Of a stretch of 64,000 nucleotides of DNA, positions 1-64,000 are shown in pieces. The notes under the pieces were generated by a model. That model was not told the DNA's origin. It ran no database searches and saw nothing but the letters and a program-made list of their open reading frames with translations. Each line of letters starts with the position of its first letter. Position 1 is the stretch's first letter. This DNA is from Pycnococcus provasolii. Its lineage: Eukaryota; Chlorophyta; Pseudoscourfieldiophyceae; Pseudoscourfieldiales; Pycnococcaceae. The stretch covers positions 124,001 through 188,000 of the forward strand of contig OW568884.1 in the NCBI GenBank assembly GCA_938743325.2, written 5' to 3'. The position numbers and the translations under genes are program-made.

Positions 1-490
1 CTACGCCTTCCAAGAGCGCGCATGTCGTGCATCCATCCTTCAAAACGCCAGCACGCAGACACCCATTCATCCGACGAGACGCCCGCATCCTATCACCTGA
101 CATCACTCGCCAAGGTCGCCTGGACCAACAACAGACGATGTTCCGAGACCACCACCCACACACTACCCACCCACACAATGCCATAAAAAAGCACGACTGA
201 GAAGACAAACCACAAGGAGGCAAAAGAAGACAACGAGCAGAACAACACACACACACATAATGTGTTTGTTTGACGTACCTCCATGACCAAGTTCGCTGCC
301 GTCGTTGCGGTCCCACAATGGCGGAAGTTGAGCGCGAGGCGGGGGGGGACAGCGACGGCGGCGGCAAGTCTGTCTCAACATGGGCAGGGGGGATACCGGT
401 TTCAACGTCGTTCCCGTGGATCTGTGGCGCACATGTGGTTTTTCGGGGTTTGCATTTTTTTTGATTTACTATTGGTGATGGGTTTCGGGG
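1..490. other. Intergenic or gene-edge sequence, no supported gene
   Basis: No reading frame here looks like a real protein on either strand. A run of CA/AC dinucleotides lies near 241-257. A minus-strand GTACGT that resembles the donor sites of the spliced gene at 23.6 kb lies at 273-278, but no convincing exon adjoins it. This may be the far end of a neighbouring gene outside the window. Confidence 0.4.
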
Positions 491-514
491 TTAGGGTTAG
501 GGTTAGGGTTAGGG
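491..514 (+). repeat. Telomere-like TTAGGG array, 4 units
   Basis: Four perfect TTAGGG units in tandem, about 210 bp upstream of the ATG of the FANCD2-like gene. TTAGGG lies on the coding strand. It is interstitial, since genes continue on the right, and it may act as a promoter element. Confidence 0.9.
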
Positions 515-613
515 TTTGTGTCCCCTCACTCACTCACACGTGGATGTTATGGAACTGATTGGAACACGTACCGGGTACACCTCCAGGCTCAAAGGTTTAA
601 GGTGGGGAGTGGA

Positions 614-649
614 TTAGGGTTAGGGTTAGGGTTAGGGTTAGGGCTAGGG
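614..649 (+). repeat. Telomere-like TTAGGG array, 5 units plus a variant
   Basis: Five perfect TTAGGG units followed by CTAGGG, about 80 bp upstream of the ATG at 728. It can be read through in the frame of the downstream gene as a Gly-Leu repeat, but that upstream stretch has no ATG and is judged non-coding. Confidence 0.9.
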
Positions 650-727
650 TTACCCGGTGGGATTCTGGCGCCAGCAACACAACTGGCGCCATACCCATCC
701 TGGTGCTGCCTTCACTCTTCAGGTGCG

Positions 728-3700
728 ATGCCGCCGCGCGCGAAGAAGAAAAACAACAATGCCGCCGCAAGTCCCCCGGCAACAGCCACATCCACTGCCG
801 CACAGTCTGCAGCACACCCTGCCCCGAGCCAGCCACCGTCCTGCTTCGTTCCCTCAGATGCCGCGGCGTCTTTGTTCCCGTCAGAGCAATGGGACTTCTT
901 CCTCCTACAGACGTGCGCGTCTCTGCAATCAACGCCCCCTTCCGCACCGCCGCCGCCACCACCTCGCGCACTTTCGCCGCAAGAAGTGCATGCCATGCTC
1001 TCACTTGTGCTCGCGGACGAATCGCCTGCAAACGACGACGCTGATGCTAGCAGAAGAAGAGACCAGGCGTATGCTCTGCTCATCAGGGCAACCACGTCGG
1101 CGCCGAGTGAAAAGCTATCGCTCACGCACTTCGCGTGCATGTGCGTTGAGAAAATCAAGCCTGCGTACGCACTGTCGCACACGCACGTGAAGGCCGAAGT
1201 CCTCAGAGGCCTTGCCGCCAACTGTGGAAACGCATCCGTCTTGTGCGCTGCGCTTGTCGAACACGCCCTGCAAGGCGACACGACGACAGCGCCGCCAAGA
1301 GAAGTGGGTGTCGCCTGGTGCCGCGACCTTCTCGGACCCCGCGTGTGGGCGGACAGCGCGTGCACGTGCGGAATTGCCAAGGCGTGCGTGGCAACGCTGG
1401 ACTTGGAGCACCTCGTCGACGACGCAGAGTTTCTCGCGCTCGGCATATCGCCCTGGCCTAGTCTCGCGACACCGTCGGCGACTCCGTCGCCTTGGCGATT
1501 CAACGACGACGACGCGTCGGCAATTCGTGCAGCTTTCGCGGATCGAGCGCGTGAGCTTGCCGCATCTACGACGTCGTCGTCAGGCGACCTCGGAGTATGG
1601 ACTGCACGACCGAAGCTGTTTGCACGAATACTTCTCATCGCGCTGTGTGTGCCCGAGGGACGACTTCTCGCATCCACGCACGTCGAGGCGCTGCTGAGCG
1701 TGCCGCAGAACACGCGATTTGCGGGAGCGCTGCTCGCTCGACTTGCGGCAGCCATCGCGCGCGGTGGCGGCACGAACGATGCGAGGCACGCGGACGAGAT
1801 TGACAGCCGTGCGGCATCCAACGTGCTTGGCATACGAGCGAGGAGCACGATTGCCGCCGCGCACGTCAAGGCTGTTTACTCGATGTGCGGCGGCGATGAC
1901 TCGACGAGCTTGCGCCCAGCCATTGCCGCATTGTGTCTGCGCAGCCTCGCATCGTCAGAGTGCCAGCGTCACGCCCCTCATGCTATGCGATGCCTCACGG
2001 CGGTGCTCGGCGCACTGCCAGACGCCGAAGGCACGTCGGAGCGGCCGTCGCAGCGAGCGCTTGCGTTGGCAGCCGCGATGCACGAGCTGGCATCAAGGCC
2101 TGAGGTGAATGCGCATGCAGCCGTGCGCGGCATGCTTCGCCGTGTTCTCAAGGCGTGCCGTGTCGGCGTGGTTGCCGCAGCACCCCAGGCTTCTGCTCCG
2201 AGTGCGACGGCACCAGCCTCGACGCCATCTCTGTCTGCTGCGGACGTCGCCTTAGCGCTGCTCACGCCGTGGGCACCACTTGCAGAGCTTCCAACTACAC
2301 GTCGCTTCGCATGGTACCACGCTGTCGCGGACCTTGCATGTGTCTGCATGCTCACCGCTGTGAATGGCGAGGCGACAACCAATGCACAAGAAGTTTCGGA
2401 CGCGCGCGGCGCCTTCTCCGCCGCGGCGACTGCGTGGTGCTTGCATGCTGACGTCCTACCACACCTTGTTGCCTGCGGCGACCCGTGTGCTGCCTCAGAT
2501 GCCGCGAGGCGTGCACTGCGCCGCCTTCTGCTGCTAGAGCCGGCCAGTGTGTACAGCATGGCTTTCGTCGACACGAGCAGCCGTCCCTCGAATGCTTCGC
2601 AGCCCGGAGCGGCAGGGTCGGCACCCACGGTGGCGAACGATAAGGCACAGCTGGCGAACGATAGGGCACACCAGGTCGATCCCAATTTCCATGATGCCAT
2701 AGCACCTGGTGCGGGCGCTGCAACGCCCGCGTCGGAAACAGGTTCGGATCGCGAGGCGGATGTGAACGCTGCTCGGTTGTGCCGCCAACCTGAGTTTGGG
2801 GGAGGTTTTCGCCCCGAGTTGTTTACGCAGATCGTCGTGGCGGGTCACAAGAAGGTGGGACTTCGCGCTGTGCATGCGATTGGTGTGCTCGAGGGACTCG
2901 CGGCTTCGCTGCCACGGACTGGCATGTTTGATGCAAATATTGCGTCGGAGCTCGGTCGTACATCAGCCAAGGCGGTTCTGCTCCTGGGCGATGCGATAGA
3001 CAGTGCGCCCCCTTCGGATAGCGATGCGCCGCCATTGCTGTCAGGCTACTGGCGTAGTCGCCTTCTCGCATGCGTTGTAGCTTGTTCATGCGACATTTCG
3101 TCGTCGGAATTCGCTGTGGAGGTGTCTTGCGATACAGGCTGCGCCGACCTGCTCGCGCGAATTGCTCTCGGCGCATTCGCACCGGCCGAAGCACTGCGTG
3201 CCATCGGCATTGACGTGACTGATGGTGCCGATGCCGATGCGGCAGCCAAGGCTGTTGCATTGCTCGATGCGAATTTTTTGCTTGGTGCGGGGCTGCGGCA
3301 CCAGCTCGCAGGGTCGGCACATGTCAATGTTCAGCACCCACTCGTGCGTGCGCTCTCTGCAATGGGGGATTCAAATGTACAAGGCGCGTGGGACTCCGTG
3401 CTTCTGCCCCTGCTGCGCGCAGAGAGCACCGCGAACGTTGGCTCGGTGCTTGGCGGCACTCTGCCGTGTGGCTACGGATCTGTAGATGTGGATGAGACTA
3501 CACCGGCATCAGCGCGGTCGGGCGAACCTCTGCTCATAGTGCAGGCCCTGCCCATAACGTGGCTGGCGCATACGGTGTGCGCGCGTAACGCAAGTACGGC
3601 GCGCGTGCGCCTTGTCGCTCGTATGGAGTCTGACTTGACGTGGCACAGGGCTGCAGCTCGCGCGTGCTGGGAGGTGCTGAACTCATCCACGAAGCGGGAT

Positions 3701-6241
3701 GGCAGCGATGTCCTTGAGGAGGCACTTAGCTCGTTGAGCATGCAGCTCGGCGCTGCCGATGAAATGGAACGAGGAGCTGCCTCCGAAGCTCTCAACATGC
3801 TAGCGTCGATGGCACCGAGTGCGACGATTCCAATGGACGATGTGCATGCGTTAGAGCCGAGTCGCGAGGTTGAGTGGTGCACATCTCTCTTAGCATCATT
3901 TACCGCGTCCAGTGCGGATTCTTCTCGCGATTGCCTGATTGCGGGTTGTAGTGCAAACTTGGCGCTGTGCACCAGTCTCGCAGAGTCGCTCCCACCGCTT
4001 CTACTGCTTGCTGCACCATTTGCGAAGGGGGAAGATGCCAAGCTGCGCGGCAAGTCATTGCGAGATGCGTGTTCAAAGGCTGCGGTGGAATTTGTGCGTG
4101 TTCGTCCTCTGCTCCTGCGCGCACTGCTAATTGATGGCGCACGGCCAAAATGTGCGGATGACAACGACAAAAGCGATTGTGCGAGCATGGACTCTGCGGA
4201 GGGCATCGTTGCAGCTGTGGAATACGCGCTTAGTTCGTCGAAGGACGCCGTGGGCGGCTCGAAGAAAGGTGTGAAACGAAAGGCATCGTCGACAGTGGCT
4301 GAAGGCGATGCAACTGCGTCTGCTGCGACGCAGCTCCTCGACACTCTTGCTGAGGCTGCCCGGTCTCCATTGTGTGATGGCTCGCGCTTATCTGCTTGGC
4401 ACACTCGTCTGCAACGCGCGGGTGGAGTGCCGAATGAATCTTCCGTGTGTTTGGCGGTGGCAGATGCTCAGATGCAACCTGCGGAGGATGTTGGGTTATC
4501 GGGCTCTCGATTGACGGCTGCGCACGAGCGTGCAGGCGCACTGCGTCGTGCCCGAGAAGAGATTTTCGTAAAGATGATTGCGCCCGTCAGTCAAGCGCAT
4601 TCGTCTTCTTTGGCATCCGTCCACCGAAATGGACTCCATGTGCTCGGCAGTGACATGGCACAACCCATCTCCTCGGGGAACGTACGGGCGCTTTCCGTCG
4701 GCCTCGGCGTGAAAGAGGAGGAGTTGTCCAATGCTCTGCTTTCAGCAGAAGATGGAGAGCGGCTCAGCGCAGAGCATGCCACTCTTTTAGCTACCCTCAG
4801 CTCCTCCGCGGTGGCTGTCGCACGTTTGCAAGTGTCCGACGCAGCGCAAGCACAGTCAGCGTTTGCTCCGTTCAGTGTGACTGATATGGCGCACTCGCGT
4901 ACACGCGCGTCGTTTGCACTCAAGCATATGGCATTGCAAGCTTTGATACGTGAGGCGGGGTCATCTTTTCCTGAAGATTCGGTAGCATTTGCACTGCTCT
5001 CAATCACCTCATCTGATGTGCACAAGTGCTTGGCTGAAGGTAAGGGTGAGCAAGAGGAAGCCGGAATGTGGCGCTATCTTGCGGCTATGGGTGCGCACGC
5101 CTTGCGTGTTCTTCGCGCGCAGCTTCAGCCGGAGTCAATGCGCGCGGCTTGGTCGTTGGGCACACCTTGGGACGACCAAGATGGAGGGCCTGTTCCATGT
5201 GCGACATCCGCAGCTACGGGCGTGCCTCTTGCCACACCTGCAAGTGCCGAAGCGGCTGCGCGGTGCAGCATCGCAGTATTTGCGGAGGCGGCGATGACAT
5301 TGATTGCATGTCGAACCAGGGTGGACGACGATGCGTTTTCCCCGGCGCGCGCCGCGCGCAAGCGCATAGCATGTGCAGTTTCAGACCTACTGCTTGCATC
5401 ACGTGCCGGCATCGTGCACGATGCACCGACATCGGCGGCGGCAGCACTGCGTGAGGAAGTGGAGGCGGTGATGAATGGACGCCGTGGGTTATCGTCGCCT
5501 TACGTTTTGGCAGCGGGTGCCGCTGGGTGTGACCTTCTATCGGCACTCGCCGCGGCTGGCCACTCTAAGGTACGCAAAGTTGCGCAGAGTACACGCGATG
5601 CTTGGGAGAGTTGGCGCGAAGGCGTTGTCAGCGTGTCGCCGGTGTCGGTGCCCTCCAGCTTCGCATGCTTTGATGGTGCGATGGGACGCAAGCTGCGCGA
5701 GGTGGCGCGTGCGGCTTTTCTCCCTCCCATCCAGGGTGTAGGCACAGCATCGGCCGAGGTAGGAATCGCCGTTGCGCACTTACCGAGTCCCACGGCGGTT
5801 GCACATGCCGTGGAAACGTTCCGCAAGCATGCGGGTGAGGCAGGTTCGCATCTCGGCTTTGTCGCTGCTCTTCTTTCTGACTCAGTCTCCCTAGCCTCGC
5901 TCGGCGGCCCTTTTGCGGATGCGGCTTGCGCATCGTCGATTGCCGCACTGTCGTGTGCGCTTGCGTGTTGCTCGTCACGTCCCATGCGTGCAACACGCGA
6001 CATGGAAGCGGGTGTGCGCGACGTCGTGGCTGTGGCATTGAGGGCTCTCAGTGCGCTTCCGGCGGAGGCTCGCGGAACGGAGAATGGCAAGGCGCTGTTG
6101 TCTGAGTTGCGTCGCGTACGTGATGAGTGTTCCCAGGTGGGACTGCGCTCTGCTTGGAACGACGCGAGAAGCGCTTCGTCTGATGCGATGATTACTATCG
6201 ACGTTGAGGAGGATGAAGGGCAGGATGAAGACGAGATTTGA
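728..6241 (+). CDS. FANCD2-like Fanconi anaemia pathway protein, divergent
   Basis: An 1837-residue, largely alpha-helical, Ala/Leu-rich protein ending in an acidic tail (VEEDEGQDEDEI). The start is the first in-frame ATG; everything upstream in frame is telomere-like repeat. I place it in the FANCD2 family from recalled human FANCD2. The stretch at residues 580-612, ending LLLLEPASVYSMAFV, resembles human LVVLNPSAMMMNAVFV. About 100 residues later GHKKVGLRAV (K708/K709) resembles the human KYKLIGIIGAV segment around the monoubiquitylated lysine. The acidic C-terminus also fits. FANCD2 forms a DNA clamp with FANCI in interstrand crosslink repair in the nucleus. A basic segment near residues 1175-1190 (GVKRKAS) could be a nuclear localisation signal. 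It is longer than human FANCD2 (about 1450 residues). It ends convergently with the RidA gene, 138 bp away. FANCI or an unrelated HEAT-type protein are the alternatives. Confidence 0.5.
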   Translation: MPPRAKKKNNNAAASPPATATSTAAQSAAHPAPSQPPSCFVPSDAAASLFPSEQWDFFLLQTCASLQSTPPSAPPPPPPRALSPQEVHAMLSLVLADESPANDDADASRRRDQAYALLIRATTSAPSEKLSLTHFACMCVEKIKPAYALSHTHVKAEVLRGLAANCGNASVLCAALVEHALQGDTTTAPPREVGVAWCRDLLGPRVWADSACTCGIAKACVATLDLEHLVDDAEFLALGISPWPSLATPSATPSPWRFNDDDASAIRAAFADRARELAASTTSSSGDLGVWTARPKLFARILLIALCVPEGRLLASTHVEALLSVPQNTRFAGALLARLAAAIARGGGTNDARHADEIDSRAASNVLGIRARSTIAAAHVKAVYSMCGGDDSTSLRPAIAALCLRSLASSECQRHAPHAMRCLTAVLGALPDAEGTSERPSQRALALAAAMHELASRPEVNAHAAVRGMLRRVLKACRVGVVAAAPQASAPSATAPASTPSLSAADVALALLTPWAPLAELPTTRRFAWYHAVADLACVCMLTAVNGEATTNAQEVSDARGAFSAAATAWCLHADVLPHLVACGDPCAASDAARRALRRLLLLEPASVYSMAFVDTSSRPSNASQPGAAGSAPTVANDKAQLANDRAHQVDPNFHDAIAPGAGAATPASETGSDREADVNAARLCRQPEFGGGFRPELFTQIVVAGHKKVGLRAVHAIGVLEGLAASLPRTGMFDANIASELGRTSAKAVLLLGDAIDSAPPSDSDAPPLLSGYWRSRLLACVVACSCDISSSEFAVEVSCDTGCADLLARIALGAFAPAEALRAIGIDVTDGADADAAAKAVALLDANFLLGAGLRHQLAGSAHVNVQHPLVRALSAMGDSNVQGAWDSVLLPLLRAESTANVGSVLGGTLPCGYGSVDVDETTPASARSGEPLLIVQALPITWLAHTVCARNASTARVRLVARMESDLTWHRAAARACWEVLNSSTKRDGSDVLEEALSSLSMQLGAADEMERGAASEALNMLASMAPSATIPMDDVHALEPSREVEWCTSLLASFTASSADSSRDCLIAGCSANLALCTSLAESLPPLLLLAAPFAKGEDAKLRGKSLRDACSKAAVEFVRVRPLLLRALLIDGARPKCADDNDKSDCASMDSAEGIVAAVEYALSSSKDAVGGSKKGVKRKASSTVAEGDATASAATQLLDTLAEAARSPLCDGSRLSAWHTRLQRAGGVPNESSVCLAVADAQMQPAEDVGLSGSRLTAAHERAGALRRAREEIFVKMIAPVSQAHSSSLASVHRNGLHVLGSDMAQPISSGNVRALSVGLGVKEEELSNALLSAEDGERLSAEHATLLATLSSSAVAVARLQVSDAAQAQSAFAPFSVTDMAHSRTRASFALKHMALQALIREAGSSFPEDSVAFALLSITSSDVHKCLAEGKGEQEEAGMWRYLAAMGAHALRVLRAQLQPESMRAAWSLGTPWDDQDGGPVPCATSAATGVPLATPASAEAAARCSIAVFAEAAMTLIACRTRVDDDAFSPARAARKRIACAVSDLLLASRAGIVHDAPTSAAAALREEVEAVMNGRRGLSSPYVLAAGAAGCDLLSALAAAGHSKVRKVAQSTRDAWESWREGVVSVSPVSVPSSFACFDGAMGRKLREVARAAFLPPIQGVGTASAEVGIAVAHLPSPTAVAHAVETFRKHAGEAGSHLGFVAALLSDSVSLASLGGPFADAACASSIAALSCALACCSSRPMRATRDMEAGVRDVVAVALRALSALPAEARGTENGKALLSELRRVRDECSQVGLRSAWNDARSASSDAMITIDVEEDEGQDEDEI

Positions 6242-6379
6242 TGACGATGATGATGATGATGATGTCGTCGTGTGATGAGGAAAGCTGTATACATATTTTG
6301 TGAAGATTTTGTGTATGATTTGATTTACTAAGTAATAACAAGTTTGTATATTATGTAGACTAAGGTGCATTCCCGGAAC

Positions 6380-7000
6380 TCAACTCACCTCCCAGATGCT
6401 TTCCACCTCCACGACGCTCTGCAAAGGTAATATCGCACCGACTGCCGCCCTTGCTCCTTTCCCGCTCTCTCCAAATACCTCCACCATGACGTCCGAGAAC
6501 CCGTCCGCCACCTTCGGGTGCGCCGTAAAGTCACTCGAGCTATTGACGAATACGCTCGCCTTGACGAGCCTGACGACTCGGTTCAAGTCACCGAGCGTTC
6601 CCTTGAGTGCGCTCAGTGTGGCGATGGCACAAGCGCGCGCGCCCGCGACTCCCGCGGCGACGTCACTCTCTGTTTGCATTCTTCCTGTGATGACGCCCCC
6701 CGTTTCGTCGCGTGCAATCTGCCCGCTGACGTACGCGAGGTTCCCCGTGATGACGACAGGTCTGTAGTTCGCGACGGCCGCCGGTGCGACGGCTGAGACT
6801 GGTAAGTTGAGTTCCACAATACGTTGTTCCGGGAATCCCGAACTGTGGAGTGGTGGTGGGCGGGACAGAGACGAGAGAGACAACGAAGAAGGCTGATGAT
6901 CACTAAGGGTACCCTGATGATGATCACCATGACCACCACTACCACCATTACCACCAGGTGCCGGTGCGACTATAGAAGTGATCTTACCTAAGATATTCAT
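6380..7000 (-). CDS. RidA/YjgF/YER057c/UK114-family protein
   Basis: 206 residues from the ATG at 7000. The N-terminal 65 or so residues are low-complexity (Gly, Ser, His), perhaps an organelle-targeting or disordered extension. The family domain then runs to the C-terminus: LNLPVSAVAPAAVANYRPVV, then AYVSGQIA, then AVGAILPLQSVVEVESI. This order matches the second RidA subgroup (LNLP...PAANY...SGQ). RidA proteins deaminate reactive enamine/imine intermediates from pyridoxal enzymes. Whether this subgroup keeps that activity is uncertain: the usual catalytic Arg context reads KGARAAVGAI here, so an Arg is present. Upstream sequence AGTAGTACT abuts the ATG and recurs at the ARM-repeat gene start (13545). 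It diverges from the helicase gene across a 718-bp spacer. Confidence 0.8.
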   Translation of the reverse strand: MNILGKITSIVAPAPGGNGGSGGHGDHHQGTLSDHQPSSLSLSSLSRPPPLHSSGFPEQRIVELNLPVSAVAPAAVANYRPVVITGNLAYVSGQIARDETGGVITGRMQTESDVAAGVAGARACAIATLSALKGTLGDLNRVVRLVKASVFVNSSSDFTAHPKVADGFSDVMVEVFGESGKGARAAVGAILPLQSVVEVESIWEVS

Positions 7001-7718
7001 AGTACTACTAAGAATAAGCCTGTACTGTACTAACAAAAGCGCAAAGTATCAAGTAGGTACTGTACTTTTAAAAAAAGTAAATAAGAATAACTTCTTCTTC
7101 TTCAAATCAGCAGCAGTGACAACCGATGTGATGTGATGGCGTAATCTTGTGATGGCCGATCCCAAAAACCCAAAACAAACGGGTGCTGATTTTAGTTTGG
7201 GGGGGAGGAATCCATTGGTGTGGAAACCTGTTCCTGAAATGAAAGCAATTCAATTCAAGGGGGTCCCGGGAATTCCCAGTTCCCATCGCACCGTTATAGA
7301 GGTCAAATAGGTACTTTATGCAAGGGGAGTCGTGGATTAGGGTTGTATGGCACGACGAACTACGATAGGGTTACAAGTTACAGCTAGGGTTACCGGTTTC
7401 GGGGGAACACCAGGCTGACAGGGGCAACAGACAGGGGAGAGTCCCCAGGGGATTAGGGTTGTATAGGGCACGACGAACTAGGGTTACAAGTTAGGGCGCT
7501 TGGCGTTTTGCCTTTGATCGATCGCCTTTCACCCGGATGTTCCCCCTTCGTCATTATTGCCGCACAAAGCACACTTAACTTAACGTTGCGTTAACTTAAG
7601 TTGCGTAAGGAAGCAAGTAAGGAAGCACCGTGCGTCTCAGGATTATATTAGTGACATTAGTCTTCTTTTGAGTCTTCACTCTTCTTCGGTCTTCTTCTTC
7701 TTGTGGTGGGAAAACATC
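7001..7718. promoter_or_regulatory. Divergent 5' spacer between RidA-family and helicase genes
   Basis: A 718-bp non-coding gap between two divergent start codons, so it probably holds both promoters. It contains several TTAGGG-like fragments and two imperfect direct repeats (7334-7380 and 7450-7494). No canonical TATA box could be assigned. Confidence 0.5.
7334..7494 (+). repeat. Pair of imperfect direct repeats with TTAGGG cores
   Basis: Copies at 7334-7380 and 7450-7494, 116 bp apart. Both run GGATTAGGGTTGTAT, then GGCACGACGAACTA, then AGGGTTACAAGTTA, with a few inserted or lost bases. Each copy holds two telomere-like TTAGGG/TAGGGTT cores. Confidence 0.75.
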
Positions 7719-10700
7719 ATGGGTCGCATGAACGGGGGTGGGGGTCGTCGGAACGGAGGGGGCGGATTCCAAGAAGGACAGTGCGACGGCAAAAAACAAG
7801 GAAAAGCAGGAAAAGGATCATCATCAAGGTACAGCGCCAACACCACGAAGCGAGATTCGGATGGGCGTGGTGGTGGTGGTGGGCGTGGTGGTGGTGGTGG
7901 TCGTGGTGGCGGTCGTGGTGGCGGTGGTGGATATCATAATCACCATGCCACATCATCAGAAGCCACTGCAACGTCAAACTCGCAATCGCAACACGCATCT
8001 GTGGATGTCGCACACGCCGACCTCTCCGCGCTCAGAACGGCGCTGCTCACACACGCAAACTTGGAGAGTGCCACCACCACCGACTCGGAGTCCGCACAAC
8101 AACAACAACAACAACACGCCGGTGGCGCCGCGGACGACGCCGTGTCTGCTGAGGTATTCAGAAAGGCGCAAGAGATAATGCTCAAAAGGGGATTCAAAAA
8201 AGACGACGCAGAACGCGCTCTCAACGCAACGGCACCCTCCGCGGCGGAATCCGATGCCGCGCTCGGATTCAACCAGCGCTATCGAGCGCTCGCGGCGAGA
8301 GCAACAGACTGGCTTCTACTGCGACTTGAGGCAAGCAATATCCCCAAACAGCTTACGACAGCCACCGCGCCACCGGCAGCACCAGCACCACCTGTACGAG
8401 GAGGAGCAGGAGGACGCGGCGGACGCGGTGGTGGTGGTCGAGGAAACAAACACGCGACAGCGACTTCGTCTGCACCAAGCCTCGCACCGCCAAGAGCAAA
8501 TGATGCGGATGCCACCGCGCGTCTCGCGGCTGCCGCCGAGCAGGCTGAAACTCACGCGACATCGTCAACCATCAAGCCAGCCACGGCGGCGGAATCGCAA
8601 AGACTGTCTGATCTAGCCTTGTCACTGAAACAGTCGACAGACGACGCGCAGAGAAAGCTATTCACGGCTCGGGCTCATCTCCCTTCTTGGGCAAAGCGCA
8701 AGGAGGTGGTTGATGCAATCACAAAGTCACCCGTCACGGTTGTGTCTGGGCAAACAGGAAGCGGCAAATCAACTCAGGTACCGCAGTACCTGCTTGACGA
8801 TGCCGTTGAGCGCGGTTTCGGAGGGTCGTTCAATTGCATTGTGACGCAACCACGCCGCATCTCCGCCACGTCGGTAGCTATGCGCGTCGCGCAGGAGCGA
8901 GGCGAAACGATTGGAGATACCGTGGGGTACCAAATTCGTCTCGAAGCGAAACGGTCCAAACATACGCGTATCTTATTCTGCACCACAGGTGTGCTGCTAC
9001 GCCGCCTCAGTGACGACCCAGCGCTCCAAGGCGTATCGCACATAGTTGTGGACGAAGTGCACGAAAGGAACTTGGACAGCGACTTTCTCCTCGTTCTCAT
9101 CAAGGAGGTTCTGCCACTTCGGCCGTCCCTTCGTATCGTGCTAATGTCCGCGACGCTGAATGCCGCTCAATTCCGCAAGTACTTCGAACGACGTTCCGCT
9201 CCAAGACCATCTCTTGTGGAAATCCCCGGCTTCACGCACCCTGTGACGGAGTTTCACTTGGAGGACATCCTCGCCGTCACGCAGTGGTCACCGAAGCCAA
9301 ACAATGAGTGCCTCAAATCGACGCCTGGGCCCTCTGACGCGGGAGAGGCTGCTTACCTCAAAAGTCTTTCTCAGCGAAATTATTCCGACGACGTCGTGAG
9401 AACTGTTGCGCGGCTCGAGCAGAGCAAGATCAACAACGAGCTCATCGTGTTGCTCTTGGAACGCATTTGCCACGATGCGCCGCCAGGAGCCTGCCTCGTA
9501 TTCGTAAGCGGCCTAATGGAAATCACCACACTGCATGATTTGGCCCTAAATAATCACACCATTCGCAGTGCGACCAAAGGTGGGAAGCTTTGCATCGGGC
9601 TGCACAGCTCGCTGAGTTCCACGGAGCAAAACACGATCTTCAATCCTGCACCTAAGGGATGCCGGAAGATCATCATCAGCACCAACATTGCGGAGACCAG
9701 CGTGACGATTGACGACGTGGTGTATGTCGTCGACACCGGTCGCGTGAAAGAGACTGGTTTTGACGCGGTGACGCGCATGAGTACTCTGAAGGAGGTTTGG
9801 GTGTCTCGCGCATCCGCACGACAACGTCGAGGCCGCGCGGGGCGCGTGCAACCTGGTCAAGTGTTTCGGCTGTACACGCGAGATGTGCACGACCGCATTA
9901 TGGCAGAGCATCCCGAGCCAGAGATCCGGCGTGTGCCGCTCGAGTCATTGTGCCTCCAGATTGTGCACCAACGTCTTCCGGGTGGAATCCAAGGTTTCCT
10001 TGCCAAGGCTGTTGAGGCACCAGATGCGTCAAGCATTTCGGCATCCATAGCCTCACTTCGCCAAATGGGAGCTCTCGACGCCAGCGAGGAGGTGGAGAGT
10101 CTGACGCCGCTTGGAACGATCCTCGCGCAGCTGCCCGTTGATGTTCGTGTTGGTAAGATGTTAGTCTATGGAGCGATTTTTGGGTGCGTCGAGCCCGCGC
10201 TAACTCTTGCCGCTGCGCTCGGCACCAAGGGGCCGTTCGTCTCTCCTCTGGACAAGCGCGATGAGGCGGATGCGGCAAAAAAGGCGATGGCGCGTGGATC
10301 CGAATCTGACCACTTGGCGGTGGTCTACGCATACGAAGGTTGGCAGCGGGCTCGGTCGGCTGGTGGGCGCGCCGCACAGCGCGCATATCTCGATGAGAAT
10401 TTTCTATCGTGGCGCTCTCTGGAAGCGATGGAGAATGCGCGACGTCAGCTCCGGCAGCTTTTGCGAGGCGTAGGCCTGCTTGGCGATGGTGAGGCTGGCG
10501 CTCGCGACCTTTCCGATCTGCGCACGGTTCCTCTTCTTAAGGCTGTTTTGGTTGCTGGTTTATATCCCAATGTGATTCGCGTGGACATTCCCAAGACTCC
10601 TTCAACGGTTGGCGGCGGACGAGGCGGCGGACGAGGTGGAGGACGAGGTGGCGGGCGAGGTGGCGGGCGAGGTGGCGCCTTGGACGCGGCGGCGGCGGAG

Positions 10701-11111
10701 CCTAAGCTGATGACTCTGTCAGCCTCGGGTTTGGAGGAGGCTGTCACGGTACATCCTTGCAGCGTGAACTACGGCAAGACGGCATGGTCGAGTCGATGGC
10801 TTGTGTACCACGAGCGCGTGCAAACGAGCTCGATTTTTGTGCGAGACTGCACTCCTGTCTCGCCGATGCAGCTCCTCTTGCTTGGAGGGCTGATTGACGT
10901 TCGCGGTGCGAGTGGCACCATAACGATTGACAAGTGGATGACATTCACGGCAAGTCCCGTGACGGCAGCCATGGTGCGCGAAGCTCGCTCGTCACTCGAC
11001 GCCGTGCTAGCAGCAAAGATTTCCAACCCTCGCGAAAGCCTGGAAAGTCTCGGCGGTGCTATCGTGCCCGCGATTTTAAGTTTACTTGTAGCCGAATTTG
11101 CGGCAAGCTGA
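7719..11111 (+). CDS. DExH-box RNA helicase with RG-rich tracts (DHX29/DHX57/DHX36-like)
   Basis: 1130 residues from the ATG at 7719 (a second ATG lies at 7728). Order: RGG-rich N-terminus (to about residue 75); a UBA-like helical segment (about 145-210) ending ATDWLLLRLEASNIPKQL, which recalls DHX29-type proteins; an RGG patch (about 225-245); helicase core with Walker A GQTGSGKST (344-352), DEVH box (445-448), SAT (477-479), then TNIAETSVTIDDV and the motif VI stretch QRRGRAGR; then the HA2/winged-helix region and an OB-fold. An insertion of RGGG repeats (about 965-985) interrupts the C-terminal region. SF2 DEAH/RHA helicases unwind RNA, including G-quadruplexes and structured 5' UTRs; RG-rich tracts usually bind RNA. 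The exact subfamily is not settled. Confidence 0.9.
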   Translation: MGRMNGGGGRRNGGGGFQEGQCDGKKQGKAGKGSSSRYSANTTKRDSDGRGGGGGRGGGGGRGGGRGGGGGYHNHHATSSEATATSNSQSQHASVDVAHADLSALRTALLTHANLESATTTDSESAQQQQQQHAGGAADDAVSAEVFRKAQEIMLKRGFKKDDAERALNATAPSAAESDAALGFNQRYRALAARATDWLLLRLEASNIPKQLTTATAPPAAPAPPVRGGAGGRGGRGGGGRGNKHATATSSAPSLAPPRANDADATARLAAAAEQAETHATSSTIKPATAAESQRLSDLALSLKQSTDDAQRKLFTARAHLPSWAKRKEVVDAITKSPVTVVSGQTGSGKSTQVPQYLLDDAVERGFGGSFNCIVTQPRRISATSVAMRVAQERGETIGDTVGYQIRLEAKRSKHTRILFCTTGVLLRRLSDDPALQGVSHIVVDEVHERNLDSDFLLVLIKEVLPLRPSLRIVLMSATLNAAQFRKYFERRSAPRPSLVEIPGFTHPVTEFHLEDILAVTQWSPKPNNECLKSTPGPSDAGEAAYLKSLSQRNYSDDVVRTVARLEQSKINNELIVLLLERICHDAPPGACLVFVSGLMEITTLHDLALNNHTIRSATKGGKLCIGLHSSLSSTEQNTIFNPAPKGCRKIIISTNIAETSVTIDDVVYVVDTGRVKETGFDAVTRMSTLKEVWVSRASARQRRGRAGRVQPGQVFRLYTRDVHDRIMAEHPEPEIRRVPLESLCLQIVHQRLPGGIQGFLAKAVEAPDASSISASIASLRQMGALDASEEVESLTPLGTILAQLPVDVRVGKMLVYGAIFGCVEPALTLAAALGTKGPFVSPLDKRDEADAAKKAMARGSESDHLAVVYAYEGWQRARSAGGRAAQRAYLDENFLSWRSLEAMENARRQLRQLLRGVGLLGDGEAGARDLSDLRTVPLLKAVLVAGLYPNVIRVDIPKTPSTVGGGRGGGRGGGRGGGRGGGRGGALDAAAAEPKLMTLSASGLEEAVTVHPCSVNYGKTAWSSRWLVYHERVQTSSIFVRDCTPVSPMQLLLLGGLIDVRGASGTITIDKWMTFTASPVTAAMVREARSSLDAVLAAKISNPRESLESLGGAIVPAILSLLVAEFAAS

Positions 11112-11244
11112 CGATGCGCTGCACAGTATCGCTGTTATTGTATTTATGCGAAGTTTTTGAAATATTTATCAGATAATCTACTATTATTGTACTTACTATA
11201 CTTACTATACGAAACGCGACACCGCGTTGTCATCGCTTGTCACG

Positions 11245-13129
11245 TCATTTTTTCCTCGGCGAATGTGCGCGTATCCAACGCGCGCGCTCACGGCTACTCA
11301 AGCGATGCATGGCGTAGCTAGCATTTTTTGAGGCTCTCTCGCAGGAGCCATTCACCATATCCTCGAGTGGTCTAACAGCGCCGGCGAGGATGAGCGCCTC
11401 GCGGTGTTTGACCGAGGGTGACGAGGCTATGCATGCGATGGCTCGGGAAGCCTGGAGCTTGACATTCGCGTTGACGTTGGCGGTTTCGGTGCGTGAAATG
11501 ATTGACACCAAGGCACCCGCAGCTCCTCCATCTAACACGGCTTCTGTGCGCTCTTCGTTCTTGTACGCAATCCTTGCAACTAACATGCTCGCGTAGAACA
11601 GCGCATCTCGAGTCGCCGACTCGTCCTTCATGATTGTGACGAGAGGAGGTAGGACACCAGCCTCCACTATGGAATTCAGTCGCGTCTCCTCTTCACCTAG
11701 GTGCGAGATATATGCAAGCGTCCTGGCCGCATCCACCTTTCCCATGGCGTTGCCGTTGCTCAGCAATGTGACCAATGCCTTGATAGCAGCCGAAAGGTTC
11801 GCCCATTGCGCACCGACTAGCTCGTCTTGACGGTACGCGAGATTACCGAGTGCCCTGGCCGCAAAAACCTTGCCCTTGACACTGCCATTCGAGAGCACCG
11901 CCAGAATCGCGTCAAGCGCACCGGCGCCTATGATTGTCTCACGCCGCGCGCGCACATCGCCTTTGCCATGCGAAAGGCTCGACAGGAGCATCGCCGCCTT
12001 TGTCTTTATCATGGATGTCTTGCCGTCGCGAAGAAGAGTCACAAGCGGATCCAAGACACCAGCTGCGATCACCGTGTCCTTATGTTCGTCGGCGGTACCG
12101 GCATTTAGCACATTCAAGGCAAGCTCGCAGCAGTCATCCTCATTGTGGCGCATTTCCGCAACCAGCTCGCCAAGCTTTCCATCAGCCTTCATCTCATGGA
12201 ACCAAGTCGCCATCTCCTTGGAGTTTCTCCCAGTCAAGTGCATGAGTGCAATAACGGCTGGGGCGCTTACGCGCAAATCCTCGTCGCGTGCCAGTGCACG
12301 AAGTGCGTCGATCGTGCCTGGAAGAGATTGGACAGCCTTCCTGCGTGTCTCGTTGGCAAACACGAGATCCGCGAGTGCGGAAGCCGCGCTCGCCTTTGTG
12401 GCAACTGCACTCGCCTTTCCAAACACATCGGCGGTTGACAGCAGAGATGCGAGAGGCTCGATAGCGCCCGCCTGAAACACGGCGGCGGCACATTTTTCCG
12501 ATCGCCGTGCCAGAGAGGCTAACGCGATTGCTGCGGGCGTCGCGTAGTCCTCGTTGTCGTGCATAGCCTTCAGCCGTTCGACGAGCGGCTCGAGTGCACC
12601 GGCAGCCACAACTTCGTCTTCGTATCCGTTTGCCGCAAAATTTTTAAGAGCCGACGACGCCCTGCCACTTGTCAGGACGCACGACGTCTCTTGGCGAAGC
12701 ACGTTAACTATCGCGTCGAGTGCGCCCGCCTTCACCGCCTCCTCCCGCCGCCACTCGGCGGAGCCGCTCGTTCCCGCCTGCCGTTCCGTGAGCTGCGAGA
12801 TCACCGCAGCGGCTGGGTAGCATCCTAGCTGCATGGCTGACAGGAGCGAGTCAAGTGCGTGTTCCGTCGCAACGACTTCGTCGCGCCTAGACTCGTCTCC
12901 GTGCCTTGCAATGTTCCACAGCGCGCTCGCCGCTTTTTCCACCCGGTTTCTCGTCTTCTTCGTGAGGTTCGTTTCTTCCCCTTCGTGTCTGAGAAATCCG
13001 ACAAGTTCTGCGATGTTAACTTCGTCGCACAGGCTGCTGTTGTGCGCCGCCTTGCACATGTATGCTAAGGATGTTCGGTTTGGTGCTGTGGAGTTTGCTA
13101 GTGGTTGTGCTGCGTCGTCGTCGTCGCGA

Positions 13130-13170
<41 letters not shown>

Positions 13171-13545
13171 TGTTGTTGTTGTATCGTCGACGACGGTATC
13201 AGGCTGTGCTGTGCTTGTGCTTCTCGTGGTGGTTGCGAACGTGCGCATTGCGAGTGAGCGTGAGAGCGAGTGTGAGGTTGAGAGCGAGGGTGCGCCGATC
13301 ATCGCCACGACGACAGGTGGTCCCTGACTTCTGGACGAAGGTGTGTCTGCGAAGAATCTTCTTCTCAAACTCAAGTCCTGTTCCCTAACAGGGCGGTTAG
13401 AAGATTCCAAATCAAGAGCAGCAGACATAGAGGTAGTCGCATGGGAGCCAGAGCCAGAGCCAGATGCTACCCGACGGTGATGAGCACACCGCACTCCCCG
13501 AGCTCCCGAAAATCTGCCATTTGCACTCTTGGGGCCCAAGCTCAT
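11245..13545 (-). CDS. Armadillo-repeat protein
   Basis: 766 residues from the ATG at 13545; an in-frame ATG at 13659 would add 38 residues. The N-terminal 110 or so residues are Ser/Arg-rich and could be an organelle transit sequence. A run of about 19 Thr, coded by an ACG microsatellite, and an acidic patch follow. From about residue 150 to the end are tandem ARM repeats, visible as recurring GALDAIVNVL, GALEPLVERL, GALDAILAVL, GVLPPLVTIM and ARALGNLA-type segments. ARM solenoids bind partner proteins; no catalytic domain is visible. The sequence before the ATG (AGTAGTACT) matches that of the RidA-family gene. It converges with the helicase gene (133-bp gap) and diverges from the SPATA4-like gene. 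Confidence 0.8.
13131..13182 (-). repeat. Coding trinucleotide microsatellite (poly-Thr)
   Basis: A GTC/CGT run, then TTG, on the plus strand, which codes for about 19 consecutive Thr in the ARM-repeat protein. It is likely length-variable between strains. Confidence 0.8.
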
Positions 13546-14245
13546 AGTACTACTTAAGAAAGAGAAAGAGGAGAGGACACACGTAGAATCATGAGAAGAC
13601 CACTGCAATCTCTCAAGATGAGAGATTCCTTGAGAAGACCACCTCAGGGCGAGATTCATATTTGATATATATACACACCCCAATGACAAAAATCAATGTC
13701 GATCACCAATATGCGAGCGTACCAAGAAACACTCTACTCTCTCTGTGCACAGCGCCACACACGCACGCACGCACTGGTACCACACACCGCAGAGGCAGGA
13801 TGGGCTCCCAGGGACCCGATAGGCTAAAATGCGTGCGATGGAACCTGGAAGAGCGGCGGCGCAGCAAACCCTGAACAAGCAACACACGATACAATACAAC
13901 AGCAGCGCAACACACCCCTGGAGTTTGGGGGTTACCTACAAGAAAACACCCCCGGCCCTGGGGGAATTCTTGGGAATTCGGGGTTACAGTTAACGGTGGC
14001 AAGCTTGCCTTGCATGACAAGAGTCCCATGAGCCATGAGGTTGGTCCGTCCGTACTCCGTCGTCGTCCAATCCCTCGTCGTCCTGAAGAGGTCGTCGTCA
14101 ACGTCGTCGCTCCTCTCAAGGAAGAATGCAAGCTCTGAAGTCGAACACCCAATAGGCTATTATTCCCACCACGTTACCACACCAACCGGCCCACAACACT
14201 CGCGGCCAACCCCTGTGTCTCTTAATCCAGCCAGCTCCACCAACC
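13546..14245. promoter_or_regulatory. Divergent 5' spacer between ARM-repeat and SPATA4-like genes
   Basis: A 700-bp gap between two divergent start codons. It holds short CA/GC runs (ACGCACGCACGC near 13761) and a GTC-rich stretch near 14050-14115. No gene, RNA or clear core promoter was recognised. Confidence 0.45.
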
Positions 14246-14938
14246 ATGTCCGGTCCGCTCACGTCCATCTCCACGGTCTCCTTACCCATCTTGGCTAATA
14301 GCTCGAGCGCCATGGGTGCGTTCCAAGAACTCTCCATGCAACCTCGCTTGAAGAGAGATGTCATCAAGTGGATACAGGGCCTCGACCTCTCACACGCCAT
14401 CAAGAACGTCAAGAGAGATACCTCGAACGGATTCCTTGTCGCGGAAATATGCGCGCGCTATTACCCCATGGACCTATCCATGCACTCGTTCGACAACGGG
14501 TCCGCACGAGCGACGAAAATAGATAACTGGGAACAACTCGTCAAGTTCTTCCAACGAATGAGGCTCAGTGGAACAGTCAACCAAGCGCTCATCGACGGCG
14601 TCATCGACTCCAGGAACGGCGCGGCTGTCAAACTGCTCGAGGCGCTCTACACGCACTTCACAGGACGCGTCATCGAGGAACTGCCCGAGCCGGAACCAGA
14701 ACCTCTCAGCACAGACCCGTCAGACCCGACGCTTGGCGGAAAACCCATACCAGGGGCGCCACACCCGAGCACGCAGGCGTTCGCGCAGAAACCCGCAAAG
14801 CGCGAAGAGGCGCTCGTGCCAGGCTCGAGCCCAATCAAGAGGCAAGTGGCTGCGCACGAAACCGTCTCCTTCGGAGAAGTCAAGCTATCGAGCTTGCCAG
14901 ACCCCATGGCTGTGCGACAGCGCTTCGCACGCGGTTAA
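14246..14938 (+). CDS. SPATA4/SPEF1-type calponin-homology protein
   Basis: 230 residues. Residues about 35-140 form a CH-type domain closest, from memory, to SPATA4: VIKWIQGLDLSHAIKN, then SNGFLVAEICARYYPMDLS, then KIDNWEQLVKFFQ, then LIDGVIDSRNGAAVKLLEA. In SPATA4 the equivalent elements are WLQSLDLS, FSNGFLIAEI, YYPWDL and LDNWAQL. The family is tied to cilia, flagella and axonemal microtubules. The C-terminal 90 residues are Pro/Glu-rich and disordered, ending with a short conserved-looking segment (VSFGEVKLSSLPDPMAVRQR). The ATG has a CAACC context. It converges with the ABC transporter gene. Confidence 0.85.
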   Translation: MSGPLTSISTVSLPILANSSSAMGAFQELSMQPRLKRDVIKWIQGLDLSHAIKNVKRDTSNGFLVAEICARYYPMDLSMHSFDNGSARATKIDNWEQLVKFFQRMRLSGTVNQALIDGVIDSRNGAAVKLLEALYTHFTGRVIEELPEPEPEPLSTDPSDPTLGGKPIPGAPHPSTQAFAQKPAKREEALVPGSSPIKRQVAAHETVSFGEVKLSSLPDPMAVRQRFARG

Positions 14939-15135
14939 CGAAAAATGCAAAACCAGGTAAAAGCTTAACCATTAAAAATATATATACTGTCAATACGATC
15001 TTCCTCCCCTCTGACAAGCGCCGCACGCGGCAGCGCGTCTTTCACCTACAACGTCAACATAGTTAGGCACAATCTATAGTATCTTACTGCATAACAAATC
15101 TATAAATCGATACTTCGTGTATCATCATCTCTCCT
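14939..15135. other. Convergent 3' intergenic gap
   Basis: 197 bp of AT-richer sequence between two stop codons, presumably both 3' UTRs and poly(A) sites. No other feature is seen. Confidence 0.5.
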
Positions 15136-17196
15136 CTACTCCGCGTCGTCCGCAAGACCTACGCTCGATCCCCCCGCCGTCATCTGCCTCTTCACGAGCG
15201 CGAAGTACGCACCGCGCATTCCAATGAGGTCTTCGTGAGTTCCCTTTTCAGCAACGCTGCCAGACTCAAGCACGACAATCTGGTCCGCCTCGCGAATCGT
15301 GCTCAAACGGTGTGCAATGACCATCGACGTACGACCAATCATCAGCCGCTCGAGCGCCTGCGTGACGAGGTGCTCACTTTCAGCATCTAATGCGCTCGTC
15401 GCCTCGTCGAGCATAAGCAGCTTAGGATCACTCAGAACCGCGCGTGCAATGGCCACCCTCTGGCGCTGCCCACCTGAGAGCTGAACTCCTCGCTCTCCCA
15501 CGTACGTCTCATATCCTTCGGGGTACCCCTCGATGAACGAGTGCGCATTTGCCAATGTCGCCGCAGACTTGACGTCTTCGAAGGGAACCTCGGACGCCTC
15601 CTTGCAGACGCCGAAGGCGATGTTCTCCAGTAGCGTGCGCGCGAACATCGCGGGTTCCTGTGCCACCATGCCCACAATCCTCCTCAACGCAGCCAGATCC
15701 AAGTCGGCGACGTTCGCACCGCCAACAAGAACCTTGCCCTCCTGAGGGTCGTAAAAGCGCGCCATCAACAACGAAATTGTCGACTTGCCTCCACCACTCG
15801 GTCCAACAATAGCGAGTGTTTCGCCTGGCTCGATGCGAATCGAGCAGCCTCTCAGCACCTTCGAATCAGGACGCGACGGATAGGCGAACGTCACCTGGTG
15901 GAGCTCCGCGCTTAGCGCCGACGTGCCCTTGCGTTCACCCGCGGCGACGATCTGATCCAAATTTGGACCGTCTTTGTTGGCATTCATGATCGGCACGCGG
16001 TCAATCAGTTCGAAGACGCGTGCAGAACTTCCCATCGCCTGCAGGAGAGTAAAGAACACGCTCGCCATCATTCCCACGCTTGCCGCTATCGTGACGGCGT
16101 AGAGAACGAATGCCTGCAGACTTCCGAGCGTCAATCCATCCTTTCCCTCTATGGTCAGTATGCTCCCGTACCAGAACACGCCGGACATGGAACCAACGGA
16201 CATGAGAGTGGCGCAAAATGAGAAAATGCCTCCTGCGCGAGCACCGAGTATGCCGAGGCGAACAGTCTCGTCAACGGCGCCGGCGTACTTCATCATCTCG
16301 TGTTCCTCCCTCACGAACATCACAACTGTGCGCATGGCGGTTAGAATATCCGACGCAATGCTCGAGGCTATGGCAGCCTGCTTGCTCGTCTTTGCGCTCA
16401 GCGTGCGCACGTAACGTCCATAGATCATCAGCGAGAATGACATGACGGGCATCACCGCGAGCGAGAGAAGCGTCAGACGCCAGCTGGTAACGAACATCAA
16501 GACGAGACCTACCGTTGCCGATGCGGCGCTGCGAAGAAATATGCTTATGTTCACCGTCGCGGCATTCTTCAGAGCTTCCGTGTCCTGCCCAAGTCTGCTC
16601 AAGAGCGCACCCGTCTGCACGGCGTCAAAGAACGCAACTTCCTGGTGAAGGAGCGAGTCGAACACCTTCTTCCTAACTGACCCAACGACCTTTTCCGCTG
16701 TACCGTTGAACGTCGTGCTACGCAACGCCGTGAACAGGGCGCTGAGTCCCGTGGCCACGAGCAGTTGCAGCACGATGCCGTTCACCTTTCTCCTAGCTTG
16801 GCGGACAGACGTTGTTCCAGCCTGCCCCTCGGCGACCGTGTCGAGCAGCTTGCCCGCGAAGAAGGGTAGCGACATGAAGAAGATGGATCCCAGCACGAGG
16901 TACACCGTTCCCACGGCGAGCGATGCACGGAACGGCCAAGCCTCCTGCAAGATGCGTCGCGCGGATCCTGGCGCCTTGTCGCCATCTTTCAGCTCTTCAG
17001 CCTCGAGTCCCTTGGGAATTGGCTCGGTCTTTCCCCCGGGTTGTTTTTTCGACGTTTTCTTCGACGAGCTTGAAGCTGCTTCCCCGTTGCTATTTTGTGT
17101 AGAAGTACTGTTGTTGGGTACATGCACGGCGACGGTGACGTGGCCCGGCTCCGGCTCCGGCTGAACAAGCCGCGGAGGTTCAGGTGGCGGCGCCAT
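15136..17196 (-). CDS. ABCB-type half ABC transporter (TAP/ABCB10-like)
   Basis: 686 residues from the ATG at 17196. A hydrophilic N-terminal region (about 95 residues, Pro/Ser/Lys-rich) precedes a six-helix type I exporter domain (about 100-400; first helix LAVGTVYLVLGSIFFMSLPF). The nucleotide-binding domain has Walker A GPSGGGKST (465-473), ABC signature LSGGQRQRV (starting at 573), Walker B LLMLDEATSALD and the H-loop AHRLST. Half-transporters dimerise; the ABCB10/TAP/ALS1 group sits in mitochondrial, vacuolar or ER membranes and moves peptides, metals or conjugates. Substrate and membrane cannot be told from sequence. The ATG is the first in frame and lies just 3' of a 5' spacer carrying a telomere-like array. 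Confidence 0.92.
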   Translation of the reverse strand: MAPPPEPPRLVQPEPEPGHVTVAVHVPNNSTSTQNSNGEAASSSSKKTSKKQPGGKTEPIPKGLEAEELKDGDKAPGSARRILQEAWPFRASLAVGTVYLVLGSIFFMSLPFFAGKLLDTVAEGQAGTTSVRQARRKVNGIVLQLLVATGLSALFTALRSTTFNGTAEKVVGSVRKKVFDSLLHQEVAFFDAVQTGALLSRLGQDTEALKNAATVNISIFLRSAASATVGLVLMFVTSWRLTLLSLAVMPVMSFSLMIYGRYVRTLSAKTSKQAAIASSIASDILTAMRTVVMFVREEHEMMKYAGAVDETVRLGILGARAGGIFSFCATLMSVGSMSGVFWYGSILTIEGKDGLTLGSLQAFVLYAVTIAASVGMMASVFFTLLQAMGSSARVFELIDRVPIMNANKDGPNLDQIVAAGERKGTSALSAELHQVTFAYPSRPDSKVLRGCSIRIEPGETLAIVGPSGGGKSTISLLMARFYDPQEGKVLVGGANVADLDLAALRRIVGMVAQEPAMFARTLLENIAFGVCKEASEVPFEDVKSAATLANAHSFIEGYPEGYETYVGERGVQLSGGQRQRVAIARAVLSDPKLLMLDEATSALDAESEHLVTQALERLMIGRTSMVIAHRLSTIREADQIVVLESGSVAEKGTHEDLIGMRGAYFALVKRQMTAGGSSVGLADDAE

Positions 17197-18152
17197 ATGC
17201 CGTATATATGTACGAGTGCAGGGTAATATTGGGGGCCGGTATTCAATAATCGCTCTCTGAGATAATATCGGAGGTTTGTGGCTCACAAAAGTCGATCTGG
17301 CGAAAAGAAACACAAATTCTACTTTTTAGAAGCAGGAAGAGTAATCGGGCAGATCATGGTGGTATAAAAAGGTCGTACTAAAGGTATCGTAGTTTTGGTT
17401 TCGTATTTAGTTTCCAAAACTGGCAGATGTACAGTATTTGGTGGCAGGCTGGGCCGCTGGGTGGGTAACCCGTGGGTGAGTGGGTCCCAGTGAGGTGTCC
17501 CACAGCACAGGTCGTGGGTTTCCTGTCGTGGGATAACAATATTGGGGCCATGGGACAAACTTTATCACTTTAAAGTATATAAGCCGACGGTCCATCCTAC
17601 CACGGTATCCTACGATAGTCTAATAAGAACTAAAGGTACAGTATTTGGTCGCCCAGCCGGACTTATTAGACTATTGACCACCTTTATTCACCTGTATTAT
17701 TCGCCAGTTTAGCCGTTTAGGTATGGGCAATAATGCCTGCTATGGCCTATGGCGACCGGGAAATGTTGAAGGGAAGAGTTGAATGGGAAGGTGTGCACAG
17801 GTGGACGGTGGTGTGCACGGAAGTCTGGATTTATTTACCACGCGGTAGGAAGCCTAAAGTTTACTACGATAGGATGGTACATACTGGCTTGCCGGAGGGA
17901 TTGGGAAACCGTAACCGTAACCCTAACCCTAACCGTAACCCTAACCCTAACCCTAACCCTAACCGTAACCCGAGTCCTGGACCAAAAAAAAGAAAAAAAA
18001 AAGAGGGAGGGAGGGAGGGAACTGCGTGGGAACTGGGAAGATTGCTTTGCGTGTGAACTAAACTTTATAGGGGGGAAATAGGGTGGGCCCCATGAAATCT
18101 GTGTAAAGTAAATCTCACACGGTGCCCGGAACGTGGAGTTCACACGTGCCCC
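17197..18152. promoter_or_regulatory. Divergent 5' spacer between ABC transporter and histidine phosphatase
   Basis: 956 bp without a believable gene. It contains two copies of GTACAGTATTTGGT (17430 and 17637 regions), a short palindromic GATAGTCTAATAAG area, and the telomere-like array at 17909-17968 followed by an A-rich and (GGGA)n tract (about 17985-18020). Frames through the array encode only Asn-Pro or Thr-Leu repeats. Confidence 0.5.
17909..17968 (-). repeat. Telomere-like CCCTAA/CCGTAA array, about 10 units
   Basis: Ten hexamers in tandem, mixing CCCTAA with the variant CCGTAA. On the minus strand it reads TTAGGG/TTACGG, the same orientation relative to the upstream-reading ABC transporter as the arrays near 0.5 kb have to their gene. 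The C-to-G variants show it is not a fresh telomere addition. Confidence 0.9.
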
Positions 18153-19232
18153 ATGAAACGTGAAAGGTGGACGCATCATCACTCCCCCATCAACATGCCG
18201 CACACCACGCCAAAGCCAATCTTTCAACCTCGCATGGTTGTGAAGTCTGGTAGCACAACTGCACACAGCTGCACACGCACGCATATGCCTCGGGGCTCTT
18301 TGAAGTGCTCCTCCTGTAAAAATGATGAACGTGAAAAACTCATGTTTTCTCCAGCGCGGCGATCAGCGTCGCTGTCCATGCTGACGATCGGCGCGTCTCT
18401 GGGATGGAACTTGAACTTGGTGCCATCACCTGCAGGGGGACTCTTATCAGAACGACGACCATTCAGAGGGGACGGCGGGGCGGCACACGCACTCGTCGTT
18501 CCGCCGTGCCGTTTGCGTAACAGGTACTTTCTCGTGCGACACGGCGAAAGCGTCCTGGAAGAAAGATCGCTATTAATGAGCAACGCCGCGTACAAGTACG
18601 ACGCGACGTACGGACTCACCCCGAGAGGAACGGAACAAGTCGTCGAAGCAGCGGCAACCATCTTAGACACGGAGTGGGAAAACGGACCCGCGAGTCCGGC
18701 GTGGATCTACACGTCAAACTTTCAACGCACGTGGCAGTCGACGCTCGTCCTAAGACAAGAGCTAGGCTTGCTGTTCAGCGACGTCAGGACGGAATTCAGC
18801 GGCTTGTTGGATCCGAGAAAGGTGGGAGCGCTGGATTTTCAGGCACTCAATAACATGGAGGCGGTGTGGGAAGCCGACCTGAAAGATCCCGCGAGCACGC
18901 CGCCGCCTGTAGAGAGCTCTCTGCAGCCTCGCGCTTCGGTGGACTCGTGCCTGGACCTGTACCGCCGCGCGACGGAGGCATTCTCGCGCTTAGAGGGAAG
19001 CTACGCCGGCCAGGACGTTGTTTTAGTCGGACATCAGGACGTCCTTTCTGTATTCTGCGCATCGATGATTGGAACGGACCTCGGACGACACCACCTCGAC
19101 TACCCTTTCGAGCTGGGGCAAGTGCGATGCCTCGACTTGTCCGGACCTGCGAAAGAAGGCGAGCCTGACCGCAACGCGAAGGATTTCGTAGGCTACTCGG
19201 GAGTCGCGAAAGCTGTCGATGTAATTTCCTGA
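18153..19232 (+). CDS. Histidine phosphatase (phosphoglycerate mutase-like) family protein
   Basis: 359 residues if the ATG at 18153 is used; later in-frame ATGs (18198, 18234, 18285, 18342) could also start it. The first 120 or so residues are basic and Ser-rich and could include a plastid or mitochondrial transit sequence. The catalytic domain begins at YFLVRHGES (His130 is the predicted phospho-acceptor), continues with GLTPRGTEQV and the substrate-side YTSNFQRTWQST, and has the second catalytic His in VLVGHQD (His294). The family removes or transfers phosphate on sugar phosphates, phosphoglycerate or other small molecules; the substrate is not predictable. It converges with the prominin-like gene. 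Confidence 0.85.
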   Translation: MKRERWTHHHSPINMPHTTPKPIFQPRMVVKSGSTTAHSCTRTHMPRGSLKCSSCKNDEREKLMFSPARRSASLSMLTIGASLGWNLNLVPSPAGGLLSERRPFRGDGGAAHALVVPPCRLRNRYFLVRHGESVLEERSLLMSNAAYKYDATYGLTPRGTEQVVEAAATILDTEWENGPASPAWIYTSNFQRTWQSTLVLRQELGLLFSDVRTEFSGLLDPRKVGALDFQALNNMEAVWEADLKDPASTPPPVESSLQPRASVDSCLDLYRRATEAFSRLEGSYAGQDVVLVGHQDVLSVFCASMIGTDLGRHHLDYPFELGQVRCLDLSGPAKEGEPDRNAKDFVGYSGVAKAVDVIS

Positions 19233-19400
19233 GATGGCCTCATTCAGTAATGGAGTGTACTTTATCATAGACTACATACTTTTTCCAACGGTCGTCCATT
19301 CACACCAGTCACGTTCACTATGCATAGCTCAGTGAGAGATCAGAAGAAATCTTAAGTGTTTACATAGAATCCCTGTACTGTATGTTTTGTCTTCGTTCTT

Positions 19401-22400
19401 TTACACGTTCGAAGTCCCGCCGTATTGGTAAATAGGGGGTGCGGACGGAACGGAGTTGTCCAAAGGAGGACCTGCATCCGCGGATGTTTGGAATTGAGAC
19501 ATCTCCGCCGTCTTAGCCGTCGGTATGTTTCCGTCATTCTCGTCATCATCCCCTCGACTTCCCCACGAAACTACCACGCTTGCCAAACTTGCAAGCAAGA
19601 CCATCACAACCAAAGCGAGGCATGCGCTCTGTAATGTCTCAAAGTCAGATACCAGCTCGCAGCACGCGAAATTCTTCGTTCGCAAGTACAGAGGCTTCAC
19701 CTTTGCATACGAAACCTCAGCGGAGAACTTGCCCAGAGATGTCTCTACCGTGCTAATATTTGTCAGCACCTCGTCATGTAGCGATCGCAACTCGCCCAAA
19801 AGAGTATAGTTCTTCTCGTAGTCGTACAGGTCCGCGCGCCCATTCTTCAGCTCCTTATACACCGGCCGAAGATCAAAATTGAATGTTTGATGAATGACGT
19901 ACTGCATCTCCGTCGAGGGTGCGCCTCGGACATCCGTCGCATAACTCGATAAATTCGCAGCTGCAGATATTTCACCGTAAATGTAGTAGTGACCACCTGT
20001 TTGGACACGTGCGTTAACGGGATACTCTTGCATAACGTACGGCTCGATGTTCTCGCACGTCTCCTTCAGTACAAAGCTGAGGATATCTGGTATCGCACAT
20101 CCAACGAGTGCGGGCAAGATCGCCGTCAGAGGAAAGAACCAATACCACCAACACTGACATGTCCAACAAACGCATCGCTTCGTCACACGGCTCGGCACGA
20201 TGCCAGATCCAAAGAGACAAACAATCCATGCGGCAATGCATGCAGGCACAAAGAGTGCAACCACAGCAAGCGGGGTGACAAGCGATGATGCATCCTCCGA
20301 TTGACTCTTGTAGTCCTTTTTCGCGTCGTCCATCTTGGTCAGAAGGTCCTTCTGTGCCTTTGTGATTGCTTCCTCGCCGTCCTTGCAGCTCTTCTCGAGC
20401 TGTTTGTTGACATCTGCCACAGTCTCATCTACATCAGTCACCGTCTTATTGATATCTTCCTCGTACGTCGCAAACGTTGCCTTAACGCTAAGCTTTTTGC
20501 CGTCGGCGCCCGTCAGCACATCGTTGTAGGTGGTAGCCAAATCATCAATTTGTGTGATCATGTCCTCGCGGGTCTTCTTGCTCAGTGAGGCCATCTCCGA
20601 TAGTGCGCTATCCAGGGAAGCAAGCGCCGACTTTGTGTCACTCTGAAATGCCGAATCGGTGATCGCCTTTTCAATTTCGTCAGTCTTTGAGAATACGGCG
20701 GATCTAACGCTGTTGCCAACTGTATCAATCGTCTCGGAAAGATCATCCCCAAGGATGATCGAGGGTGGAAGAGGAGTATCCAGTGGCGAGTCTATGTAAG
20801 CGTTGCATGCGCTGATGTATTGCCGCAGCGAATTAGAAAGTGCCACGGCGTGTGTCTGGAACTGTGAGACGCTGCTTCGCGCCGAGTTGACGTCTACCGC
20901 GTCCAGATCGCCTTGCACGGATGTAAGCTGTGACTTCGCACTCTTCAGTTGCGACGACACGTCCAGCTGCGTCTCCATCTTTGTAAGATTTGCAACAAGA
21001 TCCTTCGCGGCGTACTGTTCATTCGTCAAAAACCCCGAAATGCGATCTTTGCTCCTGCGAACATCTCCCACGTTTTTGCTCGTTTCCGCCGGAAGCACTA
21101 ACACCGTCGTGTTGATCACCTGCACCTTGTTGAGGAAAGCCTCTGCGCACGTTTCCGCAGGCAGCCGGCCGCTGGGAGGATTTGGACCAAACCAGCCCAT
21201 GTCGGTGCTGCTGATATAATTCTTGAAGGTTGGAATTTCGAACGTCCGGAATTGCGTCGTCAACGTGTCGATCTTATCGAGGTTGGCATTCAGCTGCCGC
21301 GGAATGGGCTTGTTCGCCTCGATGAGCGTGATGGCTCCGTCGATAGCCTTGATTTCCGCGCCCTGCGGCGAGCGCATTTCGTCGACATCAGCCTGTAGCG
21401 AGAGAGCGCCGTCACGCGCCTTCTCGACGTCCTGCTTGTTGTTCACGCTGCCTATATCCCTCGCGAGGGTGCTCATTGAGGCCGTCAGGCTGTCGAATCG
21501 CCCCTTCGCATCTCCGAGTTGAGCGAGAACGCTAATCATCTGCGGCGTCGTTTCGTCCACGAACGTGCCCAAAGTGCTTCGCACAGTGTTCATCTCTGCG
21601 CGAAGTGGCGGCGTCGGCGGCGGTGTATCTCCGTCACCGTATATGCCGTCGTTCGCGCTCACAAGCAACGTCTTGAGAGTATTCGGGTCGGGTAGGTCGA
21701 GGTCGACATAGTCGCGTATACAGCGCAGCTTGGAGTTGAGGAAGTCTGTGTCAACGTCGCGCTTGACAATTTTTGGGTAACGCAGCACGCCGTCACGAAG
21801 TCCGTTGCAGAGGTCGACCGTGCGGTTACCCTCGGCAATCGCGGTCGCCGCCAAGCTTCTTGCGTCTTCGAATATGTTCCAGAAGCCTGGTACCATGTCC
21901 TTAATCACCGAGTTTGAGACTGCGATGCCCGCGAGCGATGTGCACAGCACGGCGGTGGTCAGCAGGCTGACGACGATCTTGGGCGCCGCGCCTCTCACCT
22001 TGGCTGTGGTTGTTTCGCTTGCCGGCGTGTTAAAGATCGGTCCAGGTGTCTCTGGGTTTGCAGTTGGCGCGCCTGCTCGGTTTTTGCGGCATCGGCAGCA
22101 GCACGAGCGTACGCAAGCGGCGAACGACAGGATGACGGCGCATGCGCAAGCGAACGCCGCGAATCCAGCCATGACTTTGGGCGCACGGTTGGCGGCATCG
22201 TTCCAATAGGAGGATTCTTTCGGCTTGTAGAAGTCTTTGGCGTCGCGTTGCGCGGGGAAGCACACTGCACCTTGCACGGGTCCCGCGGTTTTCGCGGGCA
22301 CGTATTCGGCGTTAGCGAGTGTGGAGAGGCGTGTACACAAGACGGCCGCAAGAGCAGTTAAGGCCAGAGCACGCGTACGTGGCACAGGCACAGGCACACG

Positions 22401-22415
22401 ACTGTGCGCGGCCAT
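19401..22415 (-). CDS. Prominin-topology five-span membrane protein
   Basis: 1004 residues. Order: N-terminal signal peptide (ALTALAAVLCTRL...ANA); short lumenal part; TM1 (about 82-105) followed by a Cys-rich cluster CVRSCCCRCR; TM2 (about 150-172); a long extracellular loop of about 550 residues with coiled-coil-like heptads; TM3 (about 722-745); a short Cys-containing loop; TM4 (about 763-785); a second lumenal loop of about 160 residues; TM5 (about 940-962); and a cytosolic tail ending in a Pro/Tyr-rich segment. Signal peptide, five spans, two big loops and a Cys cluster after TM1 match prominins, cholesterol-binding organisers of membrane protrusions and cilia. Sequence identity was not tested, so the assignment rests on topology. 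Tweety-like proteins are an alternative. Confidence 0.65.
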   Translation of the reverse strand: MAAHSRVPVPVPRTRALALTALAAVLCTRLSTLANAEYVPAKTAGPVQGAVCFPAQRDAKDFYKPKESSYWNDAANRAPKVMAGFAAFACACAVILSFAACVRSCCCRCRKNRAGAPTANPETPGPIFNTPASETTTAKVRGAAPKIVVSLLTTAVLCTSLAGIAVSNSVIKDMVPGFWNIFEDARSLAATAIAEGNRTVDLCNGLRDGVLRYPKIVKRDVDTDFLNSKLRCIRDYVDLDLPDPNTLKTLLVSANDGIYGDGDTPPPTPPLRAEMNTVRSTLGTFVDETTPQMISVLAQLGDAKGRFDSLTASMSTLARDIGSVNNKQDVEKARDGALSLQADVDEMRSPQGAEIKAIDGAITLIEANKPIPRQLNANLDKIDTLTTQFRTFEIPTFKNYISSTDMGWFGPNPPSGRLPAETCAEAFLNKVQVINTTVLVLPAETSKNVGDVRRSKDRISGFLTNEQYAAKDLVANLTKMETQLDVSSQLKSAKSQLTSVQGDLDAVDVNSARSSVSQFQTHAVALSNSLRQYISACNAYIDSPLDTPLPPSIILGDDLSETIDTVGNSVRSAVFSKTDEIEKAITDSAFQSDTKSALASLDSALSEMASLSKKTREDMITQIDDLATTYNDVLTGADGKKLSVKATFATYEEDINKTVTDVDETVADVNKQLEKSCKDGEEAITKAQKDLLTKMDDAKKDYKSQSEDASSLVTPLAVVALFVPACIAAWIVCLFGSGIVPSRVTKRCVCWTCQCWWYWFFPLTAILPALVGCAIPDILSFVLKETCENIEPYVMQEYPVNARVQTGGHYYIYGEISAAANLSSYATDVRGAPSTEMQYVIHQTFNFDLRPVYKELKNGRADLYDYEKNYTLLGELRSLHDEVLTNISTVETSLGKFSAEVSYAKVKPLYLRTKNFACCELVSDFETLQSACLALVVMVLLASLASVVVSWGSRGDDDENDGNIPTAKTAEMSQFQTSADAGPPLDNSVPSAPPIYQYGGTSNV

Positions 22416-23562
22416 TTCGAAGGAAGCTGTGTGAGTAGTGAGAGGAGGGAACGAGCAGCTTCAGTTTCGAAACCTGACTGGAGCCTGGAGGAGGAGGAGG
22501 ACGAAAGTCACGAAACGTTGAAGAAGCTCGTTGAAGAAGGTGGTCAACAACTACAACAGCACCCTCCTGGAGTGCTCGCTCCGTCGCTCGCTCCTGAACG
22601 GGCTGAACCCCCGGGGGACACGCGTCAACAAGCTCTCTCCCGCGCTCGTCGGCCGCGTTTATCACGTCGCTGTGGCAGGTCGCTGTGGCCGTCTGGCCGA
22701 TGATTGTGATGATTGGTAGAAGTATTTGGTATGTACGACACCACTTCCTGGCAGAGGCTGCATTCAGCCTACCTTTAGCCCATGCATGCTCATCATCCGC
22801 TTTTAACGTTCCTCCATGATTGGCATGATGCCACGACCAATCACACGACCAACACGACCAACATGACCATGTTGATGGTGGTCCCATGTGGTCGGGATGG
22901 GAACGCTTTCTCCAACCTAATCCCTCGTTAACAAAAGACCTTAAGACATCCTTCTGCGACCTAATCGCTCGTTACAAAAAGACAAGTTCCCATCTGGTTG
23001 GGACCTAATCGCTCGTTAACAAAAAAGACCTTAAGACATCCTTCTCCGACCGAATCGCTCGTTAAAAAAAGACCTTAAGACATCCTTCTCCGACCTAATC
23101 GCTCGCTTAAAAAAAGACCTTAAGACATCCTTCTGCGACCTAATCGCTCGTTACAAAAAGACCTTAAGACATCCTTCTGCGACCTAATCGCTCGTTACAA
23201 AAAGACCTTAAGATATCCTTCTGCGACCGAATCACTCCTTACAAAAAGACAAGTTCCCATCTGGTTGGGACCTAATCGCTCAATAAAAAAAGACAAGTTC
23301 CCATCTGGTTGGGACCTAATCCCTCGACCAAACGTACTTACATCATATATTATGTTTTTGTAAACCTTGATGTGCATGCATCTGCATCAGCTCAGCTCGT
23401 GCGCTCCTATTCCTCCCTAAAACCTTAATCTTAAGAAGGGCTAATTACCGCCAGATATCCTCGAAACCACATTAACCTTGCCCGATTCCACATTCCATCA
23501 TTCCCACACAAACAATCAGAAGAAGTGTGCGTTACTCATTCATTTACTTTTTAACAAACGTG
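22416..23562. promoter_or_regulatory. Divergent 5' spacer between prominin-like and cathepsin Z genes
   Basis: 1147 bp without a supported gene. The right-hand half is occupied by the 44-bp minisatellite. A short run of ACCA-rich repeats (ACGACCAATCACACGACC and following) lies at about 22830-22870. Confidence 0.5.
22908..23330 (+). repeat. 44-bp minisatellite with two alternating half-unit types
   Basis: About ten tandem units. The common right half is GACCTAATCGCTCGTTA followed by an A-run. The left half is either GACCTTAAGACATCCTTCT (type A) or GACAAGTTCCCATCTGGTT (type B). Exact 44-bp spacing is seen between units starting at 23116, 23160 and 23204. The order is roughly A, B, A, A, A, A, A, B, B. 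It ends about 230 bp before the cathepsin Z ATG. Confidence 0.88.
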
Positions 23563-24871
23563 ATGTTTAGATTTATGGTGTGCGCTCTTTCTCTTCTTAT
23601 GGTGTGCGTTTTCACGTGCGTTCCTACCTTGGCCGCGCGACAGGTATCTACGCTCGCGTCCGAGTCTGGAAAGAAAGGCGTGATGATGATGGCCAACACC
23701 GCCACGTCGACGGAGAAGCCGAAGCGATTCAACGAGTACGTCATCCCCAACGGACACAAGAAAAGAGACGACTACACACTGCCCATGCCGCGCGACTACG
23801 TCGAGAAAGGAAGCATGCCAAAGAGCTTCAGCTGGGCGAACGTCAACGGACAGTCGCTCGTCACCAAGAGCCTGAACCAGCACATCCCGCAGTGTACGTT
23901 CCACATGCCTTGCCTGAGAAACGAACCAACGCGGATATCTGACAAAAGTGCCTCATATCCACACACAACAAATACGGACAAAAACAGACTGCGGAAGCTG
24001 CTGGGCGCACGGCGCGGCGTCCGCGCTCGCGGACCGCATCAAGATTGCGCGCAAGGGTGCCAACATTGACGTCAACCTCGCCATTCAGTACATCCTCAAC
24101 TGCGGAACGGAGGTGGCAGGAAGCTGCCACGGCGGCTCGCACCACGGCGTCTACGAGTTTGTCAAGCAGCAGGGCTTCTGGCCATACGACACGTGCCTTC
24201 AGTACGAGGCGTGCTCGGCCGAGAGCACGGAGGGAAGGTGCTCCGCCGGCGACTACACGTGCAAGCCTATCAACACGTGCCGTACCTGCAGCACGTTCAG
24301 CTCTATGGGCGGCTTCTGCGGCGCCATCGACGTATTCCCGAACGCGACCATTGCCGAGTACGGCTCCGTGAGCGGCGAGGAGGACATGATGGTACGTCTT
24401 AATTTGAACCAAATATTCCGCGGCGGATATGCAACGACACCCAGGCAGTCACTAACAATCTCACACGCTAAACACTTATGAATGAATGATCAGGCTGAAA
24501 TTTACAAGCGCGGCCCCATTGCGTGCGGCGTTGACGCGACAAAGGCGCTGGACGAGTACACGGGCGGCGTTGTGAAGGACAGCGGCGAGATGATCAACCA
24601 CATCATCAGCGTCATCGGCTGGGGTGAGGATCCGCAGGAGGGTCCGTACTGGATCATGAGGAACAGCTGGGGCGAGTACTGGGGCGATATGGGATACGCG
24701 CGCATCGCTCGCGGCCGCGGCGCCGGCGCTCTGCAGATCCAGACTAACTGCGCGTGGGCGACGCCTGGCACGTGGACGGAGGTGAACGTGCCGTGCTACG
24801 AGGATGGCACGAACTGCGGCAGCAAGGCGCCCTCCGTCGGACGCTACGTCGACCCCGCGACGATGCTTTAA
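23563..24871 (+). CDS. Cathepsin Z/X-type papain-family cysteine protease, three exons
   Basis: Exons 23563-23893, 23988-24391 and 24494-24871 give 370 residues. Joining exons 1 and 2 restores [15 protein letters not shown], the cathepsin Z active-site stretch with its HIP mini-loop, which strongly supports the splice sites. Residues 1-27 form a signal peptide ([18 protein letters not shown]); a short propeptide follows, then the mature enzyme from about residue 80 ([11 protein letters not shown]). Catalytic residues are Cys115, His281 ([11 protein letters not shown]) and Asn302 ([10 protein letters not shown]). Many Cys suggest disulfides. Cathepsin Z is a lysosomal carboxypeptidase. The ATG at 23563 is the first in frame. 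The C-terminal extension (about 330-370) is Cys/Gly-rich and not part of the papain core. Confidence 0.93.
23894..23987 (+). other. Intron 1 of the cathepsin Z gene
   Basis: 94 bp, phase 1, donor GTACGT and acceptor ACAG. It splits the Tyr codon in HIPQYCGSCW. Confidence 0.9.
24392..24493 (+). other. Intron 2 of the cathepsin Z gene
   Basis: 102 bp, phase 0, donor GTACGT and acceptor TCAG. A CTAAC that could be the branch site lies upstream of the acceptor. Confidence 0.9.
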
Positions 24872-25218
24872 AGAAGTGCTTGAAGATTGCGTGCGTGAGG
24901 TGGTTATTTTGATATTTTCAATATTCAAAAGTCGGTTGGCCGTTGGACTCAATATTTTGTGCTGTGTAACACACGCTCGTTCAGCTGACTAAAATGCTGA
25001 GTCAACAGTAGTATTCTAATCCCCTCGAGGCCTTCATCCCTAGACTACCTTAGTTAGTACTATGGGAAGCGTGCTTTCACCGTTGAGCCGTTAACGGCCT
25101 GTTCCGTGTACACACGTGTTGACGTCAGCATGTTGCGTACCTATTTTATAAAATAAGCTCACTATTTCACCTCATTTCAGCGCCATTTGTTTATTGGCCT
25201 GCAGCATTTGCCCTTAAG

Positions 25219-25284
25219 CCCTAATAATCCTAACCCTAATCCTATCCCTAAACCCTAACCCTAAACCCTAACCCTAAACCCTAA
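25219..25284 (-). repeat. Telomere-like CCCTAA/CCCTAAA array
   Basis: Begins with degenerate units (CCCTAATAATCCTAA) and becomes a regular alternation of CCCTAA and CCCTAAA, mixing the animal-type hexamer with the plant-type heptamer. It lies about 850 bp upstream of the LRR/EF-hand gene. Confidence 0.88.
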
Positions 25285-25406
25285 CAGGTCCCCACCCCCC
25301 CACTGCTAGGTGCTGTAGTGCTGTCCCTCTGCCCTCAGGCTCCCTGGACGCTAGGTGGTCTTCTGCCCTCATATGGATGATAATAGTCTAAGGGAATTGG
25401 AGTCGA

Positions 25407-25790
25407 GTGGGACCTTCTTCCTTGCAAATTAACGGTCTTTTTCTCAAGCAGAAGCAGCACCGAGGCAGCTCAGCGCCTCAGCTCCTCTTTTGCATCGAGC
25501 TCGTCGCGACCTTCTCGCGTTTGACGAGAAAATGCAAGGCTCTTGACGAGGCATCCGGACTTCTTCTTTGGGGCCCGAAGGCGAGAAGCTGTTCTTCTTC
25601 CGTCATGAGAGGGAGCTTCTCCCTACTTCTCAGGCTGTCAGGGAGGAGCCCCTTGGAGTCTTGGACTTGGAGGAGCTTTCTCAATTCTCATCAAGAGAGA
25701 GAAAGCATCACCTAGCGCATGAGATCAGGACGCTCCCACACAGAGGTCTCACCAAGGCTAACACCAACGAGGGTCAAAGTACCTCTGCAT
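25407..25790. other. Unassigned coding-like relic
   Basis: Overlapping open stretches in more than one frame with protein-like composition, for example GPEGEKLFFFRHERELLP on the plus strand. No stretch is long enough, and no motif clear enough, to name a family. It could be the decayed remains of a mobile element or of a duplicated gene. Confidence 0.25.
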
Positions 25791-25901
25791 AGAACTATAA
25801 GCCGTTCGCTTTCAGCTCGAAGGGGTCCCTCCCACTCGGCGAGTGTCGGTGCTCGAACCCCTCCGAGGCTCCCGACCGGCCTCCTCTGGTTCCACGCCGC
25901 T

Positions 25902-25979
25902 TAAGGCCGGTTTTCTTAAGGCCGCGCTTAAGTCCCTTCCCTTAAGAAGGGCTTAAGTTTATTGTGTGTGTGTGTGTGT
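25902..25979. repeat. CTTAAG cluster and GT microsatellite
   Basis: At least four CTTAAG palindromes lie in about 55 bp (25902-25957), the last pair inside CCCTTAAGAAGGGCTTAAG. They are followed by a GT dinucleotide run. A CTTAAGAAGGGCT copy also occurs near 23431. Confidence 0.7.
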
Positions 25980-26128
25980 TTCTCCGTCTCGGCCTTCTCT
26001 TAATATTAACGGCTTGTATCGTTCGGGGGTGTTCCTTTTTAGCCTACTTTTTATTATAGCTTACTTCACGTGGAGCCCTGCATAAACAGTGTTACTTGTC
26101 AGGATAGGATAGGAAAGGAAAGGAAAAC

Positions 26129-29100
26129 ATGGCGGCGTCGTCAGACAACACACGTTCTCGGCCGCCAACTTCTTCCATGGCGTCCGCAACGGCAGCCACG
26201 TCAGTCCAGCAGGACCTTGCCCTGCTGCGCTCAGGTCTCCACGACATCGGTGTGAATGCTAGCGGACGGGTGCCGGCGTATCTCGCTGTCACCGTGAACG
26301 CCATCGAGAAACCACAGAAGATTCAAAGCTTACGCGATGTCGCCTCGTTCCCCGCGCTGCAGAGACTGTTCTTGCCTGGAAACGCCATCGACTCACTTGC
26401 GCCTCTCGCACAGCTCAAGAACGTCTCTGTCCTTGATGTCTCTGATAACCAGCTCAAAGGTGTGCTCTGCCCAGCGGTCGCTGGCACCGACACGCCGCTC
26501 GGCGTGCCGCTGACAGTCAAGAGGCTGAACGTCAGCGGTAACCAGCTGGAAGGGGTCGACAGCCTAAGCCTGCTCGGGAGGTTGCGCGTCCTCGACGTCA
26601 GCCGAAACGATATCAAGGCGATCGACGGGTGTTTGCGAGCACCGAACCTCGAGCAACTAAGCGCCACGCACTGCAACCTGCAAACGCTGCTGACGCCGAA
26701 CGGAAGAAAAAATCTCGTCGGAACCGCGAAGTGGCTCACAACTCTGGACATCAGTCACAACGAACTCACTAGCCTCGACGACGTCGTGGATATCGTCGCG
26801 CCACACGCGATGTTGTTTGGAGCCTTAAATCGAGCGCTCACCATATCTCGCGGCATGTCCGGCGGGGGACTCTCAGTCACAAGATTCGCAGTGGGCGCAA
26901 CTGTTGACGATAGTAGCGCCGCCGACGACGACGAGAAGCGGCCGACGACCAATCAGACCGACAGGCCGACGTCAGCAGCGGACCCTTCGTGGTACACGAT
27001 GCGCCTACGAAAGCTCGTAGCGAGTCATAACCGCATCGCCGAGCTGACACCGAGCGAGCGACGCCTCAGACGTTTCAGCGGCCTGGCGGAGCTCGACCTC
27101 AGCTACAACCTCATCAGCGTACTGGAGGAGTGCGTGCCGCTGCACTTCATACAGACGATGCGCCACCTCTCGCTCGTGGGTAACCCGTGCGACAAGTGCG
27201 TCGACTATCGCATGCACGTGTTGTATATTTGCACTCGCATCAAAACGCTCGATGGACAGGATGCCACCGCCGAACAGAGGGTGCATGCCGTGAACCTGTA
27301 CGGCGCGGATGCGAATGCTGAGGCGTCGATCCGACAAGGGTACTTCGCGCTGGAGCTGAGCGACTACGGTCGCTCGAAGCCTGCTCGCTCCGCAGCTCTG
27401 CCCGTTGCGGAGACGGCGCTGGCGGGACTAGAGGGGGACGCGACGCTTGAGCGTGCTGACGCTCACGTCGCGAGCCTTGCTGACAGCGACGTCGCGGCGG
27501 CGGCTGAAAATGGTGCCGCCGCACTCGCGCAGGTGATTTCTGGCCCGTTCAAGAACCAGGTGGAAATCACTCGCGCTTGCTACACATGGCTGACCGTGCG
27601 CCTCAATCGCTCGCATATTGACCACGGAGACGTCACGATTCGCGACACTAGCTTGCCAATCCTTCTACCCGAATACGAAGTTGTGGAGAAGGCGCTCATG
27701 GACACGCGCCAGCCTTCAGGGCGTGCGCAGGACATTCTCGAGGGCAAGGCTCCAGAGTCGCCTGACAACCCGGAGGGATCCGTTCCGAGTCTGTCGCCGT
27801 TCACTGGGATGTGGTGCGAGCGCGCTTCCTTCGCGCTCATGGCCCTACTGAATCACCGTGGCGTGGAGTGCCGCATGGTATCAGGGTTTAGCAAAGCAGA
27901 TCACAGCTGGCTACCCGGTGCGTCTCTCACCGTGCCAAACGGGTGCTGGCTCGGCGTGTGCACAGAAGGAAAGTGGCGGCTCATTGATATGGCTGGCGCA
28001 GACCCAGAGGCGCCAGACCTTACATTCTATATGTCACCTCCCCACTTCATCTTCACGCGCCTGCCACTGCTCCAGCAGATGCAGCTCCTCGGCGGTGCGC
28101 CGCTTGTGACTGAGGACGGAGAGCCAGGTTCCGGTGAGCGCGAGACGAGTGCTCTCTCTTTGCCCAAGCCGGACGCAACGGTGGATCGCATCATGCACAC
28201 CGGCCATGAACCTGAGGTAGGCGAGAATCCCGTCGAGCGCACATCAACAATGGGCCCTACTGGTGTTCTCAATAGGGACGAGTTCTGGCGCCGTGCGGCG
28301 TTGTATCCCTCTTTCTTTGCGTTGGGCATGACGCTCGTCGGTCACAATGGAATGGTCATGGGCGACATGCTGTGCGTGAAAGAGGATGAGGTTGCAGTCG
28401 TTAAGGTTCAATTTCACGAGAAGGTTATGGGGTTGCAGCTGCACGTGTACGACGTCGAGCATGCTCTCCACACGGGCTTGGAGAGCTCCGACGTGAGCGC
28501 GGAGCTCCACGAAGCGGGGAGCCGCTGGGGCATTCCCGATGGATCGTTCGAGCCAGCAGATTCGTATGTACAGCCTTGCTCGAATAAGTCGTTAGCGAGT
28601 CAGAATGGCCCATGGATCTACGACCTCATGGTAGCGACGCACAAGCCGGAGCAGCTCGTCGTGCGTGTGACTGGCAACGTTTTAGGCGCCGGGCGAAAGC
28701 ACGACATTGTCCTGCTCGAATTCCTGCTCAAAGTTGAGCCAGATGTTGGCAAACTAGAGCGTCAAGAGTCAATCCTCAATGCCACGGGTCCCACGATACC
28801 GCTTTCCGAGCCCAGCAGCCGTCCAACGACGGCGACGGAAGCATCCACCGCCACGACAGAATTCTCACGACCGGCCACGGCAGCTTCTGCTCAAGTTGTT
28901 GGTGATCTTGAGACTGTACCAGAGGTTGTACAGGCGGAGGAAGTTCCGATGCCCGCGCCTGAGGAAGCTGCAGAAAAGGACGATGAGGATGACGATGAGG
29001 ACGATGAGGAGGAGGAGGAGGAGGAGGAGGAGGAGGCACCAGCACCAGCACCCGCCCCTGCGGCGGAGGAGGAAGAGCCGTCGGATGAGCCACACGCACA

Positions 29101-29890
29101 TGATGTACGCATGCTCCTGACGAAGGATACACTTGCAAGGGATTCGAAAGAATTCTTTGCAAAAGAAAGGGAAGAGACACCTCTTCAAGCTGGAAAAGGC
29201 ATTCTTGACGAGTTGCCTCATGAATTGCCGAGAATATTCCGGCCACCTTCCTTTCCGCGACTTAGCCCGATGGTGACGTGCTGCGATCTTCGCCTGATTT
29301 CGCCGCTCACAGGCGAATTGGAGGCTGAAAAGACGTTTTCTTTTGAAATATGTTTTCCGCAAGCTTCGCAGATGCTCGCTCGCTCAGGGCATACGACAAT
29401 CGAATTTGACCCTCCGGATCCGCTGGCAGGCAAGATGACATTCACGAAAGAATTCGTGTGCCCAGGCAAACATTCATTCACAGACTGTCCACCGCCGCTC
29501 ACCATTTGGGCTGATGTCTACGGCCCGTCTCGCGGCGTATTCCCCGTGATGACGTACCACGTCGAACCTGCTATTGAGGCTTTCACCATCACAGATGTCC
29601 CTGCTCTCGTTGAGCCTTCGGAGTTAATGTTGAAGAAGCACAAGGAGCTGAGAAAGCTCCGAAAGAAGTTCAACAAGATGGATCGCAACAGCGACGGTGA
29701 GGTTGACCACCGCGAGCTCTTGCTAGCGCTTCGCGCTGACAAGAGCATCGCGGATATTCTTTCCATGCCGTCGAAAGTCAACGCATCGGACGGCACACGT
29801 CAGACATTCGACGACGTGTTCAAGTCTATGGATAAGGACGCGAGTGGCACGATCAGTTGGGCTGAATTTGCGCATGCCTTAGGCTACTGA
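26129..29890 (+). CDS. LRR / transglutaminase-like (KY-type) / EF-hand protein
   Basis: 1253 residues. N-terminal leucine-rich repeats (about 60-390, e.g. LDISHNELTSLDDV, LDLSYNLISVLEE) end with an LRR cap (LVGNPCDKCVDYRMHVLYIC). A transglutaminase-like domain (about 480-670) resembles the kyphoscoliosis peptidase KY: Cys563 in MWCERASFALMALLNHRGVE, then GKWRLID (Asp620), then FYMSPPHFIFTRLP like the KY FIYTHFP stretch. The His expected in an HAW motif is replaced by Cys606 (GCWLGV). A second beta-rich region, an acidic/Pro spacer (about 945-985), another conserved region, and two EF-hands (DRNSDGEVDHRE and DKDASGTISWAE, both with full Ca ligands) follow. It looks like a Ca2+-responsive scaffold, perhaps axonemal or cytoskeletal. 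The probable loss of the catalytic His suggests a pseudo-enzyme. Confidence 0.78.
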   Translation: MAASSDNTRSRPPTSSMASATAATSVQQDLALLRSGLHDIGVNASGRVPAYLAVTVNAIEKPQKIQSLRDVASFPALQRLFLPGNAIDSLAPLAQLKNVSVLDVSDNQLKGVLCPAVAGTDTPLGVPLTVKRLNVSGNQLEGVDSLSLLGRLRVLDVSRNDIKAIDGCLRAPNLEQLSATHCNLQTLLTPNGRKNLVGTAKWLTTLDISHNELTSLDDVVDIVAPHAMLFGALNRALTISRGMSGGGLSVTRFAVGATVDDSSAADDDEKRPTTNQTDRPTSAADPSWYTMRLRKLVASHNRIAELTPSERRLRRFSGLAELDLSYNLISVLEECVPLHFIQTMRHLSLVGNPCDKCVDYRMHVLYICTRIKTLDGQDATAEQRVHAVNLYGADANAEASIRQGYFALELSDYGRSKPARSAALPVAETALAGLEGDATLERADAHVASLADSDVAAAAENGAAALAQVISGPFKNQVEITRACYTWLTVRLNRSHIDHGDVTIRDTSLPILLPEYEVVEKALMDTRQPSGRAQDILEGKAPESPDNPEGSVPSLSPFTGMWCERASFALMALLNHRGVECRMVSGFSKADHSWLPGASLTVPNGCWLGVCTEGKWRLIDMAGADPEAPDLTFYMSPPHFIFTRLPLLQQMQLLGGAPLVTEDGEPGSGERETSALSLPKPDATVDRIMHTGHEPEVGENPVERTSTMGPTGVLNRDEFWRRAALYPSFFALGMTLVGHNGMVMGDMLCVKEDEVAVVKVQFHEKVMGLQLHVYDVEHALHTGLESSDVSAELHEAGSRWGIPDGSFEPADSYVQPCSNKSLASQNGPWIYDLMVATHKPEQLVVRVTGNVLGAGRKHDIVLLEFLLKVEPDVGKLERQESILNATGPTIPLSEPSSRPTTATEASTATTEFSRPATAASAQVVGDLETVPEVVQAEEVPMPAPEEAAEKDDEDDDEDDEEEEEEEEEEAPAPAPAPAAEEEEPSDEPHAHDVRMLLTKDTLARDSKEFFAKEREETPLQAGKGILDELPHELPRIFRPPSFPRLSPMVTCCDLRLISPLTGELEAEKTFSFEICFPQASQMLARSGHTTIEFDPPDPLAGKMTFTKEFVCPGKHSFTDCPPPLTIWADVYGPSRGVFPVMTYHVEPAIEAFTITDVPALVEPSELMLKKHKELRKLRKKFNKMDRNSDGEVDHRELLLALRADKSIADILSMPSKVNASDGTRQTFDDVFKSMDKDASGTISWAEFAHALGY

Positions 29891-30988
29891 AGTAATTGAA
29901 ATGAGCGTCGTTTCTTTCATTTCTTAAACGACTTACGAGGCACACGTCCTCTACCCTACGCCACTACAAACACTTGAGGTCGTTCATGCCCACACCTCCC
30001 TCGACCACATGACCTTAAATCTGACGCATCTTTCTTAAGGTTTCTTGAAACCTTTTTTGTTTTATGGAATGTGCTGTACCAAGCCTTGTGGTACCGGTCT
30101 GCCGGTACCGTATGTGCAAAACTAAGGTGACGTAAAATTTACCTACTGGTAGGAGTGGCTGATCAAGGGAAGGTGCACATTTCCAGAAGAAAAAGGAGTG
30201 GCTGATCGACGAAAACTTAGTCTATCACAGATCCAATAGTTTAAAGATATAGGTATAGCATGCACGGTGCCGTAAACTTGACCTCAATGCTCGGTCAAGA
30301 AGAAACAGAGTCGAGTCAGTCACCTTATGGCTGATCCAATGATGGGGAAGCAATCAGGAGGCTGATGAGAACCCAACGCCTGACGCCAAATGTAAAATGT
30401 AAATCTCGCATGATGACGGGTCCGAAGCATCATCATGGTTACTTGACGAGGGCACGAGGCCATCCATCATCCATCATCCATCATCCATCATCCATCATCC
30501 ATCATCCATCGGCCAGCGCATTTTAGTGGTAGAATACACACGACCTGTACATAAGGACTACATACGGTATGTATTTTGCCGTGGTCGATCAAAAGTGTCC
30601 AGTAAAGTTTACCGGGTCCCTTTGAGCCTACTGTATCGAGGTCGTCCTCGTTGTAAAGTTTCGGCGCACGCAAAGCCAATGCATTGCACCCCTTGTTCAA
30701 TCAGGCCAGTTTTCAATAAATCAGCCACTTTTGTATTTTATTTTATTTTTTGAGAATCCAACACACGCACGTGGTCTGGTCTCGATTCTCCTCGTGAAGG
30801 GGGAAACCGCCCGGCCGGCCGCGTTTCGCCATCATCAACAACATCATCACCATCATCGTGATGATGATATCTGTCGACATCACGTCAGCATCGTCGTATC
30901 TGGCCTTGTCTTAAGTTAAGTTAAGTTCAGGTTTTTATTGTTTCGTCTTTTTTTTCGTTTTCTCGTCGTTTCACGTATCTTAAGGACT
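29891..30988. promoter_or_regulatory. 5' spacer of the hybrid synthase gene
   Basis: 1098 bp without a believable gene on either strand. It contains the ATCCATC microsatellite, near-palindromic patches (GGTACCGGTCTGCCGGTACC near 30091) and a TTAAG run just before the synthase start (CTTAAGTTAAGTTAAG near 30910). The distal part is presumably the 3' end of the LRR/EF-hand transcript. Confidence 0.45.
30461..30510 (+). repeat. ATCCATC microsatellite
   Basis: About seven tandem 7-bp units (CATCCAT register). Confidence 0.9.
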
Positions 30989-33900
30989 ATGACGCAACGT
31001 CTTTTTCAAGTCTCGTCTTCGTCGTTGGACGGTGGTGGTGGTGGCGAAACGCAAACGCAAAGTCAAACGCAAAGTCATGGGGAAAGTGGGTCGTCGAAGA
31101 CGGGAGGATGTAACCTACTGGTTCTACCTGGTGCCGGACAGAGTGGACCCGCCGTCGTGCGAAAGTGGATCCAAGAAAAAGTCGCTCATGCTGAAGACAA
31201 CACGGACGTCGCAATATACGCGTACGTGGCGCCAGGACGGGCTGGACGACCGCACGCAGTACACGACCCCATGAACATGCAACGACTCGCCGACGACGTC
31301 GTGGACGCTGTGCGTGAGCAACGCGTATGCGACGCGCCACTCGCCATCTTCGGACACAGCTTCGGGGCACTGCTTGCGTACCACGTCTGCATCGCCATGA
31401 AGCGACAAGGTCTGCCACCTCCCATCCTGCTCGCCGTCTGCGCGTGCGCCGCGCCGTGCGTGCCAAAGGAGCGCAGACGAGCCGCTCTGCCCGAAGAAGC
31501 CAACAGGCCAGACGCGGACGCTCGTGTGCTGCTTGACGCTGCGGATACAGTGTGGGGCGATGGCACGATGACGCAGGCTTTTGCATCCATGCTTGAAGGC
31601 GTTGACGAAGAAGAGGCGGAGAGGACGCTTGAGGCTGCCGCTGCACCGCTGCGCTACGACCTTGCCATCATGGACCACGACATTAACTGTTCACGAGAAG
31701 CCGTGCATGGAACCACGCAGCTCGTCGCGTACGGCGGCACGGCGGACAGCGCGGTCAGCATGCAAGACGTGCTCGCATGGTCAACTCAAGCTGCTGACAA
31801 GCGAATGTGCAGCGTCGTTCAGCTCGAAGGCGCGACGCATACAACCGCGCCGGCTCAGGCGCTCTCTCGGGCGATTCGCACCGCGCGCGACACAGCGCAG
31901 GCGCAGCCACGCGCTGTCGCTGCATCGAAAAGCACCATCATCCGTCTCATGGAGAGCAACATAGTGGAAGCTTTTGCAAGTCGTGCCGGCGATGCACCGA
32001 GTCGTGAGAGCCTGCTCAACGACGAGACGCATCGCACGCAAGCCTTGAAAGAATCACAGCCCACGTGGCGCACGTACGCCGAGGTTCAGCTGGCAGCCCA
32101 GAATTTTGCAATGGTGCTTCACGATGCCGGCGTTCGCAATGGTAGCGCAGTGCTCGTATATGCGCCGCCCACCGCCGCCGCGCTCGTCGCACAACTCGGG
32201 GTACTGCACGTTGGCGGCGCCGTGCTGTGCGTGGAAAATCCGTTGCCAGCGGGTGCTCTCATGGACCGTTGCGTCGCAGCTGACGCCATCATCGCCGTTG
32301 CTCATGGCGATGGTGCGTGGCATGACGTGGCAGCCACGCTGGGAATTCGTGTCATTCCGATCCCTGAGTATGCCGATGCAGAGCTAAGCGCACCATTTCC
32401 GCCAAGCGTGCTTGCATCTCCGCCGCATCCAATTCTTGCATCGGACACCGCGTTCGTTGCAAGCACGAGCGGGACAACGGGTAGGCCGAAGGCTGTGGCA
32501 TTTAGCCACGGCGCATCAATGCACTGCTTCTATGTTCGCGAGGCACTCTTTCCCTACTGCGAAAACGAGACGGAGGCGGTTAGCCTCTTCTTTGCATGGG
32601 AATGGCCTCGGCCGCTCATCTTTGGCGTGCGGTGCGCCTGCATGCCAGAGCATGCAAAGCTCGATGCTCCGGCGCTCGCGCGTTTCATCCACTCGACATG
32701 CACGAGCCGCATAACGATCACGCCGGCGCTGCTGGTGAACTTGCTTGCTCACTACGCCGTCGATCCTAGCATGCTATCGTCACTAAGAGTCGTGACGCTC
32801 ATGGGCGAAATTGCGCACATCAGCCTTGCGGCGCAGTTCGCGGACATGGTACCAACAGCAACGCTCGTCAACTGCTATTCTACGTGGGAAGCGGGTGATG
32901 TGAGCTACGGCGTGATGGCAGACATGGGTAGAAGTCTGCCCGTGCACACCCTCGCCACGAATGCCTCGGTGGGTACTCTGATCGCGGGAGCGACTGCTCT
33001 TGTTGTTGATCCAGAGACACGCATACCTCTCCCGCATGGTCAACCCGGCGAGCTCTTGGTTGGAGGTCCTGGTCTTGCAAGTGGCTTTGTAGGCGGAGGA
33101 CCAGACGCCGACGCAAAGTTTGTTCTTCTTTCTGCGGACGACCCACTTCGCAAGCTCAGCGCGTGCGACCGGCTGTATCGCACTGGGGATCGTGTGATCA
33201 TGCGACATCATGGAGAGCTCGAAGTCCACGGTCGTGGAGACGGCGTGATCAAAGTCAACGCGTTCAAGGTGCCGCTCAATGAGGTGGAAGCTGTGCTGTG
33301 CAGCGCGCCTGGTGTGATGGCGGCGCTCGTGGTACCGATCGATAGAAGTGGTGCTCTATGCAATGTGCACAGCGGAGTTGCAGATATTGTGGGCATCGCA
33401 GCCTACATCGTTGGAGATATCAATAGCGCGCGCGTTCGCGCCAAGGCCCGCCTGCCACCGTATGCCGTTCCACGTAGCATGATTCGCGTGGAGAAGCTTC
33501 CAACCCGGAGCGGCGGTAAGGTCGATCTCGCAGCACTCCCGAACCCGTCCAACATCGCAACTGCGGACGACCAGTCAACTTCTTCTCCGCAACATGATGC
33601 AATCGAGATCTTTGGCACCGCGCATCATTCCAATCGTGCAATCGTGGCTTCACTCGTGGAGGCTGCTGCCAGTCTGCTGCCGATGCCTGAGTCGGCGGCG
33701 GCGGCGCTCTCCAAAGGTGACGACTTCTTTTCCGTCGGTATTACAAGCTTGCTCGCTGGGCAGCTCGCGTCGCGCCTCGCGCAGGATTTAGGACAAACGG
33801 TGAGCGTGCTGGATATCATGGCGCACCCATCACCTCGTTCCCTCGCTGCATTCCTTACAAGACGTGCGACAAAGAAAGACAATGCTGCCGCACCTCAGGT

Positions 33901-36900
33901 CACGCCGCCTTTGCGCCCAGATATTCCTCAGCTTGTGATTGCCACAGGGTTCGAGGGCAAGTTCCCTGGTGCGTCCAATGCAGCAACATTCTGGGCCAAC
34001 CTTCTTCAAGGCAAGGACAGCCTTCGCATTCTCGATCATGCTGATCTGCGCGCACGTGGTGTGCCATCTGAGGCAATAGCAAGGCGGGATTTCGTTCCTG
34101 CTGCACAGGCGATTGATGGCGCCTTCCTCTTCGACGCGCCATTCTTCCGCATCAGCCAGATCGAAGCGACGATGATGGATCCACAGCATCGCCTTCTGCT
34201 GGAATGTGCCTGGTCCGCCGCGGAGGCTTCTGGAACAGCACCGCGCACCGGAACTCCCGTGCACGGCTGCGTTGCTGCTGCTTCGGGCATTGACGGATAT
34301 CACACGCACCATGTGCGGTATGAGCACCCTTGGCTTGATCCTGGGCGACAATTCCTTGCAGAGGTGGGTAGCGAAAAGGATTATTGTGCGGCGCGTGTCG
34401 CATGGGGTCTCGACGTGGGTGGGCCTGCTATTGTGGTCCAGGCTGCTTGTGCATCTGGATTACTTGCGGTAGCCACCGCTACTCCATGGATCGCAGACGA
34501 TGGGTACACGTTCGCCATCGCAGGTGCGGCGAGTCTTACATTCCCGAACTTGGGATATCTGTATGTCGCCGGCCTCGTTGGCTCAGATGATGGCCGCGTG
34601 CGTCCATTTGATGTCGGCGCGAGTGGTACACTTTTCGGGGATGGCGTCGCCTGCGTATGCCTGGAGGCGCACACGAGCAGAGAAGATGTGATACGAGAGC
34701 ATGCATCAACTGGAGCGATTGTGCGTGGGTGGGGAATATCGAGCGATGGAGCGCGAGCCAAAAGTGCTTTCGCCGCACCAAGCGCTGTGGGCCAGTCAGA
34801 TGCGATGATGCAAGCCATGCGCCGTGCGCAAATTTCCAGTCCACGAGACCTCGACTTTGTCGAGGCGCACGCAACAGCAACCCTGATCGGTGACGCTATC
34901 GAGGCTCGTGGCCTTGCTATCGCATGTGAAAGTGCTAAGGTTGGTGCGGCACCGTCGGGAACATTGCTTGGGAGCGTGAAGGGCAATATTGGGCATGCAA
35001 ATGCTGCGGCAGGCATGACGGGCTTTGTCAAGGCATTGCGCACAATGCAGACACAGCACTTTCCGTCCACTTGCCACTTGCAAAACATCAACCCGCATGT
35101 TGCAAGCAATCTAGACGGCACGGGACTGAGTGTGATGCGCTCTGCGTCCATACTGCCACGTGAGGAAAGACCCGTGAAGGGAGGCGTGAGCAGTTTCGGT
35201 ATAGGAGGGACTAACGTGCACACCATTTTGGAGCAGCTTCCTTCACAAGAGGCGGCGTCTCCGAAGTATTCAGCGAAGTCTGCATTACTTGCTTTTGCTG
35301 TATCCGCACGATCCGAGGCGGCGCTCATTGCCACTTGCACGCAACTTGCCGATTGGCTAGAGTCGGATGATGCAATGGACTTTCCGCTCGAAGATGTCGC
35401 ACGCACACTAGCAGTGGGGCGAGAAGTGTACGCCTTTCGTCACGTGGTGATCGCATCCAAGCGTAGGGATTTGGCTGAACTTTTACGCGATGTTCAGTGC
35501 TCGCAAGTGGAGGAGGGATCCGACGATGGCACCTTTGCACTTTCCTTTGCAGGAGAGACCAAGTGCAGCCGCGGCACCACCGCTGCTGCACTTGTGAAAG
35601 CTCAGATACAGCATTATGCCGCATTGAAAGAATCAGGAGCTCAGCCAATTGCCTGTGCTGCCGCAGGTGTGGGCTTACTTTCTGCTACCGTGGCGGCAGG
35701 ATTAATGTCTGCTCATGAGGCGCATGCTGCCGCGGTGGATGTCGATGCAGGCATGCTCGTCGCCGCGGCAGAAAAGGCGGCGCGAGCGATAAGCATGCAC
35801 GCCAAAGAGGAATCTCCCACAGCACCTTTACCAATAGCTGTATCGCACACGAGTTCATGGCTTATGTCTCGTGACGCCGCTGGTGAAAGCCTGTGGTTAT
35901 CAGCTTTTTCAAATCATGCAAGCATCGAGCGCGCGGAAGATCTTCTCGCGCGATGGAATCCCTCTTCCACTCTTTGTGCAGAAACACTTGCTGATATCTC
36001 CGATGCGCAGTTGCGAGTCGTTGAAGGAAAAGACGTTTCCATCTCTGCGGTTCTAGCGAAATTGTGGCGATCCGGATCGCTTCCGCTCGCTTCGCTTGCG
36101 CCAGTCTCAACTGCTCGACGAAGAACGATTCCCGGGTACGCATTTCAGCGAAAGCTATACGCGATTCGTGCGTGGGCAAGTATCTACGGCGATCCTCCCA
36201 CGCCTTCAGAGTTAGCATCTACAATTGACAAGAAGTCGCAAGAAACGCGTGGGCTGGTTAGTGAACGCGCTTGTTTCCTTGTGCGTGCGAGAAAAGAGCC
36301 AAGACTGCGGAAAGTAGAAAATGTTCTGTACTGCTTTCCATTTGCAGGTGGTTCTGCGTCGAGTTTGCTGCGCGCAACACGCGTCGTGCCAACTGACGTT
36401 GACGTTGCTTGCGTGGAGCTTCCATGCCGCGGCCGCCGTGGAGAAGAACCCCATCCCATGTCTGATCGAGACGATATGAATCAAATCAATGCAATTGCCG
36501 ATGCCATAGCAAAGGATGCCTCGGCGTGCAACATTGCATTCCTTGGGCTTAGCTATGGAGCACTGGTCGCCACCGAGGTGGCATCCGCATTGAGAGAGCG
36601 GCATCAAATGACGCCATATCTGATTGTGATTGCAGGACGTGCATCTCCAGGGAAAGTCGCGAAACAGCACGAGCACCCCGCACCGGCACCCGCGGCCGAG
36701 TCCTCCGATTCCGACGAAGGGGAAGAGGCATACATGCTTGCACCAGAGGCGATACGTGGTTCAGACGAATGGAACGATACTTTTCTTCCACGCCTGCGAC
36801 TTGACCTGGCTGCTGACATGAGGGCGTCGGCACGTCTCGAGAAAGGCGCCGAGCTACCCGAATCGTGTCACATGCATGTTGTATGTGGCGCAGAAGATCC

Positions 36901-38767
36901 AGCTGCTCCAATCGGAGATGCCCATCGCTGGTCAGCGCTGCGCACAGGTGGGGCGCCCGTGAATTCGATTAGCACGCTTCCCGGTGACCACGGCTTTCTT
37001 GTATCAGAGCTTGATGCAATTTTCAGCATTGCATCGCAGGCCATGGACAATCTTGGATATCTCGCGCATCCCATAAAGACATTTGCTTGGGAAGCTGTTG
37101 GAACATTTTCTCGGAAGCACCATTCGTCCAGCTCAGATGGTTGTGTTATCTTAAAACCTGAGGAGGTGAATGCGACAACCGCTGACCTGATGAAAACAGG
37201 AGTCCGCGTCGTTATGGACTTGACGACGGTCGAGTCTAATGATCTGCATTGCGATATGCACATTTGTGATCATGTGGCGATGGCATCCACATGGATGGAT
37301 TCGGAGCTCGAGCGGACTGCCCGGGCAACAGCCGCGCTACAGTGCCTTGCATCGAATGGCGCGAAGGGCGACTTGATACTCGCGCTTCCGGCAAGCGCCA
37401 CGGGAGGCGGTGCTGCAGCTATGAGCCGTGTGGTGCCACTTGAGTGTCCCGCACTGCGTGTTCGTCGAGTCTTTCTCGACCGTGGCTCGGCCCGCGAGGC
37501 GGCAGATGCATGTTATGCCGTGGGTGGAGAGGATGTCGACCTTCTTGTTCGTAGCTTCGGCAGGGGCATGAGTCGCATACTAGTGCCGCGATTACGGGTG
37601 CGCCTTGACGATGGAAGAGGGTACGAAGGACGAGCGCGCAGGCGGAGACGAGAGCGAGACGTTATTTGTCCGATTTTTCTTTCGAATTTATCGGCTGACG
37701 AGGACACGATCATCGTCACCGGCGGGACAGGCGCGCTCGGAAAGGCTGTCGTGTCGTGGCTACTCGGCATGCCAGGCATTCGTCATGGCAGCGTGCTGGT
37801 CTTGTCGCGGAGAAAGCCGGCTGCTAATGATCGTGTTGCTGGCGCCGTTTACGCGTCTGTTGATCTTTCTGACGCCGATGCCGTGAATGCGTGCGCTGCG
37901 CTTCAAACTGTGCGCGGAGTTGCGGCCATCTTCCATCTCGCTGGTACGCTCCGTGACGGCGTATTCGAAACTTTGACCCCCGGCAACCTCGCGGCTGTTG
38001 CGGCTCCGAAGACGCGGGCCTTCCTTCACCTACTTGCACTTGTTGAAGTGCGAGGCTGGATGCCCCGCTTCGCGTGCATATTTTCCTCCACATCGAGCCT
38101 GCTGGGTGCAAGAGGCCAGGCGAGCTATGCTGCTGCAAATGGTGTTCTCGACCAGCTTGCATGGTTTGGTCCAGACGCGCGCGAGCGTGCCGGCCTTCCC
38201 TTCGCGGCCACTATGCCCTTGCTGGCGGTGAATTGGGGCAGCTGGGGCGAGGCTGGAATGGCTGCGCGCGGAAGCCATGCATTTGCGAGTGCGCTTGCTT
38301 CGGGAGAACGACCACTTCGGACCGAGGAAGCGCTGCGATGTTTGGGGATGTCCTTAGATGCATTCGCGGGTGAACCGGCGCCTTGTGCTGTTGCGATTTG
38401 CGATGTTCACTGGAAACAGAGTCCTTATCGTGAATCTGCAATCATACAGCCTCTACTACCGATGGGGGATGAGAATGCAGCAGACATGTCGTCGGAAGTA
38501 GCGGGGGGAATTTCCCCCTCCGGGCCAAAAGACGGCGATCTTACACAGCGTGTCGTATCTATCATTGAGCCTTTGGCTGCTTCGTGGGATTTAAGCTCAT
38601 CCCAAGCTCTGAATATGCTCGGGGTTGATAGCCTGGATGCGGTTACCATGCGCAATGCCGTCAATGCGGAATTTGACGCCTCGGTGTCACTCCAGATATT
38701 CTCGGATTTGAGTGTGACTCCTGAGGAGCTTGTGACGAGATTGGTACACGAATTATCACAAATCTAG
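30989..38767 (+). CDS. Hybrid adenylation/type I polyketide synthase: TE-A-T-KS-(AT)-TE-KR-T
   Basis: 2592 residues, no intron; ATG at 30989 (no earlier in-frame ATG). Thioesterase 1 (about 35-300; GHSFGALL, Ser124). Adenylation domain (about 315-865; TSGTTGRPKAV at 493, unusual A5 stretch NCYSTWEAGD near 627, YRTGD, GRGDGVIKVNAFK near 748, C-terminal Lys in SGGKVDL). Carrier domain (about 885-960; GITSL, Ser920). Ketosynthase (about 983-1418; Cys1154 in QAACASG, His1294 in EAHATATLIGD, His1336 in KGNIGHANAAAG). Degenerate acyltransferase (about 1440-1745) lacking a GHSxG nucleophile (AAGVGLLSATVAAG at 1559) but ending with the usual post-AT PGYAFQRKLY. Thioesterase 2 (about 1765-2020; GLSYGAL, Ser1855). 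Ketoreductase (about 2030-2440; TGGTGALG at 2244, Tyr2380, AAAN). Carrier domain (about 2515-2590; GVDSLDAV, Ser2548). By domain logic the A domain loads a starter acid onto carrier 1 and KS extends it once with reduction, but the extender loader and the release step are missing or in trans. Confidence 0.9.
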   Translation: MTQRLFQVSSSSLDGGGGGETQTQSQTQSHGESGSSKTGGCNLLVLPGAGQSGPAVVRKWIQEKVAHAEDNTDVAIYAYVAPGRAGRPHAVHDPMNMQRLADDVVDAVREQRVCDAPLAIFGHSFGALLAYHVCIAMKRQGLPPPILLAVCACAAPCVPKERRRAALPEEANRPDADARVLLDAADTVWGDGTMTQAFASMLEGVDEEEAERTLEAAAAPLRYDLAIMDHDINCSREAVHGTTQLVAYGGTADSAVSMQDVLAWSTQAADKRMCSVVQLEGATHTTAPAQALSRAIRTARDTAQAQPRAVAASKSTIIRLMESNIVEAFASRAGDAPSRESLLNDETHRTQALKESQPTWRTYAEVQLAAQNFAMVLHDAGVRNGSAVLVYAPPTAAALVAQLGVLHVGGAVLCVENPLPAGALMDRCVAADAIIAVAHGDGAWHDVAATLGIRVIPIPEYADAELSAPFPPSVLASPPHPILASDTAFVASTSGTTGRPKAVAFSHGASMHCFYVREALFPYCENETEAVSLFFAWEWPRPLIFGVRCACMPEHAKLDAPALARFIHSTCTSRITITPALLVNLLAHYAVDPSMLSSLRVVTLMGEIAHISLAAQFADMVPTATLVNCYSTWEAGDVSYGVMADMGRSLPVHTLATNASVGTLIAGATALVVDPETRIPLPHGQPGELLVGGPGLASGFVGGGPDADAKFVLLSADDPLRKLSACDRLYRTGDRVIMRHHGELEVHGRGDGVIKVNAFKVPLNEVEAVLCSAPGVMAALVVPIDRSGALCNVHSGVADIVGIAAYIVGDINSARVRAKARLPPYAVPRSMIRVEKLPTRSGGKVDLAALPNPSNIATADDQSTSSPQHDAIEIFGTAHHSNRAIVASLVEAAASLLPMPESAAAALSKGDDFFSVGITSLLAGQLASRLAQDLGQTVSVLDIMAHPSPRSLAAFLTRRATKKDNAAAPQVTPPLRPDIPQLVIATGFEGKFPGASNAATFWANLLQGKDSLRILDHADLRARGVPSEAIARRDFVPAAQAIDGAFLFDAPFFRISQIEATMMDPQHRLLLECAWSAAEASGTAPRTGTPVHGCVAAASGIDGYHTHHVRYEHPWLDPGRQFLAEVGSEKDYCAARVAWGLDVGGPAIVVQAACASGLLAVATATPWIADDGYTFAIAGAASLTFPNLGYLYVAGLVGSDDGRVRPFDVGASGTLFGDGVACVCLEAHTSREDVIREHASTGAIVRGWGISSDGARAKSAFAAPSAVGQSDAMMQAMRRAQISSPRDLDFVEAHATATLIGDAIEARGLAIACESAKVGAAPSGTLLGSVKGNIGHANAAAGMTGFVKALRTMQTQHFPSTCHLQNINPHVASNLDGTGLSVMRSASILPREERPVKGGVSSFGIGGTNVHTILEQLPSQEAASPKYSAKSALLAFAVSARSEAALIATCTQLADWLESDDAMDFPLEDVARTLAVGREVYAFRHVVIASKRRDLAELLRDVQCSQVEEGSDDGTFALSFAGETKCSRGTTAAALVKAQIQHYAALKESGAQPIACAAAGVGLLSATVAAGLMSAHEAHAAAVDVDAGMLVAAAEKAARAISMHAKEESPTAPLPIAVSHTSSWLMSRDAAGESLWLSAFSNHASIERAEDLLARWNPSSTLCAETLADISDAQLRVVEGKDVSISAVLAKLWRSGSLPLASLAPVSTARRRTIPGYAFQRKLYAIRAWASIYGDPPTPSELASTIDKKSQETRGLVSERACFLVRARKEPRLRKVENVLYCFPFAGGSASSLLRATRVVPTDVDVACVELPCRGRRGEEPHPMSDRDDMNQINAIADAIAKDASACNIAFLGLSYGALVATEVASALRERHQMTPYLIVIAGRASPGKVAKQHEHPAPAPAAESSDSDEGEEAYMLAPEAIRGSDEWNDTFLPRLRLDLAADMRASARLEKGAELPESCHMHVVCGAEDPAAPIGDAHRWSALRTGGAPVNSISTLPGDHGFLVSELDAIFSIASQAMDNLGYLAHPIKTFAWEAVGTFSRKHHSSSSDGCVILKPEEVNATTADLMKTGVRVVMDLTTVESNDLHCDMHICDHVAMASTWMDSELERTARATAALQCLASNGAKGDLILALPASATGGGAAAMSRVVPLECPALRVRRVFLDRGSAREAADACYAVGGEDVDLLVRSFGRGMSRILVPRLRVRLDDGRGYEGRARRRRRERDVICPIFLSNLSADEDTIIVTGGTGALGKAVVSWLLGMPGIRHGSVLVLSRRKPAANDRVAGAVYASVDLSDADAVNACAALQTVRGVAAIFHLAGTLRDGVFETLTPGNLAAVAAPKTRAFLHLLALVEVRGWMPRFACIFSSTSSLLGARGQASYAAANGVLDQLAWFGPDARERAGLPFAATMPLLAVNWGSWGEAGMAARGSHAFASALASGERPLRTEEALRCLGMSLDAFAGEPAPCAVAICDVHWKQSPYRESAIIQPLLPMGDENAADMSSEVAGGISPSGPKDGDLTQRVVSIIEPLAASWDLSSSQALNMLGVDSLDAVTMRNAVNAEFDASVSLQIFSDLSVTPEELVTRLVHELSQI

Positions 38768-38832
38768 CAACAGCTGATTTTTTCTTTCTATTTTTGTCAT
38801 TCAACATCGTATATAACACACTGAGATTTGTT

Positions 38833-41307
38833 TTACAGGCCATTTGCGTGCGCGAGAGCATCTAACCTTGATCGATACAAATTCATATTCGAGAGGTGTG
38901 GGGGATAAAAGAAACGGTCGTTGCCGTGCCATGTCCTGCGCGTCTCGTATTCAGATGAGGAATCTGCAGAATCTTTTCGGCATTCATCAATCACGTCATC
39001 GGTCATGCAGCCCGCTTTCGACATAGCCTCGTCAAAGGTGATCCTTCCACGGTGAAGAAAGGAGATGTCCACCTCCCGACGTTTCCGAAGGAGCTCAATC
39101 GCACCCTTGAGATAGCACTGATCACGACCACACGTGGACTGCAGCTTCGACGTGTCGCATAGACCACCCTTGACGCGCGCGCAGATGGCGAATCGGCGAC
39201 TTGCGTCCGGTACGTAGCGCGCAAGTTCCACGAAGAGGTCCGTGAAACCAAGAGATTGACCTAGCGCCGCGGCGTAGTACATGAGTGCAGGCTTGTGGAG
39301 CAGCGCATTCTCACCCTGGTGCAGGTGCTGATTAATGACGGCGAGACCTTCCTCGCAGGCGTGTTCCTCGAGCTCTCGCATCGCAAGAAGGCGCTTCCCC
39401 TCGTCGCCGGTAATACGCCTCGTGTTTCCAGCATCCGCATCGGCGAGGCTCGTATTGTCCCGACGCGCGGCAGTCCACGTGCGAGTAAATTCCACGGATG
39501 GTGCCTCAGGCGCGGTGGGCGGCGCAACCGGACCGTACATTTGCACGGTGCTCGCGGCGCCGTGCATGGCAATAGCTGAGGGTGACCCTCCCTTCGCCCC
39601 AGATAGCGTGCCACTCTTGAGCTGGTCGAGCTTGCCGTTGCGCATTGGATCGAATTGGCAAGTGCGGCTCCAAAGCATGCGTGCGACGTGGCGATCAACA
39701 CCCGCAGTTGAGCCGAAAGGTGCCATGCTCGGGCTTACCAGATTCATCGACTTGTCAACATTAGCATCAGCGGCGCGTTCCTCCACTTCTCCATCGCGTT
39801 GCTCGCTTCGTTTTGGTGCCCTCAAGCGCCATGGAGCCTCTTTCGTCACAGGTTCGTTGACGTAGTTTCGTAGAAAGTGCGTACCAAGCTCGTGCGACCA
39901 CAGCGCTTCCGCTCCGTCTCTTGTGAGATTGAAGGGCAGCGGAACGCGAAGCACGCATCCCTTCACGGCGATGGATTGCCACGCGGCGCCCTTGGATCCC
40001 TTCTTTTGTCGCTTTCTCACGAAGTGGATGATCAGTCGACGGCTCAGCATGCTCGATGGCGCATCATCCTCACTAGCGTCAAAACCTGAGCCACTCTTGC
40101 CGTGGCGACGTTGCATAGCCTCCCAGTCGTCGCCGGGGATGCATCGGCACAAATACTCCTCCGCGGATGCGACGAGCTCGTCAGGGGTCATGGATTGCCT
40201 ACCTCCTTTGCGCGGACTGCGATCTCGCCGCGGGCTGCAGGCTTTTCGAGGGCTGCGCCCGCCGCGTGCGAGCAAGCGGCTCCGATTCCTTTCGAGGATG
40301 TCCTTTGCTTCTGGCAGGTACTCCGTGCTCGGCGGGAATCGGCGCGCGAGCTCGTCGTCTCTGAGCGGCCGCTCGTACGTGAATGCGGGATTTTTAGGTT
40401 TGCCACTTCCGTCGTCCAGTGCGGCGAGGAACTTCGCCTTCTCGTCCTCGTAGTTGCTCGGCATGAGTCGGTTCTGCAGGCTGTCTCTCACGGTGGCGAG
40501 CGCGTGGAGTTTCTGCTGCACGTCACAGGCGTCGCGCCACCTTGCCTTGGACGCGGCGTGCTTCGCGCCAGTCTTTCGCGCGGTATCGGAGGCGATGCGC
40601 ACGTCGATGCGCGTGGCACCAGCTGAAGTGTCGTGTCCAGTCGGAACGTCCCACTGGTTGTAGTCGTCCTCGAAGAGAACGGCGCAGTGGTGTGGTTCTG
40701 AGCGCTGCCTTCTTCTGCGTGCAAGGCTTCGTGCGAGCTCCCACGCCTCCTGTTTGCGTGGTGGTGCGATTGGAATGGTGGGCGGCGGCACGTTTGCCTT
40801 GTCGTTTGTCTTTGCTGGCGAGCACGGTGCGGATGCCGACTTGGCATTCAGAGCTGGCGCCGCCGGCGTTTGTTTTTGCCTTCGTACCGTCGCGGACATG
40901 ATCGTCACTGGTGCTGGCGACGGTCCTCGGCTGTTCAGTCTCGCGGGCGCTGGCGGTAGGCGTGTCGGCTGTTTGCTTTCCATTCTCCGCACGTACGCCT
41001 GCGCCGCCTTGGCGAGCTGATCTTGTTGTCTTTTTTGCCACTCTGCGGCGCTAACTTTCTGCGACGTTGATCGGAGCGACGCGAGCACCGCTTCGTGCTG
41101 CGCGCGTAGGCACGCCGGTTGTCCGTCAAAGTCGCCGGGTAAGCTTCGACTCCTCGTCTTGGAGGAAGAAGCCGGCCCCACGACCACATTTTGACTGCTT
41201 CGTTGTTGTCGCTGTCTCTGTTGTTGTTGTTGTTGTTGTTGTTGTTGCGACGAACACACAGAAACGTTCCTCTGCCCCACCGCCGTCGAAGACGACGACG
41301 ACGACAT
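38833..41307 (-). CDS. MATCAP-like (DUF1704) tubulin tyrosine carboxypeptidase
   Basis: 824 residues. The N-terminal 400 residues are disordered (polySer, polyGln coded by a TTG/CTG run at about 41215-41255, Arg/Ser/Pro-rich basic segments suited to microtubule binding). The C-terminal 400 residues carry the metallopeptidase domain: HELGTHFLRNYVN (His472, Glu473, His477; the HExxxH signature of DUF1704), then EEGLAVINQHL (Glu652/653, the third-ligand region), then FTDLFVELARYV, ARVKGGLCDTSK and DQCYLKGAIELLR, which match the recalled MATCAP order. MATCAP removes the C-terminal Tyr of alpha-tubulin. It is tail-to-tail with the synthase gene (65-bp gap). The zinc ligands look intact. The related archaeal/bacterial DUF1704 proteins are of unknown substrate. 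Confidence 0.8.
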   Translation of the reverse strand: MSSSSSSTAVGQRNVSVCSSQQQQQQQQQQRQRQQRSSQNVVVGPASSSKTRSRSLPGDFDGQPACLRAQHEAVLASLRSTSQKVSAAEWQKRQQDQLAKAAQAYVRRMESKQPTRLPPAPARLNSRGPSPAPVTIMSATVRRQKQTPAAPALNAKSASAPCSPAKTNDKANVPPPTIPIAPPRKQEAWELARSLARRRRQRSEPHHCAVLFEDDYNQWDVPTGHDTSAGATRIDVRIASDTARKTGAKHAASKARWRDACDVQQKLHALATVRDSLQNRLMPSNYEDEKAKFLAALDDGSGKPKNPAFTYERPLRDDELARRFPPSTEYLPEAKDILERNRSRLLARGGRSPRKACSPRRDRSPRKGGRQSMTPDELVASAEEYLCRCIPGDDWEAMQRRHGKSGSGFDASEDDAPSSMLSRRLIIHFVRKRQKKGSKGAAWQSIAVKGCVLRVPLPFNLTRDGAEALWSHELGTHFLRNYVNEPVTKEAPWRLRAPKRSEQRDGEVEERAADANVDKSMNLVSPSMAPFGSTAGVDRHVARMLWSRTCQFDPMRNGKLDQLKSGTLSGAKGGSPSAIAMHGAASTVQMYGPVAPPTAPEAPSVEFTRTWTAARRDNTSLADADAGNTRRITGDEGKRLLAMRELEEHACEEGLAVINQHLHQGENALLHKPALMYYAAALGQSLGFTDLFVELARYVPDASRRFAICARVKGGLCDTSKLQSTCGRDQCYLKGAIELLRKRREVDISFLHRGRITFDEAMSKAGCMTDDVIDECRKDSADSSSEYETRRTWHGNDRFFYPPHLSNMNLYRSRLDALAHANGL

Positions 41308-42085
41308 GGAAATACAGATATCGAGATGAGATATTCGAGCGAGATTCGGCGTTCGTTCCCCTCTGGCATAGATTCTTAAAAAGCCTTAAAGGTTGACTAA
41401 GGTTAGGGGGAAGCATGCATCCCTGGGCCAACAACAACAACTTGAACTTGTCATCGACTTCGAGTAACAACGGCGACCATTGACATTGACGACCATCTGA
41501 CCATAGGGGAGAGGACCAATGTGGATGGGCCTTGATTGACCGGTGTGTAAGTACTAAGGTTATAAGAAAAGCCTTACAAGGGGGTTGCGCGCCGATCATC
41601 ACAACTGTTGGCAACCTCTCACTTTTACCACTTAACCTTAACAAAAACTAACCTTAAAAGGCAAGCGGCCGGCCGGTCAATCACAGCTTATTCTGTGGTA
41701 CAGCACGGTAGTAACGGTACCCCTTGGCCCTTGGTAAAAATAAACCTTTAGCGTACCTTTAGAAGCTCCTTTGCGCCAAGGGAGGGAGTCCGTTCTACCG
41801 GGGGAGATACATATGTAAAGGCTTACAGTAAAGGCACTTGCAAGTCGTGCAGATCGAGTCAGTGGAAACGCTAGTCTATGTATAGACTAGAGTACTATGC
41901 AAAGGTGGTATGCAAGGACATGGCGAAACAAACCAGTATTCGTGCCCCCACCTTAACATAACCAAGCTTTTGGTCGCAAGCGGTCCCACCGTCACACACG
42001 TCACACGATAGTAGGGAGAGTCCACGCCGTAAAGGTAGGTGTATCCTCCCGCCTTCCACAAAGGTCTTCCACGAGCTCATACGAG
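41308..42085. other. Intergenic region
   Basis: 778 bp upstream of the MATCAP-like gene, which reads leftward. It holds several ACCTTA/TAAGGT fragments and a GGCCGGCCGG patch (41671 region) but no believable gene. It probably contains the MATCAP-like promoter. Confidence 0.5.
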
Positions 42086-42421
42086 CTAGTTTGCGGCCCG
42101 CACAGTAGCCTGCACCACTTCGGCGTGCACCGGCGGCACCGCCTGAAGTGCAACGACGAGGAAGGAAGATGATGATGCGAACAATGTCGCCGAGGAGGCG
42201 TCGTCGTCGGCTAGGGAGGATGAGGGAGGTGAGGATACGTCGCGCGTGAGCAGCGTGTCGGTGGCGATGCGCGAGAATGATGCAGATGATGAATCAGCCC
42301 CGGCGGCGCTCAGCAATGCTGCGTGCACGACGGAGCGCGTGGTGGCGAACCCCGTGTACCGGTCCGATGCTGCACAGGCGGGGGATGATGCCTCCTCGTC
42401 GTCATTGTAATTTATAATCAT
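42086..42421 (-). CDS. Small hypothetical protein, 111 residues
   Basis: Starts 23 bp downstream of the P450 stop on the same strand, in another frame. Composition and third-position GC look coding (Ala/Ser/Asp-rich, no long repeats) and a hydrophobic stretch (SSFLVVALQAVPPV) lies near the C-terminus. No family was recognised. With so short a gap it may be a separate transcript, part of a dicistronic one, an exon of an unseen gene, or a chance frame in the P450 3' UTR. Confidence 0.35.
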   Translation of the reverse strand: MIINYNDDEEASSPACAASDRYTGFATTRSVVHAALLSAAGADSSSASFSRIATDTLLTRDVSSPPSSSLADDDASSATLFASSSSFLVVALQAVPPVHAEVVQATVRAAN

Positions 42422-42444
42422 ACTAAAACATAATTACAGTAAAA

Positions 42445-44271
42445 CTATCTTGAGACGATGCGTAGCGAAACGAGTGGGTTGGTGCGCGGTCGGAGCGTGA
42501 GGCCTGCGTCAGCCGCAATGGGGAAGGAGTCGTCCACGCGCAGTCTTCCTAGGTTGTCTGTCGGTGCATCGCTCGTATAGCCAGGCCATCGCATGCTGTG
42601 CTTGCGCAGCAGCGTGGCAGCAAGGACCACCACCTCGCAGACTGCAAAGGCACTGCCAATGCAATTTCGCGGACCACCTCCGAACGGAATGTACATCGGT
42701 GATCCACGAAGGGTGCCGTTGGCACCATCCTTGAGTGCGGAAATGAACAGCGGGGCATCGTGCGCAGGCTCGGCGGAAAGCACGCACGGCGCATCTGGCG
42801 CACCTTCCGGTAGCCATCTACGAGGCTCGTAGCTCGTGACTGCATCCCACTGGTTCGTGCGATGTGCAAGATACGCGCACGGAAGAACGGTGGCACCCTG
42901 TGGCACGTCGCCGAGACCGGGTAATGTCGTGTCCATCGTCGCACAGCGACCAATCAGGTAAGCGGGAGGATGCAGACGTAGGCTTTCCAGCACGCATGCT
43001 TCGAGGTATCGTAGCCTGGACACGTCGTCAAGCGTGAACGATTCGCCCCCTTTGCTCGCGGCAAGTGCGTCCACCTCGTCCGTGCATCTTGATAGCGGCG
43101 AGGTACTTGTTGCGTTCGCGGCGCTTCCAAGCGCGAGGTCGACAAGCAGCCAGAAGAGCGCAATCGCGGATGTCTCCTGCCCGGCGACAAGCATGGTTGT
43201 CACCTCGTCGCGCAGCTGTTGATCGGATGTCTCTGCACCGGATGCCGCAACGAGTCTTGTGAGCAGGTCGGCGTCGCCTTCAGGCTCACCTTGTGTTTGC
43301 AGTCGCCGTCGTCGATTTCGTATGATACTTAGCACGACTTCGTCCACCGCCGCGACCGCCTGGCGGAAGCGCAGGTTGCCAGGAGTGGGCAGCCACTCCG
43401 GGTCTGCGAACCCTCTCGCACCTCGCGCGGCGAACTCGTCGAGAGCCACCTCGAGGTTGGTGGTAAGTGCGTCGGCGTCGTCGACGAGAAAGTCCTCCCC
43501 GAAAAGCACCTCTCCGGCGATAGCGAGCGTGAGTGCGTTGCACCGACTCCACAGCGAAACGACCTGGTCACTCGCCCAGTCGCGCGCGAACGTCCGCTCC
43601 GCGTTTGACGCCATGACTCGACTGTATCTCCTGACGGCGGCGTCGCGGAACGCGGGTGCCGCTGCGCGCCTTTGTCGTTTCCACGCGTCGCCGTCGCTCG
43701 TTAAGAGTCCGTCGCCGGTGAGTATGGAGTTGGGAAAGAACGCCGTTCCGTCTTTCTGGAATCTGTGTGCGTCTGTGCTGAGCACGAACTTGAGCGCGTC
43801 GTTCGACCAGATGACGACGACGAGTTGTCCCGCGAGCGCGAGTCCCGCGCCGCCTTGTTGTGTCTGCGCGAGTCTGCTGAGTAGCGCGAGCGGCGCGGAC
43901 GCCATGTCGGGCGCGGCGTCCGTTGCGGGTCCCTTCGGGAAACCCGGAGGTCGCGATCCCGCCAGTGCGACCAATAGGCGATCCGAGACGGACGGCTCCA
44001 CAATGGTGACGACGGCCGAAGATGACGTGGACGACGACGACGACGATTCTGATGACGCAGATGCAGATGCACAAAGCACGTGATGTGTTCGCAGACGACA
44101 TCGCTCTGATCCAAGGGAATGTGAACCTAGTAAAGAGGCCAGGGAACGTGAAGAGGTTGTTCTAGAGATACATGCTACTCGAGATGAAGAGGAATGAGAA
44201 CGCCGCCGCCCATAACATGAACGACCATTAGAAGACGACATGGACAGATGCTGTAGCTTGAGCATGTTCAT
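42445..44271 (-). CDS. Cytochrome P450, probable plastid-targeted
   Basis: 608 residues from the ATG at 44271; the ATG at 44241 would remove ten. The first 90 residues are Ser/Arg-rich with few acidic residues (MSSSNGRSCYGRRRSHSSSS), as expected of a plastid transit peptide, followed by a polySer patch. P450 motifs: the C-helix W in GDAWKRQRRAAAPAF, I-helix LVAGQETSAIALFW, K-helix ExxR in LESLRLHPP, PERF-type RRW, and the heme-binding FGGGPRNCIGSAFA (Cys537). The I-helix and QLRDEVTTML recall the CYP97/CYP4-like clan; CYP97 members hydroxylate carotenoids in plastids. Family assignment is not certain. Open sequence upstream of the ATG comes from an AC-rich repeat and is not counted as coding. 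Confidence 0.88.
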   Translation of the reverse strand: MNMLKLQHLSMSSSNGRSCYGRRRSHSSSSRVACISRTTSSRSLASLLGSHSLGSERCRLRTHHVLCASASASSESSSSSSTSSSAVVTIVEPSVSDRLLVALAGSRPPGFPKGPATDAAPDMASAPLALLSRLAQTQQGGAGLALAGQLVVVIWSNDALKFVLSTDAHRFQKDGTAFFPNSILTGDGLLTSDGDAWKRQRRAAAPAFRDAAVRRYSRVMASNAERTFARDWASDQVVSLWSRCNALTLAIAGEVLFGEDFLVDDADALTTNLEVALDEFAARGARGFADPEWLPTPGNLRFRQAVAAVDEVVLSIIRNRRRRLQTQGEPEGDADLLTRLVAASGAETSDQQLRDEVTTMLVAGQETSAIALFWLLVDLALGSAANATSTSPLSRCTDEVDALAASKGGESFTLDDVSRLRYLEACVLESLRLHPPAYLIGRCATMDTTLPGLGDVPQGATVLPCAYLAHRTNQWDAVTSYEPRRWLPEGAPDAPCVLSAEPAHDAPLFISALKDGANGTLRGSPMYIPFGGGPRNCIGSAFAVCEVVVLAATLLRKHSMRWPGYTSDAPTDNLGRLRVDDSFPIAADAGLTLRPRTNPLVSLRIVSR

Positions 44272-44625
44272 CAACAGACACGTACAGGTACCACTACTAC
44301 CGGGTACGAAGAGAGGGACTTGGTTCGGATAACCTCGTCCGGTTGAACTGAAAAAAGCCGAACTTCCCAAACCCCGAAACAAACAACAAACGCCAAAGGT
44401 AAACCCCCAAACACCAAACCCCCAACCAACAAACCCCGAAACAAACAACACCAAACCCCCAAACAACAAACGCCAAAGGTAAACCCCGAAACAAACGCCA
44501 CTCCTTCTCCTCTTAGTCTATCAAGGGGAGTTAACAAAAGCTTACAGTAGGGTAGGAAAGGTGGGCCCTTTTCGTTATCCCCTGCCCCAAATAGGTACAC
44601 TTCATCCGACTCATTTGGAAAACAC
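44272..44625. promoter_or_regulatory. Divergent 5' spacer between P450 and plastid-type protein
   Basis: 354 bp between two divergent starts, half of it filled by an AC-rich repeat (about 44362-44502). Confidence 0.5.
44362..44502 (+). repeat. AC-rich imperfect minisatellite
   Basis: About 140 bp with almost no T and few G on the plus strand. Recurring modules are ACCCCGAAACAAACAACA and CAAACGCCAAAGGTAAACCC, each present two or three times with changes. Confidence 0.8.
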
Positions 44626-47370
44626 ATGTCCATGTCCGCCGCCACTCATGTGCACATGAAGTTGCCATTAAGAAGGCCTCATGTTGTGCCACGGTCGCAT
44701 TTATGTCTGAGACCTCGAGGCTTGCCCTCCTTGCTTCACGCTCGTATCCCTCTTCATGTTCGTTCGGGCTTCTCTCTCGGGCTTTGTCGTAATACCTCTA
44801 GGATTTGTCAAGGATTCCGGCAAACTGATAGGTATGCGAGTTCTCAACGCGGCTCCCTTCGGATTGGAGCACAACATTCTCGAGCTTCTCTAGAATACTC
44901 GTCATCGGGGAATTCTAACTCTTCAGCTAATAATTCATCAGCCATTCAGCAACAGGCCAATACGCCGCCACCTCCGACAACGACGACGACGCCGCCGCCG
45001 CCGCCGCCCGGCGCAAGGGCCGAATCCGTCACGTCCAAACGACTCAGTGTCGCGGCGGACCTGCTCGTCATTGCAACCGCCGCGGGAGGAACCGCCGCCG
45101 CGTTTCTCACCGACGCCGCTCTCATGGCGGCAAGCCCCGTCGCACTCGCACTCATCGCTCTGCTCATGTACAGAAGGGCACTCGAGGCGGAAAAAGCTGC
45201 AGCCGTGTCACAAACAACCGCGCTGTACGCAAGCCTAGCTGCCGCCGTCGCGGCGCGCGCGGAACTGCAGAGACGCGCAGAAATCGCAGAAGTGTCCGCC
45301 ACTGCATTCCGACAAATGGCGAGGGAGTCGATGGAACCGATTGCGAATAAACTCGACGCCGTGGAGGGGAGCCTGCTCGCGGCAACGAGAAGCGCAAGAG
45401 AAGGGGCAGCGGCTGCCAGACTGTCCGCCGAGGCGGCTGCAAACGTCGCCACCACGTCCGCCGAGGCGGCAAAGCAAGCGGCAAGGCAAGCGTCGAACAG
45501 CGGCACCGAGGCGCTCAAGACACAGCTGCGACGCGAGCTGCCCGCTGTCACGCTCTCAAGGCAGGAACGAGCGGCGCTGCTGCGCCTGGACGATCGACTC
45601 GACGCCATCGAAAGTGCTATGCAAGGGGCGGAATACAAAAGGGCGCAGGATGACGACCGACTGCTCCGACAACTGCAGGAGACGGTGTACGACGCACAGG
45701 AAACGCTCAGAAAAGCTGTGGATTCGCCTGTGCTGCGCGTTCTGCCCGCGGAAGTGGAAACGGCATTCAGATCATCGACGCAAAGAGCGAGAGATGCAGC
45801 TGAGCCAGTCGTTGTTGACATAGCCGCAGAATGGGAAAGCGCAAGTACGGTCGTGGGATCCATGGCGTCCGATGCCGCTGGCGCGTACGCGTCGGACTTT
45901 GGAAAGGCGGTGGAAAATGCGAAGGACATGGCGGAAAGTTCAGCCACAGCCGTGGCGGAATTCTTCGACTCGTACGACGACGACGATGACGACGATGATG
46001 TCGACGACGAGAGAAGCCGCAGCAGCAACAGCGCAACGGCTGAAAGCGGTGAGGAGACGATGGACGCGACGACAGATGCACCTCAGGAGCAGCCAGAGAG
46101 CGATGAGGAAGGATCAGAGAAAAAGCAAGATGCAGCAGACGAAGAGGGTGTCTCTGAAACGCAGGCAAAACAAGAAGCTGCGACTGCTGCCCTTCTGGCA
46201 GCTGCCGCAAAATTGACTGAGGCTGTGGAGCGTGCGGATCAGGCTGTGAAGGAAAGAGCTTCATCAGACGTGGAATCCATGTCATCGTCGGAGGGGGAGC
46301 AGCAGCAGGATGCAGATCCGTGGCCAGCACAAGGTGAAGATCCGCTGATCTTCGATGGGGAAACGCAGCCTCTTGAAGAAGACGCCGTCTCAACGCCAAC
46401 GATGCAGGAAGAACAGCAACCTCAACAGGAGGAGGTGGTGGAGGAGGAGGTACAGGAGGAGGAGGAGGAGGAGGAGGAGGTGGTGCAGGAGGAGGATGCA
46501 AGTGACTTATTGCAGCGTGGGTCATCACTGCTGAAAGGGGCGAGACGGCTTGCTCGCGCCGGTGACTATGGAGAGGCGGACACCAGCTTCGCTGCAGCGG
46601 CAGACGTTTTGCAGGAAGCAGTGAACGGCGCCGATGCTGCGCTTGTGGCAATTGTAGAATCCGCAGGTCCACGTGGCGGCGACAACCCCGATGCGCAGGA
46701 ATTGTGGTCAAGCTGGGAGCGCGTGCGCACAGCTGCATGTGGGAATTGCGGCAACAGCTTGCTCGAGCGCGGCAAGATCAAGGTGGAGCTGCTCCAGGAG
46801 CTCCTGAGAAACCCGCCGGGTGCGGATGCGACAGATTCGGAGCGCACCAAGCAGGACACGGCAAGCGCCCGGCTCGCGGAGGATGCGCAGCAGATGCTCG
46901 TCGAGAGTGGTCGGTACTACCGCCGCTGCCTTGTGCCTGACAACGGCGCCAACTCTCTCGTTGGCGCAGATGCAGCCCGCGCGCTTCTCAAGTGGGGCGA
47001 TGCCCTGCGGCTTCGCGCAAGCGTCGCCTCGAATGCGCCTCTTGGTGCCGAGGACAGTCTGAGTGCGCGTCTGGAGAGCCAAGGCGAGCTCGCGCTCGCG
47101 TCGGCTGAGAAGTTCGAGGCTGCGCTGAACGCCGAGCCCGACGACGCGAAAGTCTACGACGCTGCTTGCCTTGGGCAGGCTGAGAGTCTATCCCTGTACG
47201 CGCGTTCGTGCGCTCGCCTTGGCAAGCTTGTGGATGCCGTTGAGTTTGGCCGCAGCGCTTGCGAGTACTACGAGGCTGTTGACGGCGGTGCGGACGGCGG
47301 CGTGAGTTTGGCCGCGCTGATGGACGAGGTGTCCCAGTGGGAGTCCGTGCTTGACGACGACGAGTACTAA
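44626..47370 (+). CDS. Plastid-type membrane/coiled-coil protein with TPR-like C-terminus
   Basis: 914 residues; family not recognised. The N-terminal 100 residues are basic, rich in Ser/Arg/Leu and poor in acids (transit-peptide-like). A Pro/Thr tract (PPPPTTTTTPPPPPP) precedes one or two hydrophobic helices (about 145-180; LLVIATAAGGTAAAFL and SPVALALIALLMY). Residues about 185-400 are Ala/Glu/Arg heptads typical of a long coiled coil. Residues about 440-625 are acidic and low-complexity with Asp and Glu runs coded by GAC/GAG microsatellites. From about 630 to the end are helical repeats resembling TPRs (LLKGARRLARAGDYGEADTS, ASAEKFEAALNAEPDDAKVY). This would suit a membrane-anchored plastid scaffold. 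Both it and the GT29 gene read rightward. Confidence 0.7.
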   Translation: MSMSAATHVHMKLPLRRPHVVPRSHLCLRPRGLPSLLHARIPLHVRSGFSLGLCRNTSRICQGFRQTDRYASSQRGSLRIGAQHSRASLEYSSSGNSNSSANNSSAIQQQANTPPPPTTTTTPPPPPPGARAESVTSKRLSVAADLLVIATAAGGTAAAFLTDAALMAASPVALALIALLMYRRALEAEKAAAVSQTTALYASLAAAVAARAELQRRAEIAEVSATAFRQMARESMEPIANKLDAVEGSLLAATRSAREGAAAARLSAEAAANVATTSAEAAKQAARQASNSGTEALKTQLRRELPAVTLSRQERAALLRLDDRLDAIESAMQGAEYKRAQDDDRLLRQLQETVYDAQETLRKAVDSPVLRVLPAEVETAFRSSTQRARDAAEPVVVDIAAEWESASTVVGSMASDAAGAYASDFGKAVENAKDMAESSATAVAEFFDSYDDDDDDDDVDDERSRSSNSATAESGEETMDATTDAPQEQPESDEEGSEKKQDAADEEGVSETQAKQEAATAALLAAAAKLTEAVERADQAVKERASSDVESMSSSEGEQQQDADPWPAQGEDPLIFDGETQPLEEDAVSTPTMQEEQQPQQEEVVEEEVQEEEEEEEEVVQEEDASDLLQRGSSLLKGARRLARAGDYGEADTSFAAAADVLQEAVNGADAALVAIVESAGPRGGDNPDAQELWSSWERVRTAACGNCGNSLLERGKIKVELLQELLRNPPGADATDSERTKQDTASARLAEDAQQMLVESGRYYRRCLVPDNGANSLVGADAARALLKWGDALRLRASVASNAPLGAEDSLSARLESQGELALASAEKFEAALNAEPDDAKVYDAACLGQAESLSLYARSCARLGKLVDAVEFGRSACEYYEAVDGGADGGVSLAALMDEVSQWESVLDDDEY

Positions 47371-47750
47371 CAGTAAGCCTTCACAGTGAGTGAGTACATA
47401 ACAGTAACGTGACAACCGAAAGGGACGACAAAAGTACAATCCTTCGAAAGAGCCAAACAAAGAGCCTCGTAGAGCCTCGTTTGCTTTCCTACCACTATGT
47501 TAAGTACTAATGCAATGGCGGATCCCCTTACATAAACCTCCGCCTTGGAGAACCGCCGCTCCACCGTTCTCCTCGTCAAGGTGAATGTTGTTTTCTTCAT
47601 TTTTTCACCTCAGGCTCACCCTTTATCCCTCTCAGAGGGTGTTGTGGTTTCGATCTTAAAAAAATCCATCGAAATCTCGCCCAGGCTCGGACATCTCGCT
47701 CTCAAGGGCGCGCACGAAGTCGGCCATACCATATAATAAGCCTGTGTCGG

Positions 47751-47788
<38 letters not shown>

Positions 47789-48174
47789 CCAGAGAGTACT
47801 GTGCTTAAGCTGTTACTCTCGAGCAGTCACTACGATAACAGCCATAGTACTACTGTGTCGCTGTTTCTTGCAGCTGTTTCTTGCGCACTTGACCAGTTGC
47901 CAGTGGTTACCTATACGGGTTTCACACTGCAGCACTGTGTTCCTTCCAGGGGAGTCAAGTGCTCCTTTTACTGGCTTAAGGCGTAATAAGCTGAGCCTCA
48001 GCTGCTGCACTTGGTGACTGACCTCTTGGGGATAAGGTTAAGACGTTTGACTTAAGAGGATACATAAGATACGCTCGTCTTAGTAGGCTCGTGGAGTGCT
48101 GATAGCTGGTGAGTGAGAACCTTAAAATATCATCAGCTCGATACGTACGATAGATTCCGTTCACCACCACCATC
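47371..48174. other. Intergenic region with GT microsatellite
   Basis: 804 bp between two rightward genes. It holds a GT run at about 47751-47783 and a copy of CATAGTACTACT at 47843. No gene was recognised. The last few hundred bases presumably carry the GT29 promoter. Confidence 0.5.
47751..47783 (+). repeat. GT dinucleotide microsatellite
   Basis: About 15 GT dinucleotides, slightly interrupted at the 3' end. Confidence 0.9.
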
Positions 48175-49422
48175 ATGTGGCTCGAACGTATGGTGTTCCT
48201 CTTCCTGCTAAGCGTAGTGACGCTGCGCCTGCTCCTCGTTGGCAGATACGGACTCGCAGGTGTGCAGGTGGCAGAGCCGACGATAACGGCGGACAAGGCG
48301 TTGGACGAGCCTGCGTCGAGACCGTCGGGGTCGTCCGGCGACGACGGAAAGGGTGGCGAGGATGCCGTCGCCATCTCGCTCGCTGACGGCGCGGATGAGG
48401 AGGACACGATGCCCGACGAGGTGCTGGCGAACGTCGACGGGGACGGAGAAGGTGACGCAGGAGGTGACGGCGACGAAAGGCAACGCGTGAGTATGGCGGG
48501 AGGGGTGAAACTCAGGCTGGGAAGCCGAGCTGCCGCCAAGGCGGCTGCCGAAACGGCAAGACAGACAGTCAAGTCGATCGAAAGCCGAGCTACGTGGCGC
48601 GTTCTCGACCACCTGCGCCTCGTCGACGGTAGCACGAGGCTGGTGACGCACAAGCGCCAGTTCATCGTGTACAACGCCACCCTCAAGCACGTCGTGCTGC
48701 GCCACTGGCTGGAGTACAGAGAGGCGAACAACACGCTCATCTACCACTTCCCGCGGAGCCTGTTCGAGCTGCTGCCTCTCGAGGAGCCGAAGTGGCGCTT
48801 CGGCCGCTGTGCCGTCGTCGGCAACTCCGGAGTCGTGCTGCTGGCGGAAAATGGCGCGGAGATCGATGCCCATGATGCGGTGTTCCGCATCAACATGGCA
48901 CCCGTGCGTGGGTACGAGGCTTACGTGGGAAAGAAAACAACGTTCGACATCGTCAATAGCCATAACATTCGCGAGCTGCTTCAGGGCATGCGGCACTGGC
49001 GCAATAGCGAGAGTGACGAGGCGCATTTGGTCATGTTCGAGACGGCAAGTCACTTCGCGCGCTATCACCTCTGCCAACCGCTGCTCAAGCGCTTCCCGCA
49101 CGCGCATCCGGTGCTGCTCAATCCAATCTTCAGCAACCACTGCCATCGCGTTTGGGTGCAGCTGAAGTACCTTCTGGAGAAGGAGCAGAGCAGCCAGTAC
49201 AATCGCAAGCCGATGAGTGGATTCTTCGCCACACTCATGGGCATGCAGATGTGCGACCACGTGGACTTGTACGGCTTCGACGCGTACACGAGCAAGAGGA
49301 GAAGCTATCGATACCACTACTTCGACAATATTCAAGGTTTCACGGACGTGCACTCGTTCGACCTTGCCATCGCCGTGTACAAGCTAATTCAGAAAAAGGG
49401 TGGCCTCAGCATTCGATCGTAA
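48175..49422 (+). CDS. GT29 sialyltransferase-like glycosyltransferase
   Basis: 415 residues with type II topology: a short N-tail and one anchor helix (MVFLFLLSVVTLRLLLV), then an acidic/Gly stem to about residue 110, then the GT29 domain. Sialylmotif L is clear: RCAVVGNSGVVLL, then EIDAHDAVFRINMAP, then GYEAYVGKKTT (Cys212). Sialylmotif S: GFFATLMGMQMCDHVDLYGFD (Cys360). Motif III/VS appears as RYHYFDN. In animals these enzymes move sialic acid from CMP-sialic acid in the Golgi. Plants and algae have homologues that often use Kdo-like or unknown donors, so the reaction is not assigned. The motifs look intact. Codon use matches the neighbours. Confidence 0.9.
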   Translation: MWLERMVFLFLLSVVTLRLLLVGRYGLAGVQVAEPTITADKALDEPASRPSGSSGDDGKGGEDAVAISLADGADEEDTMPDEVLANVDGDGEGDAGGDGDERQRVSMAGGVKLRLGSRAAAKAAAETARQTVKSIESRATWRVLDHLRLVDGSTRLVTHKRQFIVYNATLKHVVLRHWLEYREANNTLIYHFPRSLFELLPLEEPKWRFGRCAVVGNSGVVLLAENGAEIDAHDAVFRINMAPVRGYEAYVGKKTTFDIVNSHNIRELLQGMRHWRNSESDEAHLVMFETASHFARYHLCQPLLKRFPHAHPVLLNPIFSNHCHRVWVQLKYLLEKEQSSQYNRKPMSGFFATLMGMQMCDHVDLYGFDAYTSKRRSYRYHYFDNIQGFTDVHSFDLAIAVYKLIQKKGGLSIRS

Positions 49423-49578
49423 CTTGGAAACATAGATGTCGTTGTAATACTTACCTCTACTAATCGGATTACAAAAATGTTCCAAAGAATGTATCGGTAT
49501 GCTCGTTACAAATCAACCCCAAAACCAAAACAAAAACCAAAGTGTTGAAAACACTCCAACAGACAGACAAGAGCAACT

Positions 49579-52500
49579 TCAGTCGCCAAGATCCAGGCTC
49601 ATCGTGGAGAAGTTTTGAGACAAATCGCGAAGTGTCGCAGCTGTGAGCTTTGCAACTTCTGGGACAGACAAGGCGTCGTCTTCTGGCACGGGCATCACGG
49701 GGCCCATTCCGCACGCGGCGGCAAAATCGTCGTAATTCTCTTCGTCACCCTCGAAGAGAATTTTCAGGTGTTCGTCGAATGCGTCGTCGGCGAGCGTCAA
49801 ATCGAGCGCATACTCGTCGTACGTCGTCGGCAGTGCGTCAGTCGGCAAGTGCCACGACGACATGTCGGCTTCTGCCATCTGGCTGTCGCGAATGCGTGTA
49901 GGGGGTGGAACGTCTCGTTTCTCGGACATGATTGAACGCACGCGCTTGGCCTTGACTCGCGCTCGATTCACGATCGCACCACCACCAGCAGCTCCAGCGC
50001 CAGAGGCGTTGGCAGCGGCTCTGGCGTTGGCTGCGGCACGGCCGATCATCATCGTGACTTCACCGGCAAGATGCCCATGACTGCTGCCGAAACGAGGTGG
50101 TCTTGGGGGCAGGAGTCCATGATGTTCCGGTGGCGGAGGAGGCGGGGGAGGTGCGATGGGCACAGCCTCCGGTGGTGGAGGAGGTGGCGGGGGAGGCGTG
50201 ATGATGGGCACAGCCTCCGGTGGCGGAGGAGGTGGTGGAGGAGGTCGTGCTGGTGGATGAGGAGGCGTTGGAACTTCGGCCGGAGGAGGTGGTGGAGGTG
50301 GCGGCTCGTCCCTGAGCTTGCTGGCAGCTCCTCCTCCTCCTCCTGCCGCTGACTTGCTCCGTCCTCTCGCAGGTCCCCGTCCAGTCGTGCTCATGCCAGG
50401 CGAGTTCAGATCACCTCCGTTGCCGCCGCCGTTCATGTTGCTGCGTAGCATGAGTGCAAGATCCTCGCCGCGGTAGTCAGACGCAGGAAAGTTGGTGATA
50501 GCTGACGCTCCCTTACTCAGCAGAGCAGCTCGATCATAGGCACGCGCTGCGTCCTCAGCTGTCTCGAAAGTTCCAAGGTAAGTGTACTTGGACTCCTTCT
50601 CCTTCTTCTCCTCGTTGCTTCTGCTGTCAACTGGTGGCGTCGGAGCTGCTTCTTCTCCGCTGCCGCCGCCCGATGCTGTCGTCGTTTGCGCGGTGTTGAC
50701 AATATCATCCTTATTCTTTTCCGAAGTGCCAGCTTCTTGTTTTGCAGATGTGGTGGCGGTAGCTACTGCCGCTGCGCCTGACGACGACGGCGGTGCTACG
50801 TCTATAGCAGCAGCAGCAGCAGCACCCGTCGTTATGCCACCATCGTTGTCATCGTCATCGCTATTCATCTTCTTATTCTCGTCGCTGCCGTCATCTTCGT
50901 GCTTGATCGTCTCCATCACTGCGTCTACGATGCTTGTGGTGGCGGTGGCAGTTGATGGCGGCGGCACATTAGCAGCAGCCCCACCACCACTCTCCTTCTC
51001 CTCCTGCTGCTCATCTTGAATCCTCCTCTCAGACGCCGTTTCCTTCTCCCCCTGATGATGAGCCTCTTCCTTTGTCGAGATGGTTGGTGTTGGTGCAGCC
51101 GTTCCACCAACAGCGCCGGCGGTCTCCATGCCACCGACTCCGCCCAAAATCGATGCTGGTATTGGATGTGCCGATATGCGCGCCTCCCAGCGTCCTGTCG
51201 CGGGTCGAAAGCTCACACCGCGGTAGCGTGCGCGCCCGCGGCTAAAGCCGTTTGAGTTGCGGCGCAAGTCAGAGACGAGCTCATCTTTCGTCATCGATAG
51301 CAGGCTCTGAACGTCTGCTAAATTGGATACGTAAGGTTCGCCGGGGAAGTTGAGAGCTTCGAGGATGGCCTTTGGTAGCAGTGACGCGGTGGAATCGGAG
51401 ACTTGACCTGCACATGATGTGCCACATGTTCTCTGGCTCAGAACAGCGGATGTGGGCGTGGCAGGTTGCAGCGGCGTTGTCGGCGTCGACGGCATAGCGA
51501 TGTCCCCACTGTTGTTGGTCTTGATGATGTTTTTTGGTGCGTCTGCGGGTTCGGCAGCAGTAGATTCTCCACAGCCGCCACCTCCGTCGTCGGGCTCCTC
51601 CTTTAGTGGTGGTAGTGCTGCTGCTGTATTTCCTTCTTCCACGGCAGCATCATTATCGCCCCCGCCGTCATGTTGTTCTTGCTGCTGCGATATCAGAAGC
51701 TTGACTGGCCCATTCTCTGCGCCCACACCAGCCTTCAGGCAAATGTATGCACGATCAAATGCAACCGCCGCCTGCCGCTCCGTCTCAAAGCTTCCTAGGT
51801 ACACCTGCCTTCGCTTATCCCATATGTGAGCCTCCCACCGCCTCGTGATTCGGTGCTGTGCCACGCCACGAAACAATGACGTTCCTTTCGCATACGCAGG
51901 CACTTTGCCACTCGGAGTGAGCTTGATGACGTGGGGTGTTGTGGGTTCCGTGGGTTCAGCAGTAGTCGTCGGCTTCTGCTGCTGCTCGTCCTCCTCCTTC
52001 TCTTTCTTCTTCGAGTTTTCTTCTTTGGCAGTAGTAGTAGTATCCTTGCTGATTATGGCGGCAGGAGCAGGAGACGACGATTTGCGCTCGGCACCCGCGC
52101 TCGTTTGCTGCTCGTCAGCGGATGAGGTACCGCCCATGAGAAGATCTAGAAAAACATCTTCTGATTGATTCTTACGAGCAGCAGCAGCAGAAGCTGCTGC
52201 TGAGGCGTTGTTGTTGTTGTTGTTGTTGTTGTCGTTGTCGCCGCCATGATCAGCAGCGGTGGTGACTGGAGCGGCGCCATTCGTCGTTTCATCGTCGTCG
52301 TCGTGCTGCTGCTGCTTGATGATGCGATTGAGCGGCGTCGGTTCCACCACATGCGCATGGTTGTGGTGAGCTGCTGCTGGTGCATCTTTCATTCCGGGCC
52401 CATCTGAACGATTCGCCAACGACAATAACGCATGGGCGCGCACGCGTGCCTGCGCGAGCACTGAGGCTTCGTTTGCGGCATGTTTTTCGTCGACGCGATC

Positions 52501-52647
52501 TTGAACGAGCACTGGCAGCACCGCAGTATCTGGTAGCACTGGGTTATCAATATCGCGTGGTGTCGGTGTCGCCTCCTCCTCCTCCAAGGTCCCGGGGACC
52601 ATGGACGACGAAGCAAAGGCAGGCGTCGACGACAACAACGGCGACAT
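49579..52647 (-). CDS. AP2/ERF-domain protein with two AP2 domains, the second split
   Basis: 1022 residues. AP2 domain 1 spans about 257-320 (FRGVAQHRITRRWEAHIWD, then VYLGSFETERQAAVAFDRAY). AP2 domain 2 begins at about 475 (YRGVSFRPATGRWEARISA) but its second half (KYTYLGTFETAEDAARAYDR) begins only at residue 687, after about 190 residues of Gly/Ala/Glu/Asp-rich low-complexity sequence with no stop. No convincing splice pair flanks the insertion. AP2 proteins are DNA-binding transcription factors in the plant and algal lineage. Other regions are polyAsn, Gln/Glu-rich and proline-rich (about 770-860) and a C-terminal acidic region that could activate transcription. It converges with the GT29 gene. 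Confidence 0.87.
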   Translation of the reverse strand: MSPLLSSTPAFASSSMVPGTLEEEEATPTPRDIDNPVLPDTAVLPVLVQDRVDEKHAANEASVLAQARVRAHALLSLANRSDGPGMKDAPAAAHHNHAHVVEPTPLNRIIKQQQHDDDDETTNGAAPVTTAADHGGDNDNNNNNNNNASAAASAAAARKNQSEDVFLDLLMGGTSSADEQQTSAGAERKSSSPAPAAIISKDTTTTAKEENSKKKEKEEDEQQQKPTTTAEPTEPTTPHVIKLTPSGKVPAYAKGTSLFRGVAQHRITRRWEAHIWDKRRQVYLGSFETERQAAVAFDRAYICLKAGVGAENGPVKLLISQQQEQHDGGGDNDAAVEEGNTAAALPPLKEEPDDGGGGCGESTAAEPADAPKNIIKTNNSGDIAMPSTPTTPLQPATPTSAVLSQRTCGTSCAGQVSDSTASLLPKAILEALNFPGEPYVSNLADVQSLLSMTKDELVSDLRRNSNGFSRGRARYRGVSFRPATGRWEARISAHPIPASILGGVGGMETAGAVGGTAAPTPTISTKEEAHHQGEKETASERRIQDEQQEEKESGGGAAANVPPPSTATATTSIVDAVMETIKHEDDGSDENKKMNSDDDDNDGGITTGAAAAAAIDVAPPSSSGAAAVATATTSAKQEAGTSEKNKDDIVNTAQTTTASGGGSGEEAAPTPPVDSRSNEEKKEKESKYTYLGTFETAEDAARAYDRAALLSKGASAITNFPASDYRGEDLALMLRSNMNGGGNGGDLNSPGMSTTGRGPARGRSKSAAGGGGGAASKLRDEPPPPPPPPAEVPTPPHPPARPPPPPPPPPEAVPIITPPPPPPPPPEAVPIAPPPPPPPPEHHGLLPPRPPRFGSSHGHLAGEVTMMIGRAAANARAAANASGAGAAGGGAIVNRARVKAKRVRSIMSEKRDVPPPTRIRDSQMAEADMSSWHLPTDALPTTYDEYALDLTLADDAFDEHLKILFEGDEENYDDFAAACGMGPVMPVPEDDALSVPEVAKLTAATLRDLSQNFSTMSLDLGD

Positions 52648-53161
52648 GTAAAAAAATGAGTGTGCGTTATTTATTTGACAGATATTGAGAATTTCGGGGG
52701 GGGGGGGTTGATAGTCTATGGAGAAGATGCCTTCGTTCCTAGAAACTCAGAAAACTGAAAATCAGGAAAAAAACAACACTCCCTCCCTCCAACCAGTCAG
52801 TGCTAGGGCTAGGGAGTGGATTTGGGGATCCGTCTTGGGACGCATAGACTTATTATTTATTCTTTTGGGGATCCGTCTTGGGACGCATACAGTATTATTT
52901 TTATTATTCTTTTTGTTGTTTTTGTTGGTTGGTTGGAAAACCACCGCGTACGGGTAGGCCGTACGGGTAGGGGAAGAAAATTGTTGTTGAAAACTTAATT
53001 AAAAATTAACATCCACTTTTTGGTGGACTTTTTGGTGGAGTTTCATGACATCATGTTTTATGCACAGACAGACAGACGGACAGATTCCTACTTTTTAGCC
53101 TGTCTGTTGTGATTGTCCTCCAACTGAAATAAATCATTCCTGACTGACTGGAAATCATTCC
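52648..53161. promoter_or_regulatory. Divergent 5' spacer between AP2 and sulfotransferase genes
   Basis: 514 bp between divergent starts. It contains a poly-G run (near 52697), the direct repeat at 52822-52889 and a doubled CGTACGGGTAGG (about 52948-52973). Confidence 0.55.
52822..52889 (+). repeat. Direct repeat, 25 bp, 43-bp period
   Basis: Copies at 52822-52846 and 52865-52889 are identical (TTGGGGATCCGTCTTGGGAC followed by GCATA). Each is followed by similar AT-rich sequence (TTATTATTTATTCTT-like). Confidence 0.92.
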
Positions 53162-54916
53162 ATGGCGCCGCGAACGCTGGTTAGTAGTAGTATGCGTCCT
53201 GTCTCTTCGTCATCGTCATCGTCTTCAGCAGCAACAGTGGTGCCAGTGGTTCGAAGAATGGCGCTGCGCTCAATCATCATGACGACCCGCCGGCGTGTTA
53301 TCGCGTTACTTCTCATTCTCACTCCTCCGCTTTTAACGACGGTGCAACTCGCGACTTTGGCTTCCATTTCAAATGGCGGTGGCAGGAGTGATGATGCCTC
53401 TGGCACCAACAAGAAGAACAACGCCAATGGTTCGCGTTCATTGCTGTTGAGTACTACTACGACGCCGCACAACAAGATCTTAGTCAACAACAACAACGAC
53501 AACAGTAGTAGACTACTACATCAGCAACAGCACCAAGCGTGGACGACGACGATAACGACGACGGCGGGACAGCAGATCAATATCAACAGCCCCACCACCA
53601 CTACTCCTCCTTCTTCTTCTTCTTCTGCCATGGTCCAGATCGCACTCAAGAATCCTGCGTTGATTCGAAACATGTTTACTACTGCCAACAACAACAACAA
53701 CACGACGCCGCCGATGACGCCGGCGAAATTCCAACCTCTGTTTCAATATTTAGAAGAAGAAGAAGGCGCGGATCATCGTCATAACCTGCTACTGCCAACC
53801 GTCTTCCTCGTTGGATGTGCCAAGTGTGGCACAACTGCATTCGCAAGCCGACTCGCGAGACATCCGAATATCGCCGTGCCGTCCGTCAACAAGGAACCAC
53901 GATACTTTGCTGGTAGACTCGTCAACGACGAGCGCGCAGCCTTGGCGAATTATCTCGCGTGGATGAAGACAACGACACCAACGACAAACGTGCTGCTTGA
54001 TGCGACACCATTTCTTCTTCTCGATGGAATCGAGGTGGCAACCAATAATGTCACGGCCGGAGGAGACGGGCAAGACGACCTCGGACGACCACTGCTGCTC
54101 CCATACCTCATGCGAGCACTTCCCAAGGATTACGGCACCAAGATGCGTCCCTTGGCACTTCTGCGAAAGCCCGCAGACATGCTTTTCTCGAGATACACAT
54201 TCTTTTGCATGCTGGAAGAGCTGCGTCTCATCGAGCAGCAGCAGGAAGAAAACGGTACGAATGAGGATGAAATGCCAGGAAATGCAAGATTCCATCGGCA
54301 CGTCGTACGCGAGATTGCTCATCTGCTTCGGTGTGTGATGGCGGAGTACTGGGATGATGACACACAAGACGAGCGCCTACGTTCCATTCTCATTGACAAC
54401 GACAACAATCTTGATAACCACCATCACGCGACGACGACGTGGTTGTTATCTCTCATAAACACACATCGCTGGAATGTATGGAGCGCCATATTCAGCAACT
54501 ACCACGTTACACACACCTGCGTGTTTCGCGACGAACCTTTCGACGTTCGAACACCGCACAGCTTGGCAGTACAAAAAGGCTTATATGTTTCCTACCTCGA
54601 CGTCTGGAAAGATGCCTTTCCAAACATGCTCATTCTGAAATCCGACGACTTCCTGCCCTCGTCGGATTTGAGAAAAGCTTCGCTAAGGCAAGCCTTTCTT
54701 TACATTTTCGATGGCAAAGAAACAAAAGACAATCGGAGTCTTACTGAAGCCGAGTGGGTGCACATACTTAGCGGGCCGGACGCCGAGCCCATGCCTGCTC
54801 TTCCATCGCAACTCGTCATGATGCAAGAGCACATCAGCAAGGGAGGTATGCTGACAGAAACGCGTGACCTGCTCGACGCCTTCTTCTCGACGACGATGCA
54901 CATGTTAAAACTATGA
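53162..54916 (+). CDS. Type II membrane sulfotransferase
   Basis: 584 residues. A Ser/Val-rich head precedes a hydrophobic anchor (about 45-65; VIALLLILTPPLLTTVQL) and a long low-complexity stem (Asn/Thr/Ser/Gln). The sulfotransferase domain starts near residue 212. The 5'-phosphosulfate-binding loop is GCAKCGTTAF (218-227), a PKSGTT-type variant. The 3'-phosphate-binding stretch is LALLRKPADMLFSRYTF. Such enzymes transfer sulfate from PAPS to glycans in the Golgi; NDST/HS3ST-like and algal polysaccharide sulfotransferases share these motifs. It lies near the GT29 gene, and both are probably Golgi enzymes of glycan modification. The acceptor is unknown. Confidence 0.85.
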   Translation: MAPRTLVSSSMRPVSSSSSSSSAATVVPVVRRMALRSIIMTTRRRVIALLLILTPPLLTTVQLATLASISNGGGRSDDASGTNKKNNANGSRSLLLSTTTTPHNKILVNNNNDNSSRLLHQQQHQAWTTTITTTAGQQININSPTTTTPPSSSSSAMVQIALKNPALIRNMFTTANNNNNTTPPMTPAKFQPLFQYLEEEEGADHRHNLLLPTVFLVGCAKCGTTAFASRLARHPNIAVPSVNKEPRYFAGRLVNDERAALANYLAWMKTTTPTTNVLLDATPFLLLDGIEVATNNVTAGGDGQDDLGRPLLLPYLMRALPKDYGTKMRPLALLRKPADMLFSRYTFFCMLEELRLIEQQQEENGTNEDEMPGNARFHRHVVREIAHLLRCVMAEYWDDDTQDERLRSILIDNDNNLDNHHHATTTWLLSLINTHRWNVWSAIFSNYHVTHTCVFRDEPFDVRTPHSLAVQKGLYVSYLDVWKDAFPNMLILKSDDFLPSSDLRKASLRQAFLYIFDGKETKDNRSLTEAEWVHILSGPDAEPMPALPSQLVMMQEHISKGGMLTETRDLLDAFFSTTMHMLKL

Positions 54917-54992
54917 TCATGCTGTTTCTTATTAAACTGGTAAATCAAGAATCAAGTTTGTTATCCCGATCCTCACAATGAGTAAGATGGAT

Positions 54993-56693
54993 TTAGCAGC
55001 ACCCGTCTTCGCCGTATGAATCATCATCATACTCAGCTTCCGGCCAAATGCGCATGAGCTCCTGATTGGCTTCGAGCAACGGTGTTCCAGTGAGTAGACG
55101 CCTCTCCACAGCGTATGCATCACACCAAGATTTGTCATCTTCAAGTTGGCACCATGTCCGCATGTATCTAATCATCGCATCTTCGGCGAGTGCGGGGACG
55201 TGCTGCACGACGTGTCCTCCTGTGAGCGCACGGCAATCGGCGTCGTAGGACGGCATGGAGATATGGATGTGCCAAACTTCGTCGAGCAGCTTGACACCCG
55301 TAATTGGGTCTGCAATCATTGGCGGTGAAAGCTCCTGAGATGCGTAGTCCTTCATCTTGTGTTTCAATTTTAGAAAGCGTGCGTACTCCTCCACCATCAC
55401 GTGCGTAGGCGGAAAACTACGAGCGCACAACATAGGAATCTCCAGCGTCTTCCCGAAACAGCGCGAGCGTGCGATATCGACACGACGCGTGAGCTCATCC
55501 CAGTTCGGCATGGCGCCACTGTGTACCGCAATCGTCTTGAGCGCCATCTCAGCACCACGCAACTTGTGAACCTCCTTGCTCGTTTCGTCGCTCGTGGACG
55601 TGCCCATGAGAAACGTGCGGAATCCCACAACTGGCGACATGTTCTTCCAGCGACGGCGCGCTTCAATTGAGGAAGCTCGCATGCCTGGCACAGCGAGCGG
55701 CACTCTAGGCTGCTCACGATGTTCGAACCCAGGTGAAAAATACCTCGTCGGCGCACCATAATCGTCGCCAGGGTCGTGCGCACCAATGACGACGTACAGG
55801 CGGAGCAAGAAGCTATGTCCTTGCTCATCCATCCCACGCATTACGATTTCGCCACCTCGATTCTTCAAAAGCGTTGTCGCGGCACCCGGATCACTGCGTA
55901 AGACTGCTGGCAGGCGTGTCATATGTCCCGGCTTCATGATCGGCACGCCACCGCCAGCACCGCCAGCATCTCCTCCACCACCAGGCTCCGCTTTCACCAC
56001 AATAGGGTGAGAAGTTTTGCGCACTTCGCTAGCATCTCCACCGCCAGGTTCCATTTTCACAATTGGATGAGTTTTGCGTAGTGGGATGCGGCCAAAGTCG
56101 AACATTTCGTGCTCCTCCTTGAGTACATCAGTCGTCCGAAGCTCAAGTGCACCACCTTCCGTGACGCTCGCAGACAATGATGCGACGCGCGAGCCGAACT
56201 TGATCTCACGCTGTGTTGCATGATGATTCATCAACGCGATGACGTTGCTTGTCTCACGAGGACGAGGAGGGGCTTTCTTCTTCAGTTCCTTATCCAGCGC
56301 GTTGTGGATACTATCAATCGAGGTGATTGGCTGTATTAGCCAAGACGGAAGATCAACATCGCTGCTGCCGCCTTCTCCTCCTCCTTCTTTGACAGGCGCG
56401 ATGTCACCATCGTCATTTTGAAGAACGCGTAACGCGAACGATCCCATGAGATCGTTGGGTGTGGATTCGTAGTCGTGCGTGCGTGACACTGCCGTCGGAT
56501 CCGCCTCCAAGGTCGTGAAGTTGAAGCGCATGGTTCGCGACGAGACCGCAATGGTTGGTGCGAGCAACGCAGAGACGAGCGTCTCATCACAGTCACCAGG
56601 ATCTTCTTCAGCCTCCTCAAAGGCACCTCCGCCACCCGCGGTGCCGGATGAAAACCGGACAGACCCCATGAACACTGCGGCAGGAGTCGGCAT
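54993..56693 (-). CDS. Unassigned protein with C-terminal WHxH domain (GRDP/DUF1399-like)
   Basis: 566 residues. The N-terminal half has low-complexity Gly/Glu patches. Around residues 185-240 two Pro-Gly spacers repeat a THPIVKMEPGGG/SHPIVVKAEPGGG motif. The C-terminal part (about 440-540) carries LLDEVWHIHISMPSYDADC (Trp474, His475, His477), then HVVQHVPALAED, like the WHxH and downstream His of glycine-rich-domain (GRDP/DUF1399) proteins. These residues could bind a metal, but no function is established here. It converges with the sulfotransferase gene (76-bp gap). Its 5' side carries a telomere-like array. Confidence 0.55.
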   Translation of the reverse strand: MPTPAAVFMGSVRFSSGTAGGGGAFEEAEEDPGDCDETLVSALLAPTIAVSSRTMRFNFTTLEADPTAVSRTHDYESTPNDLMGSFALRVLQNDDGDIAPVKEGGGEGGSSDVDLPSWLIQPITSIDSIHNALDKELKKKAPPRPRETSNVIALMNHHATQREIKFGSRVASLSASVTEGGALELRTTDVLKEEHEMFDFGRIPLRKTHPIVKMEPGGGDASEVRKTSHPIVVKAEPGGGGDAGGAGGGVPIMKPGHMTRLPAVLRSDPGAATTLLKNRGGEIVMRGMDEQGHSFLLRLYVVIGAHDPGDDYGAPTRYFSPGFEHREQPRVPLAVPGMRASSIEARRRWKNMSPVVGFRTFLMGTSTSDETSKEVHKLRGAEMALKTIAVHSGAMPNWDELTRRVDIARSRCFGKTLEIPMLCARSFPPTHVMVEEYARFLKLKHKMKDYASQELSPPMIADPITGVKLLDEVWHIHISMPSYDADCRALTGGHVVQHVPALAEDAMIRYMRTWCQLEDDKSWCDAYAVERRLLTGTPLLEANQELMRIWPEAEYDDDSYGEDGCC

Positions 56694-57084
56694 GATTGCA
56701 CACGAACGATCAAAGAAATGTCCAGAGGTGTAAAGGTAGGAGGTCTACACGAGTGGGATGGTTGTCAACGTGAACGTGACGAGCGGAGCAGCGATGAATC
56801 AAAAGTCACATCAAAAAAACAACAGAAACTGCCCCGCCTGCAGGCCCTCACCCTAACCCTAACCCTAACCCTAAACATGAATCTATACCGTAGTCTGTGG
56901 TAAACTTTACCTGGCACTCCGGAGCGAGCAGGGGTGAAGCAAAGAATTCCTTCGTTTGCTCACGCTGCCGACTGGACCCGCGCCTCACTTAACAAAAATG
57001 TTACGTGATTGACAAAAATAAAAAGAAAGAAAGAAAGAATATGAAATAGTGTTGTTACTGCAAGCGGTTTTTCGGCGCGCACAA
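56694..57084. promoter_or_regulatory. Spacer 5' of the WHxH gene and 3' of the kinesin gene
   Basis: 391 bp. It holds the telomere-like array at 56851-56874. Nothing else was recognised. Confidence 0.5.
56851..56874 (-). repeat. Telomere-like CCCTAA array, 4 units
   Basis: Four perfect CCCTAA units, about 160 bp upstream of the WHxH gene start. On that gene's coding strand it reads TTAGGG, the same relation as at the FANCD2-like gene. Confidence 0.9.
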
Positions 57085-60048
57085 TCATGCCATCATGCCC
57101 TGCTTACGCTTTTCATCCATCACTTCGCTGTGAAACTCCGAGTGCATCGAGATGTACGCGATCGCCATGTCTGCGTGGCGCTTCACCTGGGTCAAGGAGG
57201 TCATGGCGGAGAAGGCGATGATGTAAGGGAGACATCCATTCTGAACGAGAATCTTCGCAGATTGGGCATCGCACTTGGCGAAGTTGGCAAAGCCGCGAGC
57301 CACCTGGCTCTGCACGTCAGGGTGCGGCTCCTCACCCTCCGCAAAGCCCATCAGGCAATCCAGACCACCCTCGCTAAGGATGCGAGGCTGCACGGCAGGG
57401 TTGCCGCACAAGTTTGCGATTCCACCGGCAACCATGCGCTTCGTCTGAATGTCATCCGTCATCTCGGCCAAATTGATCACGAGCTTCAGGGCGCCGTCAC
57501 TGACGAGGCGCTCCTGAACACCCTCGTTCATGGCAAGATTGGCTATCGCTCCTGCGGCAATGCGCCGCGTCGCCTCGTCCGTGGAGCTGTGGATTACCTT
57601 GTAAAGTGCAGGAAGCCCGCCTTCGCGCACAATCTCCTCCTGGTGCCTTTCCTCCGCCGCGAGGTTAGCGACAACCTTGATGGCGTGGAGTCGAACGTCC
57701 GGGTCGTCGTAGCTGAGAAGGCCGAAAATGGTCGGAAGGCCAACCTGGTCGAACAGCCTCGTCACCGCGTCGTTGCCAGTCTTCGGCGGGGCATTGATCA
57801 CGAGCGGTGACCTGGGTGCGTGCGGAGACGGCGGCCCCGACGAATCACCTTTCCCGCCCTTGTCGCTTTTGTTGCGCTTGAACATCGAGAAGAGGCCACG
57901 CTTGCTTTTGGTTTGGCTGCTGCCGTCCGAACCACCACCGCTAGCCATAGGCGACGTCGACGACGACGTGGGCGATCCGGTGTCACCGCCAGTGTCACCG
58001 CCTCTCGGGAATGGACTTGAACCGACGGCGCCTGACTCCTTCAGCGTCTGCAACTCGCGCTGCGTCTTCGACACCATCCCATTGGAAATGGATAGCTCGC
58101 CAGACAGCCGCTGCACCTCCAGGCTGCTCTCGTTCAGCGCCTTTGCCTTGACGTCGAGCTGGCTGCGCAAATTCTCCACCTCCACCTGCAGCGCGGCTGC
58201 ACCTTCACCCTCTTTCAACTTCATCGAGGCTGCCTTCATCGCATCCGCAGTTCGCGCCGCCTCAGCCTTTGCCGATGAGACGCTCGCCTCAAGGCTCTCG
58301 ATTCGCTTCCTGAGTCGATCATTTTCCGCCTCCATCTCACCCTTCTCGCCGGCGATATTACCCGCCTTGGACTTCTGCTCCTGCAGCTGCCTTTCCAGCA
58401 TGCTCACCTCAGACTCGAGCTGCGTGTTGCGCGAGGACAGGTCCGCAGCCGACGCCCTGTAATGCTCAATCTCGTTGTCCTTCTCCGCATTAAGCTTCGC
58501 GATCGCGGCGGACGTGCGATCTCCCGCCTCCTTGAGCTGCGCCTCCGCAGCCCTCGCCGCAGCCTCGGCGGGCTTAAGGCGAGCCACCGCCTCAGCTTCG
58601 GTCTTGTGCGCGCGCTCCACCTCCCCTGCGAGCTCGTCCACCTGTCTCTGCAGCTGACGAGCAAGCAGCTGGTAGTCCACCTCCTCGCGGAGCTTCAGCG
58701 CATTCTCCACCTTGAGCGCGCGCTGGCCAAACAGCAGGCTGCTGCCAGACTCCGACAGGTGCTTGCGAAGTGGTCCGACGCAGACGATGAGACTCGTCTT
58801 GGCGCTTCCGCCAAAGCTGTCGCGCAGCATGCGCGTTAGCTTAGATTCTCTGTACGGGATGTGCGCGCCGTTTCCACTTTCGGCGAGCGTGTTGATGCAC
58901 TTGCCGAGCACCGTGAGGCTGAGGTTGATCGCCTTCGCCTCCTCGAGCAGCTGTCCCTCGGAACCGCTCTTCGTGACGCGCTCTGATCCTGCAAGGTCAA
59001 CGATGAGCAGCTTCGAGATGCGAGCGGTGGCAGACGCGAGACCACCCTTCGCCTCCTTGGGGTAGCGTCGAACCGTGATGGCGAGCACGCTGTGGCTGCG
59101 CGACGACGCGGAGTTGAGCTTCTGGTTTGCGACGATGCGGTTCTCCTCTCCGCGGTGCAGGATGTCGATGAAGTCGTTCATCGTCTTCACCTCGGCGTTC
59201 GTCGCGCCGGGGAAGCTGATCTCGTTCGTCTTGGGATCTTCCCTGACGTCCACCTCGTTGTTGGCGTCGAGCAAGTCCTTGATGGCGCTCATGTAAACCT
59301 GCATGTACTGCACGGCGATTTTGAAGTTGGCCGTTTCGTCGTCCGTCGTGAGGTTGATGATGTCGTCGACAGCGCGCAGCATCACGCCACGGTCCGCCGT
59401 GTCGCCCTTTCCGTTCGTGGTCAGGTCTCCGAGGTTGCCCATGGTGTGCGTTTTTCCGGTTCCCGTCTGCCCGTACGCCATGACGGTACCGTTGAACCCT
59501 TCGAGGACACCTTCTACGACGGGTCGAGCCAAGGTTTCGTAGACACGCGCTTGCGAGGATGTCTCGGCGAACACGCTGTCGAAGTTGTACGCATCCGCCT
59601 CCCACTGCGACTTGCGAAGAACGACTCGGCTCATCTCCGGAACCACCTCGACGACGCTGGCTGCGTCTCCGTCCTCGGCTCTCTCCTGCGGCGTCTTGGG
59701 ACGAAGTCTGATGGCGACGCGCACGCGTCCTGCATCCTTCTCCCCGCCCGCGTCTCGCGACGTCGTCTTGTGCCTGGTTCTCAGCGCGGACGACGGCCTT
59801 AGCGGTGCACCGCTGGGCCCGCCACTTCGTCCACCACCCGCGCCAGCCCCTGACGGCGCGGCGTCGTCGAACAGGAACGCGCGGTGTTCCGCCTCGCGTC
59901 CTGCGCCGCTCGCCTGCGAGCCCTTCGCTCCGCCGCGCGTTCGCAGCGCGGACGACGGCCTGTCTGGCCGACCCGCTGACGGCGGGCCACCTTCATTGTC
60001 GTTGTTGTTACGTCCCGCTCGCCCGAGTTGCTTCGCCCAGCTCGACAT
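57085..60048 (-). CDS. ARK-type kinesin: motor, coiled coil, armadillo repeats
   Basis: 987 residues. A short Arg/Gly/Ser head with three similar RPSSALRTR motifs is followed by a complete kinesin motor (about 105-445): RVAIRLRPKT, P-loop GQTGTGKT (193-200), switch I SSRSHSVLAI, switch II DLAGSE, then LGKCINTLAE and HIPYRESKLTRML. A coiled coil follows (about 455-670), then a Ser/Gly/Lys-rich spacer, and armadillo repeats to the end (about 745-987; GGLPALYKVI, GALKLVINLA, GGLDCLMGFA). Motor, coil and ARM in this order define plant and protist ARK/KINU kinesins, plus-end motors that act on microtubules, nuclear movement and tip growth. All nucleotide-binding motifs are intact. Confidence 0.95.
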   Translation of the reverse strand: MSSWAKQLGRAGRNNNDNEGGPPSAGRPDRPSSALRTRGGAKGSQASGAGREAEHRAFLFDDAAPSGAGAGGGRSGGPSGAPLRPSSALRTRHKTTSRDAGGEKDAGRVRVAIRLRPKTPQERAEDGDAASVVEVVPEMSRVVLRKSQWEADAYNFDSVFAETSSQARVYETLARPVVEGVLEGFNGTVMAYGQTGTGKTHTMGNLGDLTTNGKGDTADRGVMLRAVDDIINLTTDDETANFKIAVQYMQVYMSAIKDLLDANNEVDVREDPKTNEISFPGATNAEVKTMNDFIDILHRGEENRIVANQKLNSASSRSHSVLAITVRRYPKEAKGGLASATARISKLLIVDLAGSERVTKSGSEGQLLEEAKAINLSLTVLGKCINTLAESGNGAHIPYRESKLTRMLRDSFGGSAKTSLIVCVGPLRKHLSESGSSLLFGQRALKVENALKLREEVDYQLLARQLQRQVDELAGEVERAHKTEAEAVARLKPAEAAARAAEAQLKEAGDRTSAAIAKLNAEKDNEIEHYRASAADLSSRNTQLESEVSMLERQLQEQKSKAGNIAGEKGEMEAENDRLRKRIESLEASVSSAKAEAARTADAMKAASMKLKEGEGAAALQVEVENLRSQLDVKAKALNESSLEVQRLSGELSISNGMVSKTQRELQTLKESGAVGSSPFPRGGDTGGDTGSPTSSSTSPMASGGGSDGSSQTKSKRGLFSMFKRNKSDKGGKGDSSGPPSPHAPRSPLVINAPPKTGNDAVTRLFDQVGLPTIFGLLSYDDPDVRLHAIKVVANLAAEERHQEEIVREGGLPALYKVIHSSTDEATRRIAAGAIANLAMNEGVQERLVSDGALKLVINLAEMTDDIQTKRMVAGGIANLCGNPAVQPRILSEGGLDCLMGFAEGEEPHPDVQSQVARGFANFAKCDAQSAKILVQNGCLPYIIAFSAMTSLTQVKRHADMAIAYISMHSEFHSEVMDEKRKQGMMA

Positions 60049-61758
60049 GGATGTTGAGATCGTTAACGCCCCAAAAGAAGCCTGTACGTCCGGACCTAAG
60101 ACAAGACTACTGACCGGTACTGGTAGACCTGTATGATCTCAAAATGCTGCGATCAAGAGACTTAAGATAAGAGGCTTGCTTGCTTATGTACTTAGACTAC
60201 TTACAGTACAGTACGCTGAGGCTCAAGACACTCAAGGACTGACTGGTCACCAAGAAACGTTTACCAGCGAGGTAAAGGAGTGTACCTTAAAGGTCTTCTT
60301 CTTATTCTCGAGAATACTACCTATCACAACAAGATGGCTTAAGCAAGATGACGCCCTCCGGAGCTCGAGCAAGATGACTCCGGAGCTCGAAATACAATGG
60401 AATGGAGAACCACTCCCCTCCGGAGAACGGGCGGGAGGGTTCCCACCCACCGGAGGAGAGCTTTGAGACCTCCGCCTACGATAAAGGTAGTCGTGCTTTG
60501 CCTTAAGCTTAAGCGGTTGCTGGAACAGTGAACACAGGCTCACAGCGAGTGGAGTGCTCAGACTCGTGCACGGAGCGGCTTCAGCTTCCTTTCCTTCCTT
60601 CCTTCTTGAATTTCAGTTCTTTCTCTCCTTCTTCGCGAGCTGCTTCGAAGGCGCGGCGGAGCAGACAAACCACGCACGAATTCGCTGGGCGAAAACAGGA
60701 ACATGGCCTCTCGAGAGATGAATGCACATCAATCAACAACACCAAGAAAGAACAGCATCAAAACTTGTACTTGCGCGTGTACATAAATAGTTGGAATAGG
60801 CTTGGGATGAGCTCACGAATTTTTTTAAAATCTGCGCGTGTTTTTCCTCGTTTTTTTTCTTTTTTTTTTCATTTTTTTTCATTTTTTTTTCAAGTTCGGA
60901 CTGCAGTGTGTGTGCTGTGCTATGTGTGCTGTGCTGTGTTTTAAAATTGTGTTGGGCTACAGGTGTTGCTGTGTGGCGAGCGCGGCGTTGATTGACCACG
61001 CACGTCTCCACGAACGTCATATTTGCAAGCAAACGCGGCCTCTGGGAGCAATTCCATTTTTTCCACAAAATCTCATGTAAAACCTTGGACAATTTTTTTG
61101 GTTCGAAAAAACACAACGCGCAACGCAGTGGAATCGACGTTCGACTCACTCGAACTCGAACCAGATGGGACCATCTCCACCTGAGAATTCTGAGCCGTCA
61201 ATCACGCATCGAATCAACCATCGCATCGAAGTTCGGAGCAATCCGAGAATCTGACTCTCTCGCGAGCCTAATCCAAGCCCGGCAAGCAACACCGTCGACG
61301 GCAAGATATCTGATATTCATGATGCAAACAACACGACTTCAAGACGGTGGCAGGTGTGTCGAGATGCGACTTGTTGGATGGTTAAGAAAGGTGGTCAAGA
61401 CAAAGAGACGGGGGTCACAGTGCTGCCCGATGACGACTCGAAGCAGACGACGTAACCTTTAGTGTGAACCTTTTTAAAGCTTTTAAAAAAAAGGTGTATC
61501 ACATTTGGGTATAGGTTGCAAGAGACGATATCATGGTGAGGCACGACTTTCGTGCGGAATTCGAAAGGTGCGTGCGGGAAATAGAATATTTTAAGTACTT
61601 CTATTTTGATATGAAAGCGTCGTATTACAAACAAAACAATGATGACAAAAGAAAATTTGAAAAAACCCAAACCCAAACCCAAAAGAAAATCCCACGTAAA
61701 TTGCTAAGAAAAATCATCCATGATCAGATTTCACCCACGAGCATGACAACACACGCAC
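60049..61758. other. Long intergenic region, no gene recognised
   Basis: 1710 bp between the kinesin start and the VIPP1 stop, both on the minus strand. It includes doubled CTCCGGAGCTCGA elements (60354-60390 region), a CTTCCTTTCCTTCCTT stretch (about 60586-60605) and a T-rich tract (about 60845-60895) that creates a spurious Lys-rich frame on the minus strand. An open frame near 60992-61462 has no start context, motif or plausible composition. The part next to 60049 should hold the kinesin promoter. Confidence 0.5.
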
Positions 61759-62730
61759 TTACGACTCGCGCGTCTTCTTGCGAAGCGCCTCCAGCTCGTC
61801 GTCAATGGCATCCTTCACCGGTCGGCCTTCAGGCAAAGATCCCTTGGGTCCACCCACCTCGCCCTTCAACTTCGCGAGCTCGAGGTCGACGTCGCTCGCC
61901 CCCTCGAGCGCCGCAAACTTCTGCGCGACGGCATCGCCAGACGTGAGCTGGCCCACCGCTTCTGCGCGCGCCTCCGTCTCGAGCACCTTCTCTTCCATGC
62001 GCTCGAACGCCGCCAGAGCGTTGGAGCCGTCGATCGTGTTGTTGAGCAGGCCCTGCGTCTTCTCGGCCGTCTTCGCCGCCTGCACGCGCGCCTTGAGCGT
62101 GTCCTTTTTTGCCTTCGCTTCGGTCACCTTCTGCTCGAGCGTTCGCGTGTTGCTGAGAAGCTTCTCGACAGCCTCCGACTGCTGCACCACCTGGTTCTCG
62201 AGCGCGTCCGCCTGCTCCTTGAAGTTCTTGTGCCGCGTGAGCGCCTCCTTGGCGAGTTCGTCGTCGCCCTTGGAGACGGCGAGCTGCGCGCGCTTGTACC
62301 AGTCGTCACTTTGCGTCCTGGCGGCGGTGTACTTCGCCTCCATCTGCTTCTTGGAGGCCATGACTTGCGCGGTGGCTTGTCGCATCTTCACGAGGTCCTC
62401 CTGCATTTCGATGACTGTCTGCTCGAGCATTTTCTCGGGGTCTTCGGCGCTGTTGAGGATCGAGTTGGTGTAACTCTTGACGATACGCGTCACACGTCCG
62501 AAGATATTCATGGATGACGCCAACGCACCACCCCGAGAACTCCCTCGAGCTCGAGATGATGATGAAGAGTGAGGAGATCGCCGAAAAGACACAGGTGCCC
62601 GAGCCCGAGAAGACACAACAAGCTGCTGTCTTCTTTGTGGGAGTCTCGCAGTCATGGGTGCATGCGCCAATGTTGTAGCAGGCTGAGCTTGAATGCGAGC
62701 AGTTCTCATAGAGTTATGAGCGAGCATCAT
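61759..62730 (-). CDS. VIPP1: VIPP1/IM30 (PspA/ESCRT-III family), plastid
   Basis: 323 residues from the ATG at 62730 (ATGs also at 62727 and 62709). Residues 1-73 form a Ser/Arg-rich transit peptide. The conserved protein begins at MNIFGRVTRIVKSYTNSIL (residue 74), followed by EDPEKMLEQTVIEMQEDLVKMRQAT and long helices H2-H6 (KEQADALENQV, ALAAFERMEEKV). The C-terminus (DAIDDELEALRKKTRES) forms the extra helix that separates VIPP1 from bacterial PspA. VIPP1 assembles into ring or rod polymers that remodel and protect thylakoid membranes. It diverges from NDUFA12 across a 342-bp spacer. Confidence 0.95.
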   Translation of the reverse strand: MMLAHNSMRTARIQAQPATTLAHAPMTARLPQRRQQLVVSSRARAPVSFRRSPHSSSSSRARGSSRGGALASSMNIFGRVTRIVKSYTNSILNSAEDPEKMLEQTVIEMQEDLVKMRQATAQVMASKKQMEAKYTAARTQSDDWYKRAQLAVSKGDDELAKEALTRHKNFKEQADALENQVVQQSEAVEKLLSNTRTLEQKVTEAKAKKDTLKARVQAAKTAEKTQGLLNNTIDGSNALAAFERMEEKVLETEARAEAVGQLTSGDAVAQKFAALEGASDVDLELAKLKGEVGGPKGSLPEGRPVKDAIDDELEALRKKTRES

Positions 62731-63072
62731 CAGACTGATGCAGGTACCGCGGTGATGTTGTTTGTGATAGGTGTGAATGAAATATGAAATGAGGCCGACG
62801 AGAACCGCACCTTCCCGTTCGGAATGAAAGCTCCGAAACAACCTCACCCTTGATCAACCCCCGGCTGCCCGGGGGGGCTTGGGGATCCCGGTTCCACGCC
62901 AGGAAAATACAAATGGACTCGTATGCTTGGGGATCCACCTTTGTGCTATGATATGGGTGAATGGTTACGGTGTTTGATGGTGCTTGGACTTTTGAGACCT
63001 GAGGGTTTGGTTCGTCCTTCTCGCTTCACTATTCATCCCTTTTCATTCTTATTAGTAGTATATATTGGAAGA
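62731..63072. promoter_or_regulatory. Divergent 5' spacer between VIPP1 and NDUFA12
   Basis: 342 bp between divergent starts of a plastid and a mitochondrial gene. It includes a doubled GGGGATCC element (62880 and 62930 regions). It probably contains both promoters. Confidence 0.5.
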
Positions 63073-63591
63073 ATGTCGCTCGACCTGACTCGTGCCATTG
63101 GGCTTGGTCTTCGTCAGATTCGCCAAGTGGGTATCGGTGGTGCACTCGCGTCCATGTCGAAACATAACCTCTGGTTCGCGCTCCTCGAAGGATCGTCGTT
63201 CCAGGAGCGATTCCGCTCGCTCGTCTCGGGAACGCTCGTCGGCGAAGATAAGTACGGAAACAAGTACTACGAAGAACCTGGTGTGCAGGCGGGAAGGCAC
63301 CGCTGGGTGTCGTTCAAAACCGTCGCGCCGGAGTGCCAGGCGGCGAGCGTGCCCCCGGAATGGCACGCGTGGCTGCACCACGTCACGGACGACACGCCGA
63401 ACACGGTTCCGTACCCGTCCGTTCCGGTGCCTCACTCGGCGGAGGGCGAGTTGCGTCGCGTCGACTTGTACGGCATTCCCGCTCACAACGTCAGCGGCAC
63501 GAGTGCGGCATATGTGCCCAAGGGAAGTTTCGCGAACCCTCAACGACGCATGTGGAAGAAGTACACGAGCTGGGACCCTGTCAACGCGTAA
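63073..63591 (+). CDS. NDUFA12: NDUFA12/B17.2 subunit of mitochondrial complex I
   Basis: 172 residues from the ATG at 63073, where the family alignment begins. The signature is GTLVGEDKYGNKYYE, then GRHRWVSF, then VPPEWHAWLHHVTDDTP, typical of B17.2. The C-terminal end (FANPQRRMWKKYTSWDP) is the expected family end with an extension of 20-30 residues in the middle. NDUFA12 is an accessory subunit at the matrix arm of complex I. The frame is open 50 codons upstream of the ATG, but that part lacks an ATG and is taken as 5' UTR. Confidence 0.95.
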   Translation: MSLDLTRAIGLGLRQIRQVGIGGALASMSKHNLWFALLEGSSFQERFRSLVSGTLVGEDKYGNKYYEEPGVQAGRHRWVSFKTVAPECQAASVPPEWHAWLHHVTDDTPNTVPYPSVPVPHSAEGELRRVDLYGIPAHNVSGTSAAYVPKGSFANPQRRMWKKYTSWDPVNA

Positions 63592-63818
63592 AGGTAAAAG
63601 CGAAATAAATGGACAAAATGAGAAGCCATTGTAAAAGAAGGAACAAAACAACCCTAAGATAAGTTACTACGAAACCCATCGCCCAACGAAACCCCTAAAC
63701 TGAATAAACTATTAGGGTTTGACACAAACACCCCCCCTCTGCATTATCCACCACACACCCCCCTGGGCCTTGCGCTTTGGCCTTCGCTCGCTCGATCACA
63801 ACTGCTGAAGTTGACTGA
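63592..63818. other. Short intergenic gap
   Basis: 227 bp between two rightward genes. It contains a single TTAGGGTTT near 63712 and a CACCCCCC patch. It presumably holds the promoter of the next gene. Confidence 0.45.
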
Positions 63819-64000
63819 ATGTCTGCCGCTGCTTTGCGTCACCTTCGTCTTCGTCACCTTCCTCCCTGTTCTTTGTCAGGTTTGAAAACTCAATCTCGTT
63901 CACCCCTTCGCTCCAACCTTCAAACCATGGCTTCCGCATCACCCACGGCATCAGTAGGTGCACCATCAGCAGGACCAGTCACGAAGTACCGCCTGCAGTA
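63819..64000 (+). CDS. 5' part of an unassigned gene (runs off the window)
   Basis: 60 codons from the ATG at 63819 remain open to the window edge. The first 37 residues (MSAAALRHLRLRHLPPCSLS and on) are basic with Ser/Leu/Arg and no acids, typical of a mitochondrial or plastid presequence. A second ATG at codon 38 (MASASPTASVGAPSAGPVTK) could be the cytosolic start. The body is outside the window, so no family can be named. Confidence 0.5.
   Translation, partial: MSAAALRHLRLRHLPPCSLSGLKTQSRSPLRSNLQTMASASPTASVGAPSAGPVTKYRLQ

What the first reader, a model, noticed from the sequence alone, without database searches (positions are those of the whole stretch)
30989..38767. Single-gene hybrid synthase with order TE-A-T-KS-(AT)-TE-KR-T
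Two thioesterases in one polypeptide, one at the very N-terminus and one between a degenerate AT and the KR, with no terminal TE or reductase, is a domain order I do not know from described algal, fungal or bacterial type I synthases. The A-T pair looks like an adenylation loading module and KS/KR a single reductive extension. The N-terminal TE could edit or hydrolyse the starter, and TE2 could act as an in-line release or editing domain.
Basis: partly seen in the sequence, partly recalled or inferred. Interest (0 to 1): 0.85.

Follow-up and report, generated by a model that had tools for sequence, protein, structure and literature searches.

The report
Green-algal BurA-like two-thioesterase synthase
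A single gene in a green alga encodes an assembly-line enzyme whose odd domain order, with two thioesterases, is already described in dinoflagellates; it may make gonyol, a sulfur osmolyte for which the papers seen name no algal enzyme.

Summary
One uninterrupted ORF (30989-38767, 2592 aa) encodes TE-A-T-KS-(dead AT)-TE-KR-T, with catalytic residues or core motifs kept in both TEs, A, KS and KR. The AT has lost its Ser (GHSxG to AAGVG) and gives no Pfam AT match. The order is not new: PMC7159223 reports exactly TE-A-PP-KS-AT-TE-KR-PP for 'burA-like' NRPS/PKSs of dinoflagellates, and PMC7073580 describes a haptophyte synthase with an A domain, one alcohol-forming PKS module and two TEs. The host belongs to the green lineage (Lhca3-type antenna protein). 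Its genome also holds a paralogue, TE-A-T-KS-AT-KR-T, with an intact AT and no second TE. The KSs of the pair are sisters and group with bacterial KSs, apart from 10 KSs of the alga's other PKSs. Both A domains lack the amino-acid Asp and have a shortened hydrophobic loop, as reported for A domains that load zwitterions (DMSP, glycine betaine). Best reading: a BurA-type synthase that loads DMSP, adds one malonyl unit supplied in trans, reduces it and hydrolyses off gonyol. Substrate, product and activity are inferred, not shown.

The parts
30989..38767 (+). whole synthase gene, intron-less, 2592 aa, TE-A-T-KS-(AT)-TE-KR-T
   Evidence: open frame with ATG at 30989 and stop at 38765-38767
31115..31852 (+). 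TE1, type II-like thioesterase at the N-terminus; GHSFG Ser124, Asp253 (GGTAD), His284 (GATH)
   Evidence: PF00975 1.1e-14 (partial), PF12697 3.8e-11; nearest PDB chains 3qmw/3qmv, 7e3z, RifR, YbtT; motifs
32033..33520 (+). adenylation (A) domain; core motifs STSGTTGRPK, YRTGD, GGKVD present; amino-acid Asp235 absent, 5-residue shorter hydrophobic loop; Asp637 near GrsA position 330 (GrsA numbering recalled)
   Evidence: PF00501 1.1e-45; PF13193 weak, below its cut-off; alignment with 8 control domains and PDB chains
33653..33856 (+). T1 carrier domain, non-canonical GITS with Ser920
   Evidence: PF00550 1.1e-11
33938..35080 (+). ketosynthase (KS): CASG Cys, EAHATAT His, NIGH His present
   Evidence: PF00109 2.8e-42, PF02801 5.8e-26; motifs; tree
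35303..35491 (+). KS-AT linker
   Evidence: PF22336 1.3e-13
35500..36160 (+). degenerate, shortened acyltransferase remnant (ends approximate); catalytic Ser to Gly; ends in a kept post-AT linker (GYAFQRKLY)
   Evidence: no PF00698 match at E<=1; alignments
36326..37033 (+). TE2, type II-like thioesterase between AT remnant and KR; GLSYG Ser1855, Asp1970 (GAEDP), His2001 (GDHGF)
   Evidence: PF00975 8.1e-18; nearest PDB chains 3qmw/3qmv and RifR
37034..37705 (+). region between TE2 and the KR catalytic half, probably the KR structural subdomain
   Evidence: position only, no profile match; inference
37706..38248 (+). ketoreductase: TGGTGALG, Lys2341, Ser2366-2367, Tyr2380, Asn2384; LRD at the LDD position
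   Evidence: PF08659 3.6e-25; motifs; alignment to paralogue
38594..38743 (+). T2 carrier domain, GVDSL with Ser2548
   Evidence: PF00550 4.3e-06

Best explanation
This is a green-algal member of the BurA-like NRPS-PKS hybrids. The A domain most likely activates a zwitterionic acid without an alpha-amino group, first candidate dimethylsulfoniopropionate (DMSP), and loads it on T1. KS condenses it with one malonyl unit that a discrete malonyltransferase has placed on T2, because the in-line AT is dead. KR reduces the beta-ketone to an alcohol. With no C-terminal TE, a type II-like TE hydrolyses the short product, TE2 being the better placed, giving gonyol (3-hydroxy-5-dimethylsulfoniopentanoate); TE1 would clear mis-loaded T1. 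Shown: one frame, domain order, catalytic residues, AT loss, discrete ATs in the genome, KS lineage near bacterial KSs, A-domain loop. Inferred: substrate, AT supply, roles of each TE, product. My estimate is about 0.9 that it is BurA-type in architecture and lineage, and 0.45 for the whole account through gonyol.
For: Identical domain order in dinoflagellate burA-like synthases. BurA shown to load DMSP and make gonyol, in PMC7496086. Both A domains of the alga have a loop 5 residues shorter than 8 of 8 control domains and no Asp there. The paralogue with the TE-A-T-KS-AT-KR-T order matches residues 50-1526 of P0001 at E 1.3e-118. The paralogue keeps GHSIG...KAFH, like the GHSLG...KAFH reported for burA-like ATs. 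KS pair sister at 98/96 inside a group with bacterial KSs at 100/100, apart from 10 KSs of the alga's other PKSs. T1 is non-canonical here (GITS) and in the A. carterae BurA-like transcript (GAES), T2 is GxDSL in both. Discrete ATs, two with ankyrin-like repeats by eye, as described in PMC7159223. Both TEs nearest to stand-alone TEs in the PDB. Gonyol in all haptophytes and dinoflagellates of a 16-species survey, and two-TE A-PKSs reported in both groups.
Against: No green alga is named as a gonyol producer in the passages seen: T. striata lacks it, and PMC8269262 lists prasinophyte cultures but its passages name only dinoflagellates and haptophytes as sources. The acidic pocket residue is not diagnostic: 2 of 8 control A domains carry Asp at the aligned place, and the paralogue lacks it there. 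DMSP synthesis genes were not established; the only PF00891 match found in the genome is a generic methyltransferase by profile and PDB matches, and DSYE-type genes were not sought. T1 is non-canonical and the focal KS branch is long (1.65 against 0.82), which could mean relaxed constraint and makes its place in the tree unsure. The cis AT, active in the dinoflagellate members, is dead here. No bacterial BurA and no whole dinoflagellate sequence was compared.
Confidence: 0.45

Rival explanations
1. Same BurA-like scaffold but a different starter: an unknown acid without an alpha-amino group, giving another beta-hydroxy acid.
For: Missing Asp235 excludes only ordinary alpha-amino acids; the focal and paralogue pockets differ from each other, so at least one may use another acid; PMC7073580 reports an alanine prediction for the haptophyte two-TE protein while its legend says specificity is not clear.
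Against: The shortened hydrophobic loop is the feature reported for zwitterion-loading A domains.
Confidence: 0.25
2. Glycine betaine is loaded; one malonyl extension and reduction give carnitine, so this would be a polyketide route to carnitine. The focal gene and its paralogue could split DMSP and glycine betaine between them.
For: The loop signature is shared by the glycine-betaine domain ATRR-A and by BurA-A; betaine + C2 + KR = 3-hydroxy-4-trimethylammoniobutyrate follows from chemistry; two paralogues with different pockets are present.
Against: No direct evidence; no precedent known to me, and none was searched for in the papers.
Confidence: 0.08
3. Decaying or non-catalytic copy: the AT loss, non-canonical T1 and long branch mark a gene that has lost its function while the paralogue keeps it.
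For: Dead AT; T1 GITS; KS branch twice as long as the paralogue's.
Against: 7.8 kb open with no stop; catalytic residues of TE1, TE2, KS and KR and the core motifs of A kept; the alga's other PKSs also lack cis ATs.
Confidence: 0.12
4. No hydrolytic release: both TEs only edit, and the beta-hydroxyacyl chain is passed in trans to another enzyme.
For: Both TEs resemble stand-alone type II TEs; no terminal TE or reductase.
Against: No partner synthase among the 17 other ORFs of the window that were scanned, of 36 listed; bacterial BurA yields free gonyol in E. coli.
Confidence: 0.1

Closest known systems
burA-like NRPS/PKS of dinoflagellates (PMC7159223, passages; PMC6722697, passages; PMC9027781, passages)
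   Same: identical order TE-A-PP-KS-AT-TE-KR-PP; internal TE unusual among modular TEs; discrete ankyrin-linked ATs elsewhere in the same organisms; non-canonical T1
   Different: their AT keeps GHSLG...KAFH, here it is dead; KS motifs differ (VNSACSSALVA...HCGTG...NIAH there; QAACASGLLA...HATAT...NIGH here); host here is of the green lineage
bacterial BurA, gonyol synthetase (PMC7496086, parts 1-2 of 3 read)
   Same: A domain without Asp235 and with a short hydrophobic loop, T, single KS extension, KR
   Different: part of the malleicyprol pathway; its sequence was not fetched, so identity was not measured; whether it has N-terminal or internal TEs is not stated in the text read
haptophyte two-TE A-domain PKS (E. 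huxleyi, Chrysochromulina; PMC7073580, passages and figure legend)
   Same: A domain, one PKS module forming an alcohol, two thioesterases
   Different: position of the TEs is in a figure I could not see; AT state of this protein not described in the passages
algal NRPS-PKS hybrids of 212 genomes (PMC10794256, passages)
   Same: A-carrier starter module followed by a hybrid KS-AT-carrier module with extra KR or TE domains
   Different: exact orders and hosts are in figure S6, not seen; a green-algal example of this order may be among them
green-algal trans-AT modular PKSs (PMC4661987, passages; and the 23586, 17190 and 13856 aa ORFs of this genome)
   Same: reliance on discrete ATs
   Different: KS lineage distinct from the focal pair

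Membership tests
burA-like NRPS/PKS (dinoflagellate definition, PMC7159223) | domain order TE-A-PP-KS-AT-TE-KR-PP | tested here: met
   Pfam scans and motifs; the AT is present only as a degenerate remnant
burA-like NRPS/PKS (dinoflagellate definition, PMC7159223) | active cis AT with GHSLG...KAFH | tested here: not met
   focal has AAGVG and no AFH region; the paralogue has GHSIG...KAFH
burA-like NRPS/PKS (dinoflagellate definition, PMC7159223) | KS of the bacterial or cis-AT type, not of the protist trans-AT modules | tested here: met
   tree of 28 KSs (2 focal pair, 10 other algal, 16 bacterial): pair 98/96 inside a group with bacterial KSs 100/100; midpoint root, focal branch long, no dinoflagellate sequence available
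burA-like NRPS/PKS (dinoflagellate definition, PMC7159223) | KS active-site residues as in the clade (VNSACSSALVA...HCGTG...NIAH) | tested here: not met
   focal QAACASGLLA...EAHATAT...NIGH; catalytic Cys and His kept
burA-like NRPS/PKS (dinoflagellate definition, PMC7159223) | sequence similarity to dinoflagellate or Burkholderia members | not tested
   dinoflagellate sequences were not at hand; the bacterial one was not fetched
gonyol synthetase (BurA function, PMC7496086) | A domain lacks Asp235 and has a shorter hydrophobic loop | tested here: met
   5 residues shorter than 8 of 8 control domains in both algal paralogues
gonyol synthetase (BurA function, PMC7496086) | acidic pocket residue facing the cationic group | tested here: inconclusive
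   Asp637 at about GrsA 330, but 2 of 8 control domains have Asp at the aligned place
gonyol synthetase (BurA function, PMC7496086) | DMSP activation and gonyol production | not testable with these tools
   needs biochemistry
type II thioesterase (TE1 and TE2) | GxSxG Ser, Asp and His triad; nearest to stand-alone TEs | tested here: met

The most novel reading that the evidence does not exclude
The TE-A-T-KS-AT-TE-KR-T synthases of dinoflagellates, haptophytes and this green alga are the unknown algal zwitterion-elongating enzymes. One class extends DMSP to gonyol; sister paralogues extend other betaines, glycine betaine giving carnitine. In this alga the TE2-bearing copy has gone over to trans-acting malonyl supply.
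Probability: 0.15. Interest if true: 0.75.

Novelty: new variant of a known kind. Interest (0 to 1): 0.45.

Why it matters
Gonyol is abundant in dinoflagellates and haptophytes and in the presence of DMSP can stop bacterial formation of volatile sulfur (PMC7221440, passages), yet PMC7496086 stated in 2020 that the enzymes of gonyol biosynthesis had remained unknown before BurA. A defined algal gene family with an intron-less, expressible member makes the question testable by assay and by gene-metabolite distribution. In the held library, two papers hold all three of gonyol, BurA and polyketide synthase; of the 5 papers that hold at least four of gonyol, burA-like, dinoflagellate, haptophyte and synthase, none holds both gonyol and burA-like; three hold a phrase for gonyol synthesis (two read in part, PMC8611851 not read). 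The library lacks most subscription papers. The coexistence of a cis-AT paralogue and a dead-AT copy in one genome is also a possible snapshot of AT displacement, a process proposed for algal PKSs in PMC4661987.

Tried and rejected
The one genome-contig scan, with the two-sequence alignment, used two short patterns: 55 stretches matched, 16 loci confirmed. I used these as KS and A-domain controls and did not check each gene for the TE-A order. A search of the three genomes behind L042, L040 and L030 with the paralogue's TE-A-T part listed separate TE and A matches and no row running from TE into A. Host identification by 18S failed three times for machine reasons; the lineage rests on one Lhca3 match. 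The idea that the PF00891 gene is a DMSP-type methyltransferase was not supported: PDB and NCBIfam matches are generic O-methyltransferases. A biosynthetic cluster was sought in 17 of the 36 other ORFs of at least 220 aa in the window, the rest mostly overlapping frames: nearest are LRR/EF-hand, an unknown, a P450, another unknown, a GT29 and AP2; only the P450 looks like a possible tailoring enzyme. Loci beside the paralogue were fetched and their ORFs listed but not scanned. A paper search for an N-terminal thioesterase domain in PKSs found none. Structure prediction was not used. Figures and supplements were not seen, including Fig 4a of PMC7073580 and Fig S6 of PMC10794256.

Full report
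Observation. The frame from 30920 to 38767 on the + strand is open for 2615 codons. The first ATG is at 30989 and the protein has 2592 residues. Pfam places AMP-binding, PP-binding, KS-N, KS-C, KS-AT linker, Thioesterase and KR in that order, with a second Thioesterase and a second PP-binding stretch. Scans of segments give the N-terminal TE at 1.1e-14, the internal TE at 8.1e-18 and the last T at 4.3e-06.

Catalytic state. TE1 has GHSFG, the Asp of GGTAD and the His of GATH. TE2 has GLSYG, the Asp of GAEDP and the His of GDHGF. KS has its Cys (CASG) and two His (EAHATAT, NIGH). KR has TGGTGALG and the Ser/Tyr/Asn set. A keeps its core motifs. T1 is non-canonical (GITS), T2 canonical (GVDSL) (all). 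The AT is dead: no PF00698 match at E up to 1, GHSxG replaced by AAGVG, the AFH region missing, but the terminal post-AT linker kept. Which residues are catalytic, and GrsA numbering, are recalled family knowledge mapped onto the sequence.

Genome and host. The window lies in a 32.3 Mb genome of 46 contigs. One antenna protein, the only one compared with the PDB, matches Lhca3 and chlorophyll a-b binding chains best, E 4e-88, so I place the host in the green lineage; the species was not identified. The genome search lists 46 ketoacyl-synthase matches, many in open frames of 23586, 17190 and 13856 aa, but only 5 acyltransferase matches, 4 above the cut-off: one inside a PKS, the paralogue, and three discrete, two of them with ankyrin-like repeats by eye. 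The tool calls such counts lower bounds. A trans supply of malonyl units is thus available and is probably the rule in this alga, as PMC4661987 reports for most chlorophyte PKSs (passages).

Paralogue. The best other match to the protein in the genome is on G000:C29, 2669 aa, aligned over residues 50-1526 of P0001 (27-1503 counted from the Met) at 31% identity, E 1.3e-118. Its domains are TE-A-T-KS-AT-KR-T with an intact AT and one TE (sequence). In a tree of 28 KSs (the pair, 10 from the alga's other PKSs, 16 from bacterial loci) the pair are sisters (98/96) within a group of 9 that holds 7 bacterial KSs (100/100); the 10 other algal KSs form a separate group (100/99). The root is at the midpoint, for drawing only. 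Rows were one or two per locus from a BLAST against fetched loci; L022, L039, L044, L045 and further hits of other loci were left out. The focal row is a long branch, so its exact place is unsure.

A domain. In an alignment with seven of the eight bacterial A-domain hits and one ligase domain of the same alga (that label is mine, not scanned), both paralogues are five residues shorter than all eight at the loop that carries Asp235 in GrsA, and the loop is hydrophobic (SLFFA, YVFA). Alignment to solved A domains also puts gaps at or near this place, their size varying with the chain. PMC7496086 (parts 1 and 2 of 3 read) reports a shorter hydrophobic loop without this Asp in BurA-A, which loads DMSP, and in ATRR-A, which loads glycine betaine, plus an acidic residue. 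The focal protein has Asp637 near GrsA position 330, but two control domains have an Asp at the aligned column and the paralogue does not, so this point is not diagnostic.

Thioesterases. The nearest solved structures are 3qmw/3qmv and RifR for TE2, and 3qmw/3qmv, 7e3z, RifR and YbtT for TE1, which I know as stand-alone type II enzymes or their like. PMC7159223 notes in a supplement legend that internal TEs with homology to burA are the exception to the separation of modular and stand-alone TEs. I infer that TE2 hydrolyses the finished short chain and TE1 clears mis-loaded T1; nothing here tests it.

Known or new. PMC7159223 (passages) states the order TE-A-PP-KS-AT-TE-KR-PP for burA-like synthases, previously described in a wide variety of dinoflagellates. 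PMC7073580 (passages and legend) describes in three haptophytes an A-domain PKS with one alcohol-forming module and two thioesterases. PMC9500876 (passages) and PMC6722697 (passages) also discuss burA-like hybrids in dinoflagellates. PMC10794256 (passages) describes algal hybrids of the A-T-KS-AT-T kind with extra KR or TE domains; its figure of orders was not seen. What I did not find described, in the searches, is a green-algal member, one with a dead AT, or the pairing with a cis-AT paralogue without TE2.

Function. BurA converts DMSP to gonyol when expressed in E. coli. Gonyol was found in all haptophytes and dinoflagellates of a 16-species survey and in none of its diatoms or its cryptophyte, the same two groups for which two-TE A-domain synthases are reported. 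I did not test this correlation species by species. Against a green-algal product, Tetraselmis striata lacks gonyol and the passages of PMC8269262 name dinoflagellates and haptophytes as sources. DMSP is plausible as a substrate in green algae because DSYE is reported in Tetraselmis, Pyramimonas, Bathycoccus, Mantoniella, Micromonas and Ostreococcus (PMC11306096, passages), but DSYE was not sought in this genome.

Surroundings. The scanned neighbours give no convincing cluster: an LRR/EF-hand protein upstream, an unknown ORF and a P450 downstream, then another unknown, a GT29 and an AP2 protein; further out a helicase, ARM repeats, a weak sulfotransferase, a kinesin and PspA/IM30.

Verdict. 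A real, intact-looking, intron-less gene; domain order already described; best seen as a variant of the burA-like NRPS/PKS kind, with the cis-AT activity and the KS motifs of the dinoflagellate clade tested and not met. It works like a one-extension reductive synthase with a starter that is not an ordinary amino acid, gonyol being the most likely product.

Noticed in passing
G000:C22 (about 240500-306600), G000:C30 (about 15500-62000), G000:C5 (about 1057800-1096100): Single open frames of 23586, 17190 and 13856 aa with many KS modules and no AT match: giant trans-AT-type PKS genes without introns over these stretches.
   Followed up: no
L020 (G000:C2:12000-21999), ORF 1360-9900 minus: 2846 aa, by eye KS-KR-T twice and then a TE; a long KR-T stretch is repeated almost letter for letter, suggesting a recent module duplication.
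   Followed up: no
L022 (G000:C40:5000-14999), ORF from 4926 plus: PKS frame with repeated partial KS and reductase pieces in tandem by eye; looks like a rearranged or collapsing array.
   Followed up: no
L027, L029 (G000:C13 and C4): Discrete acyltransferases (GLSLGE) with N-terminal ankyrin-like repeats by eye, as reported for dinoflagellate trans-ATs.
   Followed up: partly
G000:C31 (133072-142609 and 360395-366434): Two clusters with 12 chlorophyll-binding matches of identical score in all, on both strands.
   Followed up: no
42445-44517 minus: Cytochrome P450 (PF00067, 3e-54; NCBIfam matches below their cut-offs), the only likely tailoring enzyme among scanned neighbours.
   Followed up: partly
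48154-49422 plus: Sialyltransferase-family (GT29) protein in a green-lineage genome.
   Followed up: no
30461-30510: Perfect 7-base tandem repeat CATCCAT, 7 copies, in the region upstream of the synthase.
   Followed up: no
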